A stretch of 64,000 nucleotides of DNA from Bolinopsis microptera (taxonomy: Eukaryota; Ctenophora; Tentaculata; Lobata; Bolinopsidae). Positions 1 through 64,000 of this stretch are shown in pieces; position 1 is the first letter of the stretch; the number at the start of each line of letters is the position of its first letter. Below the pieces are notes generated by a model. It was given only the letters and a program-made list of their open reading frames with translations. It was not told the DNA's origin and searched no databases. The position numbers and the translations under genes were made by a program. Location: the NCBI RefSeq assembly GCF_026151205.1, contig NC_087084.1, positions 4,459,538 to 4,523,537 of the forward strand. Direction: 5' to 3'.

Positions 1-21
1 TACACTACACAACAAATGTGA

Positions 22-273
22 CAGCCATGCTTCACTTTGTGTCATAGTTTTTATCCTAATCAAAGTTCTCCAATCGATGTAAATTGTTTCAAACACAGTT
101 TCAAGAACGATTCAAATGATACAATTTTAAATACACACTGCAATTATCAGCAACTCCCCAGAATCTACAACCTGAATGGAGATTGTAGTGGAATTCACAT
201 TCAAAAAGAGTGTCATATACCTACTAGATGCACGCGTAGTTCGTTTCTCGTGTTCGACAAAGTGATCTACTAA
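22..273 (+). pseudogene. Cysteine-rich ectodomain-like fragment
   Basis: An open frame runs from just after a TGA at 19-21 to a TAA at 271-273 with no convincing start. It encodes about 83 residues with eight cysteines. The segment NLNGDC followed by a cysteine about seven residues on resembles DLNGIC in the LDLR-A receptor at 25.5-28.5 kb, on the opposite strand. That resemblance is by eye and short. It could be a relic of a paralogous ectodomain or an unrelated exon. It lies upstream of the RIM-like exons on the same strand but its stop codon argues against it belonging to them. Confidence 0.25.
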
Positions 274-422
274 CAAATAGGAGCTTTTTATAATCGTAAC
301 AAAGTAAACAATGTTGTTGTTCACACATCCACATGAAACTTTTAGTTGGACAATAACGTCGTTTTCTTCACATTACGCTTAAACTATCTCAATTCAAAAA
401 CTAATTTGTTTGTTTTCTCCAG

Positions 423-3094
423 GAACGCTGGTTACAAGAAGCGATAAAAGAAAACATTGAGAGTTGTGATAACTCTATGTCTTCTCTCAACGATGTTATG
501 GATGATGAGGAGGCTCAAAAACTTCGCGAGGTAAGCAACAAGCTGATTTTACGGGTGATCCATTCATTGGTCCGTCTAGTATGTTCCACTTGATACCAAA
601 CTATTCTAAACATCTTTGTCCCAGATAAGAAATGTAAAAGCAACCAAAATCCTGTATCTAGATCAATGTGAACCCAATTCTCAGGTTTTACCACCTGATT
701 TAGACGACTATATCGGACACTCCCGCCTCCTTCGCAAGTACACCCTGGACCTTGCTACTGACTCTCAGCCCCTCGCCCAAAGTGGGTCATACTTCTTCTC
801 TTAATTAATACTCTTAATTAATACTTCTCTTAATTAATACTGCAGTGTTTTAGTTACATATTCATTGCATCATTTTACGATTAATTTTGCAATATAAATC
901 AGATGGGGATCATATTATATAATTCTGTAAATGGAGCCTCCGGTTTAGACTGTATGTGACAGTTTTAACACACCCTCATTACCTGGGACACAGTGTTCTA
1001 TTCGCCCTGCTCCTCGTACCAGATTACCTGGTTATTGCATGACACTTCATTTATTTGACTAATGGTGCTGGTCGTGTCACGTGTCGCGTGACAAGCGACA
1101 CGTCATCATTGCTATACTAGGTAGTATATTGGTGTCAAATATATGAAAGGTATGGAACTTCTACCACGTTCCACAGAATCCTGTTTTTACTAATGGGGCT
1201 TAATAGATTTCAGCACTCAAATTGTTCAGTTATGCAAGGAGTCTGAATGACACCAACTCAATAAACTTTGTTCCCTATCCAAATGTTATTACCAGCTTAT
1301 AAGGGGTCTGCATGAACTTTGTTCCCTCTACATCATTACGAGTAAATAAGAGTTTTTATTGAACTTTGTTTTCTGGTTCAGGTGGATACGTGGGACTCAG
1401 AGTGGTGGGCGGTAAGAATCTGAATAACAGAATGTTAGCTAAAGTACTAACAGTTAGGTTAGGTAGCCCTGCTGACCTACTCACGTCCGTTAAACCAGGT
1501 AAATGCGATGTCGTTCATTATTAGCAGGGTTCTTTATTTATTAATATTGTATATTAATTATTGCGAAATACTGTGGGCTTGGGGGTTTAAAGATGAACGC
1601 AAAGAAAACAGAGATCATGGTAATTGGGAAAGATACGTCGCAGCACCCACTCCCAGAGAATAGGACCATAGATATTACTGTCGATGGAAACTCTGCAAAG
1701 CAGGTCACTCAATTCACTTATTTGGGTGCCAAAATTACATCGGATGGCAAGATCGATAAAGAAATAAGTGTCAGGATTGGAAAAGCAACCGGAGCTTTTA
1801 ACCAACTCAATAACATTTGGAAGAATAAGAACATAAGCATTAACAACAAAGTGCGAATCTACATCGCAGCTGTTCTTACCATTCTGACCTATGGAAGTGA
1901 GATATGGAACACGACTCAAGTGCAGACAAGAAGATTAGAGTCTTTCCATCAGTACTGCTTACGCAGAATCCTGAGAGTGAGGTGGTTCCATCGAGTAAGA
2001 AATGAAGATGTTTTAAGAAGGGCTTCAATAACTGCTCTTACTGACATAATAGCAACAAAACGGCTACGTTGGTTTGGACATGTCAGTAGAATGCCTGAAG
2101 ATCGGTTACCTAACTATCTACTTGAATGGAAACCCAAGCATGGGAAACGATCAAGAGGCAGGCCTAGGAAGAGCTTAAATGATGTATTTATTGAAGATGC
2201 TGAGCAGAGATTGGATCGTAATGGACTCACGATTGATTGTATGAGAAGATTGGCTGCAGATCGAAAAGGATGGAGAAATATTACCCGCCGAAGTTGTATA
2301 ATACAAAGTAATGACGCAGATGACGCAGACTAATCCTTTTGGATGGAGATCTCGCCATGTAACATGTATGTATTAATTATAATAAGGTATATTGATTATT
2401 TAACAGGGTTCTTTATTTATTAATATGGTATATTAATTATAATAAGGTATATTGATTATTAACAGGGTTCTTTATTTATTAATATGGTATATTAATTATA
2501 ATAAGGTATATTGATTATTTAACAGGGTTCTTTATTTATTAATATGGTATATTAATTATAATAAGGTATATTGATTATTTAACAGGGTTCTTTATTTATT
2601 AATATGGTATATTAATTATAATAAGGTATATTGATTATTTAACAGGGTTCTTTATTTATTAATATGGTATATTAATTATAATAAGGTATATTGATTATTT
2701 AACAGGGTTCTTTATTTATTAATATGGTATATTAATTATAATAAGGTACATTGATTATTAACAGGGTTTTTAATTTATATGATTGTTAAATAACAAGGTT
2801 ACTTTTTGAAATCAAGACAGAAATCAGGGAATTTATTTTTCCGCTTGATCATTTACGATTATGAGGGAAGGTATCAGTAGTGAATTGTGTGTATTATATA
2901 TAATAAATATTATATATAATAAATATCACTTTTAACCATGATTCAGTGTAATAAATCTAATTTCCCCAATAATCAGGAGATCTCATTATCTCGTGGAACG
3001 ATCAGTTGGTTCTAGGTAAAACGTTAGAGGAAACTCAGGCTATCATTAGCGATTATCGGAAGAATACGAGCTTCGTCGTCGCTTACCAGATCAA
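423..3094 (+). CDS. Rim: RIM-like gene, internal exons encoding a PDZ domain (partial)
   Basis: Four exons are inferred from splice sites and phase: 423-530, 625-781, 1382-1498 and 2977-3094. Acceptors end in CAG or TCAG; donors are GTAAGC, GTGGGT, GTAAAT and GTATGC. Joins are phase 0, then 1, then 1. The third and fourth exons together read as a PDZ domain: GYVGLRVVGGK (carboxylate-binding loop), GSPAD, then GDLIISWN across the exon junction and LEETQAIISDY. Known RIM PDZ domains show GLKVVGGK, GDEVLEWNG and EEVYNII at the same places. RIM scaffolds synaptic vesicle release at the active zone, binding Rab3, Munc13 and calcium channels. The first two exons (ERWLQEAIKENIE, then LLRKYTLDLATD) would be the pre-PDZ linker and are less certain; the second exon can also be read through to a TAA at 802-804. 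The fourth can run to a TGA at 3142-3144 if its donor is unused. The zinc-finger 5' end lies outside the window. Confidence 0.68.
805..1381 (+). other. Intron of the RIM-like gene
   Basis: No coding signal or repeat is evident here. A short stretch of CACGTG and GCGACACG words lies at 1078-1102. The sequence ends in a pyrimidine-rich tract and CAG before the PDZ exon. Confidence 0.4.
1562..2370 (+). mobile_element. 5'-truncated LINE, 3' end of reverse transcriptase
   Basis: The ORF at 1593-2333, in frame from about 1577 (GLKMNAKKTE), is the C-terminal part of a non-LTR reverse transcriptase. It shows FTYLGAKITSDG, LTYGSEIW, RRLESFHQYCLRRIL and RLRWFGHVSRM, the thumb and connection region seen in many invertebrate endonuclease/RT elements. 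The catalytic YxDD segment and everything 5' are missing, as expected from target-primed reverse transcription that stopped early. A 10-bp direct repeat TATTAATTAT flanks it at 1552-1561 and 2371-2380, read as the target-site duplication. The insertion sits in a 60-bp tandem array and inside a RIM-like intron. The remaining ORF has no frameshift, so the copy is fairly young. Confidence 0.8.
2371..2790. repeat. 60-bp tandem repeat array (about 7 units)
   Basis: Units begin with AACAGGGTTCTTTATTTATT at about 2402, 2461, 2521, 2581, 2641, 2701 and 2759, so the period is 59-60 bp. Units are nearly identical. One further partial unit lies at about 1525-1561, left of the LINE insertion, so the LINE landed near the array's left edge. 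Confidence 0.9.
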
Positions 3095-3241
3095 GTATGC
3101 AGAACCGGACAAATATTTGGAAATTTCTAGATTGTTTCTTGATTGAATGAAACAAGGCTTTACTCCTGAGTATATCGGTTAAAAATTGATGTTATTTGTA
3201 ATGGTTAACAACAGTTTATGTTGTCTCGTATTGAACTGGTA

Positions 3242-4574
3242 TTCAATATTGGCATCATATCAAATGTTACCAGTCACCAATAGTTGGCATCATATCTAAT
3301 GTTACCAGTCACCAATATTTAGCATCATATCTAATGTTACCAGTCACCAATAGTTGGCATCATATCTAATGTTACCAGTCACCAATATTTAGCATCATAT
3401 CTAATGTTACCAGTCACCATTAGTTGGCATCATGTCTAATGTTACCAGTCACCATTAGTTAGCATCATATCTAATGTTACCAGTCACCATTAGTTAGCAT
3501 CATGTCTAATGTTACCAGTCACCAATATTTAGCATCATATCTAATGTTACCAGTCACCATTAGTTAGCATCATGTCTAATGTTACCAGTCACCAATAGTT
3601 AGCATCATATCTAATGTTACCAGTCACCATTAGTTAGCATCATGTCTAATGTTACCAGTCACCAATATTTAGCATCATGTCTAATGTTACCAGTCACCAA
3701 TATTTAGCATCATGTCTAATGTTACCAGTCACCATTAGTTAGCATCATGTCTAATGTTACCAGTCACCATTAGTTAGCATCATGTCTAATGTTACCAGTC
3801 ACCATTAGTTAGCATCATATCTAATGTTACCAGTCACCAATATACAGCATCATGTCTAATGTTACCAGTCACCAATATTTAGCATCATGTCTAATGTTAC
3901 CAGTCACCAATATACAGCATCATGTCTAATGTTACCAGTCACCAATATTTAGCATCATATCTAATGTTACCAGTCACCATTAGTTAGCATCATGTCTAAT
4001 GTTACCAGTCACCAATATTTAGCATCATGTCTAATGTTACCAGTCACCATTAGTTGGCATCATATCTAATGTTACCAGTCACCAATATTTAGCATCATGT
4101 CTAATGTTACCAGTCACCAATAGTTAGCATCATATCTAATGTTACCAGTCACCATTAGTTGGCATCATATCTAATGTTACCAGTCACCATTAGTTTATTT
4201 TATCTGTAATGTTACCAGTCACCAATATTTAGCATCATGTCTAATGTTACCAGTCACCAATATTTAGCATCATATCTAATGTTACCAGTCACCAATATTT
4301 AGCATCATGTCTAATGTTACCAGTCACCAATAGTTAGCATCATATCTAATGTTACCAGTCACCATTAGTTAGCATCATGTCTAATGTTACCAGTCACCAA
4401 TATTTAGCATCATGTCTAATGTTACCAGTCACCAATATTTAGCATCATGTCTAATGTTACCAGTCACCATTAGTTGGCATCATGTCTAATGTTACCAGTC
4501 ACCATTAGTTGGCATCATATCTAATGTTACCAGTCACCATTATTTAGCATCATATCTAATGTTACCAGTCACCA
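3242..4574. repeat. 35-bp satellite array, clean block (about 38 units)
   Basis: The unit contains GTTACCAGTCACC, a variable AATATTTAGC / ATTAGTTAGC / AATAGTTGGC / AATATACAGC segment, then ATCATGTCTAAT or ATCATATCTAAT. Spacing is exactly 35 bp over more than a kilobase with almost no indels. Variant units are interspersed, which fits unequal crossing-over. The block ends at GTCACCAT, where the ORF1-bearing element begins. Confidence 0.95.
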
Positions 4575-5896
4575 TCTTTTGTAAATTTGCAATAAGTTCA
4601 GTTTGCTGCTACCGCGTAGTTTACCTTTGCGTGTGTACTTGTACATTACTATACAAGTACACTATGGGGGATGACCCAACTTTGACCCGATCCCAGGAGT
4701 TTATTAAGGAGTTCAACTATGATCAACAGGAAGATGTGGAAGGCTGTGTTGCACGCTGGTCCGATCAGTTAGAAAAAGACCTGCATATAGACTACCGTGA
4801 AATTGACTACGATAGTCGTGAAAAGATCAAGACTAAGGATAAACAGACTCTGTCTGGCTGGATTGTGGATGCAGTGGACCTTGTTCGTCGGCAGAGTAGT
4901 CAGATGTATCTCTTGAAGGAGATCATCGAGTGCTTCAAGACGGAAGCACTAGCAGACAAAGAAAAGGTGATCAGACTGCAGGGCCAGCTGCTGATGCAGA
5001 AGGACGAACAACTACAGTTGCTTAAGACGTCTGTTGAGGAGACAGTCCAAACAACGGTGGAGTCAGGGATTCAGAACTATAGTGCAGCTGTTCAACAGAA
5101 CAGTGCAAGTGGTACGGTCTGCAACAGTAAAATCCTGAAGAAGGTGATGAAGAGTGTGGCTGCAGAGGAGGACAGGAGCAAGAACCTGATCGTGTTTGGA
5201 CTGAAAGAAGAGGAGGAAGAACAGCTTCCAGCGCTAGTTACCGCAGTTTTGGAGGAGATCGGGGAGAAACCTCACTTCGAAGCGACTAGAGTCGGTTGGA
5301 AGAGGCCAGGTAGTACGGCTATCCGACCAGTCAAGATCACCGTCCCAAGCTCAACAGCGGTTCATCAGATTCTGATGAAAACAGGGAGACTGAGGGAGAA
5401 TCACAAAGATGTATGGATATGTCCAGACAGATCCAGCGAAGAACGAGCAACAAGGAAGCATCTGGTCACTGACCTGAAGAAGAAGAGGGCGGAACAGACT
5501 CATCTCGACCACTACATCCGGTACGGGAAGGTATGTAGCCGTGATAAGAAGTCATCATGAGTTACACTCTCGGACACTGATCAGTATATGAAGGAGTGAT
5601 GATTATTTTAAGAATTTTCAGACGTTATCTGTATTTAAGAGACAACTATATATTTTGAATATTTTATTATTTGAATGTTTCACACTTTTCATATTTCATA
5701 ATTTTATTACTAGGTGGAGGTGATGTTATTGAGACTTTGGGCGGCCATAAAACTCCTGTTTTGAAAGTTGTCCTCTGTACTTGTTTCACTGACCCACGCT
5801 TTATAGCATTTATACATTTCGGCCCATTTTATATGTTTGTTCGACTTGCTGTACATTTGTATATTTGCTATTTTGTAAAAGTTTCAAATCAAATCA
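4575..5896 (+). mobile_element. Non-LTR element segment with ORF1 only, inserted in satellite
   Basis: Satellite sequence stops at GTCACCAT and resumes at TTAGTTAGCATCATG about 1.32 kb later. Removing the insert restores one intact 35-bp unit with at most a 2-3-bp duplication (CAT). The insert carries a single gene, the ORF1-like protein at 4664-5560, followed by about 330 bp without a convincing ORF. No reverse transcriptase or endonuclease is present, so it is internally deleted, non-autonomous, or a 3'-incomplete LINE copy. Confidence 0.7.
4664..5560 (+). CDS. LINE ORF1-like RNA-binding protein
   Basis: The ATG at 4664 starts a 298-residue protein (MGDDPTLTRSQEF). The frame is open further upstream to 4559 but that part is satellite and leader. 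The middle (about residues 95-145) is glutamine- and leucine-rich and probably coiled-coil. The C-terminal part has RSKNLIVFGLKEEEEE, a region rich in I and V, then ICPDRSSEERATRKHLV. This matches the RRM-like ORF1 proteins of CR1/L2-type elements, where NLIVFGL is the first RRM strand and DRTxxER is common near the end. Such proteins bind element RNA and form the retrotransposition RNP. It is intact, and its higher GC content contrasts with the surrounding satellite. Confidence 0.75.
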   Translation: MGDDPTLTRSQEFIKEFNYDQQEDVEGCVARWSDQLEKDLHIDYREIDYDSREKIKTKDKQTLSGWIVDAVDLVRRQSSQMYLLKEIIECFKTEALADKEKVIRLQGQLLMQKDEQLQLLKTSVEETVQTTVESGIQNYSAAVQQNSASGTVCNSKILKKVMKSVAAEEDRSKNLIVFGLKEEEEEQLPALVTAVLEEIGEKPHFEATRVGWKRPGSTAIRPVKITVPSSTAVHQILMKTGRLRENHKDVWICPDRSSEERATRKHLVTDLKKKRAEQTHLDHYIRYGKVCSRDKKSS

Positions 5897-8800
5897 TTAG
5901 TTAGCATCATGTCTAATGTTACCAGTCACCAATATTTAGCATCATGTCCTAATGTTACCAGTCACCAATATTTAGCATCAGTCTAATGTTACCAGTCACC
6001 AATAGTTGGCATCATATCTAATGTTACCAGTCACCAATATTTAGCATCAAGTCTAATGTTTACCAGTCACCATTATTTGTCATCATACTAATGTTACCAT
6101 CACAGTAGTAAGCATCATATCTAATGTTACCACAGTCACCAATATTTAGCACATGTCTAATGTTACCAGTTTTTTTTCACCAATATGTTGGCATCAATGT
6201 CCTAAATGATACCAGACACCCAAAATTTGGCATCATGTCTAAAGGTTACCATCACCAATATTTAGCATCATGTCTAATGTTACAAGCACCATTATGGCAT
6301 CATTCTCATGATACCAGTCACCATTAGTTGGCAACATAACTAATTTTACAGTCACCAATATTAGCATCATGTCTAATGTTCCATCACCATTAGTTGCAAC
6401 AGTAACTAATGTTACCAGTCACCTTAAGTTGGCATCATATCTAATGTTAACAGTCACCATTATTGGCATCATATCTAATGTTACCAGTCACCATATTAAG
6501 CATACTTCTAATGTTACCAGTCACCATTAGTTGGTGAGCATCATATCTAATGTTACCAGTCACCATTAATTAGCATCCATGTCTAATGTTTACCCAAGTC
6601 ACCCCAATATTTAGCATCATGTCCTAAAGTTACCATCACCATTAGGATAGCAACATTTCTAATGTTACCATCCACCATAATTAGCATCATAACTAATGTT
6701 ACCAGTTCACCAAATTTAGCATCAAGTCCCTAGTTTCCAGATCACCATTAGTTAGCATCATAACTAATGTAACCAGTCACCATTATTTAGCATCAGTCTA
6801 ATGTTACCAGTCACCAATATTTAGCATCATATTCTAATGTTACCAGTCACCAAATTTAGCATCATATCTAAATGTTACCAGTCACCAATATTAGCAATCA
6901 TATCTAATGTTACCAGGCTCCATTAGTTGGCTCATATCTATTGATACCAGACACCAATATTTATCATCTTATCTAATTTTACCATCACCAATTTAAGCAC
7001 ATATGTAAAGTTACCAGTCACCATTAGTTTGGCATCATATCTAATTTACCAGTCACCAATATTAGCATCAATATTTAATGTACCAGTCCACCAATATTTG
7101 TAGCATCATATCTAATGTTACCAGTCACCAATATTTAAGCACATCATATCTAATGTTTTACCAGTCACCATATAAGCATCTATCTAATGTTTACCAGCAC
7201 CAATATTTAGCATCATATCTAATGTTACCATCACCAATATTTAGCATCATATCTAATGTTACCGAGTCACCATTAGTATAGCATCATATCTAATGTTACC
7301 AGTCACCAATAATTTAGCATCATATCTAATGTTACCAGTCCACCAATATTTAGCATTATATCAATGTTACCAGTCACCAATAATTATAGCATCAATACTA
7401 ATGTTACCAGTCCACCAATAATTAGCATCGATATCTAATGTGAGTACCAGTCGACCAATAATTAGCATCCTATATAATGTTACCAGTCACCATTAGTTAG
7501 CATCATATCTAATGTTACCAGTCACCAATATTTAGCATCATATCTAATGTTACCAGTCACCAATATTTAGCATCATATCTAATGTTACCAGTCACCATTA
7601 GTGCATCATATCTAATGTTTCCATCAACCATTATTTAGCATCATGTCTAATGTTACCAGTCACCAATAGTTAGCATCATATCTAATGTTACCAGTCCCAT
7701 TAGTTACACATATCTAATTTACCAGTCTCCAATATTTTAGCATCATATCTAATGTTACCATTCACCAATATTTAGCATCAAATCTAATGTTTACACAGTC
7801 ACCAATATTTAGCATCATCTCTAATGTTTACCAGTCAACCAATATTTACATCATATCTATTGTTACCAGTCCACCATTAGTTACATCATGTCTAATGTTA
7901 CCAGTCACCAATAGTAAGCATCATATCTATGTTACCAGTCACCATTAGTTTAGCCCATCATATCAAATTTACCGTCACCAATATTAACCTCATGTCCTAA
8001 TGTTTAACCCGTCCACCAATAGTTAGCATCATAACTAAATGTTAACCAGTCACCATTAGTTGCATCATATCTAATGTTACCAGTCACCAATTAATTAAGC
8101 ATCATATCTTATGTTTTCCAGTCCCCATCTTTTAGCATCAATGTAAAGTTACCAGTCACCATTAGTTGGCATCATATCTATGTATACCAAGTCACCAATA
8201 TTAGCATCCTATCTAATGTTACCAGTCACCATATTTAGCCTCATATCTAATGTTACCAGTCACCAAAATTTTAGCATCATAAGTAATTTACCAAGTCACC
8301 ATTAGTTAGCATCATATCTAATTTACCAGTCACCAATATTAGCATCATACTAGATGTGACCATCACCAATATTATCAACAATATGTAATGTTACCAGTCA
8401 CCCTTAGTTGGCATCAATATACTAATGTACCAGTTACCAATAGTTTAGCATCATAACTAATGTTACCAAGTCACCAATAGTTAGCCATCATATCTAATGT
8501 ACCAGTCACCAATATTTAGCATCCATATCTAATGTTACCAGTCACCAATATTTATCATCATATCCAATGTTTACCAGTCCACCATAATAGCACATATCTA
8601 ATGTTTACCAGTCACATAAGTATACGCATCATATCTAATGTTACCATCACTCATTAGTTAGCAACAAGTCTAATGTTACCATCACCATTAGTAGCATCAG
8701 ACTAAGTTTTACCAGTCACCATATAGCATCATGTCTAATGTTACCAGTCCACCATTAGTTAGCATCAGTCTAATGTTACCATCACCAAATATTTTTAGCA

Positions 8801-11800
8801 TCATTCTAATGTTCCCAGTCACCATAGTTAGCAATCATGTCTAATGTTACCAGTCACCATATTTAGCATCGTGTCAATGTTACCAATCACCATTAGTTAG
8901 CATCATGTCTAATGTTCCCAGTCACCAATAGTTTTATCATCATGTCTAATGTTACCAGTCACCATTAATTTAGCATCATGTCTAATGTTACCAGATCCAC
9001 CAATAATTTAATGCATCATAACTAATGTTTACCAGTCACCAATATTAGCATCATATCTAATGTTACCAGTCACCAATATTAGCATCAGTCAATGATACCA
9101 AGTTCACCATTCGTTTAGCATCATTCTACTGTTACCTAGACACCAAATTTAGCAACATTCTAATTACCATCACCATTAGTTAGCATCAATCTATATGTTA
9201 CCAGACACCAATATTAGCATCCATGTCCTAATGTTACCATCAACCATTTAGTTAGTCATCATGTCTAATGTTACCAGTCCACCAATATTTATGCATCATA
9301 TCTAATGTTACCAGTCACCATTATTTTAGCATCATGTCTAATGTTTACCAGTTCACCATGAGAGTTAGCATCATGTCTAATGTTACCAGTCACGCAATAG
9401 TTAGCAAATGTCTAATGTTACCAGTCACCAATAATTAGCAACAGGTCTAATGTTACAGTCACCATTAGTTTAGCATCAATGTCAATGTTACCAGGCACCA
9501 AATATTTAAGCATCATATCTAAAGTTACCAGTCACCCATTTTTAGCATCATGTCTAATGTTACCAGTCACCATTATTTAGCATATGCCTAATGTTCAGTC
9601 ACCAATAGTTAGCATCATGTCTAATGTTAACCAGTCACCAATAGTTAGCCTCATATCAATGTTACCAGTTCACCATTTAGATAGCATCATATCTAAAGAT
9701 TACCATCACCAAATTTAGCAACATGTCTAATGTACCAGTCACCAATAGTTAGCATCATATCTAATGTTACCAGTCCCAATATTTTTTATCATCATGTCTA
9801 AAGTACCATCACCATTAGTTAGCATCATGTCTAATTTACCAGTCACCCATAGTTAAAGCATCAAGTCAATGTTACCAGTCCACCAATATGTAAGCATCAT
9901 GTCTAATTGTTACCAGTCACCAATATTTAGCATCATGCTAATTTTACCAGTCACCAATATTTAGCATCATGTCAAATGTTACCAGTCACCATTATTTAGC
10001 ATCAAGTCTAATGTTACCAGTAACCAATATTTAAGCATCATGCCTAATGTTACCAGTCACCAATATTTCGCATCATATCTAATTTACCAGTCCACCAATA
10101 GTTTGGCATCATAATTTACTAATGTACCATCACCATAGTTAGCATCCATGTCTCATGTTACCAACACCATTTAGTAAGCAACATATCTAATGTTACCAGT
10201 CACCAAAATTTAGCATCAAATCTAATGTTACCAGTCACCAATAATTAGCATCATGTCAAATGTACCAGTCACCATTAGTTTAGCATCACATTTCCTAATG
10301 TTCCAGTCCCAATATTTAGCAATCCTGTCTAATGTTACAAGTCACCATTTTAGCACATATCTAATGTTACCAGTCAGACCACTAGTTAGCATCATGTCTA
10401 ATTACCAGTCACCAATAATTTAGCATCATATCTAATGTTACCATCACCAATTATTTAGCATCATGTCTAATGTTACAGTCACCAACATTCGCAACATGTT
10501 CATAATAGGTTCTACCATCACCATAGTCGGCATCATTGTATGTTACCAGTCACCATAGTTAGCATCATGACTAATGTTACCATTCACCAATATTTACATC
10601 AAATCTAAAAATTTACCAGTCACCATAGTTGGCATCATGTCTAGATGTTACCAGTCACCAATAGTTGGCATCATGTCCTAATGTTACCATCACCAATATT
10701 TAGCATCATGGTCTACTGTTACAAGTCACCAATAGTTAGCATCATATCTAATGTTACCATCACCATTAGTTACATCATGTTCTAATGTTACCAGTCACCA
10801 AATTAGCATCATATCTAATGTTACCATCACCAATAGTTAGCATCATATCTAATTTAACCATCACCAATATTTTAGCAACAAGTCTAATGTACCAGTCACC
10901 AATAGTTAGCATCATATCTAATGTTACCTCACCAAGTTTTGGCATCATATCTATGTTACCAGTCACCAATATTTAGCATCATATCTAATGTTACCAGTCA
11001 CCAATAATTTAGCAACATATCTATGTTACCAGTCACCATTAGTTAGCATCATATCTAATGTTTACCAGTCACCATTAGTTGGCATCATATCAATGTTCCC
11101 ATCACCAATATTTAGCATCATAATCTAATGTTACCAGTCACCATTATTTTAGCATCATGTAATGTTTCCAGTCACCATATTTAGCATCATGTCTAATGTT
11201 ACCATTCACCAATATTTTAGCATCATGTCTAATGTTACCAGACACCAATAATTAGCATCATAACTAATGTTACCAGTCACCATTAGTTAGCATCAAATCT
11301 AATGTTACCATCCACCAATATTTTAGCATCATGTCTAATGTATCATCCACCAATATTTAAATCATGTCAAATGTTTTACCAGTCACCAATATTTTAGCAT
11401 CATGTTCTAATGTTACCAACCCCATTAGATAGCATCATAATCTAATGTTACCAAGTCCCCAGTATTGCATCATAGCAAATTTTTTACCAAGTCCCAATAT
11501 TTAGCATCAGTCTAATGTTACCAGTCACATTAGTTAGCAACATGTCTAATGATTACCAGTCACCATTAGTTTTAGCATCAGTCTAATGTTACCAGTCACC
11601 ATATTTACATCATGTCTAATGTTTACCATCACCATATTTAGCATCATGTCCTAATGTTACCAGTCACCAATATTTAAGCATCATATCAAATGTTACCAGT
11701 CACCATTATTAGCATCATAATCTAATGTTACCAGTCACCAATATTTAGCACATGTCTAATGTTACCATCACCAATAATTTAGCATCAAGTACTAATGTTA

Positions 11801-14800
11801 CCATCCACCAATAATTTAGCATCAAATCTAATGTTACCATCAACCATGTAGTGTTACATCATATCCTAATGTTACCATTCACCATTAGTTGGCATCATAT
11901 CTAATGTTACCAGTCACCAATAATTAGCATATGTCAAATGTTACCAGTCACCATTATTTAGCATCATGTCTAAGTTACCAGTCCCTCAATATTTTAGCAT
12001 CATACTAATGTTACCAGTCACCAATATTAACATCATGTCCTACTAATATACCAGTCACCAATATTTTAGCATCATACTAATGGTTACCATCACCCAATAT
12101 TTAGCATTCATGTTCTAAATGGTTTAACCAGTCACCATTAGTTGGCATCATGTCTAATGATACCATCGACCATTATTTAGCAACCTGTCTAATGTTACAG
12201 ATCACCAATAGTTGGCATCTATCTAATGTTAACAGTCACCAATATTTAGCATCATGTCTAATTACCAGTCACAATTTTTACATCATATCTAATGTTTACA
12301 ATCACCAATTTTAGCATCATATCCTAATGTTACAATCCACCATTATTCGCAACAATATTCTAATGTTACCAGACACCATATTTAGCATCATGACTATGTT
12401 ACCAGTCCACCAATATTTAGCATCATGTCTTAAATGATACAGTCACCAATATTTAGCACAATATCTATGTTACCAGTCACCATTAGTTACATCATATCTA
12501 ATGTTACCAGTCACCATTCGTTGGCAAACATCATCTAAGTTACCATTCACCAATATTTAGCATCATATCTAATGTTACCAGTCACCAATATTTAGCATCA
12601 TGTCCTAATGTTACCAGTCACTCAATATTAGCATCATAATCTACAAGTTACCAGTCACAATATTTAGCATCATGTCTATGTTACCATCACCAATAAATAC
12701 AACTAACAAATGTTACCAGTCACCATAGTTGGCATCAAATCTAAAGTTACCAGTCACCATCTATACAACATAGTCTAATGAAACCAGACACCAAAAGTTC
12801 GCATCATATCAAAGTTACCATCACCAATATTTAGCAGCAAGTCTGATGTTACATTCACCAATATTTAGCATCATATCTAATGTTACAGTCACCAATAGTT
12901 GCATCATATCTAAAGTAACCAGTACCCCACTATATAGTCATCAATGTCTAATGTTACCAGTCACCAATAGTAAGCATCATATCTCATGTTACCAGTCACC
13001 ATTTTTAGTCATCAAGTCTAATGTTACCATCACCATTAGTTAGCATCAAGACTAATGTTACCAGACACCAATATATAGCATCGATCAACAAGTAACCCAG
13101 TCCACCTATGTTTGCATCAAATCTAATATTACCAGTCACCAATAATTAGCAACATATCTCATGTTCCATCACCAATCATTAGCATCATATCTAATGTTTT
13201 ACCATCACACAATATTTAAGTCATCATAATCTAATGTAACAGACACAATAGTTAGCATCATGTCTAATGTTTACCAGTCACCAAATTAGCATCATATCTA
13301 ATGTTACCAGTTCACCATTAGTTTGCATCAAATCTAATAATTACCAAGTCACCAATATTTAGCATCATATCTAATGTTAACCATCCACCAATATTTAGCA
13401 TCATATCTAATGTTACCATCACCAATAGGTTGCATCATATCTAATGTTACCAGTCATCAACCAATATTTAGCATCTGTCCTAATTTACCAGTCCACCAAT
13501 ATATAGAGCATCAATCTAATGTTACAGTCACCAATATTTAGCATCATATCTAATGTTACCATTCACCAATATTTAGCATCATGTCCTAATGTTACCAGTC
13601 ACCATTAGTTAGCATCATGTCTATTGAAACCAACACCAATATTTAGCATCATATCTAATGTTACCAGTCTCCAATATTTAGGCATCATATCTAATGTTAC
13701 CAGTCACCCAAATTAGCATCATATCTAATTTTTTACCATCACCAATATTTAGCATCATATCTAATGTAACCATCCACCAAATATTTAGCATCATGTCTAA
13801 AGTTTACCAGTCACCCAATATTTAGCATCATGTCCCTAATGTTACCAGTCACCAATAGTTAGCATCATGTTCTAATGTTACCAGTCACCATTATTAGCCA
13901 TCAATGTCTAATGTTACCATTCACCAATATTTTTAGCAACCAGTCTAAAGTTACCATCACCATTAGTTAGCATCATATCTAATGTTACCAGTCACCAATA
14001 GTTTGGCATCATGTCAAATGTTACCATCACATTATTTATCATTCATAACTAATGTTACCAGTCACCAATATTTAGCATCATATCTAATTGTTACCATCAC
14101 CAATATTTAAGCATCATTCTAATGTTACCAGTCAACAATATTAGCATCATATCTACTGTAACCAGTCACCATATTTAGCATCATATCAATGTTACCAGTC
14201 AACCAATATTTAGCATCATGTCTAATGTTACCAGACACCAATATTTTGCATCATATCTAATTACCAGTCACCAATATTTAGCATCATGTCGTAAAGTTAC
14301 CATCACCAATATTAGCATCATATCTAATGTACCATCACCAATATTAAGCACATATCTAATGTTACCATTCACCCTTAGTTTACACATGTCTAATGTAACC
14401 AGTCACCATTATTATCATCATGTCTAATGTTACCAGCACCAACATTAGCATCATATCTAATGTTACCAAGTCACCAATATAAGCATCATGTTCCTAATGT
14501 TTACCAGTCACCAATAATTTAGCATCAATCTAATTACCAGTCTCCATATTTAGCATCATATCAATGTTACCAGTCCACCAAAAGTTATCATCATATCTAA
14601 TGTACCAAGTCAACAATATTTATCATCATATCATAATGTTACCAGTCACCAATATTTAGCATCATATCTAAATTACAGTCCCACCAATAATTTCGCATCA
14701 TGTATAATGTAACCAGTCCACCATTAGTTAGCATCAATGTCTAATGTTACCAGTCCACCATTATTAGCATCATGACCAATTGTTACCAGTCACCAATATT

Positions 14801-15722
14801 AAGCATCATAATCTAAAGTTACCAGTCACCAAATCATATAAGCAACATCACTAATGTTACCAGCACCAATATTTAGCATCATGTCAAATGTTAAACCATA
14901 CACCATTAGATTAGCAACATGTCTAATGTAACCATCTCCATTAGTTAGCATCAGTCCTAATGTTACCATCACCAATATTTGCATCATGTCAATGTAACCA
15001 GTCACCATTAGTTAGCATCATAACTAATGTTACCAAGTCACCAATATTTAGCAACAATATCTATTGTTACCATCCCATTAGTTTTAGCATCATGTCTAAT
15101 GTTACCATCACCAATATTTAGCATCAAATCTAATGTTAACCATCACCAATAGTATAGCATCATGTCTAATGTTACCAGTCCCCAATATTTAGCTCAATCT
15201 AATGTTACCAGTTCACCATTAGTTAGCATCATATTAATGTTACCAGTCACCAATGTTTAGCACATATCTAATGTTACCAGTCACATTAGTTGGCATCATA
15301 TGAATTTACCATCACCATTAATAGCATCATATCTAATGTTACCAGTCACCAATATTTATGCATAATGTCATAATGTTTTACCAGTTCACCATTAGTTTAG
15401 CAAACATATCTAATTTACCAGTCACCAATTATTTAGCATCATGTCCTAATGTTACCAGTCACCATTAGTTAGCATCATATCAAAATGTTACCAGTCGACC
15501 AATATACAGCAACATGACTAAATGTACCAGTCACCAATAGTAAATCAACATATCAAATGTTACCAGTCACCAATTGTTAGCATCATATCAAAGTACCACA
15601 CCAATATTTAGCATCATATCTAATGTTTACAGTCCCAATATTAAGCATCATGTCAAATATACCAGTCACCATATACAGCAATCAAATCTAATGTAACCAG
15701 TCACCCAATATTTAGCATCAGT
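5897..15722. repeat. 35-bp satellite array, indel-rich block (about 280 units)
   Basis: This is the same GTTACCAGTCACC unit as the left block, but nearly every unit carries single-base deletions or insertions (GTACCAGTC, CATCACC, GTTTACCAG). Substitutions are rarer than indels, which is typical of unpolished long-read or low-quality consensus, not of natural satellite drift. A natural old array cannot be excluded. All ORFs read from this block are translations of the repeat and are not genes. Confidence 0.93.
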
Positions 15723-15725
15723 CAC

Positions 15726-15950
15726 ATTGGTGCAATTGTGCTGACATTTGAGGCAGGTTGATCCACAATGTATTCCTGCTTTTTTGCATGAACAAGCATT
15801 GCCACAACCTGACTTTAAACATAAAACAGTTGCAACTGATGTTTTGAATGAGCTTTTTCGGAGCTGTACTCATAAGAGTGGTCACTGGAACATGCGCCCC
15901 ATTGTTCATCTTCCATCCCCATTCCCCAGCTTATCGGATCTATAAGGTCA
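15726..15950 (-). pseudogene. Transposon-derived CXC (TSO1-like) domain fragment, one frameshift
   Basis: Read on the minus strand, the segment begins GEWGWKMNNGAHVPV, continues APKKLIQNISCNC, then after a one-base frame change near 15810 reads GCGNACSCKKAGIHC and CLKCQHNCTN. The W-G-W ... P.APxxLL..I.CNC..GC....C.C.K.G..C...C..C....C.N pattern is a cysteine-rich module common at the C-termini of transposon-related proteins in invertebrates. No upstream domain is visible and the satellite begins immediately 3' of it. The frame change may be mutation or sequencing error. Confidence 0.6.
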
Positions 15951-16370
15951 TTCTCATCCTACGCCTGCAGCTGATGGTAAACACGATAAGTGCCGCCCCC
16001 TGTATAAGTAATGTTTCAAATCGGTATTATAGCAGCAACGTGGTCGTTAAATAACACTTAGAAATCAAAATATCCTCCAAGTTACGTTTAGGGGGAGTGG
16101 GGGTGCCATGAGTCAATACACATACGTTGAGTCTTATAATCAACATGTACTCGTGTTTGCGAACATGCTGTAAACTGCACTATAACATATTGCAATAGGC
16201 CATTACATTCGGAATATGATCTGAAAAGATGGCGCGAAACGGATTGAAAATGACGAAGTTATCAAGCAATTTGTTTATCTCGTTAGCGAAACTGATTGGG
16301 TTATCAATGATTACCCAATCGATAATCACGTGACAGGATGTTAGGATACCAAATTGGGCTTTCTGCACGA
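15951..16370. other. Non-coding sequence between satellite and foldback element
   Basis: No credible gene is seen. A short imperfect hairpin at about 16296-16320 pairs ATTGGGT with ACCCAAT. Confidence 0.4.
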
Positions 16371-16376
16371 TTTCTA

Positions 16377-18969
16377 TTAGACTGACCTGAATTTTCACTT
16401 TTTCGTCCGATCATCTTGGAAAGTTTTTTGTACATCCCCATAGACGTAAATAGTAACCAAAAAAATTATTTTTGAAAAATTCGGAAATTTAGGTGTGCCC
16501 CAAGCCGTTTCCATGACAACCGCGCTCGCGAACCTCAGAAATCTGGAAAAATTCGATATCTCAGGACCCATTGCACCTACAGAGCTAAAATTAGGCTTAA
16601 AAGATGCGGAATCAGCACATTTATATGAGACTTATTAATAAACATATAGCCTAAAGTGCTCACTTTCGTCAAAAATTGCAAAAAACACATTTTTTGTACA
16701 TTTCCATGGCAACCGCGCCCTAAAATTTGGATGTGCATCTCTATTTTTCAGTCAAACTATGAACAGCTCAGAACTACAGGGGGATAACTACAGGGAGAGA
16801 ACAGCTCAGTACTACACCTGAGGAAGAACTACAGGAGGGAGAACAGCTCAGAACTACAGGAGGGAGATTTACAGGGGGAGAACAGCTCAGAACTACAGGA
16901 GGGAGAACTACAGGGGGAGAACAGCTCAGAACTACAGGAGGGAGAACTACAGGGGGAGAACGGCTCAGAACTACATGAGGGAGAACTACAGGGGAGAGAA
17001 CAGCTCAGAACTACAGGGGGAGAACAGCTCAGAACTACAGGGTGGGAGAATTACAGGGTAGAGAACAGCTCAGAACTACAGGGGGAGAACAGCTCAGAAC
17101 TACAGGAGGGAGAACTACAGGGGGAGAACAGCTCAGAACTACAGGGTGGGAGAACTACAGGGGGAGAACAGTTCAGAACTACAGGAGGAAGAACTACAGG
17201 GGGAGAACAGCTCAGAACTACAGGAGGGAGAAATACAGGGGAGAGAACAGCTCAGAACTACAAAGTACAGGGGGAGCACTACAGCGGAGAGAACAGCTCA
17301 GAACTACAGGGTGGGAGAACTACAGGGGCCGGGGGAGAACAGCTCAGAACTACAGGAGGAAGCACTACAGGGGGAGAACAGCTCAGAACAACAGGAGGGA
17401 GAACTATAGGGGCAGAACAGCTCAGAACTACAGGGTGGGAGAACTACAGGGGGAGAACAGCTCAGAGGAACTACAGGGGAGAGAACAGCTCAGAAGAACT
17501 ATGGGGGAGAGAACAGCTCAGAAGAACTACAAGGGAGAACAGCTCAGAACTACAGGAGGAAGAACTACAGGGGGAGAACAGCTCAGAACTACAGGGTGGG
17601 AGAACTACAGGGGGAGAACAGCTCAGAAGAACTACAGGGGAGAGAACAGCTCAGAACTACAGGGGGGAGAACTACAGGGGAGAGAACAGCTCAGAAGAAC
17701 TACAGGGGAAGAACAGCTCAGAACTACAGGGGAAGAACAGCTCAGAACTACAGGAGGAAGAACTACAGGGGGAGAACAGCTCAGAACTACAGGGGGAGCA
17801 CTACAGCGGAGAGAACAGCTCAGAAGTACAGGAGGGAGATCTACGGGGGAGGGGGGAACTACAGGGGGAGAACTACAGGGGGGGAGAACAGCTCAGAACT
17901 ACAGGGGGGGGGGGGGGAGAGAACTACAGGGGAGGGGGAGAACTACATGGGGGAACAGCTCAGAAGAAACTACAGGGAGGGGGGAGAATAGCTCAAAAGA
18001 ACTACAAGGGGAGAGAACAGCTCAGAACTACAGGAGGAAGAACTACAGGGGGAGAACAGCTCAGAACTACAGGGGGAGAACTACAGGGGGAGAACAGCTC
18101 AGAACTACAGGGGGAGCACTACAGGGGAGAGAACAGCTCAGAACTACAGGGAGGGAGAACTACAGGGGAGGGGTAACTACAGGGGGAACAGCTCAGAACT
18201 TCATGGGGGAACAGCTCAGAAGAAACTACAGGGAGGGGGGAGAATAGCTCAAAAGAACTACAGGGGGAGAACAGCTCAAAAGAACTACATGGAGAGAGAA
18301 CAGCTCAGAACTACAGGGGGTGAATTACAGGGGGAGCAGCTCAGAAGTACTATAGGGGGAGAATTACAGGGGAGAGAACAGCTCAGAACTACAGGGAGAG
18401 AACAGCTCAGAACTACAGGAGGGAGAACTACAGAGGAGGGGGAGAACTACATGGGGGAACAGCTCAGAATTATGTAGTTCTAAGCTGTTCTCCCTCCTGT
18501 AGTTCTTCCTCAGGTGTAGCACTGAGCTGTTCTCTCCCCTCTAGTTCTCCCCCTGTAGTTATCCCCCTGTAGTTCTGAGCTGTTCATAGTTTGACTGAAA
18601 AATAGAGATGCACATCCAAATTTTAGGGCGCGGTTGCCATGGAAATGTACAAAAAATGTGTTTTTTGCAATTTTTGACGAAAGTGAGCACTTTAGGCTAT
18701 ATGTTTATTAATAAGTCTCATATAAATGTGCTGATTCCGCATCTTTTAAGCCTAATTTTAGCTCTGTAGGTGCAATGGGTCCTGAGATATCGAATTTTTC
18801 CAGATTTCTGAGGTTCGCGAGCGCGGTTGTCATGGAAACGGCTTGGGGCACACCTAAATTTCCGAATTTTTCAAAAATAATTTTTTTGGTTACTATTTAC
18901 GTCTATGGGGATGTACAAAAAACTTTCCAAGATGATCGGACGAAAAAGTGAAAATTCAGGTCAGTCTAA
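16377..18969. mobile_element. Foldback-type DNA transposon with long terminal inverted repeats
   Basis: The ends are TTAGACTGACCTGAATTTTC and its reverse complement. The left arm (16377 to about 16858) and right arm (about 18475-18969) are near-perfect inverted copies of about 490 bp. A 6-bp direct repeat TTTCTA flanks the element at 16371-16376 and 18970-18975. The core is a tandem array with no transposase. Long inverted arms plus a minisatellite core describe a foldback element that needs a transposase supplied elsewhere. I cannot assign a superfamily from a 6-bp duplication alone. Confidence 0.85.
16860..18475. repeat. Minisatellite core of the foldback element
   Basis: Imperfect repeats are built from GAACAGCTCAGAACTACAGG and GGGAGAACTACAGGGG blocks, spaced about 18-40 bp. 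The array also extends into the arms. Long open frames across it (17042-18247 and others) encode only repeated GREQLRTTGG-type peptides and are by-products of the repeat. Confidence 0.9.
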
Positions 18970-19195
18970 TTTCTATGCCACTCATTCACTGGATCAGACA
19001 CCACCAGTCGGATCCACGGAGTTGGTAAGGATCGGCTATTCAGAACGATTCCGATAGTGGGAATCTAGTGCACTAAGCTACGGAGAAATAATAATAATAA
19101 AAGTCACGTCGGAGAAATTTTTGGGCGAGCGAATTAGTAAGAGCCTAACGTATGTGTACTATACCACCTCCCCCCTCCCCCACACAATAACTTAC

Positions 19196-19940
19196 CCTGT
19201 CTGTAATCCGATTTGAGGATTTATCATTTGGTGCGATCTCTACGTTACAGAATGGATATTTGTTTAAACTGTGTTCGTGAACTAAAGATGGTTCTGACTC
19301 AGTTACAACGGACTCATCTTCATTGGCCGATATGAATCTTTGGAACTGGTCTATGATCACTGTCTGCAATAACACACAATAGACGTCACTCTGAGCAGAA
19401 TCAGTCAGGCCGTTCGCGTTGTACTGCCGTTTAATTTCGTTCAGTGACCAGGGGTTGTTGAATGTTGATCCAACCTGTGTTACGATGGTTTGTTTATTTA
19501 TACAGAGTATGAGAGGCCTCAGGATAATGAATAGGACTGTAACCATCCGTTTCAAACTTGCTGGGCATAGTTTAAAAGTTAGTGTACTTACTTAAAAGAT
19601 AAATAGTTAAAATAGTACCTGGGGTTTAACTCCTATTCACCGGAATTAACTCCTCATTTGCCTGGTAAATTAAAACATAGTATTGGTTGAGAATGCCTCT
19701 AGTTGCGCTCTCGAGTCTCGGTTGACATAAAACTGAAAAGTAAAACGGTAAAAACATATTACTATTATTGTATATTAGTTGACAGCTACTTACATAGAAT
19801 CTGCACGCGTAGAGTATCAGGCACACGATGTGTTCTTCTGTTTTCAAAATGTCAACTATTTGGTGTGATTTCAGTCCTCGATTTTTAGCATATTTAACTT
19901 TTTTACGAAGAGAAGTCAACATAAAGTAAAAGCTGAAGCT
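19196..19940 (-). CDS. Possible multi-exon membrane-protein gene, unrecognised
   Basis: Two minus-strand coding-like blocks are bounded by plausible splice sites. The 3' block, 19196-19560, starts after CCCAG and ends at a GTAAGT donor; it reads KRMVTVLFIILRPLILC, then a polar region with DQFQRFISANEDE. The 5' block, about 19626-19940, starts after CTTCAG and reads LTSLRKKVKYAKNRG, then HIVCLILYACRFY, suggesting a basic cytoplasmic loop and a membrane segment. The phase between the blocks does not join cleanly (a 60-bp GTAAGT...CAG intron in the 5' block gives an early stop). It may be a fragment of a 7TM receptor, a decayed gene, or chance. Confidence 0.3.
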
Positions 19941-20249
19941 TACACTTCCAAACGATAAACTGACAATCAGAGATAAGATCTCTAGTTAGCGATTGAAAAA
20001 TTGCTAAGTCTTGTTTAAACAACCATTTTAACAATATAGTTAAGCACAATACTAAGTCGAGAGATATGATGTGTTAATATTTAATAGTTATTAGCTATAA
20101 TAGTATCGTACAAATTTGGATATTTTACCGTTTATTCCATTTATCTGGATCTCTTTTTATCTGTTATCTAATTCTAATCTATGTGACGATGTATGTTCTG
20201 TTATTCAAGTAAATTCATTTTACGTTTCACGTCACGGCAAATATTTTTG

Positions 20250-20780
20250 ATAAAAATTATATTTTTAAATTTTTAAAAATTTAATTAATATTTAATTAAT
20301 TAATCAATTGATTATCTTATCCAAAGGTTGTCAGATAAAAAGATGTTCTCTTTTATGTTTTGAACACACTGGTTCAATCTAGAACCTTCTACAAGATTCA
20401 GAAGTTGTTTTATTAGCGGAGATTCAATGTGGTAAAAAGTGGTAAATAGTGGTTATTCTTTACAAATTTCGAAAATTTTACAAGTCCAAAATATTGAAAG
20501 TGAACATTTTCAAAAGTTTTATAAAAATTAGTTCATTATACGTGGAATGTAATTGTGAACATTTTTATCAAAATATATTTTTGAAATATTTGAAAAATTT
20601 TTAATTATTTAATTAATTAATTAAATAATTTATTTTTGAAAAAGTTGTTAAAGAGAAAGTTGTTCTTCTTTGTTTTCTAAACACACTGCTTTAAACTAGA
20701 ATCTTCTAGGATATTTAGAACGTGACTTATTTGCGGAAAACCAAAGTGGTAAAAAGGTGGTAGAAAAGTGGTAATTGTGG
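20250..20780. repeat. Diverged direct duplication, AT-rich
   Basis: Two copies about 315 bp apart (about 20250-20460 and 20565-20780) each start with an ATTTTTAAATTTTTAATTAATT tract. Both then share GTTGT...TTTGTTTT...AACACACTG...TAGAA.CTTCTA and a GTGGTAAAAAGTGGTA segment. Divergence is around a quarter of positions by eye. Neither copy is coding. Confidence 0.65.
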
Positions 20781-20914
20781 ATTTTCCTGAAGTCTTTTTT
20801 TTTTGGAACTCTCTGGAATGATTCCTGGGACCTGTCCCGACCATATCCCGTTAAAATCGCTTTGTTGCTAATTTTGTCCGACAAAGGCTTAAATTAGGAT
20901 GGATTTGACTGTAC

Positions 20915-20981
20915 TAGTAACCATGGTGACGAGGATTGTTACACACACGTGCACGTGCGATAATTTTTGTTACGACATTTA
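20915..20981 (+). repeat. Partial copy of Helitron-like repeat
   Basis: The stretch from AGTAACCATGGTGACGAGG to GTTACGACATTT matches 37337-37400 essentially without differences over about 65 bp. It lacks both element ends. Confidence 0.7.
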
Positions 20982-20994
20982 TTGTGGGTATACT

Positions 20995-21145
20995 ATGTAC
21001 CCCATTTACTATTATACCCCCTTTACTATTATACCCCCTTTACTATTATACCCCCTTTGGTACACGTTACAAGCCTCTTTCGTGCACGCGAAGCGTGCAC
21101 TCCGGCCGGAGGCGGCGGCCGAAGGCCGCCGTCTCCGGCAGGAGT
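20995..21145. repeat. Short tandem repeat and GC-rich hairpins
   Basis: A TTTACTATTATACCCCC unit repeats three times at about 21005-21057. It is followed by two hairpins: GTGCACGCGAAGCGTGCAC near 21082-21100 and GGCGGCGGCCGAAGGCCGCCG near 21109-21131. A similar motif, GCGCGCGAAGCGCGCG, occurs at about 44030-44045, after a similar TTGGTA(C/T)ACGTT lead-in, so this is probably the end of a mobile-element family. Confidence 0.6.
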
Positions 21146-22516
21146 ATTTCAGGCATTAAGACTCATCGGAAGTCGTTCAGCAGATTTATTTTTAGTTCAA
21201 AACATTCTAATTTGATGTCAAAGATGACAGGAATAAAAAATAGTTATGTTGAGATTTTTAAGAAATTTGCATAAAATACTCGCCAGCACTGTTATACGAA
21301 ATTCGGTAAAAAACCCAAAATCGCCATATTCAGGTGCCTTAAAAACCATGTTAAAATTGAGTTAGAGATCTGAAATTTTTCAGGGCGTCTAGACGTTCAC
21401 CAAATCGACTGCAAAAAAAGTTTCAGGAGCATCGGGAAATGGGTTTTCTAGAACCCCTGTTTTACGATAGATTGTCGTGATATATACATATATATTCAGG
21501 GATAGACGCTTTGCCAGTCAATTGTAGCCTGTATTTAATTGTCTATAGATTCAAAAGTATAAAAGATACAGCCATTTCCGACCACAGGTCTTGCAAATAA
21601 TTGTTTACACTTTAGTTTGTTTTGTATAAAAAAATTATTCGACGTCATAAACACCCCTTGATGACGTCATCAAGTTAACCGTTTTAAAAACTTGATTTTT
21701 GACAAAGTAATAACTTTTAAAATTAATTTTAAACCATTAAGGAGTAATTTTATTCAAAATCTGAGGAAATTTTCACCTTAGATAATTGTTCAAGCATTCT
21801 GAAAATCTACCGGGAAGTTTTTCTAGCTTGCTCCTTCATAAAGATATTCGTCATTGAAGTTTGTGCTTTTTTGAAGAATTATTTTATAAAAACGTCAATT
21901 TTGCGATTTAGTATTCTCTGGTGTTGGGCCATGCCTTGGGTTGTGGAGCTCAGTTCTGCTTCCTATAGGTATAAATTGTGCATTAGGCTAGTTTTAAAGT
22001 TGAAAATCGAAAAGTTGCACACGTGGGGACACGCCCAAATTGATAGAAAATTGCTAAAATCACTGATAATTGCTGTTTTCGTCATTTTCTGTCAACTTTA
22101 GAGTGCCGTTGTGATTACAGTTCTTCTTGAAATACTTTAAAACTTTGCATGCTTATCAAACTATATATAATAGAATTACATGCAAAAATTTACGGCGATT
22201 CAATATTGGATGCGCACGCAACGTCCGCTCAAAGTTTGCACGTGCGAAAGGTGAGAATTTTGCTCATTCGTGATTTCCAACAAATTCTGCTTTGCCACGA
22301 CAGTTTAATGTCATTATATATGAATTTAATGCCAACTTGAATGAGTATTAAGTGGCATATTCAGTCAGTGATCGACCGATATGCTTACCTAAACACAAGG
22401 AAATGTTTTTAAAGGAAAATTTCGAAATCGTTGAAACTTCCTCCTTATTAATAAAGATATCAGTTTATATTTCGACTTTATACAGTACCCTGACATTATA
22501 ATCAAAAAGAGATGAT
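21146..22516. other. Non-coding stretch
   Basis: I see no gene. ORFs here (for example 21871-22101) lack domain or codon signals. The sequence is moderately AT-rich with scattered short direct repeats. Confidence 0.4.
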
Positions 22517-23241
22517 ATTTTACCAAAACCCATAATCATGGGTAGAGTGGACCGCTGCCAGTGTCTCTCTTTCCAAAACAAAAGGAAATGATATTAATTT
22601 GATTGACCGTTCTCAAATGCAAAATGATACCGAGAATGAAATCGGTCGCTCGCTTTTCCCATTCATTTACAATTGTAATAGATTAAGAAGAACTACCCAA
22701 AGGCAGCTGTACTATATATTTATTTATCCGCACCATTTTACTGACACCACGGCATCAACTTTAACACGGGTTTCCGCAAAAACTGTACAAGATATAAAAC
22801 TGAAACTTTTTTAACTGATTCAAATGCTTTGACACCACTTGGGGGTCCAAATTTTGGGTACTAAAATTCTTATTCCATGGCCGATTTTCGGTTTTTTCAT
22901 GCTGATTTGAAGGCCATTAGTACCCAAAATTTGGACCCCCAAGTGGTGTCAAAAACGCGAATTAAATAGGTAATAATTATTTTTACTGGGAGACTTTAGG
23001 GTAGGAAACTGATCCGGCCACCAAAGAGCCTTGACACCAGTCTTAAAGGTTTGACGGGTTCCTGCTAGTTATTACAATTCGTAAGCCGTGAATGAATGGG
23101 AAAAGCGAGCGACCGATTTCATTCTCGGTATCATTTTGCATTTGAGAACGGTCAATCAAATTAATATCATTTCCTTTTGTTTTGGAAAGAGAGACACTGG
23201 CAGCGGTCCACTCTACCCATGATTATGGGTTTTGGTAAAAT
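22517..23241. mobile_element. Second foldback element
   Basis: The outer arms ATTTTACCAAAACCCATAAT (22517) and its complement (ending 23241) continue as an inverted copy for about 150 bp each. Both arms include GGTCGCTCGCTTTTCCCATT and its complement. A second inverted pair near the centre (22832-22864 and 22918-22953) contains ACCACTTGGGGGTCC. The parts between are diverged. No transposase is present and no clear target duplication is seen. A related fragment lies at 29563-29650. Confidence 0.75.
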
Positions 23242-23310
23242 TACTTATTCAAATTGTTCAATTATAATGTAAATGAAAGTTGCAGCTTTCAATATGAGAA
23301 TACCAGTTTT

Positions 23311-23612
23311 GGTCCCGGTCATCCCGGTCATCCCGGTCAAATCCCGGTCAAATCCCGGTCATCCCGGTCAAATCCCGGTCATCCCGGTCAAATCCCGGTC
23401 ATCCCGGTCATCCCGGTAAAATTGGATTGTTGGTCCCGGTCCCGGTCCCGGTCCCGGTAAGATAGAAATCCCAGAAATTATTGGTCCCGGTCCCGGTCCC
23501 GGTCACGGTAAATTGATAATCTCAGTCCCGGTCCCGGTCCCGGTCCCGGTCAAGTCACATTTTGTATCCCGGTCCCGGTCCCGGTCCCGGTCAGGCCTAA
23601 AATCATGTCCCG
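23311..23612. repeat. CCGGT-rich short tandem repeats
   Basis: The first part alternates ATCCCGGTC and AAATCCCGGTC units. The later part has runs of CCCGGT hexamers separated by short unique spacers. The ORFs read through it are repeat translations. Confidence 0.9.
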
Positions 23613-24340
23613 GTCACCTCCTGTTCATCACAATACTTGAAGACTTTATCAAAAGGAAAGTCGATAGAAATTACAAAGACCCCAATAAAATTAATTTCAT
23701 AGTTTGTAATCACACTTCACAAATCATAAACTATTTTAATATTGTTGCCAAATTTGGTACATTAGCAAAATATTTCAGGCAGGGGAAATGCCGATCTGGC
23801 AGGGGTATATCAAATTACTTAAGCTTTCACTAACAGGAGACAAAATAGGTCACAAAAGTTCTATTGTGTCGATCTTGGCCGATTAGGGCTAAATGTCCAC
23901 TCCATTTATATTGCCGTCTAATGATATTTAATTATTAATGGTTATTGTTAGTATCTTGTAGTACTACTAGCTGTTTTGTAGTACATGCCCTGCTTCCTTC
24001 CTTTCCTAAATTACCTTTTAACCTCCTCCTTTACAACGCCCTTTTCACTTCACCTCACTCAATTCACCTCATGTTTTATTACTACAGTATCTGCCAAAAC
24101 CAACATGGCCCATGTAGGAAGGGGCCTTGACGTTGTTTCCCACTTGGCCCTGCATCCCAGGCTGACGGTCGGCTTCCACTCTCTAAAAAAGTATCTTAAG
24201 TGAAGGCCGATGCTCAACAAATGGCGATGTTAGAGCTTGGTGGGAACAAATCCTGACCTCCTTTAACACCATTGGAGTCGCAAATGCGAGAGGAAAGATC
24301 CTGGGGAGGGCACCATTGGTTTTGGTAGGTATTATTTTTT
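23613..24340. other. Non-coding stretch, possible decayed exon material
   Basis: Nothing is firmly identifiable. A segment at about 24090-24310 has higher GC and short open frames but no recognised domain. Confidence 0.3.
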
Positions 24341-24367
24341 TTTTGAATTAAAAAAAAAGAAAAAAAA

Positions 24368-24430
24368 TATACCTTTAATACTTGTAAAGATACCTTTAAT
24401 ACTTGTTAAGATACCTTAAATACTTGTTAG
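24368..24430. repeat. Three-copy 21-bp tandem repeat
   Basis: The unit ATACCTTTAATACTTGT(T)AAG occurs three times with small differences. Confidence 0.8.
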
Positions 24431-24639
24431 GATTGTCCTAATCGCACTACAAGGGAGTGACAGACAAGGTATAAACTTGCATGAGGAAAATGTATTATGT
24501 AATGTTAATTCATATTTTGACAATCTAACATGATGAATGATGGTTTCACGAGGTCTGTTTTCTGAGCCCCTGACCTGCCGACAGTCCAGTGGTTCTTAGG
24601 ATGAAGCTCCAAGAATGGCCTTTAATTTCAAACACAACT

Positions 24640-25180
24640 TCATCACACCGACCGGAGTCGGTATTTTTCTAGGATAATTTTGGGGGGTAATCGCTTTCGA
24701 ATTTACTTGAAATTAAATTTTTTTGGGGCTGGATGGAACTTTGGGTCCCCCACCCCAAAGGGACGTTTAAAGGACAGTAAAAAGCGATGGGGGAAACAAC
24801 CGACAAAAAAGGAAAAATTTAAGTTACAGGTCTTTAAACCCCAAACAGAACGTTTGTAAAAAAATTTTTTTCCACATGGCCCCTTTTTTCCGGGCCCAAA
24901 GGAGGGGGCCCCGTTTTTTAAATCGGGAACCTACCAAACTTTTTCCTTCCCCCAAGACTTTACCCCTTTAACCTTTTTTTTAATTTGGGGGGTTTAAAAT
25001 CCTCAAACCCTATTCCCCCCAAAAAAAACCAAATTTAATTCCCCCCATTACCCCTACCCCCAAATTCCCAAAAACTTAAATTTAACCAAATTCCCCCTCT
25101 CCCCCCCCCATTAAACTTAAAACCCTTAAACTTTAATCCCCCTTCCCCCTCCCCAAACCCCCACCCCTTTTCCATAATTT

Positions 25181-25232
<52 letters not shown>

Positions 25233-25425
25233 CCGAAAACCAAATTTAAAAAATTTAAAAAATTAAAACAAAAAAAAAAACCCAAAAAAAAAATAACCAA
25301 CCAAAAATTTTCTAAAAAAAAAAAAACCAAAAATTAAAAACCAAAAAAAACCCCCCCTTAAAATTTAGCCCACTTTTTTAAAACCCCCCCCCCCCCCCCC
25401 CCCCACCCCCCTTTATACCCCAGGG
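24640..25425. other. Probable low-quality assembly stretch
   Basis: Base runs are doubled or longer almost everywhere (GGGG, CCCC, TTTTT, AAAA), with poly-C tracts of about 46 at 25184-25229 and about 18 at 25385-25404. The texture matches poor base calling at read ends more than genomic DNA. The ORF at 25133-25330 is an artefact of the poly-C run. It abuts the frameshifted part of the receptor gene, so that gene's 3' end may be lost here. Confidence 0.7.
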
Positions 25426-25479
25426 TTTTATTTCCGTTCATTTTTTCCTTCCGTTTTTTGCTGAAGCTTCGTTGCTTTT

Positions 25480-28400
25480 AACAGCACTTGTCGTTTCTCG
25501 TTGCCAAAACATTTACATACAGATAACATCCTCCGATTAACAGCACACAAATGAGATTCGTCAACAGGATGGTTATAGAATAGAACTTGTAGATAACGTC
25601 TTCTCGCACGAAGTAACTGAATAAACAGAATCGCATTACTACCATAGAAACCGAGGTTTTGTTCCAGTCACCACATCATTAGCAAACATATCCTTGACTA
25701 GATTCCTATCGCAGCCCAAGACATTATTGCATCAGACTCACCTTCGTGTAATACTCTCCATAGTAAGCGTAGATTATTATCCATGTGCTTCTGCTTGTTT
25801 GGCGCTCCTAGGAACAGCCTGTTTTTGTGATAGTTTAGTTTTTGTACGAAATAGTCCTCTGCAATGAGCAACGGTAATGTTGCAACTAAAGTGGAAAGTA
25901 TTATGATGACACATACGGTTGAAGCAAGAAAGAGTTTTGTTGTTGTTGACATTTCATCTTTTGGTGTTAACATTGATCTTATTTTTTGGCACGGATTACA
26001 CTCAGAACTGTCATCGAGTAAAGGGATAAAAGGGACCCAATAGTTGAGATGACCCCCAGTATTTGCAGAGTGAGCTGGTTGTCCACTCAAATTGAGAACT
26101 GCAGTCACTCCTGTTAAAGAACTTGTCACCAAGTGATAACATTATCAAGAAGATTCCTTGAAGCAGATCTCCAAAAGTTATCAAAAAGTACAAAACATTT
26201 GTTCACCCGAGCAGTCTCCGTCTTCAGAAGGGATACTCCCGGAAGTCCGTTTATAAAATTGATTGAGGTTGAGAGAAGTTGCAATTATCCCAAACACCAA
26301 GGCTACAATCAGATAAGCTATGTGATCAAACATTACAATTTGATTACTGCAGTCAGAATTGCACTCATCTGAAAAGTCGTAGCAGTCAAATTTTCCATTG
26401 CACTTGCTAGAAAGTGGAATGTACTCCTTTGACACGGAACATTGAAATTGTTACTACAATATTTCTCATCAGATTCATCTTTACAGTTAACCACCAAATT
26501 GCAGACTTCATCGAATGAGGTGCATTGACCGTCGTCGCAAGCAAATACTGCCTTGCTAATATGTGAACTACTTCGTTGAATAGCAAGCCCAAGTTTGTTA
26601 TCTTCAGCCAATGACATCACCAACTTATCTTTGGGATAGTTATAGCATTTTTTAATTTTAGGTGATACAATCAAGGGTTTCAACGGGCACGTGGAGTAGT
26701 CACCACACAAGTCAGCGCATGCAACGTAAACATACAGTTCCCCAAACAGATTTCTACAATCAGTGTGATATTTAGCATAGTGCTCTGACAATATAACGTG
26801 GATATCGTCAACTCCAGCTAGCTTCTTTTGGTATGTCAGTCTTGTTGACGAACAGTTTCCATTTTTATTCTCAAGGTCGTGTAATCCAGGGAGACAGTGA
26901 AATAACCGCTTTGTGCTACCGTCAGCAACTTTGTAGGGCACTGAGCTGATTATTTCGTAGTCTTTCCTCGCAGCCTTACAAATTTTGTAGTCGCAATTTT
27001 GCTTTTCACTCAGACAAATTCCATTCAAGTCCATCATCTCAGGTCGATAGGGACATTTCAATTGAGTTGACGAGCAATTGCTGTTGAAACTGGTTTGATT
27101 TTTAGCAGATGAATAGTAATCCCTTAACCCAAAGCCACACTCCTTCTTCCACTTTTCAGGAGCTTCGTCGATGTTATTAACGCAGTCACCAACTCCATCA
27201 AGGACCCACTGGCGTGGAATCAGAGAAATTTGTTTAGTATACGACCACCTCCTTACGCAGTTAATTTCAATCATGTCTTCACAAAATAGATCATCCTCAT
27301 CACGACCGTTTAAACAGTCTTTGATATTGTCACACAACCTGTGTTTGTGAATCTTGCACTCGAACTCTGCGTTGACACACTCTCTTTCTATACCATCATC
27401 ACAGAGACGAACGTGTATATCTTTAGTTTTGCATATCACGTGGTCTGATATGGTGGTAGGGTAGTTGTCAACATCGCACAGCAAGGGACTTATAGTGGAG
27501 AATGTGCAGTTCATTTGGTCTCTGAAGTCACTGCAAACCATCTGTGCTTTGTCAGTTTCTAAGATGGAGCACTTCGACCGTGGAGTGAGCACTCGTCGAA
27601 ACTCGTTTTTCTGGGTGGCAACAGTATAAGCAAACGGCAAAGAATTTGACTCACAAGTTTCGTTGTATTGTTTACAAAAATTCTCATCAATCCGTGAAAG
27701 ACAGTCAGGCTTATGGTCACAAATTTGATATGGCTTTACGTACATTTTCACTCTCTGAAACCGATCGACACAAAAAATTCCACTGGTCATGTTGTTGCAG
27801 GACGCCTCATCATCGCAATCGTTGCAATCGCAGACATTATCACATACCTTATCATAATTCAAAGTTCCCCCTAACAGGCAAGTAAAGTTAGCAGACGCTT
27901 TTTGATAGTCACATCCGTATTCATCAACAGAGACGCCATCAATAGTATTCAGACAGTCAGGTTCTTGGTTGCAGCGAATATGACTCCAAAAACCGGGGGG
28001 CCCCGTGAAGACTTTGTCAGGAATGTGCACAGAAAGTTGTGGGCGAATAAACAGGTTCTTCATACGACATATTAATTGCCCGCAAGCTGCCCTTTCTATT
28101 CCAAAATCTTCAGATGTCATACTACGGATACACTTAGTAAGGCCGCAAGCTTGGTAGAAGGCGTCATCATTTGGGCAAATCTTGGTGAAAGACACATCTT
28201 CACAAGCCTTTGAAACAATTTTGTAATATCTATCTGACCGGCTACATTTGAAGTATCGATGATTTTCGATTATGCATTCTTCTTTCAGGAAACCTTGGAA
28301 ATTTGTAAAAGTGCAGTTGCTCGCCCCCAATTTGTGGACCCTAGTAGGGACAGTGCCGCGTTCACCGGCAAGGAAGCGTTCAGTTGACGTCACGAAATTT

Positions 28401-28486
28401 CCCCATGATCCATGTTCCGTTCTTAGCTGTCCAGTTGAAAATACAGCGAATGTGAGAAGGATCAAAATTATATGGTCAGCTGACAT
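25480..28486 (-). CDS. LDLR class A-repeat 7TM receptor, frameshifted at 3' end
   Basis: A long first ORF (ATG at 28486, open to 26333) begins with a signal peptide, MSADHIILILLTFAVFSTGQ. It encodes a cysteine-rich ectodomain with LDLR-A-like acidic motifs: CDCNDCDDEASC, CDHKPDCLSRIDENFC, CDNIKDCLNGRDEDD and CNLVVNCKDESDEKYC. The fold continues past frame changes near 26430 (another LDLR-A motif, CNGKFDCYDFSDEC, then TM1 IAYLIVALVFGIIATSLNL), 26185 (TM2 FLITFGDLLQGIFLIMLSL), 26050 (TM3 after CKYWG) and 25985 (TM4 VCVIIILSTLVATLPLL). A TM5-like segment, YSITILLTNLICVLLIGGC, lies near 25550. The order resembles LGR/GRL101-type rhodopsin-like GPCRs, though no leucine-rich repeats are seen. Frame changes fall at short homopolymers beside a low-quality stretch, so sequencing error is as likely as pseudogenisation. 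It lies in the presumed RIM intron on the opposite strand. Confidence 0.72.
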
Positions 28487-28489
28487 TGT

Positions 28490-29298
28490 TGATCTCCGAA
28501 AATACTTTACATTCGGGTCTGAAAGCAGTGAAGTATGAAGTTTACAATCTTAGTTATCAACTTCGGTCAATGAAACAGATTAATGTTCTAATTCGGAAAC
28601 CGCTTAGGTATTATATTAATAAGGCTACAATGCTATTCATGATAGACCATGAATATGATAGATCGTTTGCATTTTACTCGCCATGTATCAGTGCCACAAT
28701 AAATGGATCAGGCCGATAATAATATAAAATTGGTCATTGTTCAGCATTTAAATTTATGATATGAAGAAGCCTTGTGACAGTTTGGATGACAAAATTCTCT
28801 CGCAAATTAGTGATACGTTTTTAATAACGCTGAACTTCGGCATAATCTAAAAAGTACAGTATTGAGAAGGTGATATGAGCGACCTAAATTTTTAAAATTG
28901 CAGAATACTATAGGAGTATAGGGCACTGGAAACTATCAAAATTTTTTAACATTTTAACATTTAAACATTTAACAGTGTTTAATGTTGAGGAATCATGCGT
29001 GACTAAAATGGCCAGTGACCACGTTAAATTGAAGAAACGTAAATTTAGTGAGAGAGCCTGAAAAGATTTTTATTTTATATCACGAAGATCGCTTTGATTC
29101 AGTTAAATGGTTGATATCTCCGCGCTGTACACGTGTCTTAAGGTCGGCCCAATCATAACACAGCTTTTTTAAAATGTTTACGCCTTAGCATCGGCCCACT
29201 GTAAGCCTTTGTTTTATATTTATATCATGATGTAAAGTGTATTTGAATTTTGAAATAAAAACATTTGTTGACGTAGGGAGCGCTAAATGGCGATAAAG
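28490..29298. other. Non-coding upstream region of the receptor gene
   Basis: No gene is seen. The receptor promoter should lie in the first few hundred bases after 28486, but I cannot point to a specific element. Confidence 0.35.
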
Positions 29299-29299
29299 A

Positions 29300-29535
29300 T
29301 AACAATAGACAGTAAAAGCCTCTTTGTGCTATAAAATATCATTTTGGAGATAAGAATCTGTGGATGTTAAGATAACTTTACAACTTTTAAATGTTCCTTT
29401 GTTATTTTCTTCTAGATAGATAACAATACACAGTAAAAGCCTCTTTGTGCTAGAAAATATCATTTTGGAGATAAGAATTTGTGGATGTTAAGATACTTTT
29501 ACAAATTTTAAATGTTCCTTTGTTATTTTCTTTCT
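29300..29535. repeat. Tandem duplication of about 120 bp
   Basis: Two adjacent copies share AACAATA(G/C)ACAGTAAAAGCC, then ATATCATTTTGGAGATAAGA and TGTTCCTTTGTTATTTTCTT. They differ at only a few positions. Confidence 0.9.
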
Positions 29536-29562
29536 ATGATACCTTTTTTTGGGTCAATTCCC

Positions 29563-29650
29563 CCGTCGCTCGCTTTTCCCATTCTCATGACATTTTGCTG
29601 GCCGTGAATCAATTAAAACAAGCCACCAATTTCATTCTCCGTGTCATTTG
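29563..29650 (+). repeat. Fragment related to the 22.5-kb foldback element
   Basis: GTCGCTCGCTTTTCCCATTC and AATTTCATTCTC(C)GTGTCATT match segments of the arms at 22517-23241, with an interruption between them. Confidence 0.5.
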
Positions 29651-29891
29651 GGAATAGTCATTAAAGTTAATAAAATCGTTTTTGTAATATTTTGGTATAA
29701 AATTGCTTTTAGGTATTTATTGATTACATGATTCGATTTTAAAATGCATATGTTGTATTGGCCTATCCTAATAGATCCCGATGCATCCTTTTTTAAATAA
29801 CCGCACATAAATTCATATACTTTAGAGTTAAAACTACTCAACGAAACGTTCTGTTACTCTAACCAAAATTATAAAACTGTGCTCCTTGCAG

Positions 29892-30440
29892 ATTCGGTTA
29901 CAGTTTGAGAGTGACCAGTTGATGGTGACTGCAATCTCAGCTAAAGGACTCATACCTCGAGATAAGATGGGATCTGCTGAACCTTATCTCAAACTATATC
30001 TTCATCCCGACAGAAGGTTGTTCAATATTTTGTTGATAGATACAAATATTTAATTTCGGTATTTTACATATTTTATTAAATGCAGATTCTGGTCGGATTC
30101 GTAAGGCATATTTTTGGACACGTGACAGAAATTGACCACTCAGCGCTTCGGCTGTTGACCAATTATTACACCCCAGAATCACTTTCACGTGTCAAACAAT
30201 ATGCATCATCTCCCCACAAGAATCCACATCTATAAATCTTGCAATAACTTAGCTACTTAGCTAATTAAAAGTATGAGACGATCACTCATACTCTGACCAA
30301 CTTAAATCTAAATATAAATTGACAGCACCCCTTTAACTCCGTGATCTCCTTATAGTAAACGGAAAACGCGGGTTATGACGCGGACCCTGAACCCGGAGTG
30401 GAACCAGCAGTTTGTCTTCCCAGGGGTCTCTGCTGCAGAG
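29892..30440 (+). CDS. Rim: RIM-like gene, two exons encoding a C2 domain (partial)
   Basis: Exon 29892-30016 follows TGCAG and reads IRLQFESDQLMVTAISAKGL then EPYLKLYLHPDR, the first strands of a type I C2 domain. Exon 30356-30440 follows TATAG and reads KRKTRVMTRTLNPEWNQQFV. The split codon AG|T joins them in phase; the first donor is a weak GTTGTT. PYVKMYFLPDRS, KRRTK and EPKWNQTFVY are the matching segments of RIM C2A; piccolo and synaptotagmin-like C2 domains are the alternatives. The rest of the domain (the LEVTVWD strand) is not found downstream in this window. Strand and domain order fit the PDZ exons at 0.4-3.1 kb, which would make an intron region of about 27 kb, but that link is inference. 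Confidence 0.75.
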
Positions 30441-30690
30441 GTAATGTTAACTGTTTTTATTTCTTCCCAGGGGTCTCTGCTGCAGAGGTAATGTTAACTG
30501 TTTTTATTTCTTCCCAGGGGTCTCTGCTGCAGAGGTAATGTCAACTGTTTTTATTTCTTCCCAGGGGTCTCTGCTGCAGAGGTAATGTTAACTGTTTTTA
30601 TTTCTTCCCAGGGGTCTCTGCTGCAGAGGTAATGTTAACTGTTTTTATTTCTTCACAGGGGTCTCTGCTGCAGAGGTAATGTTTTTATTT
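30423..30690 (+). repeat. 47-bp tandem repeat carrying an exon end and both splice sites (6 copies)
   Basis: Copies start at 30423, 30470, 30517, 30564, 30611 and 30658, exactly 47 bp apart and nearly identical. Each holds the last 17 bases of the C2 exon (GGGTCTCTGCTGCAGAG), the donor GTAATG, a 30-bp pyrimidine-rich intronic piece (TGTTTTTATTTCTTCCCAG) and an acceptor for the next copy. The array therefore offers six donors and five extra acceptors. Confidence 0.95.
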
Positions 30691-30699
30691 CTTTTTCCA

Positions 30700-31110
30700 T
30701 ATTTTTTTGTTTATTAAAAAATTTACTGGGGACGCTCCTGCTAGTTCTGGTAGGCTACCACGAGCTGCAGTTATTTCTGCGTATCTTTATCTCATACTCA
30801 TCTGCTGAAGTGTCAAAATGTTACAACTATTATTGTGTCTTCTCTAACCCACTTGAGTGCTAATCAACTCCTAAATGTCGTCGAGAACAATAATTGTAAC
30901 TTGTAAGGATAAAAGGAGTATTACGAGGTCCCGAATGATTTTATAAGTGTGAAAACTTAATCATTAAACGTTCAACAATCAATATACGTATTTTAAATTT
31001 CAATTTCTCTGCTTTCATATATTTAGGTGACGCCATTATAATTCTGCCATGTATATAGTTTAACCTATTACCATATTATAGGAGTTTTGATAATTTAAGC
31101 AAGATAATTA
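30700..31110. other. Non-coding, intronic
   Basis: No continuation of the C2 domain is visible on the plus strand. Nothing else is recognised. Confidence 0.35.
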
Positions 31111-31111
31111 T

Positions 31112-31180
31112 GTCTGGGTGGTGAAGTGGTAACACGTTCGCCTCCCAAGCAGAAGGCCCGGGTGCAAAACGTCTAGCAAT
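31112..31180 (+). pseudogene. tRNA-Gly(CCC)-like sequence (tRNA relic or SINE head)
   Basis: TCTGGGTGGTGAAGTGGTAA resembles the D-arm and A box of tRNA-Gly. CGCCTCCCAAG resembles its anticodon loop, with CCC. GGCCCGGGTGCAAAACG corresponds to the variable and T-arm region with a degraded B box. The acceptor stem does not pair, so it is not a working tRNA. Confidence 0.55.
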
Positions 31181-31235
31181 ACTTTCAACTGCTTCACTTT
31201 GTACTAAAGTTTTTTAAACGTTTCATTGCATATCC

Positions 31236-32345
31236 TTGATGAGGAAAATGGGCAATTAGGTTTGGCTTTTATACGGCAACTATACAGCCTCTATATGGCC
31301 TTTATACGGTCTCTATACGGCCACTATATGGCCACTATATGGCCCCTACACGGCCACTATACGGCCTTTGTACGGCCTCTATACGGCCCTTATACGGCCA
31401 CTATACGGCCACTTAAAAGATATATTTCATGGCCTTTATACAACCTCTAAACGGCCACACAAAACATCTAATCTATGGCCTCCGTACGGCCTCTTTATGG
31501 CCTCTATACGGCCACATCTAACACCTAACATCTAATCTATGGCCTTTATACGGCCTCTATATGGCCTCTATATGGCCTCTATACGGCCTCTATACGCCTT
31601 CTTTACGGCCTTTATACGGCCACTATACGGCCTTTATGCGGCCACCTAAAAAAGTAAAAAGAACATCATATTATAGCCATTATATGATCATTATATGGCC
31701 ACTAAGCAAGTTACCACTTAACAAATAACCGCTTGCAGTTTACCGATATTGATTTAGAATATTAGATTTAGAACTAATAGTATATTAGTTCAGTTACTTT
31801 AGAATATAATAGTAATAATGATATCATAATAAATCCCAATTAATACACAATTACAATAAGATAAATAATTTAATACACATTTCTAGCTGTTAAATGAAAT
31901 CACAGGTTTGAATTAAAATTCATGCTCTCTTGGTAGGTTTCAGGCAACAGATAGAGGCCATATAGAGGCCATATAGAGGCTGTATGGAGGGTATCGATTA
32001 GATGTTTGGGTGGCCGTTTAGAGGCCGTATAAAGGCCATGTAATATATCTTTTAAGTGGCCGTATAGTGACCGTATAAAAGCCGTATAGAGGCCGTATAG
32101 TGGCCGTATAGAGGCCGTATAGTGGCCGTATAAAGGCCTTATAAAGGCCGTATAGAGGCCGTATAGTTGCCATATAAAGGCCGTATAGAGGCCGTATAGA
32201 GGCCGTATAGAGGCCGTATAAAGACCGTATAGTGGCCGTGCTAGGGCCATATAGTGGCCGTATAGAGGCCGTATAGCGGCCGTATAATAGAGGCCGTATA
32301 AAGGCCGTATAAAGGCCAAATTTAATCGCCCAATTTCCCCTTGAA
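31236..32345. repeat. Inverted pair of 12-bp GGCC arrays
   Basis: The left arm (about 31236-31650) is made of CTATACGGCC and CTATATGGCC units. The right arm (about 31940-32345) is its reverse complement. Flanking unique words (TGGGCAATTAGGTTTGGC and its diverged complement) and internal landmarks (CACTTAAAAGATATATT, ACATCTAATC) are mirrored too. The whole block is therefore one large inverted repeat around a spacer of about 290 bp. ORFs in it are repeat translations. Confidence 0.85.
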
Positions 32346-32349
32346 GCTT

Positions 32350-35200
32350 TGTAACTTTTAGAGGTAATATCAGTAATGATAGAGTTGCGTCATAACTTAG
32401 TTGAATTAATCCAAATTGTATCACGTCCAACTCGCATAACAGACCACAGTGCCACGCTTATTGATCATATCTACACGAACAATCTTGAAGATACAATAAG
32501 CTGCAACGTATTAACGACAGATCTGTCGGATCACTTAGCGATAGTTACAACAATTAATCTTGATAATACATCCACCAGCAGATACCGCTCTGCATCTCAT
32601 AACCAAAATCCAACTCAAACCAACGTACGTAGTTTTAATGAGGCCAACAACCATAAATTTAGAGATTTAATAATGGAAGAAAATTGGTCTGTAATACTAA
32701 CAAATACCCATGATGCTAACCAGCAGTTTGATTGTTTAAATTCGGCATACAACAGGATTTATAACGCTGCCTACCCGACTAAAAGACAGTCCGAGCGCAG
32801 ACAAAATGAACGTGTTAATCCCAAACCATGGATACTACCCTGGCTTGAAGAAGCTATAGAACGTAAAAATCAGGCATATCATGATTTTGTTAAGGAACCA
32901 GTTGATAGGAACCAGCTAAAATACGACCGTTTGAAAAAGTTTTGCACTAAACACGTTGACAAAGCCAAAAACATACACTACAAAAAATTCTTCGAACAAC
33001 ACAAAGATAATTCTAAGAAGCAGTGGCAGATGATTAACGGTCTTCTGAATAGGAAACCAGCTAAACCTACATCGATAAAACTGTCGGACGAAAACGGACA
33101 AGTCAGCACTCCGGCAGCAGTAGCAGAAAAATTTAATGATCACTTCTCAAACATTGCTCCAAAAATTAAATCTGAAATTAGTAGTAGGACCACGTTCGAT
33201 CCTGGTGGGGCCCAGGGGACACTTCGTAACCCTTCTCCAAATAGTATCTACATAAAACCAGTCACAACTACCGAAGTTCAAGACGTTATTAACCTATTTA
33301 AGAATAAAGCTACTCTTGACACCAAAATCCAACCACTCAAAATTGCCAACAGCTGTCATATTTTTACCACTGTATTGGCCCACGTTGTTAACAGCTCGTT
33401 CGAACAAGGGGTCTTTCCCCAGGCCTTGAAAACGGCAAAAGTAGTTCCTGTACATAAAGGTGGATCTAAAACTGACATCAAAAATTACAGACCGATATCT
33501 CTACTTGCCACTTTCTCAAAAGTCTACGAAAAGCTTATGCACAATCGAGTCATAAATTTTTTGGATACCTACAATATACTTTGTGAAAATCAATACGGCT
33601 TCCGCCCAGGTAGGTCTTGTGAACATGCCCTTCTTAATGCTAAAGACAGAATCCTCAATTCAATGTCCAAAAAGCAAGTTACTTTGCTCCTTTTGATTGA
33701 CTTTAGCAAAGCCTTTGACCTTGTGGATCACTCCATACTCCTGAATAAGCTCGAGCACTATGGCATAAGAGGTCTAGCTTTAAACTGGTTTAAATCATAT
33801 CTTATGAACAGAAACCAGTTTGTATCAATTGGATCCTCTGAATCCTCAGCCAACCCCATTATTTACGGTGTACCCCAAGGCTCAATTTTGGGACCTCTCC
33901 TTTTTATAATCTACATAAACGATCTTCCTCAAATATCAGAAATAGCTAATTTCATCATGTACGCAGATGATGCAAACATTTTCCTAACAGGAGAAAATAT
34001 AAACGAGGTTTATGATAAGCTCAAAATTCTTAGCGATGTCTTAGTTAAATGGGTAGATAACAACGGATTAGCTCTAAATCTAAAAAAAACGAATTATATG
34101 ATCTTTTCTCGGCAAAGAAACCTCATTTATCGCGATGTAGTAATTTCTGGTGTCACAATCGAAAGAAAAACAGAAGCCCGTTTCTTAGGAGTTATAATAG
34201 ATAACAAACTGAACTGGTCGCAACATATTTCTGCCATGAAAATGAAAATGGCCAGATACATTGGAGTCATGTACAAACTTAAAAAATATTTGCCTCTGGA
34301 AGCACGTTTACAAATATATCACAGCTTTGTGCAGTCTCACCTTAATTACTGCTCCCTCGTCTGGGGTTTTGCTGCCAAATCCCACATAGAAACACTATTT
34401 GTAAAACAAAAAATGGGTCTTAGAGCAATACTACCAGGTTTTGTTAATTACTGGTACAAAGATGGTATACCACCAGCAAGTACCAAGTCTGGTTTCTATG
34501 TACACAAAATATTGACAGTTCATAGTATCATCGTAAAGAACGCATTAGTTTTTATACATAAGCTGAAAAACTTCCCAAGTTTAGTGCCTCCCTCTATAAA
34601 GAAAACAATACCTAACAGTGCACCAATATTTAACGTCGCCGATCCGGATACGAGTCTTACAACTACATGGTCAGATGAATACGGTAAATACCCTTACAAT
34701 AATTCAGTATTCTACAAAGGTCCACTACTAGCAATAAACAGATATAGTGTCGCAGCAACTTCCTTGCCAAGTCTATTCAACCTTAACATCTACAAAAGGT
34801 GCATAAAAAACATGCTCATTGATCAACAAAACGAGGGCATTGCAGACGAATGGCCCAACTTTATGTTATACAATATAACGGGACTAAGGAAATCAGAGCG
34901 CAACATCAACCGCAATGCTAATAATAACTCTGTCTCATAAGCACGCCATCACAGAATCAATCTCACTGCATACCATCTCAGTTACACTGCCATCAATTCG
35001 CCAGCAAAAACGGCATGACGCTATGCGACTGATAACAGTCGTTAAATTTTTAAAATTTTGGAATAGCTAGCTAGCCCTAGCTATGCGCCTGTTTCCACTC
35101 TACAACTCTATAAAAAGCGCATTAATATGATAATTTTAACTAAAGGCAACTTTATATGTGCTCAGCTATGTTTTGTTCGACAAGCTCCATGATATACATA
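32350..35200 (+). mobile_element. CR1/Jockey-like LINE, 5'-truncated, intact ORF2 remainder
   Basis: The ORF at 32376-34940 is followed by a 3' UTR whose end I cannot place exactly. The 5' part of the endonuclease is missing and the left junction is near 32350, beside the inverted GGCC array. The long uninterrupted ORF suggests recent insertion. Confidence 0.8.
32376..34940 (+). CDS. Non-LTR retrotransposon ORF2: endonuclease C-terminus and reverse transcriptase
   Basis: The 854-codon frame starts inside the apurinic-like endonuclease: ATLIDHIYTN and DLSDHLAIV are its last conserved motifs. The reverse transcriptase follows with NYRPISLLATFSKVYEK, GFRPGRSCEHALL, LLIDFSKAFDLVDH, YGVPQGSILGPLLFIIYIND and the catalytic YADD at about residue 530. 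C-terminal to it are FLGVIIDNKLNW and the thumb/connection region. The enzyme nicks the target and copies element RNA from the exposed 3' end. No internal stop or frameshift is present, but lacking the endonuclease N-terminus this copy should not be able to move alone. Confidence 0.9.
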   Translation: MIELRHNLVELIQIVSRPTRITDHSATLIDHIYTNNLEDTISCNVLTTDLSDHLAIVTTINLDNTSTSRYRSASHNQNPTQTNVRSFNEANNHKFRDLIMEENWSVILTNTHDANQQFDCLNSAYNRIYNAAYPTKRQSERRQNERVNPKPWILPWLEEAIERKNQAYHDFVKEPVDRNQLKYDRLKKFCTKHVDKAKNIHYKKFFEQHKDNSKKQWQMINGLLNRKPAKPTSIKLSDENGQVSTPAAVAEKFNDHFSNIAPKIKSEISSRTTFDPGGAQGTLRNPSPNSIYIKPVTTTEVQDVINLFKNKATLDTKIQPLKIANSCHIFTTVLAHVVNSSFEQGVFPQALKTAKVVPVHKGGSKTDIKNYRPISLLATFSKVYEKLMHNRVINFLDTYNILCENQYGFRPGRSCEHALLNAKDRILNSMSKKQVTLLLLIDFSKAFDLVDHSILLNKLEHYGIRGLALNWFKSYLMNRNQFVSIGSSESSANPIIYGVPQGSILGPLLFIIYINDLPQISEIANFIMYADDANIFLTGENINEVYDKLKILSDVLVKWVDNNGLALNLKKTNYMIFSRQRNLIYRDVVISGVTIERKTEARFLGVIIDNKLNWSQHISAMKMKMARYIGVMYKLKKYLPLEARLQIYHSFVQSHLNYCSLVWGFAAKSHIETLFVKQKMGLRAILPGFVNYWYKDGIPPASTKSGFYVHKILTVHSIIVKNALVFIHKLKNFPSLVPPSIKKTIPNSAPIFNVADPDTSLTTTWSDEYGKYPYNNSVFYKGPLLAINRYSVAATSLPSLFNLNIYKRCIKNMLIDQQNEGIADEWPNFMLYNITGLRKSERNINRNANNNSVS

Positions 35201-35335
35201 TTAATCGTTTTAATGAGACCTAATCTTGTGTGAGTTTTGAGTTTGAATTGATAACACTTATTATATATATTATTTTTTGAGTAAACATTGGCTGGTACTT
35301 CGGGCCGGTCCCCAACCAACCAATGCTATCCTCAG
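34941..35335. other. LINE 3' region and upstream of the zinc-knuckle gene
   Basis: No coding region is seen. It probably contains the LINE 3' UTR and the promoter of the downstream gene; the boundary is not visible. Confidence 0.35.
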
Positions 35336-36682
35336 ATGAGAAATAAACAACTCCGCAGATGCAGGGCTAAGTCGGATGGGTGCATAAAAAATCACTCCAA
35401 ACATTTTTGTCGGCTATGTGATAAAAATAACTCGGATCATCTCTCCAGAAATTGCCCTCATGCTAGTACACTTTACCATGGAACTAAAGCCGAAAAAGCA
35501 AAAAAGATCATAATGGAGGGGCTTAAATGCAGTCCAACTGGCATGCTTGGTCGAGGGATATACTTTGTTGATAATAGGGATCATGCTCTAAAAATAGCAA
35601 GCGTCAAAAATCCTAACAATTGGTCTGTCTTAGAGTGCAGGGTTAATCTAGGGCCTCCCAAAAGATCACTTACAGGAAATCAATCTCATGATACAATTAC
35701 AAGATTATATGGAACAGTTGGTGTTCATGCTCCATGGTTAGGCATTAGAACCGACTTTATGGAATACTGCTTAACTAATGAAAAAAAGTGCAATGTGGTC
35801 GCAGAAATCTCAAAAAACGGAGAATTCATCATCATGAACAAAATTGCTATCCTCAAGGCACTTTATCAAATTTCGCAAGCCAGCAATGTGCAGTCGAGAA
35901 ACCCTGCATCAGTCACTCAAATGAAAAAGACTGTTCCACCAAGACGTGCTACTGTATATACGCAAAGACGACCTACAACGGTGCCAGCATGGCAACCGGT
36001 GACAACGCCAAAACGACAACTCGAAGTAGCGCTTAGAAAACCTGGAACAAAAGTGCCAAAACAAACTGCAGCAGTAGCGATACAACACTCGGCAGCACCA
36101 ACGCTGAGAAGTAGACAACCTGCAACAACTGCAGTGCCAAAACAAACTGCAGCAGTAGCGATACAACACTCGGCAGCACCAACGCTGAGAAGTAGACAAC
36201 CTGCAACAACTGCAGTGCCAAAACAAACTGCAGCAGCAGCAATACAACACTCGGCAGCACCAACGCTGAGAAGTAGACAACCTGCAACAACTGCAGTGCC
36301 AAAACAAACTGCAGCAGTAGTGATACAACACTCGGCAGCACCAACGCTGAGAAGTAGACAACCTGCAACAACTGCAGTGCCAAAACAAACTGCAGCAGCA
36401 GCAATACAACACTCGGCAGCACCAATGCTGAGAAGTAGACAACTTGCAACAACTGCAGTGCCAAAACAAACTGCAGCAGCAGCAAAACAACCCTTAGCAG
36501 ACCAATATCGACAACAACATGGCAAAGTTACTAAGCAGGCCACGGTAGTGCCAAAACTAACAATAGATATTTCGGCAGGGCCAAAGCCAAGAATTGGAAG
36601 AGGACAACCTGCACGAAGAGGACCTTTGGGTATGATATGCAACCAGATACGACGCTTGATTGGTTGTACATACTATAACTAA
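35336..36682 (+). CDS. Zinc-knuckle, PARP/Gig2-like domain protein with 27-residue repeats
   Basis: A single-exon gene of 448 codons. The first ATG is at 35336; the frame is open only to 35285. Residues 25-40 form a C-X2-C-X6-H-X4-C zinc knuckle (CRLCDKNNSDHLSRNC). Residues 46-77 carry LYHGTKAEKA and GMLGRGIYF, the H and Y motifs of the ADP-ribosyltransferase fold. The later segment ending NEKKCNVVAEI suits the compact PARP-like fold of Gig2-type proteins; a catalytic glutamate is not obvious, so activity is uncertain. From residue 240, five near-identical 27-residue units (VPKQTAAVAIQHSAAPTLRS...) form a basic, alanine- and threonine-rich tail, 81 bp per unit at 36053-36457, plus a partial sixth. 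The end is also basic (RIGRGQPARRG). AATAAA lies about 35 bp after the stop. Gig2 proteins in fish are interferon-induced; a role in defence here is only a suggestion. Confidence 0.75.
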   Translation: MRNKQLRRCRAKSDGCIKNHSKHFCRLCDKNNSDHLSRNCPHASTLYHGTKAEKAKKIIMEGLKCSPTGMLGRGIYFVDNRDHALKIASVKNPNNWSVLECRVNLGPPKRSLTGNQSHDTITRLYGTVGVHAPWLGIRTDFMEYCLTNEKKCNVVAEISKNGEFIIMNKIAILKALYQISQASNVQSRNPASVTQMKKTVPPRRATVYTQRRPTTVPAWQPVTTPKRQLEVALRKPGTKVPKQTAAVAIQHSAAPTLRSRQPATTAVPKQTAAVAIQHSAAPTLRSRQPATTAVPKQTAAAAIQHSAAPTLRSRQPATTAVPKQTAAVVIQHSAAPTLRSRQPATTAVPKQTAAAAIQHSAAPMLRSRQLATTAVPKQTAAAAKQPLADQYRQQHGKVTKQATVVPKLTIDISAGPKPRIGRGQPARRGPLGMICNQIRRLIGCTYYN

Positions 36683-36716
36683 AAGACAATGACTATAAAG
36701 TGTGGCATTTGTGAAA

Positions 36717-36722
36717 CAATAA
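36717..36722 (+). terminator. Polyadenylation signal AATAAA
   Basis: It lies about 35 bp downstream of the stop of the zinc-knuckle gene and supports that gene being a transcribed unit. Confidence 0.5.
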
Positions 36723-37248
36723 AACATTCTTTCTTATATTCATGCAAATAGAATTTCAGAAATGATTTCAAGAGGATCGTCAGTTTAATTTTTCATTACA
36801 TAATTGAGATCAACTGAATTGTCCTGCACACGCATAATATGCTTAAACATTACACGATCGAAAACACTTTTTTTGTCATTTTCCATGTTCTTTATTATAA
36901 CAAATGAAATTTATAGATATATACATATTTGTTTCCATACAGTGATCTCAATGTCTCGAGAGTACCTAATTTTCCATTATTTCTAGGTCTATTGAAATTC
37001 AAATGATGGAGTAGTTCGCTGTTTATTAGTCTCATGATTGATATACTGATAGTTGGATAATATCCGGTTGGAAGAGACAAGGATAAATGAAACAGGAAGT
37101 TAAGAATGTAGGCAAATTTTCGGCGTCAACGCCATCTTCAGGCTAAAATTGATACAAATATTAGTATTCAATTATAAATGGTTCTACATTAAAACTATAG
37201 TTAAATTATGCCAAATCAAAATCACACACACTGAATACTGGTATTATA
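36723..37248. other. Non-coding, AT-rich
   Basis: No gene or repeat is recognised. Confidence 0.35.
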
Positions 37249-37556
37249 TCTCTACTATAATTCAAAAGATTCTTTTTGTCTGTCTGTATGTACGACCGCC
37301 CACGTGCAAATTTAATGAGAAGTAGGAAGCTGCATAGTAACCATGGTGACGAGGATTGTTACACACACGTGCACGTGCGATAATTTTTGTTACGACATTT
37401 TGATCGGTTTTGTGCACTGTGGTAATTACGTTGTGTTCAGTGATGAGTGAGAGCTACATTTTAATGGGCTGTTTACTCGCATAGTTTTTTGATGCGATAA
37501 AAATTGACTACCAAAGAATACTATTAGCTTCCTCCCTGTGACCACGGGTTTTCTAG
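37249..37556 (+). mobile_element. Short Helitron-like element, copy A
   Basis: It starts A|TCTCTACTATAATTC, followed by a TCTGTCTGTATGT run, and ends CCACGGGTTTTCTAG|T with the imperfect hairpin CCCTGTGACCACGGG just before. TC at the 5' end, a hairpin then CTAG at the 3' end, and A/T flanks are Helitron hallmarks. It has no coding capacity. Copies occur at 41071-41378 (plus), 39221-39700 (minus, two degraded) and 20915 (partial). Confidence 0.6.
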
Positions 37557-37615
37557 TGTTATAATAAAAGTAAGAACAGCTCACATCCAGCTTACAAGCG
37601 CCATGAATAGGAGGG

Positions 37616-37750
37616 ACAATACAAATCCGTGCTTCGTCGCCCCTCACAGCTCGACTAGGAGAGTATTTATTTTGTTGCTGTGATGTCTATTTCTTACACG
37701 TTACAAGCATCTACTCAGTCAGCTCGTACGAAAAATATCACATCATAGTC
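37616..37750 (+). repeat. Dispersed repeat, copy 1
   Basis: CCGTGCTTCGTCGCCCCTCA, AGAGTATTTATTTTGTTGCTG and ACAAGCATCTACTCAGTC recur at 40931-41070. Here the repeat follows Helitron-like copy A; at 40.9 kb it precedes copy B. Confidence 0.75.
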
Positions 37751-37784
37751 CAGCTGCGACACGGATAAGATGAACAATGAACAT

Positions 37785-37975
37785 ATTGGACCTCATGCTC
37801 ATGAGTCATCGTTTAGTTTATCTGTGAGTGGTTGCTTTATCTGTGCGTGGTTGCTCTCCCGAATAAGATGGACAATTGGACCTGGCCTCATTCTCATGAG
37901 TCATCGTTTAGTTTATCTGTGCGTGGTTGCTCTCCCGGATAAGATGGACATTTGGACCTTATTCTCATGGGTAGT
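37785..37975 (+). repeat. Tandem direct repeat of about 90 bp
   Basis: CTCATGAGTCATCGTTTAGT and GTGGTTGCTCTCCCG.ATAAG are each present twice in order, with GGTTGCTTTATCTGTGCGTG as a smaller internal duplication. ORFs here are by-products. Confidence 0.75.
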
Positions 37976-38906
37976 ATTAAGTATGTATTTATAAGAAACA
38001 ACATTTGTGCAGAGCCAGTAGTTTGCACACACGACTGACCTAGATAGTTGGATAAAGTTATTTGTGGCATTTCCCGTGCTAAGTGTATTCAAGGGGGGTA
38101 AAAATAAGACCATCATTGTAATTAAAACGTCACAGGTGTGGTCCCCGCACGCAGCGGCCACGGGAGAGTTTATTTGTTCAGCGTATGTTTGAATTTATCT
38201 TTTTAGGAAGTATTCCTCGATTATTTCGATATGTTAAGTATGGACTGAAATTAAATTATTGCGCTCGAAGAACTACAATAATTTGATTTGTCCACCATAT
38301 TGCTAATGATTTTGCCAAAATCATCTAGGCTATGATTCCTGCTTTTTTGTCTAATACCAAGAGCAAAGGCTATTCGATGGGAAACTAAAAAAAGATCTTT
38401 GAAAAAATCAACAGGTGCAATGAGAAATAATCGAAAAAAACAGGAGACTAACATTCGAAAGTTCTAAAGGCAGTACTTACGAAATCTGGTTTCATAAAAA
38501 TGGGCCACCTCCAAGGAATCTACTTAAATTAAATCCCTAGAAGGAAATTTAGTAATTACCAAATTATCTCTTTTTTCGGATAATGGTGCCGACAGAACAA
38601 TGATCACTAGAGGCGTCTTCTATAAAGTAAACACTGCTGGATGATATTAAAAGCTTGATTTATTTTATAGTGTCATCTGGTCCCAGTTCAAAATCGACGA
38701 TTTAGTTGTTTCTTATTTAAAAGGAGATTAAAACTATCGGATGCTCTTGATCCCAGCGAAAACAATAGTTCCTAGCCGAATTTATCGCTGGTCATAGGTC
38801 AGAGCTTGTAAGTAATTGTATTACGATTATGCAAGCAATTTTCAATCGTGTGTACTGAAATCGAGTCTAAAAATGTATCTTCTTCTATAGTTTCTGAGCA
38901 ATTACC
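37976..38906. other. Non-coding stretch
   Basis: No gene is recognised; ORFs at 38251-38454 and elsewhere lack support. Confidence 0.35.
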
Positions 38907-39038
38907 GTGAAACTTTCAGGATATGTTCTAAGGATAATAAGAAGTTGCCCGGGAATGTTTAGATACGTGACTTTAAACACTTTTATTAGATTTAGTAAAT
39001 TTTATTTATTGAAACCATCTTTGCAGTGTACATGTACA

Positions 39039-40557
39039 ATGAAGATTGACAAGTTGTTACCTTTGATTGCAACGTACTTCGTCATAACTATTCAGGCCGG
39101 TAAGCCTTTTATTGTTTATTTCATTTAATTTCTGTAACCTTTTTAAAAACTTTAGCCGTTCTCTCCCGCAGCTAACCAAACTGATATTACTATTTTGGAA
39201 TAAAGAATTTTATAATATGACTGGAAAGCCCGTGGTCACGTGATCAGAAAGCTAATGGTGTTTTTTATAGTCAGTTTTTACCGTATCAAAAAGTATCCAT
39301 CACAAGCGAAGATAATCCAAAATCGTTACTATGCAACTTTATATTTCTCAACAAATTTGCAAATTGCACGTAAGCGGTCATACGTAGGTCAAAACTTTCG
39401 AATTATATGTAAGAATAGAAAACCCGAGATTACAAGCTGATAGTATTCTTTGAAAGTTAGTTACGATGATGGTCTTATTTTTAGCATCAAAAATATTCAT
39501 CACAACCGAACATATAGCCGCTTTGAATGTAAAACACACTCCAGACTATGTAATAGTTCTACAAAACCGATCATAATGCCCCTTCAATAATCTTTGCACG
39601 TGCACGTTCTCATATTCGTAACTATGAAATTTCCTATTTCTCATCCACTTTGCACGTGGGCGGTCGTACGTACGTGCAGAAAGAAACTGTCGAATATCAA
39701 ATATGAATATCACAAACACTTATAGACTTATATTCATTCCTTTTTGCACTTTTGCAGGAGCCGAACTAGAGAAAATATTGATAGTAAGATCTGAAGCAAA
39801 AAGCTGGTTTAATGACGATCAAGATGACCAGTATGGACTTGACCATTGTTAATGATCTGGCCCGGCGCGCGCTACTTCGTAGCACTTGCCGTCGGGCCAT
39901 TTCGAGAAGAAAGCGGCGCGCGCTACTTCGAAGAAATTTAGACGAGTAACATCCGTCAAGTATGGACCGAACAAAGCTCACGATGGAGATTACAGCACGT
40001 TCTACGCTGCTAAAAGCAGTGATCTGCAAGGAAACTTTCTAAAACTTTACCTATCAGGAAGTTATGAGATAGCTGTCGTTAAGATCACCAACAGGCTAGA
40101 TTGCTGTCAAGATAGGATAGGTAGTTAACACTGCCGTCAAGGTCTACAGTGGCGGGAAAGAAACGGGCGACTGCGGCACTATCTCAGGTAGTTAAGTCTT
40201 CTCATAATTTATTATATTATAAACATATTCATAATCAATACAAGCCCGTAATGCTGAGGGAAAACAAAAACACATACAATGACATTTGTCCTGTATCTGC
40301 AGTATTCGGAAACCACACGATTGGCCACAGTTACTTGACCACACTCTACAGTTACCAAGTAAAACATTATATCCCGTCTAATGACACGTACTTTAGCTTC
40401 AGATATCGACTCTGATCACTCAACGGATCCAGAAGCTCGAACATACACCCTGAATTGCAACAATGCTGAAGGAGATATGATCTTATAATATCAGGTCGAA
40501 CCTCGGAGTTGGGCCATGGTATCTCTGAAGTGGTGGTATATAATTATAAAGCTAAAA
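39039..40557 (+). pseudogene. F5/8C-type fucolectin (FTP lectin) gene, disrupted
   Basis: Exon 1 (39039-39099) encodes a signal peptide, MKIDKLLPLIATYFVITIQA, and ends in phase 1 at GTAAGC. Exon 2 (39758-40187) follows TTTGCAG in the matching phase and contains KAHDGDYSTFYAAKS, then VVKITNRLDCCQDRIG and VYSGGKETGDCGTIS. The ITNR.DCC..RI signature is typical of fucolectin/tachylectin-4/pentraxin domains that bind sugars. Exon 3 (40403-40557) reads DPEARTYTLNCNNAEGDMI, then SEVVVYNYKAK up to GTGAGT. Defects: in-frame stops TAA, TGA and TAG within a GC-rich insertion at about 39850-39935 holding two GGCGCGCGCTACTTCG copies 41 bp apart; a frame change near 40125; another near 40485. Exon structure is kept, so decay is recent or partly assembly error. 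Confidence 0.7.
39221..39700 (-). mobile_element. Two degraded Helitron-like copies, minus strand
   Basis: Copy one (39221 to about 39410) starts GGAAAGCCCGTGGTCACG and ends at GTAAGCGGTCATACGTA. Copy two (about 39415-39700) starts GAAAACCCGAGATTACA and ends GTGGGCGGTCGTACGTAC. Each matches the reverse complement of 37249-37556 in order. They lie in intron 1 of the fucolectin gene. Confidence 0.55.
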
Positions 40558-40593
40558 GTGAGTCTCCTTTTGTCAAAACCAGATGTGAGGTAA

Positions 40594-40652
40594 ACAGTAA
40601 ACACTTAAACAGTTAACAGTTAACAGTTAACAGTTAACAGTTAACAGTAAAC
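40594..40652. repeat. CAGTTAA heptamer repeat
   Basis: Five consecutive CAGTTAA units with diverged flanking units. Confidence 0.85.
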
Positions 40653-40930
40653 GACGATTTCCGGAACGGCTGCAGAGCAAGCAATCATAATCCGCGCGCT
40701 TTAAAAATAACAGAATCCCTGCGCTCAAGATACAGATGTTTGTAATTTGCTATCAGGTAGCAGTATTCAAGACTCAATAACTAAGATATCGAATGGTACG
40801 GTAGTAGTTCTGAACATGCTACTGTTAGTGTTACCTTTGTTAGATTAAGATCTACATAATCCAACGAAACTAACTTAAAACACACTTTCAATCACGTTAC
40901 AATGTGTCTAAATGTGATAAACAATCAGGG

Positions 40931-41070
40931 ACAATACATACCCGTGCTTCGTCGCCCCTCACAGCTCGACTACGAGAGTATTTATTTTGTTGCTGTGAGA
41001 TAGATTTCTACGTGAGTCACGTTTTCTTCTTACAGGTAACAAGCCTCTACTCAGTCTGCTCTCATCATAG
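40931..41070 (+). repeat. Dispersed repeat, copy 2
   Basis: The same family as 37616-37750, ending GTAACAAGCCTCTACTCAGTC directly before Helitron-like copy B. Confidence 0.75.
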
Positions 41071-41378
41071 TCTAGTTTTACTTATAATTCAGAGAATTCT
41101 TTATGCTGTTTGTTTGTACGACCGCCCACGTGCAAATTAGTAAAAAAGCAAAAGGTTGCATAGTAACCATGGTAACGAAGGTTGTTACGTGCACGTGCAC
41201 GTGCAAAGATTGTTAAAACGGCATTTTGTTCGGCTTTGTTGATATTACGTTCGCGTTAAGTGTTTAGTGCGAGCTACATTTTAATCGGCTGTATCTTCGG
41301 TTGTGACGGATATTTTTTGATGCGATTGAAACTTATTAACAAAATATAGCTTCCTCCCTGTGACCACGGGCTTTCTAG
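41071..41378 (+). mobile_element. Short Helitron-like element, copy B
   Basis: It shares with copy A GTACGACCGCCCACGTGCAAA, AGTAACCATGGT, GAGCTACATTTTAAT and the terminal CCTGTGACCACGGGCTTTCTAG followed by T. The 5' end is less clear than in copy A. Confidence 0.6.
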
Positions 41379-41495
41379 TATTACATAAAATGGTGATGTC
41401 CACACGTTTTAAATTCTGTCCAATTGCATACTATTTAACGAACATGAGGGTCGTGTTAATCAAGTTTGTCTCTGAATATGTTTGAAAAGAAATCC

Positions 41496-41694
41496 CTATA
41501 CTAAACTTCTCGCATTCTTCCTTATTATTGATAAGCTGGGTTTAAATGAATTAATATAGTACGCTTCAGTCACTTTTCGTTTTATGGTGCTAAATAAGTT
41601 AATTTTTAAAATATCGAAAGAAATGTCTGGGTCTAAGTTTTTGTGAAATTCTAAATAATGAACAGCCAACGCATTATCAGGATATTTTAAAGGA
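41496..41694 (-). mobile_element. Penelope-like element, C-terminal part of GIY-YIG region
   Basis: On the minus strand the frame reads SPLKYPDNALAVHYLEFHK, then LDPDISFDILKI and REALYI-like VTEAYYINSFKPSLSI. This is the C-terminal half of the GIY-YIG endonuclease of Penelope-like elements (E..YI..LKPSLN). Its N-terminal half is at 43742-43960; the LINE at 41700-43741 separates them in mid-codon-frame. A stop follows shortly after. Confidence 0.7.
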
Positions 41695-41699
41695 CTGTT

Positions 41700-43741
41700 A
41701 ATAATAATAATAATAATAGGATTATGGCCACATAGCCATCTCGACAAAACTTGAAACCCAACTGCACTCTACGCTATTGCAGTTCGCACAATATTTTCAA
41801 AAAGAAAAATGTTCCTATCCGGAACATGTAATGATTAATTATTTTAAGGACGTTAACATGTAGTTCTGAATTTAACAATCAAGATACATTGATTCCTCGG
41901 TATTTAGCAATCAATGGGTTATTAGACATGAAATATGCATATGAATCATGCTCACATGTATTTATTTTTGACATCAAGGTTTCGCTGAGATCCCAGAAGT
42001 GACCCTTTGACGATGCTCCACTCGCTATCAGTTCATTTTTATAACATTGAAGTCGAGCTTTGAATGCGTCTACTGAACTGGCTTCTTTAACCGAACTTGG
42101 TACTTTGTTCCAGTAATTGGCAACCCGGTTACTGAGGACCTGATTCTCTGATTTCCTCTTTTATCTTTTAGGATCTTGGTACCACTACGTGATATCTTGA
42201 AAAGATCTTGTCCATAGTCCACTTTACCCTTCGTTATTTTAAAGGTTTCAATAAGATCACCCCTCATACGGCGCTCCAGTAGTGTTGTTAACTGGAGGAT
42301 TCTCAGTCTCTCGTCGTATGGTAGGATACCAATCCCGTCGATTATTCGTGTAAATTCTCTCTGAACATCTTCTATCTTTTTAATAGTCCTCCAGTTTCCG
42401 TGCTCTGCTGGTAGATTCCACACTTGCACAGCGTATTCGATGTGAGGTCGAACTAGAGTTCGGTAGACATTTAGCATAACAAATTTGTTACGGCAGATCA
42501 AGCTTCGTTTGATCCAGCCTATAACAGACTTTGCTTTTTTCACGGACTTATCTATATGGTCACTCCAGTCCAGGTTTCTGGTAGTTAGAACTCCAAGATC
42601 CTTTTCTGACTTCACTTGGGGGAGGCATTCCCCATTCATGAAGTACTCATGCATTGGATTGTTACGCCCAATATGTAGAACCTTACACTTGCCATCCTTC
42701 ACATTGAATCTTAGGAGCCATTCCTTCTCCCACGCATTGAGTTTCAGTATATCATCTTGTGCAACACTGTGCCTAGCTGTGCTCGTTACTAGCTTAAGAT
42801 CGTCAGCAAAGAGTGATACGAAGCTCTCAATTCCATCAGTGAGATCATTTATGAAGAGCAGGAAGAGCAGGGGGCCCAGCACGGTTCCTTGATCGAGGGA
42901 CCCCGGATGTTACAGCAAAGACTCTAGAAAATGATGATCCAACCCTGACGCGAAATGTTCTTCCTGTTAGAAAGTCTTCCACGACTGCAAGGGTGTTGCC
43001 AGATATTCCAAAGGATTGCAATTTTCTCAGCAATCGTTTGTGTGGTACAGAATCAAAAGCCTTCTGAAAATCGAGATACAGTATATCAGCTGACCCGTCC
43101 TTCTCTAGTATCTCACTGATAATGTCCATACATTCCAGGAGGTTCGAGACGCAGGATCTTTTTGGTAGGAAACCGTGTTGTTCATTCACAATCATGGGGG
43201 ATACGTGAGCTAGAATATGGTTTCTTAAAAACCTCTCAAAGATTTTGGAAAGAACACACGTTAGGCTAATAGGGCGATAGTTGCTGGCTTGGGATTTATC
43301 CCCCTTTTTATGTAATGCAGTGACATTTGCTTGCTTCCAGATTTCGGGAATCTTTCCGTCGTTGTAGCATTTTTGGAACAGTGCTGTGACTGAATCAGCA
43401 AACTGTTTGTTTTCGGCTAGTGTTTTCAAAAGCTTGGGGTGCATATCATCAGGTCCAACGGATTTCCAGATGTTAACTTTACGAAGTTGATCTTGAACTT
43501 CACTTGTATTGAATTTCAGGTCAGGAATCGTCTCCTTTGCGCTGTCTCCGGGTAGTGGGTCAGGTATTGAGGCCTGATCCTCCTTTACAAACGTGCTCTC
43601 AAAGAAAATCCCAAGTTGGTTAGCCATATCATGTGCTGAGTGGAGTTCATCCCCACTAGCATCTCTGATTCCAGATATTGCAGCCTTAATCTTGCGCTTG
43701 GAGTTCATATAGCTGTAGAAAGCTTTTGGATTTATTTTTAG
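41700..43741 (-). mobile_element. CR1/L2-like LINE inserted in a Penelope-like element
   Basis: Direct repeats CTGTT at 41695-41699 and 43742-43746 flank the insertion. The element's 3' end (left side) is an (ATT)n tail preceded by GGCCATAATCC on the minus strand, a common CR1/L2-type terminus. Removing it restores the GIY-YIG reading frame on either side. The 5' part, including endonuclease, is missing. Confidence 0.85.
42070..43708 (-). pseudogene. LINE reverse transcriptase, one 4-bp insertion frameshift
   Basis: Two overlapping frames form one reverse transcriptase. The first (43708 to 42845) has SVGPDDMHPKLLK, NYRPISLTCVLSKIFERF, QHGFLPKRSC and ILYLDFQKAFDSVPH up to SGVP. The second (42882 to 42070) resumes at LGPLLFLLFINDL with catalytic FADD, then EKDLGVLTTRNLDW and RPHIEYAVQVWNL. 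The break at about 42890 is a 4-bp GATC insertion inside the codons for the usual SGVPQGTVLGP motif. Otherwise the domain is intact. The ATG at 43708 is just the first methionine of a truncated frame. Confidence 0.85.
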
Positions 43742-43960
43742 CTGTTGTTGATTGCTCTTCGATGCAGATGTTTTGAAAATTTATCGTGTGTTGTTCTACT
43801 TGTTTCCCCTATAATATATAGCTCTTGACATAATTTACACGTGACTTTGTATATTACACATTTCACATTTAGGGTTTGCAGTCGTGATTTGTTGTGATGA
43901 GTGGACATATGGCACAGTTTGCATGGCACCAGTTTGCACCATTTGCACCATACCAAATAC
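43742..43960 (-). mobile_element. Penelope-like element, N-terminal part of GIY-YIG region
   Basis: CKWCKLVPCKLCHMST is the CX2C-type linker that precedes the nuclease in these elements. CVIYKVTCKLCQELYIIGET followed by SRTTHDKFSKHL carries the GIY-YIG motif (here with one extra I) and the R and H positions. The reverse transcriptase normally upstream is absent; other repeat sequence begins at about 43970. Confidence 0.75.
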
Positions 43961-44183
43961 GATATGCTAATGCCAGGCTGTTGCTACAGCTATACTATTA
44001 TCTTGGTATACGTTGCATGCCACTTTTCGCGCGCGAAGCGCGCGCCGCCGAATATATATATATATATTATCATAGTAACACTAACTGTCGCTTGTCATTT
44101 TTGTACTTGATTTTTTGCTACAGTAATGCTCAATACTTATGGCACAATTTGGCTTCTCTTCGCAAATAAAGTTCGACCTTGGC
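43961..44183. repeat. Hairpin-ended repeat remnant and AT dinucleotide run
   Basis: GCGCGCGAAGCGCGCG at about 44030 is a perfect hairpin, followed by an (AT)n run at about 44050-44067. The lead-in resembles 21055-21100. Confidence 0.5.
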
Positions 44184-44271
44184 TTACTGGGCCGCGCTCA
44201 GCCTGTCTGTGTCATTCCGCCTAATCTCTATTCTATGTTAATGAACATAATAGCCTGGGGTCCCCAGGTAA
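44184..44271 (+). repeat. Short dispersed element, copy 1
   Basis: TTACTGGGCCGCGCTCAGCC, CATTCCGCCTAATCTCT and the palindromic AGCCTGGGGTCCCCAGGTAA occur here and, shortened, at 54852-54922. It may be a small non-autonomous element. Confidence 0.7.
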
Positions 44272-44461
44272 ACCTTGGCTAGATGTCAAGAAGATAGATT
44301 TATTCATATTTTCATTGAAAGATGTATGAACTATGATGGTTTTGGTCAGCGAAATTAGTTGCTAGAACTTTCCAAACTAAGTGAGAGTGAATGTATATTA
44401 AATATTTCATTGGAAAAAAAAGAATTACGTTATTCATGGGTTACTTGTTGGCAGTGAATGT

Positions 44462-44680
44462 ACTGTGCCGTATTGTTCTGTGCATTGTTCTGTGTATTGT
44501 TCTGTGTATTGTTCTGTGTATTGTTCTGTGTATTGTTCTGTGTATTGTTCTGTGTATTGTTCTGTGTATTGTTCTGAGTATTGTTCTGAGTATTGTTCTG
44601 TGTATTGTTCTGTGTATTATTCTGGGTATTGTTCTGTGTATTGTTCTGTGTATTGTTCTGTGTATTGTTCTGTGCCGTAT
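44462..44680. repeat. 12-bp tandem repeat (GTATTGTTCTGT)
   Basis: About 17 near-identical units; the ORFs of CIVL/CSVY repeats are translations of it. Confidence 0.95.
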
Positions 44681-44699
44681 TATTACAACATCAATTATA

Positions 44700-45599
44700 C
44701 TTTACTTCATTAGATACCACTAAATTGCGGAGGAAACTTAGTCAGTAACTGAAACTTAGGTGAATAAGTGTACAACGTGCTAAACCGAAGTTCAGACTGA
44801 CCAGTGAAATTGGGCGAGCGTACCAAGTGTCATTTTAATTAGATGTTTTAGTCAGTGATTTATTATTGAAGCTTGTAATTACAATAACTAATGCTCCTGT
44901 AAATACTTTAATTAATTGTTTGTTCCGTTATTCTTTTTCCTTCCTCTTTTCCTTGTCATCCCCTTTAGTTTTAAGATTCTTGCTATAAAATGGCTACAGC
45001 TAACACTATTAATGCTAAGTAGCAAACAACAAGTGGGAGGTGGATCGTTGGTATACCGTTAAATCGATTTTACACCGCAATTCCAGTCGCAAGCCTGGGA
45101 CCACTACTAGCATTGTCACAACATCTACAAAGCTGCCATATAGCCTGACTGACAATTTTCTCGACTGACTGACAATGTTTCTTCTTTTCCCCATTTAGAA
45201 TACAAAGATTAGTACATTTTAGCTTATGATTAATATTATATTTTTACCTATAGTTTACCTAGATTACAAACCCTGGAATCCTATATATAAGCCTATAAGT
45301 GGACGTCCATTCCATCGTTATGGATCCAACTACATCAAATTATTCAGTGATCTGCAGCTGTAGTCAGGACTAATTGCTAATGTAACTTAAAAACGTACTA
45401 ATGTAACTTAAAAAGTGTTAGAAGAATCCAGAGGGAAGCTTCAGAGGGAACTTCGTTCAAAATTATTTTGTTATTTATTTTACCTTAGGAACAACAGATT
45501 AGCCTACGCCACCTTTAATTTGACAATATTTTGTTTTTATGAACCAGACTAATATAATTATAATACATAAATGGTAAAGCCACTAAAGCAGTAATATTA
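44700..45599. other. Non-coding stretch
   Basis: AT-rich, no gene recognised. Confidence 0.35.
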
Positions 45600-46375
45600 C
45601 ACATTAATTTCCAACAACATCTCCAAGATGCCCCCAGCCAGTCTCGGTCATTAGTATTCAGGTAGAAACTAAGCATCTTCCACCCATTATCTACGGTTTA
45701 CCAGATATTGAACTACAAGAGTTGATTGACATTACTTATAATTATTGTCGACTGGGTATCATGAAACAACGTGCAGTGCTTCCATCAGATAATTTATAAT
45801 TGACTGCATCTACAACTGAGGGAATTGCACGTTCTTTGATGATAATTCATGAAGTTTATTGAGTCAATATTAATATTAGAATATTATACGCTTATAATTT
45901 AATTCCTGTGTTTTTATGGGGCACACGCGTACCCTAGTTCGACACGTATTGTAGACTGTAGTTCCACAATTCTTTATCTCCTTATGTTCGACTCTGTCCT
46001 ACCTGGACTCCAGTTTGCCAGGTACTAAAGTTCGACAATAAAACTGAAACTGGGTGAAAGGTATATCCATGAAAATACATATTATAATTTAGAAGCTTTA
46101 ATTGCATTTTTTTCACAATTTTGAATCACAAATGAAATTCGATAACGTTCCTTGAGCCAGAAGGTCGACCAGCAATAAATGTGAGCTTTTTATCCCAATT
46201 AAATGCCTATGTGATCCGATAGCGTGCAGCAACAGTTATATGAGTAGCACCAGTACTTGTCAAGGGATCACAAAATAACACGGGAATTGATACAACATGA
46301 TATTATTAGTCTAATTTACTCGGTTATATCATCCTTCCCATATAGGGTTATCTCATTCATCATTACTGTTATACG
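45600..46375 (+). repeat. Dispersed repeat, copy 1 (see 48690-49170)
   Basis: CAACATCTCCAAGA, ATTGTCGACTGG, GTGCAGTGCT, GGAATTGCACGTT.TTTGATGATAA and TCTAATTTACTCGGTTATAT occur in the same order in both places. This copy is longer and more interrupted. Confidence 0.65.
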
Positions 46376-47396
46376 TCAAGATTTAGTGGTACCTGTCTTT
46401 TCCTTTTTACCTTTGAGCCATCAACAGCTTTAATTAGGCCATAGGGGGTGCACGATAAAAATAAACTTGCTCGGATTTTGAAAAATTTTGTACCATCCCA
46501 GCAAACCCTACCATCTGGGGTATATCTCCAAAAGTAAAATAGATAGAACCTTCCGGTTTTCAACAAAATTTCCGTCTCGTGAATTTACAGTTGGCTCCCC
46601 AGGAGCCAAATTGGGGACAACGTAGATTCTGAATTAAACCGAAAAGTTTGATTTTGGGCTAAATAAATGATAACAGCTTTTAAACTTTGCAAAGAAATGT
46701 CGTTGTCATGACTATTAGGCTCAATGCAGCGTGCGAAAGGTAAACTTGACGTGACGCGCGACGCCATACGTGCTGTTGAAAATCTATCACCTCTAGCAAG
46801 CCCAGCAGGCGGTAAGGTTTTCTGGGATTGTTTTTTAGAGACTGTGAGAATTTTTACAGTACCAAATTTGTTATACCTTTTTGTGAAGATCGCAGTAAGC
46901 TTTTCGCGCCTAGGTGCCATATTTGATGGTGCGCGGCTTTTGGAGCAAAAGTTTAAGTAGCTGTAAAAGTCGCGTAATTTGACCAAATTCGTTGATTTTT
47001 GTCGTATTATTCTAATATATTTTCGGTTCCTTGAATGAGATCATTCTGAAAATTGGTGACGACCTTCCAATAGGGCTTTCACAACTGTCCGAAAAATTTG
47101 GTGGATATCGGAGTTGATGTAGTGATAAAAAGGGGCAAAATACGCTGCTTTTAGCTGTAACACTAACATAATGTCTGATGGTTGGAATTGGATATCAATA
47201 TGCTTTACATTTTTTGGACATTTTCCTTAGTAAGTCTATGAGTAAGCTTACCAATTTTTGTTAAAATTGAATCAAGGGAAGGTTACTCAATACGCATTTG
47301 TTTCAAGAATTTTGTGCTGGCCGAAATTAGCGCTGAATGAAAAACCATCCTACAGTCGGCACGCGCGGCTTACTGTCGATGGCGCACTACCTACCA
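46376..47396. other. Non-coding stretch with small palindrome
   Basis: GGCTCCCCAGGAGCC at about 46594 is a hairpin. Minus-strand ORFs at 46369-46566 and 46585-46986 have no recognisable domain. Confidence 0.35.
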
Positions 47397-49079
47397 ATAA
47401 ATTTCGTGAATTATCATCAAATAACGTGCAATTCCTCCTAGTTGTAGCACTGCACACTGTCTCATGATAACAACATTAGCAAGGTTGCAGGTGTTGAGTC
47501 GGTAACTGTGTTGAGTCGCTCACTGTCATGTCAGTCATGTCGATGGCGCACTACCTACTTTAATCAGTTTTAGAGAGTTTTTAGTAAAAGCGATCGATCA
47601 ACCTTGCGGTCATCGTGTTAAATGTAGGGTAACCCTGGTTAAACCTAAGTTAAACCTAAGTTTTAGAGAGTTTTAAAGAGTTTATACTTATAGTAAAAGC
47701 GATCGATCAACCTGAGGTCCTCGTGTTACAGTTAAATGGTTGTTACCAAAGCTTCATGATGGGATCATGGTAAGATCACTAAACGGCCATGTTTGGGTGG
47801 TCCTAATTCCAAAAGTGGACGGCCCGGTGGACCTGACTGACAAGTTTAGTCGTGGTTCCATGAGCAGATACAGATCATGGTTTTGCATAATTTGTAATTT
47901 TATCAGAATGTGAGTTGAAATACAAATGGACCTTTAAATTGTTGTATTGCAATGTGAACTTGAGATAAATAGTAATACCGTGCTGCCTCATAATCATTTA
48001 ATTTTTCGACTTATCTATTTGAGCTTAAAAAAATTCCATCTTTTTTTCAGAAACGAAGTGCTAAACCTACATCACCTGTACTTCAAACCACGTGACTCCA
48101 CCACATGCGCGCGCGCGACCACGTTACCCCACTAAGTGTAGCACGTGACCTCACACCACTCCCCTTGCCGCACAGGTGACAGGATACACCACATCACCTG
48201 AGCACCCCCACTACTAACTCAGTAACTTTCAACTGTGGCGACCTAACTTTTCAAGGTCTGCTCAACAGCCTAGGGAAACTGTAAAGTTTCTTCCATGAGG
48301 TCCAGGTTGATTATTATTAAATTATTAAATTGCAGATCATGTTATTATCATAGCTTTACTAGCTATCCAGGTAGCACGTGACCATGCACTGCCCCCCTAA
48401 GCTCACCCCTCATGGGGTGATGTCTCGTTAGATCCAAGACCGGGGGCAAGGACTACTTTCTTACTTTGAAAACTGTCGAATATAGGGGTTCTTGTTTAAT
48501 TTAAACGGAAGTGTTAAACAAGGAACTGAAATTAAGGGTTCCGTTCATATCAGGCCCTTCACACTTTGTTTCTGTCTAGTTCTAATGTACCGTCACAACG
48601 GTGACTTTAGTATACAGAAATGACATAATAGCCACTAATTATAGAGCAGTGATAACATTTCAAATTAATGTCGAACTCAATATGTAGGATCCAGTCAACA
48701 TCTCCAAGAGAGCAGTCTCGCTCATTACCTCATTACCTCGTTACCTCATCGGTATCCAGGTATAAACCGTGTCCTCCATCCCATCATCTACCAGACATTT
48801 AACTACAAGAGATAGACATCACTTATAATTGTCGACTGGCTCAGGGCAATGGGAGTTCCAAAAGGTAGTTATTACTTACTTACTTAAGTTTGACGTAATT
48901 TAATCTCCGATATTTGGGGCGTGCAGTGGAGTTATAATTAAAGCTTTAAAGGGTACTATTGGATTGTTACCGACTCAACACCTGCAACCTTGCTAATGTT
49001 GTTATCATGAGACAATGTGCAGTGCTAAAACTAGGAGGAATTGCACGTTATTTGATGATAATTTACGAAATTTATTTTC
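47397..49079. repeat. Segment bounded by inverted repeats of about 110 bp
   Basis: AATAAATTTCGTGAATTATC at 47397 through TTGCAGGTGTTGAGTCGGTAAC at about 47506 is mirrored at 48967-49079. No transposase is seen between, and the right arm belongs to the dispersed family at 48690-49170. It may be two oppositely oriented copies or one non-autonomous element. A direct repeat holding AAAAGCGATCGATCAACCT lies at 47587 and 47694. Confidence 0.6.
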
Positions 49080-49170
49080 CGTGTTTTTACGGACGGACTG
49101 ATAATTAGTCTAATTTACTCGGTTATATCCTCCTTCCCATAGGGTTATCTCATTTATCATTAAATATTAC
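48690..49170 (+). repeat. Dispersed repeat, copy 2
   Basis: Related to 45600-46375 in direct orientation, including the CTCGGTTATATC.TCCTTCCCATA end. Confidence 0.65.
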
Positions 49171-49419
49171 AATTTAAAGCGCTGATTGTAACAACGCAGA
49201 ACGTCATTGTTTGTGGTATACTGGTAGCTAACCTACATTTTGAAGAATTGACCTGCGGATGATAAATCATTCAACACTACACTATCAGTATCATGTGGCT
49301 AAGTTTTATACGTTCTCTTAGCTTCTAAGTAGCTTAATGACTCAGGCTGAAAATTCAAAATCATAACCCTATACTCTGACCCCCAGAAATGTGCACCGTG
49401 TTACTTTTAACTTTTTAAG

Positions 49420-49507
49420 CGGCGGCGGTCTGGACGCCAAAATTGGTTGGCGGCGGCGGTCTGACCGCCAAAATTGGTTGGCGGCGGCGGTCTGACCGCG
49501 GTCTGAC
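49420..49507. repeat. Tandem repeat of 28-31 bp (GGCGGCGGTCTGACCGCC)
   Basis: Three units of GGCGGCGGTCTG(G)ACCGCC plus AAAATTGGTT; each unit has internal dyad symmetry. Confidence 0.85.
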
Positions 49508-50020
49508 TACTAGATATCCAACCCGGATACTGTGTACATGATGGTAATTTTGTTGTGTAATTGATATATTAGGTATATGAATTGGTTTTTTAACATCACT
49601 CGACATTGAAGAACCAATTTATCGTTGACAGATGTATTTGTTGATCTGACGGCCAATACCTCAAATACTGCGGTCTTGATCAAAATTTCGCGGCAGCGGC
49701 GGCGAATCCCGGTGGTGCACGTCTCTGTGACCACAACTTAACACTGAACCAATCTCTAACTCAAGCAACTGCTAAAACTTTAATGTTGACCTTGATCTTC
49801 TTTCTTATATGTACATGTCACGTGATCGTATTCTTTTGCCGATAACTCGTCAGGGAGGCATTTAAATTTTTAATCATATTTTAATTGGAGTGATTCGGAG
49901 TTAGCATTAAAAACTACATCAATTCAAGATGGTTTCAACTGCCGGGGGCACTTTTAGACAAATTTCGAAGTCTGTGTAAAGTGATTTAGCACGCTCTCAT
50001 CTCTTTTCAGCTATATTATC
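49508..50020. other. Non-coding stretch
   Basis: No gene recognised. Confidence 0.35.
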
Positions 50021-50022
50021 TA

Positions 50023-50913
50023 CCTTATCGGACCTTATTTGGACGGACATTACATGAACGGACATAATTATGAACGGACATTAATATGAACGCTCGAAGG
50101 CATTCAAAACCATCAAAAATCCGAATTTTTTCAATTTTTTTGACGTTTTTTAAATTTCAGCAAATGATTTTTAAATCCATTTTTATACAGTAAGTAAGAA
50201 AAGCAGTCATTGAGCAGTAAAAATGTTAAAATATGTGTACATGATCAGTGTCTAATATCACATATCATCTTCATCAAATGGGTTTTCGTGCATGAAATAG
50301 TCCATGCTTAAAGCATCAGTGATTTCTAGCTTTATGGAAACCTTTTTTTATCAAACTACCCCGGTCCTGCATTTCAGTGTTAACTTTTACAAGCCATTCG
50401 GCGTGAAGTGGTTTTATCTTAGACAACTTAGGTTAACCTTAACATCACGTGGAGCTTTCCTAGCACTGTTTCATGACCGCCCCCGAGTAATATGAACTAT
50501 AACAACGTCGGACAATGTCCTTGGAAACACGATTTACCGTAATATCTAGAGGCTGGAACAAGTTTGTCATGTTGGCGGGGACTAGTTCATGAACTATGTT
50601 GTTGAGTGCCATAATTTCGTTGACTTTTTTCCGCCAAGTGACCCTTGAAAATATCATATACTAGTAGAGTTTTCTGTGCCTCCGGCAGACCAAGGAGAAC
50701 CTTTCCATCGTTAACTTACGGCACAATAAAGTTCTCAAAGTTGTCATATAATTCTGGACAAAAAGTTCGAAATGAAAAAATGTTTGAAAAAATTTCAACG
50801 GACTTTAACTTGGACGGACATTAATTGAACGGACTTTATTTGAACGGACATTAAGATGAACGCTAGGGCCTCCAGCGTTCAAGTAATGTCCGTCCAAATA
50901 AGGTCCGATAAGG
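50023..50913 (-). mobile_element. Pogo-like DNA transposon, decayed, TA-flanked
   Basis: The termini CCTTATCGGACCTTATTTGG and the exact complement are flanked by TA on both sides (50021-50022 and 50914-50915). Subterminal GAACGGACATTA words repeat inward. A fragment of DDE transposase is inside. Internal deletions leave 891 bp. Confidence 0.8.
50290..50740 (-). pseudogene. Pogo/Tigger-type DDE transposase remnant
   Basis: The minus strand reads LGLPEAQKTLLVYDIFKGH, which holds the second catalytic aspartate in the D.F.GH context. After a one-base shift at an A run it reads NNIVHELVPANMTNLFQPLD and VNRVSKDIVRR. QPLD and the preceding vP.N.T are hallmarks of the pogo/CENP-B-type DDE domain. 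A further frame continues with LSKIKPLHAEWLV. The N-terminal DNA-binding region and first catalytic aspartate are gone. Confidence 0.75.
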
Positions 50914-50915
50914 TA

Positions 50916-51271
50916 ATACCTCGCTCTGTTCAAACTTACCATACGTTAATTATTAATATAATCAATGGACATTTTAATAATGATAAGCGGAAAGTTTGGT
51001 ACCTCCTACTAAAACTCCCTAGCTAGCAGCTGTGATCTCAAATATAATTACATCATAATATAATGTGTGTTTGTTAAATTGTCTAGAGCGTCTAGAAGTA
51101 TCATTATTATCGCTGAATTTGATGACATACCCAATTGTTTAATCTTCCAGCTCAGACTTTTGAAGCTATTACAGTGTAAACTGTCGGCTCATCACATCGT
51201 TGCAACGGAATGAATAGAATTAGTTAGTGCACAATAGTTTGGTATTGGTGATATGCCAATAAACTCTGCAC
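50916..51271. other. Sequence between the two pogo-like elements
   Basis: AT-rich, no gene recognised. Confidence 0.35.
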
Positions 51272-51273
51272 TA

Positions 51274-51690
51274 CCTTATCGGACCTTATTTGGACGGACA
51301 TTACTTGAACGCTGGAGGCCCTAGCGTTCATCTTAATGTCCGTTCAAATAAAGTCCGTTCAATTAATGTCCGTCCAAGTTAAAGTCCGTTGAAATGTTTT
51401 CCATTTCGAACTTTTTGTCCAGCATGTGACAACTTTTTAATGTCAGTCAATTTCAATAGCTATCATTAGACTAAACTATATCGTTGAATCAATAAAAACA
51501 AGGTATTTTTCTTCCTTACTGTATGAAAAATGGATTTAAATATCATTTGCTAAAATTAAAAAAACTTCAAAAAAAAGATGAAAAAAATTCGGATTTTTGA
51601 TGATTTTGATTGCCTTCTAGCGTTCATATTAATGTCCGTTCATAATTATGTCCGTTCAAGTAATGTCCGTCCAAATAAGGTCCGATAAGG
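51274..51690 (+). mobile_element. Pogo-like deletion derivative, opposite orientation, TA-flanked
   Basis: It has the same termini as the 50-kb element and is flanked by TA at 51272-51273 and 51691-51692. The inner sequence is the reverse complement of both ends of the longer copy with the transposase part deleted, giving 417 bp. Confidence 0.8.
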
Positions 51691-51692
51691 TA

Positions 51693-52129
51693 TTAGATGC
51701 AATGAGGGGAGGTCTCGACCGACTCCGAGAACACAAAGACGTGAAACTCGATATAAAGAGTTGACCGATAAAACTTTGAAGATTTCAATGCCAAGTCTGT
51801 TGTCTGAGCTAGATTTAGCTGCTAGAACATGAAACAATTGCACAATGCCATGCAAGTGCAACTGATGAGGGCAGTAGTAAACTTACCACAGCTATACTTA
51901 AATCATATCATTTACAATTTAGTACTACATTTATTTATTTATTTTGTCACTTGTTGAATTGAGAGTTGTAAAACAAAATTTACAGCCCTCGTCGTGATAA
52001 CCTTCGATTATAAAAGCTAAACTTTGTGATGAATGATAGATTTTAGTTATTTTGTTTAAACTTTTTTTAAACGTGATGGATTTTTTTAGCTCTTCCGATA
52101 CGAGACTCTAATCTCTACAGTCTAAGAGA
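51693..52129 (+). other. Upstream region of the six-exon gene
   Basis: It should hold the promoter and 5' UTR. I see no clear core promoter motif. Confidence 0.3.
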
Positions 52130-54562
52130 ATGATGATCTCTTATCTGGTTGTGGCGTTTTCGATCTTTGTGACATGCTACACTCGCAGCAGGAACTGTAT
52201 AGATGATTTTGATATCGACATTAAAGAAAGCCAGGTAAATTTACATGTTATTTTTTCCCGATTATACATTTTTTCTTTAAAAGTTGAAACTGTTTAAACC
52301 AATCTTCACCCAGACTATAGTTTGGGTAGTATTATGAGTGACAAATCTATTTAAGTGACATGATTCTAATACAATCGCATGTGAATGTCTGACATTGGTG
52401 AATGGTATAAAATAAAAAGTTCAGCATGTCTTTAGTCAATTTATTGTTCTTTTTCCAATGGACGATGTTTTTGGTTTTGTTCATTTATGCTTTGTCTTAC
52501 AACTGTATGAACTATTAAAATAAGCGGACTACATTTTAATTTTAATAGAATCTTTGAATTAGACAGTACATTTCAGAAAATAAAATCGTTCTGACAATTT
52601 TATGTTTTGTAAAGCCGAACATTGCAACTTCTAATGTAAAGAATGAAAGCCGCTCTTAACCAAAAACGTTCACGAAATACATAATATACATTAATTTTAT
52701 AAATGGCATTTTTTTTCTAGGGCTACAACTACCCTATACCACATTCATATGAATCTGAGTACTGGAGCGAACTCCAAACTGAATACAAAGTGACAAGAAA
52801 AATGTCTTGGAGCAGGAACTTCTACATTTTTGGAAAATTTGTTGACGAATCAGCTGCAGGAGGAGATGATACCATTATTTCAGGTTAGAGATCATAAATT
52901 GATTTTTTGATTTTTATTATGTTGTGCGACAGCGATAAATGAAATCCTGAATTTTAAGATAAGTATTCAATAAAGTGTTTCACGCATTTGTAAAATATTT
53001 CAATATTAACTATAATATTACTAACCTTTCAGCCGGGCTTTATCGTGGAGATGAGCTCATTTACAAAACAATAATAAATTGTGAAAGTGGAACATGGGAA
53101 AACTGGTAAGTTTTAATGAATGATCGTCCTTCAATTAAGATGCGTCCATCCGTTCGTCCGTCCGTTCGTCCGTTCGTCCGTTCGTCCGTCCGTCCGTCCG
53201 TTTTTATGTCCGATCGTCCGTCTATATGTCCGTCCATCCAGCATCCTTGCGTCCCTCGGTCCCCCTATCCTAATTCAGTTCATTAAGTTACATTTTTACC
53301 CAGGATTCTCGACAAAAAAACGGAGCAGGAGCGAATTCTTCTTCACGGAAAAATAAACAAAACAGTTAGCTGCAAAACTGGTGATGATTTCGACTTGATC
53401 TTAAAAAATGACAATGACCGTTTAGCTAATTGGATATTAAACGCTCAACCGCTGCAGCATGAAGTCAGGAAATTTAGCAAAAAAACAGTAAGCTATTTTT
53501 TAAAATAAATAATTTAAGCTTCTACTAGAGTTTCATGAAACAGTTTGTTTTATTTAGGGTTTCTGTATGTCCTTAATTTTTCCCTGTCTACATTTTTTTG
53601 CACGACATTTTTAATGTTTGATTGAATAAACGACCATTAACCAAGGGTCACAAAATTCGGGCTTTGGCTTGTTCGCCAGAACCACATAGACAGCGTATTA
53701 AATTAATTTAGTCGTGTGTTAACGAGCGTAAAGTGGTTAATCTTTATAGTCCCTTTAATCTCTTCATTTTTTCATGTATTTACGGGCATGCTACAGTAGA
53801 TTATGGTTAGGTAAAAGGATATTGGATGGCTGAACAAGAATAATGATTTACAGACATAACTTTCAGAACAAAATATCTGAAGGAAAAAGACAAATTAGAA
53901 CAGGCATCCTGCGTCCTAAAGTCAAAGTGGACTCAAAGTAAGATATAGATGTAGCCTAATCCATTTCATTCATAAATTGGCAAAAAAATTAGCAAATTCA
54001 TTTCATTATCAAGCAAACATTTTTTTCAAATTTCAGATACTCGACTTTCAATGCAACACGATTCGAATTCACTGCAACTGGCAGAGCTGTTTTTGACCGT
54101 TTTGCTTTTGGACAATGTGATGCGTGGCCAAAAAACATGGAGATGCAGTGCCAGAAAGTTAGAGAATGGATTCACGCCAGAAGCAAAGCGAACATGACGG
54201 AAGAAACCCTAGCACAGCTACAAAGTACTCCTGATGCGAACTTTACCAGGGGACTTGGTACATTCGGGAACAATATGGAGTCCTTCATACCAACATGTCT
54301 CACTAAAAAATACTTCAATTGGTTTCAAGGAACCGTGCACCCTGACCGTGAAACACCTATGTATCCAGGTGAACCTGCAAATAAAGAGAAACGTGCTTAC
54401 TGCTGCTGCACTAACATGAAGACAGGAAGAGTGTTTGAAGATGATCCAGAAAAGAATTGCATATCCACACCCACCTGTATAACACTCGGTTGGACGTGTG
54501 TGCGAGCATATGACCCTGTAGTGGGCGGGGAAATTTATGAGGAAGGAAAAAAAGAACATTAA
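52130..54562 (+). CDS. Six-exon secreted cysteine-rich protein, unrecognised family
   Basis: Exons: 52130-52234, 52721-52883, 53033-53105, 53304-53487, 53867-53937 and 54037-54562. All introns are GT-AG and all phases join, giving 373 residues and a TAA. The protein starts with a signal peptide (MMISYLVVAFSIFVTC) and has about 13 cysteines and no later membrane segment, so it is probably extracellular. The middle is charged (LILKNDNDRLANWIL); the last exon holds FAFGQCDAWPKN, IPTCLTKKYFNWFQG, a striking triple cysteine (AYCCCTN) and GWTCVRAY. I recognise no domain. Intron 3 holds a CGTCCGTT tandem repeat. AATAAA lies near 54723. The collagen gene converges on it from the right. Confidence 0.85.
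53143..53240. repeat. GTCCGTTC/GTCCGTCC tandem repeat in intron 3
   Basis: Four- and eight-base units of CGTC and CGTT; the short ORF over it is a repeat translation. Confidence 0.85.
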
Positions 54563-54851
54563 GCTAAGAAAAATGCTTAAAAATTTAAAAACTAGTATAG
54601 CTAGCGAAATCTGGTAGCTCAGTAACGGTTCTATTATAAGGTCTAAAATGAACGAATTTTATTGAAAAAGTTGAATTATATCGATGATACAAAAATCAGA
54701 ATATGACTAGCAATTATTATTGAAATAAATTTGGGAATGGTTTATTGTTTCTTTGTTGTTTAAAGTTTAATTGAGCGTGATATTTTGATGAGACGAAATG
54801 TTACTTTTTATGCATAGAATACTAAATCTATTGTCTATACTGGTATTAACA

Positions 54852-54922
54852 TTACTGGGCCGCGCTCAGCCTGTCATTCCGCCTAATCTCTTACCAACAT
54901 TAAAGCCTGGGGTCCTCAGGTA
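54852..54922 (+). repeat. Short dispersed element, copy 2
   Basis: It matches 44184-44271: TTACTGGGCCGCGCTCAGCC through CCTGGGGTCCTCAGGTAA. A degraded third start may be TTTTACTGGGACCGTAAGCG at 62318. Confidence 0.7.
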
Positions 54923-55085
54923 AGTATTAACAGTGGTAAATATGAACAAAAATTAGTTGAAAATTGAAGAGAAATCAAATCATACAAATTCAATACACGC
55001 AAAATATATCATTATCACATTTGTAACAATTCTCAAAACTCATCAACCATAAAATCCAATTCAGAGAACATCCAATCCGGTCATC

Positions 55086-56801
55086 TTATCGGAGAATCTT
55101 AAGCAAGCATACAGCGCATCTGGAGAAGTAAGTATGAAGGTCGTCATCAAGAACACCAACATCCTGAAATATAAAAGATCGATTAAAAGAAAGAAGAAGA
55201 AGAACATCCTTGCAAGATTTTTGAAACACCCTGTAAAAACAATCGGTAAAAAGGTGTGCTTTAAATAGCTCTGGGTCAACAGCACGTTAATTTGAAGTTG
55301 TATTTCCCTCTTGAATATCCTAATAAAATATCCCCTTGTTTGAGAAAAATCCTGCACTCACCACATCATCATCAAACTCTTTCTCAGAGTTCCTGACGAA
55401 CAATATCTCGGCACCAGAAGACTGGAACACACAGTTAGGACCGCTCACTGAAGTTCCAGCGTACTGACACTTGGCTGAAATCAGCGGGGAGAACCGTCTG
55501 AAATGGGTATTTTATTTTGGAAAATAATAAATGATCAGGATATTAGGATCACAATGTTTACTTGAATCATCACTGGACGTCACAGTTAGACATGCTTGAT
55601 GCTTGCAAGATTCAAGAATCCAGTGTCAAGTAAAACTAATAGCACTATAGCAGTGTACCTCATACAAGACCCAGGAGTGGTCAAATCTTGTCCAACACCA
55701 CCACCTCTGTCTTTAGCCTGGAAAATTAACAAGATCAATTGCCTACCAATTACTCAATTACCTACCAATTAACATGATAAATTACCTACCAGCCCTTGTT
55801 ATATGTATCTTGGACAACATATCAAATTATATAAGGTTACCGAGGATTTCAGTTAATTGATAATTTAAGTTGTAGTAAAGTATTAAGCATCTTTATTTAT
55901 ACTTTGAAAAATTGAAAACAAAATTAATGGTAATTAATCAATGGTAACTAATTAATTACTTACCACGATAAGACTCCATCCCACCCAAAGCGTATAAGCT
56001 TCAAACTTTCCGTTATTGGCTTGCGGGCATTCAGGAACTCTATCGTTAAAACTGTGGACTGCCAACCAAGGGTAGGTACTCTGGCATACTGAGCACCGAG
56101 ATATGTAATCCGTTACCTTGGGGAATGAACAGGTAATCAGAATATTGTTCTAATCTCATAGTTTCAGTAAGATGCCAACTGAAATCAAGCTTAAGTAGAC
56201 TAATCTTTTTTCTTTCCTTTTTTAAATTTAAATACGTTTAAATACAGTACAGCAATAAATGATCATAAAATAAAACCGTTTGAAATTATTGCCCTTGTCC
56301 CTCACCCTAAAAGTGTATTTATTTTACCGGTTTAGGGTTTGCAACGTCGTATTCTGTCTCTCCGTAGGGAAGGAACTCTCCAATAGTGTCTCCAGACCCT
56401 TCTTCAGGACATGTACTCATCCACATGCTACTCTCGTCAAACTTTACCTGGTGTTATTATGGGCTGTTAAAAAGGTTAAACTTATATTTAATTTACGTTT
56501 AGCTAATATATTCCGTAGATTAACCTTGATGATATTTTGAAATAAACTCAGTTTTTCTATACTTTTCAACACATCAGAGATGAGCATGTCAACATCAATT
56601 TAGGGCGTTCTACCCTTCTTACCTCACACCCGGGATTGGTACTGCATTCCACAACCGGCTGAATCTCGAAGTTCTTGAGACAACTACCAGAGGAGGAAAG
56701 AGGCTGTCCCCAACCGCTACCAGAGGAAGTGTCCATGTACAGGGCACTGAATCCTTCCCAGAGGGCTATTGAGGATTCTTTTTCTATTCTCGGCATTCGT
56801 C
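55086..56801 (-). CDS. COL4A: Type IV collagen, C-terminal NC1 (C4) domain exons
   Basis: Six exons, read right to left: 56801-56623, 56447-56328, 56116-55964, 55717-55659, 55497-55362 and 55163-55086. All have GT-AG borders and continuous phase. They encode the duplicated C4 module. The first half has LWEGFSALYMD, GWGQPLSSSGSCLKNFE and a second strand with WMSTCP. The second half has YISRCSVCQ, WLAVHSF, PECP, LWVGWSLIV, GGGVGQDLTTPGSCM and ISAKC. The end, HTYFSRCAVC just before the stop, matches the canonical SRCQVCMK terminus. NC1 drives trimer and network assembly in basement membranes. Compared with vertebrate chains it is divergent, with an insertion after PECP and an SGPNCVFQSSGAEILF strand. 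The exon linking it to the last collagenous exon is uncertain. Confidence 0.85.
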
Positions 56802-57059
56802 CTGAGGAAGTGTCAAGTAAATTTTCCAATAATAAAACACTAATGTTGGAGTAATCATCACGCATCAGAAATAATAGTGGGTTACACTTACTTGATTAAT
56901 GAATTAATTGATTGTTAATAATTAATGAATTTCGGTCGACTAACCACCGTTAAGGCGAGCAAGTTCATTCAAGTCGAAGCTGCAGGAAGGAGCTTGATTG
57001 GTTTGCGAGTGGATAGTGTATTGTTGAATTTGAATTTTGAGCGTATTCGGATCTCATGG

Positions 57060-57365
57060 TCACCCCTGATCTCCCTGGAGGACCGGGTCTGCCTCGCTCG
57101 ATACTGAAGCCACCTCCCTGAGAGATGAAATTTTACGGTCTTAACAAATTTCTGATTGTTTCTGAATAGACTCAGTGAAGACAGATTCTAATGGAAATAA
57201 ATAGCTGAATAACGTATCGACATTTTTACGTCACACTCATATTCTGAAATGGTATTAATTCAGCTATTTATTTCAATTAGAATCTGTCTTCACTGAGTTT
57301 CTATCTCCCCGGAGGACCGGGTCTGCCTCACCCGATACTGACGCCACCTCCTCCCTGACAAATGA
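57060..57365 (-). repeat. Duplicated collagen exon-like segment flanking a hairpin
   Basis: GGAGGTGGC(T/G)TCAGTATCG and AGGCAGACCCGGTCCTCC occur at 57060-57121 and again at 57300-57358 (minus strand), each after a CAG acceptor. The right copy has an in-frame TGA; the left is open. Between them is an inverted repeat: ACTCAGTGAAGACAGATTCT at 57170-57210, mirrored at 57255-57298. One copy probably supplies the collagen-to-NC1 junction exon. Confidence 0.65.
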
Positions 57366-57653
57366 AAGTTGACAGTCTTAACAAAGCATGGTTTTTAGGA
57401 TGGAGGTCATTGAGGTAATGATTATTATTTGAGAATGGGTGAAAGTTTCAGTTTAAAGATGTTCTGCTGTAAAGTGTTAATCAAAGCTTCAATAAGCATA
57501 TCATAATACTGTCGGATCTCATTGGAGCACAGAATCGACTTTTCAAGCTAAATGCTTAAATGTGATCAACTACATTATTCAGACTATAGAGTATTATAGA
57601 CGTCACATCCTATCCATATAAACACAACACAAACTGACAAAAAGGGTTCTCAC

Positions 57654-60600
57654 CAGGAGCGTCCCGTCTGGTCCGGGATCCCCACATTTCCCCTCGGCTC
57701 CAGGAGTTCCGTGGTATCCAGGGAGACCTGCCTGTCTTCCGGGGTTTCCGGGTCTTCCGGGTGAACCCTGGGATACATTATTAAAAAACACATTTCAGTC
57801 ATTGTATATGACTAGTTTATCGTATTACATACAATCAGTCATTGCATAAATAAAACATTGTCGGACCTTATCTTAAATTTTAAAGGACCAAATATAATTT
57901 GTAGAAAAACTCTATAAAAGTTTTAAAAAGCTAACATACAGGACTGCCAGGGAATCCGCCCCAGCCGGGGTTTCCTGGTCGTCCTTTTGCTCCGGGAGCT
58001 CCTGGGGCTCCGGGCTGGTTCACTGAAGGGTGTTATCAGTTATTACTCCAAAACGTTAAACTCGTTTGCATTTCTTGATCAAAAACTTAACCTAAATTTA
58101 GTTTTGAGATAGGAAAATAAAATTAGTATCGCCCAATCAAACATTTTAAATAAACTCACTATTAAGTCCAGGTGTTCCAGGGTTGCCCCTGTCTCCACGA
58201 ACTCCAGCTCTACCAGGGTTACCATCCCTACCAGGGAATCCATTTCTACCCGGACTGCCAGGCTCCCCAGCAAGACCTGCAGGTCCTGGGGATCCTCTTT
58301 TACCAGGACTTCCCGGGTTTCCCTGATGGGTAAGCTGGTAAGGGAATGACAATAGAATGGACTACCAAGTAATAAAGTTCACCACATTGGATAAACGATA
58401 AATCTGACCAACTCGAAGTATCGATTACAGAGTTCCATCATAATCTGTTAATCTATAAATTATCATCAGTCTGTTAAATCAGGACCGGCTCTCACTTACT
58501 CGGAACCCTGGGTTTCCGTCAAATCCAGCATCTCCCATTTCTCCTTTACCAGCGTCACTCCCTGGGGTTCCTCGAGCACCGTCAAATCCAGGTCGTCCAC
58601 TTCGTCCTGTGGCAATAGAATTGCTGAATTGTTAACACTATGTCAACAGTTTCCTTGTCAATTTGTTTAAAATAGGCAGTCTATCATGTACTAAAGTATG
58701 TACTAAAGTATGTTCTAAAGTATGTACTAAAGTATGTACTAAAGTATGTACTAAAGTATGTACTAAAGTATGTACTAAAGTATGTACCTAAGATTATTGT
58801 GAGACTCTGTATTGGTGTTCAATTTCAGAAAAAAAAAGTAATCGAGCTGGACGTGGTACTGAATACTAAAAGATTTTAATGTAACGGCCCCAATTCTAAC
58901 CAGCTGAACTAACCAGGGTTTCCGTTTCTACCGTTATCTTCTCTGAGTCCCTTTCCTCCAGTTGATCCAGGAGATCCAGGAGTTCCGTCTTTGCCTGGTG
59001 TTCCGAACCCAGGGGCACCTGGGTCTCCTGCTGCACCTTTGTTACCAGGGCGTCCATTGGTTCCTCGTAACCCCTGATAATGTATTTGCTAAACAGCTTA
59101 TAAAACTTATTTCGTAAAAACTATATCGCGATCAGATTTATATTACAATATGCAGAGTCTCTCTAAGTTAGTCACCCAATATCTTTACTCTTCCACTCAT
59201 ATTTCCACTAATTAACTAATTAATTACGCCATGAAAACATATACAATTCTTACAGGGTTTCCAGGTGATCCATCCATGCCTGGTACTCCGTCCTCTCCTC
59301 TTACTCCTGCTTTACCAGGTGTTCCCACTGCAGTTTCTCCTGGTCTTCCTGCGTACCCGGCTCTGCCAGGGTAGCCTGGATTCCCATCAGCTCCAGCCAG
59401 TCCGGAAGTGCCATCTGCTCCGGGTATTCCTGGTTCTGATCCCAGCTTACCGGGAGTTCCTGGGTTACCTGGATATCCGCTTCGTCCTGGACTGCCGTTT
59501 CTTCCGTCGCGTCCATTTTCACCAGGCAGACCGTTAGTTCCGAAACCAGGGGTTCCCTGGAGGAAAAGTTAGGATATTAAAACAATCATTCTCCAACAAA
59601 ATGGGGTTTTTTTTAAACTTACCATATGTGAAATCTCAAATCTGGTAAAATGAAATGCTAGACTACAATGTACTTACTGGAGTTCCAGCATCTCCAATTT
59701 CTCCCTTGGTACCAGGTGTACCTGGACGCCCAGATTCTCCTCGGTAACCGGGTGTACCGGCCCTTCCTGGGTATCCATCTCTAGAGATTCCATCATAACC
59801 TGGGGGTCCAGGGGGTCCCTGAATGATGATGATAGTATTAATTTGATGTGCTCACTGTAAATTATAATGATTAAGAACTTACAGTAAAATTTAATCTAAT
59901 AAAAAGCAGTTATGTATGTAATAGAATTACTCACGGGAGGACCAGCGTCTCCACCGGCTGCTCTAGATCCTGGTCGACCTGGTAAACCAGGGTTACCAGC
60001 AGGTCCAGGTCCTAGCTCCAGCTTGTCACCAGGCTGTCCTGGGTTACCTGGTGTTCCTTCGGTTCCAGGATCTCCCTGTATTGGTGAAGGAGTTAATTTT
60101 TCGTTTACACAAGTGTTAGACACAACCGACTTTTTAAATTGGCTTTATACTAGTGTAATTACAAGGTATAATGGGGTGAATAGCTAATGAAATACAGAAT
60201 AGAATTGAACTAACCCGGAGGCCAGCTCTGCCAGGGAAGCCACGTCCAGGATATCCAGGATTTCCAGGCTTTCCAGGAATAACGGTCTTTTGTCCCCTTT
60301 CTCCTTTTGCTCCAGAGGTTCCTGGTGTTCCCGGGGTCCCTGGAAGTCCTCTGTTTCCCTGATAGTTTTAATCAGTTAATTTCTATTTCATACTCGGGAA
60401 CTAAGGTGATTGGAGTCATTTAAGGGTTGTATGATCGTGACGACAAAAAGTACTGAATAATGTCCTTTACAGTTATGTTACTCAATATGCTTCATGTACT
60501 CACAGCATATCCAGGTCGACCAGCAAGTCCATCTCGTCCGGGGTTTCCGTCTCTTCCGGGATCACCATTAGTACCTTCAGTTCCTTGTGTACCCTGTAAG

Positions 60601-61460
60601 TGGAGATTGAGAATTGGATAGGTATTTCCCCGTTAAGCTGGGGATTTTCATGACAAAGTGTTAGATTTGGTACAAGAAAACTACGAGCACAGTTTTATTT
60701 GCATACTATAAAGGAGATGAACTTAATTAACTAATGCACCAACCGGTTCACCACGGTCTCCCCTTGCTCCACGGGTTCCGGCCATGTTACGTCCTGCATC
60801 TCCATCTAGTCCTGGACATCCCGGTGACCCTGGTTGTCCTGGTGACCCTGATTTTCCTGTGCTTCCTGCGTCTCCTGCATAATAATTATTATTATCAAAA
60901 AATCATGGGAAATGAAAATTAAAGTTACATTTACTTCATTATTCCCTCAAGAAGCTGAATAGGATACTGGGGTATCAATAAGAGCTGCAAATCCTCTGGT
61001 TAAAGAGGCGAGGCCTAAAGCAAGCTGCCAAAAGTCTATTATTTCTCAATAAACCAAGTCACTAAATCTTACATACCTCTGTATCCAGGTCGGCCAGGAT
61101 ATCCGTTTCTTCCCGGAAGTCCGGCGTTACCCATATCTCCTACTTCACCCGGTGTACCGTCCGTTCCTCCGTTACCAGGCAATCCTGTACATTTAAGAGG
61201 GTCATTTAAATGTTAGGCTGATAACCGTAAATATATATTAGCCGCGTCTCCTACGAGACTTTCTACTATACTTTTAAAAAATGCTTGATATTAATATTCT
61301 ATTCAGCTATTTAGTAAACTTTTAGAAAGTTTATAAACTTTCTATAAATAGAATCAGTTTAAACCGGCTCATACCTGGACTACCGGGGTTTCCATCAGTT
61401 CCAGGAATACCATTTGCTCCTCTGTCACCACCAAGTCCTGGTCGACCGGCACGGCACCTT
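57654..61460 (-). CDS. COL4A: Type IV collagen, triple-helix (Gly-X-Y) exons, 5' incomplete
   Basis: Thirteen exons, 5' to 3': about 61460-61375, 61184-61077, 60874-60744, 60593-60504, 60358-60215, 60075-59935, 59818-59678, 59556-59254, 59073-58914, 58606-58500, 58322-58160, 58022-57940 and 57767-57654. Every junction is GT-AG and in phase, and Gly-X-Y runs across them with short interruptions (for example GRQAGLPG), as in type IV chains. Several exons start exactly with a glycine codon. The protein would form trimers in basement membrane. The most 5' exon runs leftwards out of Gly-X-Y at about 61455, where a tandem repeat begins, so the 5' end including signal peptide and 7S region is not present. 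Confidence 0.9.
58690..58788. repeat. 12-bp tandem repeat (TAAAGTATGTAC) in collagen intron
   Basis: About eight near-perfect units. Confidence 0.9.
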
Positions 61461-61464
61461 TCGA

Positions 61465-61915
61465 ATGTCGCTATCTAGCGCTATCTAGCGCTATCTAGCG
61501 CTATCTAGCGCTATATGACGCTATATGACGCTATATGACGCTACGCTAGATGACGCTAGATGACGCTAGATGACGCTAAGCACGCAGCACTGACGCCAGG
61601 CGACAGATAGCGCTATTTTCATAAAAATTCTAGGGACGACATCTAGCGTCATCTAGCGTCATATGTTGCCGCGACATCTGACGCTATCTGACGCCATCTA
61701 GCGATATCTGACGTCATCTGACGACATCTGTCGCGACGACATCTGACGCAGGCGACATCAAGCGCTGGATAGCGGGATAAGTCAGTTTACGACAGTTCAC
61801 GCTATCTAGCGCTATAAAGCGCCAGATAGCGCTATATAGCGTCAGATGTCGTTGCGACATATAGCGCTAGATAGCGTTAGATAGCGCTAAATAGCGTTAG
61901 ATATATAGCACAAGA
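61465..61915. repeat. CTAGCGCTAT / CTAGATGACG short-repeat block
   Basis: Ten- to eleven-base units (CTATCTAGCG, CTATATGACG, CTAGATGACG, ATCTGACGCC) are arranged in several sub-blocks in both orientations. It begins where the last collagen exon breaks off. Confidence 0.9.
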
Positions 61916-61950
61916 TATCATATCCTATCACAGTAACAGTAATCCTAACT

Positions 61951-62645
<695 letters not shown>

Positions 62646-62647
62646 GG

Positions 62648-64000
62648 GTGGTAGAGGGTGGTAGAGGGTGGTAGAGGGTGGTAGAGGGTGGTAGAGGGTG
62701 GTAGAGGGTGGTAGAGGGTGGTAGAGGGTGGTAGAGGGTGGTAGAGGGTGGTAGAGGGTGGTAGAGGGTGGTAGAGGGTGGTAGAGGGTGGTAGAGGGTG
62801 GTAGAGGGTGGTAGAGGGTGGTAGTGCAGGTGGTAGAGGGTGGTAGAGGGTGGTAGAGGGTGGTAGAGGGTGGTAGAGGGTGGTAGAGGGTGGTAGAGGG
62901 TGGTAGAGGGTGGTAGAGGGTGGTAGAGGGTGGTAGAGGGTGGTAGAGGGTGGTAGAGGGTGGTAGTGCAGGTGGTAGAGGGTGGTAGTGCAGGTGGTAG
63001 AGGGTGGTAGTGCAGGTGGTAGAGGGTGGTAGTGCAGGTGGTAGAGGGTGGTAGTGCAGGTGGTAGAGGGTGGTAGTGCAGGTGGTAGAAGGTGGTAGAG
63101 GGTGGTAGTGCAGGTGGTAGAGGGTGGTAGTGCAGGTGGTAGAGGGTGGTAGAGGGTGGTAGTGCAGGTGGTAGAGGGTGGTAGTGCAGGTAGTAGAGGG
63201 TGGTAGAGGGTGGTAGTGCAGGTGGTAGAGGGTGGTAGTGCAGGTGGTAGAGGGTGGTAGTGCAGGTGGTAGAGGGTGGTAGTGCAGGTGGTAGAGGGTG
63301 GTAGTGCAGGTGGTAGAGGGTGGTAGTGCAGGTGGTAGAGGGTGGTAGTGCAGGTGGTAGAGGGTGGTAGAGGGTGGTAGTGCAGGTGGTAGAGGGTGGT
63401 AGTGCAGGTGGTAGAGGGTGGTAGAGGGTGGTAGTGCAGGTGGTAGAGGGTGGTAGTGCAGGTGGTAGAGGGTGGTAGAGGGTGGTAGTGCAGGTGGTAG
63501 AGGGTGGTAGTGCAGGTGGTAGAGGGTGGTAGTGCAGGTGGTAGAGGGTGGTAGTGCAGGTGGTAGAGGGTGGTAGAGGGTGGTAGTGCAGGTGGTAGAG
63601 GGTGGTAGTGCAGGTGGTAGAGGGTGGTAGTGCAGGTGGTAGAGGGTGGTAGTGCAGGTGGTAGAGGGTGGTAGTGCAGGTGGTAGAGGGTGGTAGTGCA
63701 GGTGGTAGAGGGTGGTAGAGGGTGGTAGTGCAGGTGGTAGAGGGTGGTAGAGGGTGGTAGAGGGTGGTAGAGGGTGGTAGAGGGTGGTAGAGGGTGGTAG
63801 AGGGTGGTAGAGGGTGGTAGTGCAGGTGGTAGTGCAGGTGGTAGTGCAGGTGGTAGAGGGTGGTAGTGCAGGTGGTAGAGGGTGGTAGTGCAGGTGGTAG
63901 AGGGTGGTAGTGCAGGTGGTAGAGGGTGGTAGTGTAGGTGGTAGAGGGTGGTAGTGCAGGTGGTAGAGGGTGGTAGTGCAGGTGGTAGAGGGTGGTAGTG
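62648..64000. repeat. GGTGGTAGAG / GGTGGTAGTGCA minisatellite, to window end
   Basis: The first and a middle block are runs of the 10-bp GGTGGTAGAG. Elsewhere this unit alternates with the 12-bp GGTGGTAGTGCA to give a 22-bp higher-order unit, occasionally interrupted by extra 10-bp units. The array continues past the window edge. Confidence 0.97.

Follow-up and report, generated by a model that had tools for sequence, protein, structure and literature searches.

A minisatellite-like tandem array over an exon-intron boundary in a probable RIM-like gene of the ctenophore Bolinopsis microptera

Results and discussion

At the end of a C2-domain exon of Bolinopsis microptera, the last exonic bases, the splice donor behind them and 25 intron bases stand in six head-to-tail copies. 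We consider it likely that this array is a minisatellite of the "mirage" kind described in amphioxus, in which the first donor is used and copies 2 to 6 leave with the intron, so that its effect is near neutral. Tandem arrays over exon-intron boundaries are rare but already known from amphioxus and human, and the ctenophore array is a new member of this group in another phylum.

The array and its copies

The window, by which we mean the whole stretch of 64,000 nucleotides analysed (G000:C13:4459538-4523537), belongs to a genome of 264.65 Mb in 232 contigs, and all listed matches of the genome searches lie on contigs C1-C13. TRF reports a tandem array at 30415-30683 (period 47, 5.7 copies, 98% matches, 0% indels), in which the 17-nt exon tail GGGTCTCTGCTGCAGAG starts at 30424, 30471, 30518, 30565, 30612 and 30659 and is followed each time by GTAATG. 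The six tandem copies of an exon end with its donor that an earlier note on this DNA had described are thus borne out.

30415-30683, forward strand: 47-bp tandem array of 5.7 copies (TRF and copy alignment), at a single genomic place
30676-30700, forward strand: last copy, without TGTTAAC, continuing into the native intron (tails and copy alignment)

A genome-wide search with GGGTCTCTGCTGCAGAGGTAATG (23 bases, up to 3 mismatches) listed six matches, all of them in the array, and the control, the same pattern read backwards, listed none. A 341-bp probe of the array locus gave one listed match in the genome, with no second haplotype copy of the locus among the matches listed for it.

In a 51-column alignment copies 1, 2, 4 and 5 show no differences, copy 3 carries a single T>C, and copy 6 carries a single C>A and lacks 7 bp. 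These seven bases, TGTTAAC, are flanked in the other copies by TGTT repeats, a position that suggests loss by slippage. The near identity of the copies suggests that the array is probably young; homogenisation within an older array could look alike. The view of the earlier note that the array was "caught young" is therefore plausible, although a homogenised older array would match equally well.

The host gene

The exons assigned to the host gene all lie on the forward strand, and the feature of a RIM gene that a PDZ domain precedes a C2 domain is present (PDZ at 1.4-3.1 kb, C2 at 29.9-30.4 kb).

1382-1498, forward strand: exon with the first part of a RIM-like PDZ domain, start approximate (home-made PDZ HMM, 10.2 bits, E 0.13)
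2977-3143, forward strand: exon with the second part of the PDZ domain, 3143 being the end of the open frame (home-made PDZ HMM, 7.3 bits, E 1; join in frame)
29892-30016, forward strand: exon A, 125 nt, first part of the C2 domain (C2 match; the copy on contig C11 differs by one base across the exon)
30017-30355, forward strand: intron A-B, 339 nt, with a dispersed repeat at about 30077-30237
30356-30440, forward strand: exon B, 85 nt, second part of the C2 domain, ending SAAE in phase 0 (in frame with exon A; flanks TTATAG and GTAATG)

Exons A and B together give 70 codons in frame with a Pfam C2 match of 58.2 bits. The best matches of this C2 part are synaptotagmins, and RIMS2 is found at 4.1e-11. 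The two PDZ exons keep the frame across the join CAG|GTAAAT ... ATCAG|GAG, and their spliced product has RIMS2 as its best PDB match (42.1 bits), followed by RIMS1; against the Pfam PDZ model it scores 18.5 bits, below the cut-off of 23.2 bits. Judged from these matches the host gene is most likely RIM-like, and strand and order point to a single gene for the PDZ and C2 exons. That the C2 exons are an isolated fragment is made less likely by the PDZ exons upstream, with RIM as their best match. Between the PDZ and C2 exons lies a 35-bp minisatellite of about 279 copies that covers nearly 10 kb (5901-15720), and the dispersed repeat in intron A-B (about 150 bp, 30077-30237) recurs at 43 or more further places in the genome.

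The end of exon B coincides with array copy 1. We infer this end from the reading frame, from homology to C2 domains, from the GT, and from two near-identical C2 genes that have a phase-0 intron close to the corresponding place. For comparison three other C2 exons were fetched, on contigs C7, C10 and C3. The near-identical exons on C7 and C10 start after a phase-0 intron, in the same loop and some 5 residues further on in the composed consensus, which is consistent with an intron at the end of exon B; the exon on C3 has no intron at the corresponding place and reads through.

C2 profiles revealed nothing credible as a next C2 exon beyond A and B in the window, in 30 kb upstream of it and in up to 90 kb downstream (extended to 50 and then 90 kb, the 90-kb run covering the forward strand). 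A genome search with the composed C2 consensus listed 11 matches, namely exon B and ten other places, and none of these ten lies elsewhere on C13. Pfam scans of the three forward frames over 20.0-29.9, 36.7-46.6 and 46.5-56.4 kb, with stops read as X, yielded only a weak F5/8-type C exon (39883-40128, forward strand, 20.6 bits, below the cut-off), and Rfam and ARAGORN gave no matches over the window. A far or divergent C2 exon could have escaped these searches, and the PDZ-C2 gene might also be truncated.

Part of the locus is duplicated: 25421-30044 is a 4.6-kb segmental duplication, 98% identical to C11:14814169-14818788. Exon A lies in it, together with an ORF on the other strand that has an LDL-receptor class A domain, and its end falls inside intron A-B. 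Since the duplication stops at 30044, the C11 copy is without exon B and is of no use as an outgroup for the array.

Anatomy and origin of the repeated unit

The earlier note had counted 17 exonic bases in the unit; the alignment of its borders corrects this to 22, CCCAG and the 17-nt tail, followed by 25 bases of intron, with TCTT common to exon and intron at the junction. The exon before copy 1 reads TTTGTCTTCCCAG and the native intron behind copy 6 continues TATTTCTTTTTCC, both containing TCTT. The five inner junctions read TATTTCTTCCCAG, the last of them with CACAG. Nor was a "complete downstream acceptor" copied, as had been claimed: the apparent acceptor is new, because it consists of the T-rich start of the intron joined to the exonic CCCAG.

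The simplest history that we infer is a tandem duplication at the 4-bp TCTT match, followed by expansion. A single duplication with its breakpoints in the TCTT shared by exon and intron would have produced the first junction, and the array would then have grown by slippage or unequal exchange, with TGTTAAC presumably lost from the last copy by slippage between the TGTT repeats. Each junction would thereby create an acceptor-like site (TTTTTATTTCTT intronic, CCCAG exonic), so that every copy resembles a 17-nt exon with splice sites of its own.

In total the array contains six exon tails, six donors and five spacers of 30 nt.

30441-30470, forward strand: the first of the 30-nt spacers, GTAATGTTAACTGTTTTTATTTCTTCCCAG, containing a candidate branch site, TTAAC

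The other spacers start at 30488, 30535 (with TCAAC), 30582 and 30629 (ending in CACAG). The branch-site reading of TTAAC follows the consensus and is tentative.

Splice sites, reading frame and intron lengths

The six donors differ in the product that each would give.

30441-30442, forward strand: donor 1, GAG|GTAATG, the sole donor that keeps the frame
30488-30489, forward strand: donor 2, use of which retains 47 nt and shifts the frame
30535-30536, forward strand: donor 3, use of which retains 94 nt and leads to a stop
30582-30583, forward strand: donor 4, use of which retains 141 nt and leads to a stop
30629-30630, forward strand: donor 5, use of which retains 188 nt and leads to a stop
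30676-30677, forward strand: donor 6, on the side of the native intron, use of which retains 235 nt and leads to a stop

Since donor 2 shifts the frame and donors 3 to 6 run into stops, the C2 protein would come from donor 1 only. Donor 1 is accordingly the one predicted to be used, with copies 2 to 6 removed together with the intron.

The sites were scored with a small, rough matrix built from 13 local introns (11 collagen, 2 of the host gene), and comparisons with its own training set are indicative only. By this measure the array donor is weak (1.7, against 3.9-11.2 for the 13 training donors) and stands at the 75.2th percentile of the 4078 GTs of the window. Acceptors 2 to 6 are fair (9.6-10.4, training acceptors 7.1-17.3): among the 3906 AGs of the window acceptor 2 reaches the 98.9th percentile, acceptors 3 to 5 are equal to it and acceptor 6 is higher. 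The exonic AG before copy 1 scores -0.6. A weak donor together with acceptors inside the local range makes mis-splicing at the array conceivable. It would be of low level and its products, being out of frame, would be destroyed; apart from this the array is expected to be near neutral.

One or two copies included as microexons would mean 17 or 34 extra nt and a frameshift, and the smallest in-frame set is three, adding 51 nt that stay open (GSLLQRGLCCRGVSAAE); this frame arithmetic is as the earlier note had given it. All ten ways of choosing three microexons require at least one intron of 30 nt. The possible introns within the array measure 30, 77, 124, 171 or 218 nt. The 11 collagen introns, chosen by eye among 23 Gly-X-Y runs with the first run (61447-61367) omitted, measure 116-307 nt and are all GT-AG. 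For myosin, 42 pairs of neighbouring matches give estimated introns of about 98-1628 nt; the pairs were drawn from 73 matches, less than 3 kb apart and joining within 20 model positions, with the others dropped and some pairs sharing a match. Stops occur within 18 of the 73 matches, so that short introns there may have gone unnoticed. The 30-nt spacers are thus shorter than every collagen intron (11/11) and every myosin estimate (42/42). Lengths of 124, 171 and 218 nt fall within the measured range, and introns of 77, 124, 171 and 218 nt inside the array are possible. A ladder of 17-nt microexons with 30-nt spacers, as proposed earlier, is right as to the six tails and the good-looking acceptors; the spacers number five, and their length does not support a ladder that could be used.

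Repeats and gene families around the locus

Two identical 78-aa ORFs in inverted orientation (16395-16631 and 18715-18951) flank a GAACTACAGGGGGA minisatellite. Downstream of exon B lies an open reverse-transcriptase ORF of 861 aa (32355-34940), with 11-bp TATACGGCC repeats upstream of it at 31270-31643 and, reverse-complemented, at 32058-32317. The open frame at 35285-36682 has a match to the PARP catalytic domain and contains an 81-bp repeat (27 codons, 5.6 copies) at 36052-36505. Past the window the same short ORFs recur at about 82133, 90963, 123161, 132549 and 142082, which suggests repeated segments of roughly 9-10 kb downstream.

A sample of 234 kb, taken around the array locus and on C11 and hence non-random, contains 25 merged arrays (period 20-200, at least 3 copies, at least 80% matches), which cover 10,929 bases with the studied array included. 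Where minisatellites are this dense, an occasional array across an exon border is no surprise.

Elsewhere in the genome, an aequorin search found 56 places (on C1, C2, C3, C5 and C13), 55 of them stop-free and many in tandem at about 1-kb spacing. These places are read as large photoprotein gene arrays. Against solved structures one of the places scored 347 bits with berovin and 343 with mnemiopsin 1, both ctenophore photoproteins, and 75 with the best obelin. At G000:C3:9154012-9154485 two adjoining stretches both correspond to Myosin_head positions of about 102-167 and may be mutually exclusive exons.

Relation to known boundary arrays

In amphioxus, mirages are described as tandem units over exon-intron boundaries, both 5' and 3' (PMC3087553). 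The units of the Adh3 mirage measure 10-72 bp, and in BflGb9 the 3' exon boundary is duplicated as well (PMC3087553, PMC3902484); haplotype 1 of BflGb6 has six units, the number found in the ctenophore (PMC3087553). According to the authors, with RT-PCR for the globins, mirages leave regular splicing intact (PMC3087553), and a model of intron gain from mirages was already drawn in 2010 (PMC3087553; PMC3902484).

The ctenophore array resembles these mirages in that its units span an exon-intron boundary and contain splice sites. It is a minisatellite-like tandem array (47 bp, 5.7 copies, 98% matches), and GAG|GTAATG occurs in each copy at an exon end that frame and homology point to. Homogeneous inner copies and a divergent edge copy, here copy 6, are likewise a feature of mirages, although the array has no more than six copies and its first edge copy shows no divergence. 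Unlike the amphioxus cases, the array lies in another phylum and another gene, and its acceptor-like sites arise solely at the junctions. Regular splicing and length instability are reported for the amphioxus mirages.

In human, variable minisatellites that lie at exon-intron boundaries of genes in segmental duplications have been linked to novel introns (PMC2812944). The minisatellites have units of 30 bp on average in 4 copies, and some lie at exon-intron boundaries (PMC2812944). Paralogs differ in the number of copies, and in some cases the transcripts point to new introns; the ctenophore case, in contrast, is one locus with a segmental duplicate that is without exon B.

In the model of intron gain by tandem duplication, an exonic AGGT segment is copied and the protein stays unchanged (PMC4974935). 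Fission yeasts multiplied a 24-bp unit with AGGT (PMC4974935, PMC3443670), and in the potato RdRp a duplication across an intron-exon boundary did make an intron (PMC4974935). As in these cases and in ATP2A1, duplication in the ctenophore supplies both a donor and an acceptor. The introns known from tandem duplication are spliced, however, whereas the ctenophore spacers are 30 nt long and one or two units break the frame. An exonic AGGT segment that was duplicated is absent, as the AGGT of the array is what we regard as the existing exon-intron boundary. The array differs from the structure proposed for AG-GT intron gain, in that an existing boundary was copied and any single microexon breaks the frame; the potato case shows that introns can also arise from boundary-crossing duplications. 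A literature search on ctenophores and splicing listed no comparable array, and one may still be in print.

Alternative explanations

The principal alternative, which we regard as unlikely but not negligible and which overlaps with the preferred explanation, is that the PDZ-C2 gene is truncated or dying, with the array in neutral DNA where local splicing is irrelevant. The searches over up to 90 kb past the window and over the genome gave no remainder of the C2 domain, the donor is weak, and 4.6 kb with exon A and without exon B is also present on C11. This is countered by 70 open codons whose visible exon ends have GT and AG and by a C2 match of 58.2 bits, by the RIM-like PDZ upstream on the same strand, and by the far or divergent exon that may have escaped the search. 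It is improbable, in our estimate, that intron gain is under way, with some copies included as 17-nt exons and with new introns formed by single spacers or multiples of these. The percentile of acceptor 2, matched by 3 to 5 and exceeded by 6, would fit it, as would TTAAC in four of the five spacers and TCAAC in the fifth (20 nt before the AG end), the open 51-nt product and the tie of human boundary minisatellites to new introns (PMC2812944); the 30-nt spacers, however, are too short by comparison with the collagen introns and the myosin estimates, and in-frame products with three microexons depend on such an intron in all ten choices, one or two microexons shifting the frame.

Two further readings have very little probability. 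An assembly artefact, with fewer copies in the animal, might be suspected since the haplotypes of one amphioxus mirage differ (6 versus 3 units) and the draft genome was misassembled over it (PMC3087553); but the PacBio reads used for Bolinopsis microptera easily span an array of some 270 bp, and copies 3 and 6 bear variants of their own. It is just as hard to credit that the array is a splicing device in a ctenophore active-zone gene. Recursive splicing could take place at the CTGCAGAG|GTAATG joints, as exons of zero length, or the copies could be included as poison exons of 17 nt, whose number would set the level of the RIM-like protein. If either were true, the first step of intron evolution would be on view in an animal lineage that is among those that branched off earliest.

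For the mirage-like minisatellite that we prefer, in a species for which Iso-Seq and RNA-seq data exist, the ctenophore case suggests that minisatellite-rich animal genomes make boundary arrays in general. A search of such genomes could supply natural tests of the spliceosome's choice among equal donors, and the arrays could also show how often boundary duplications become introns.
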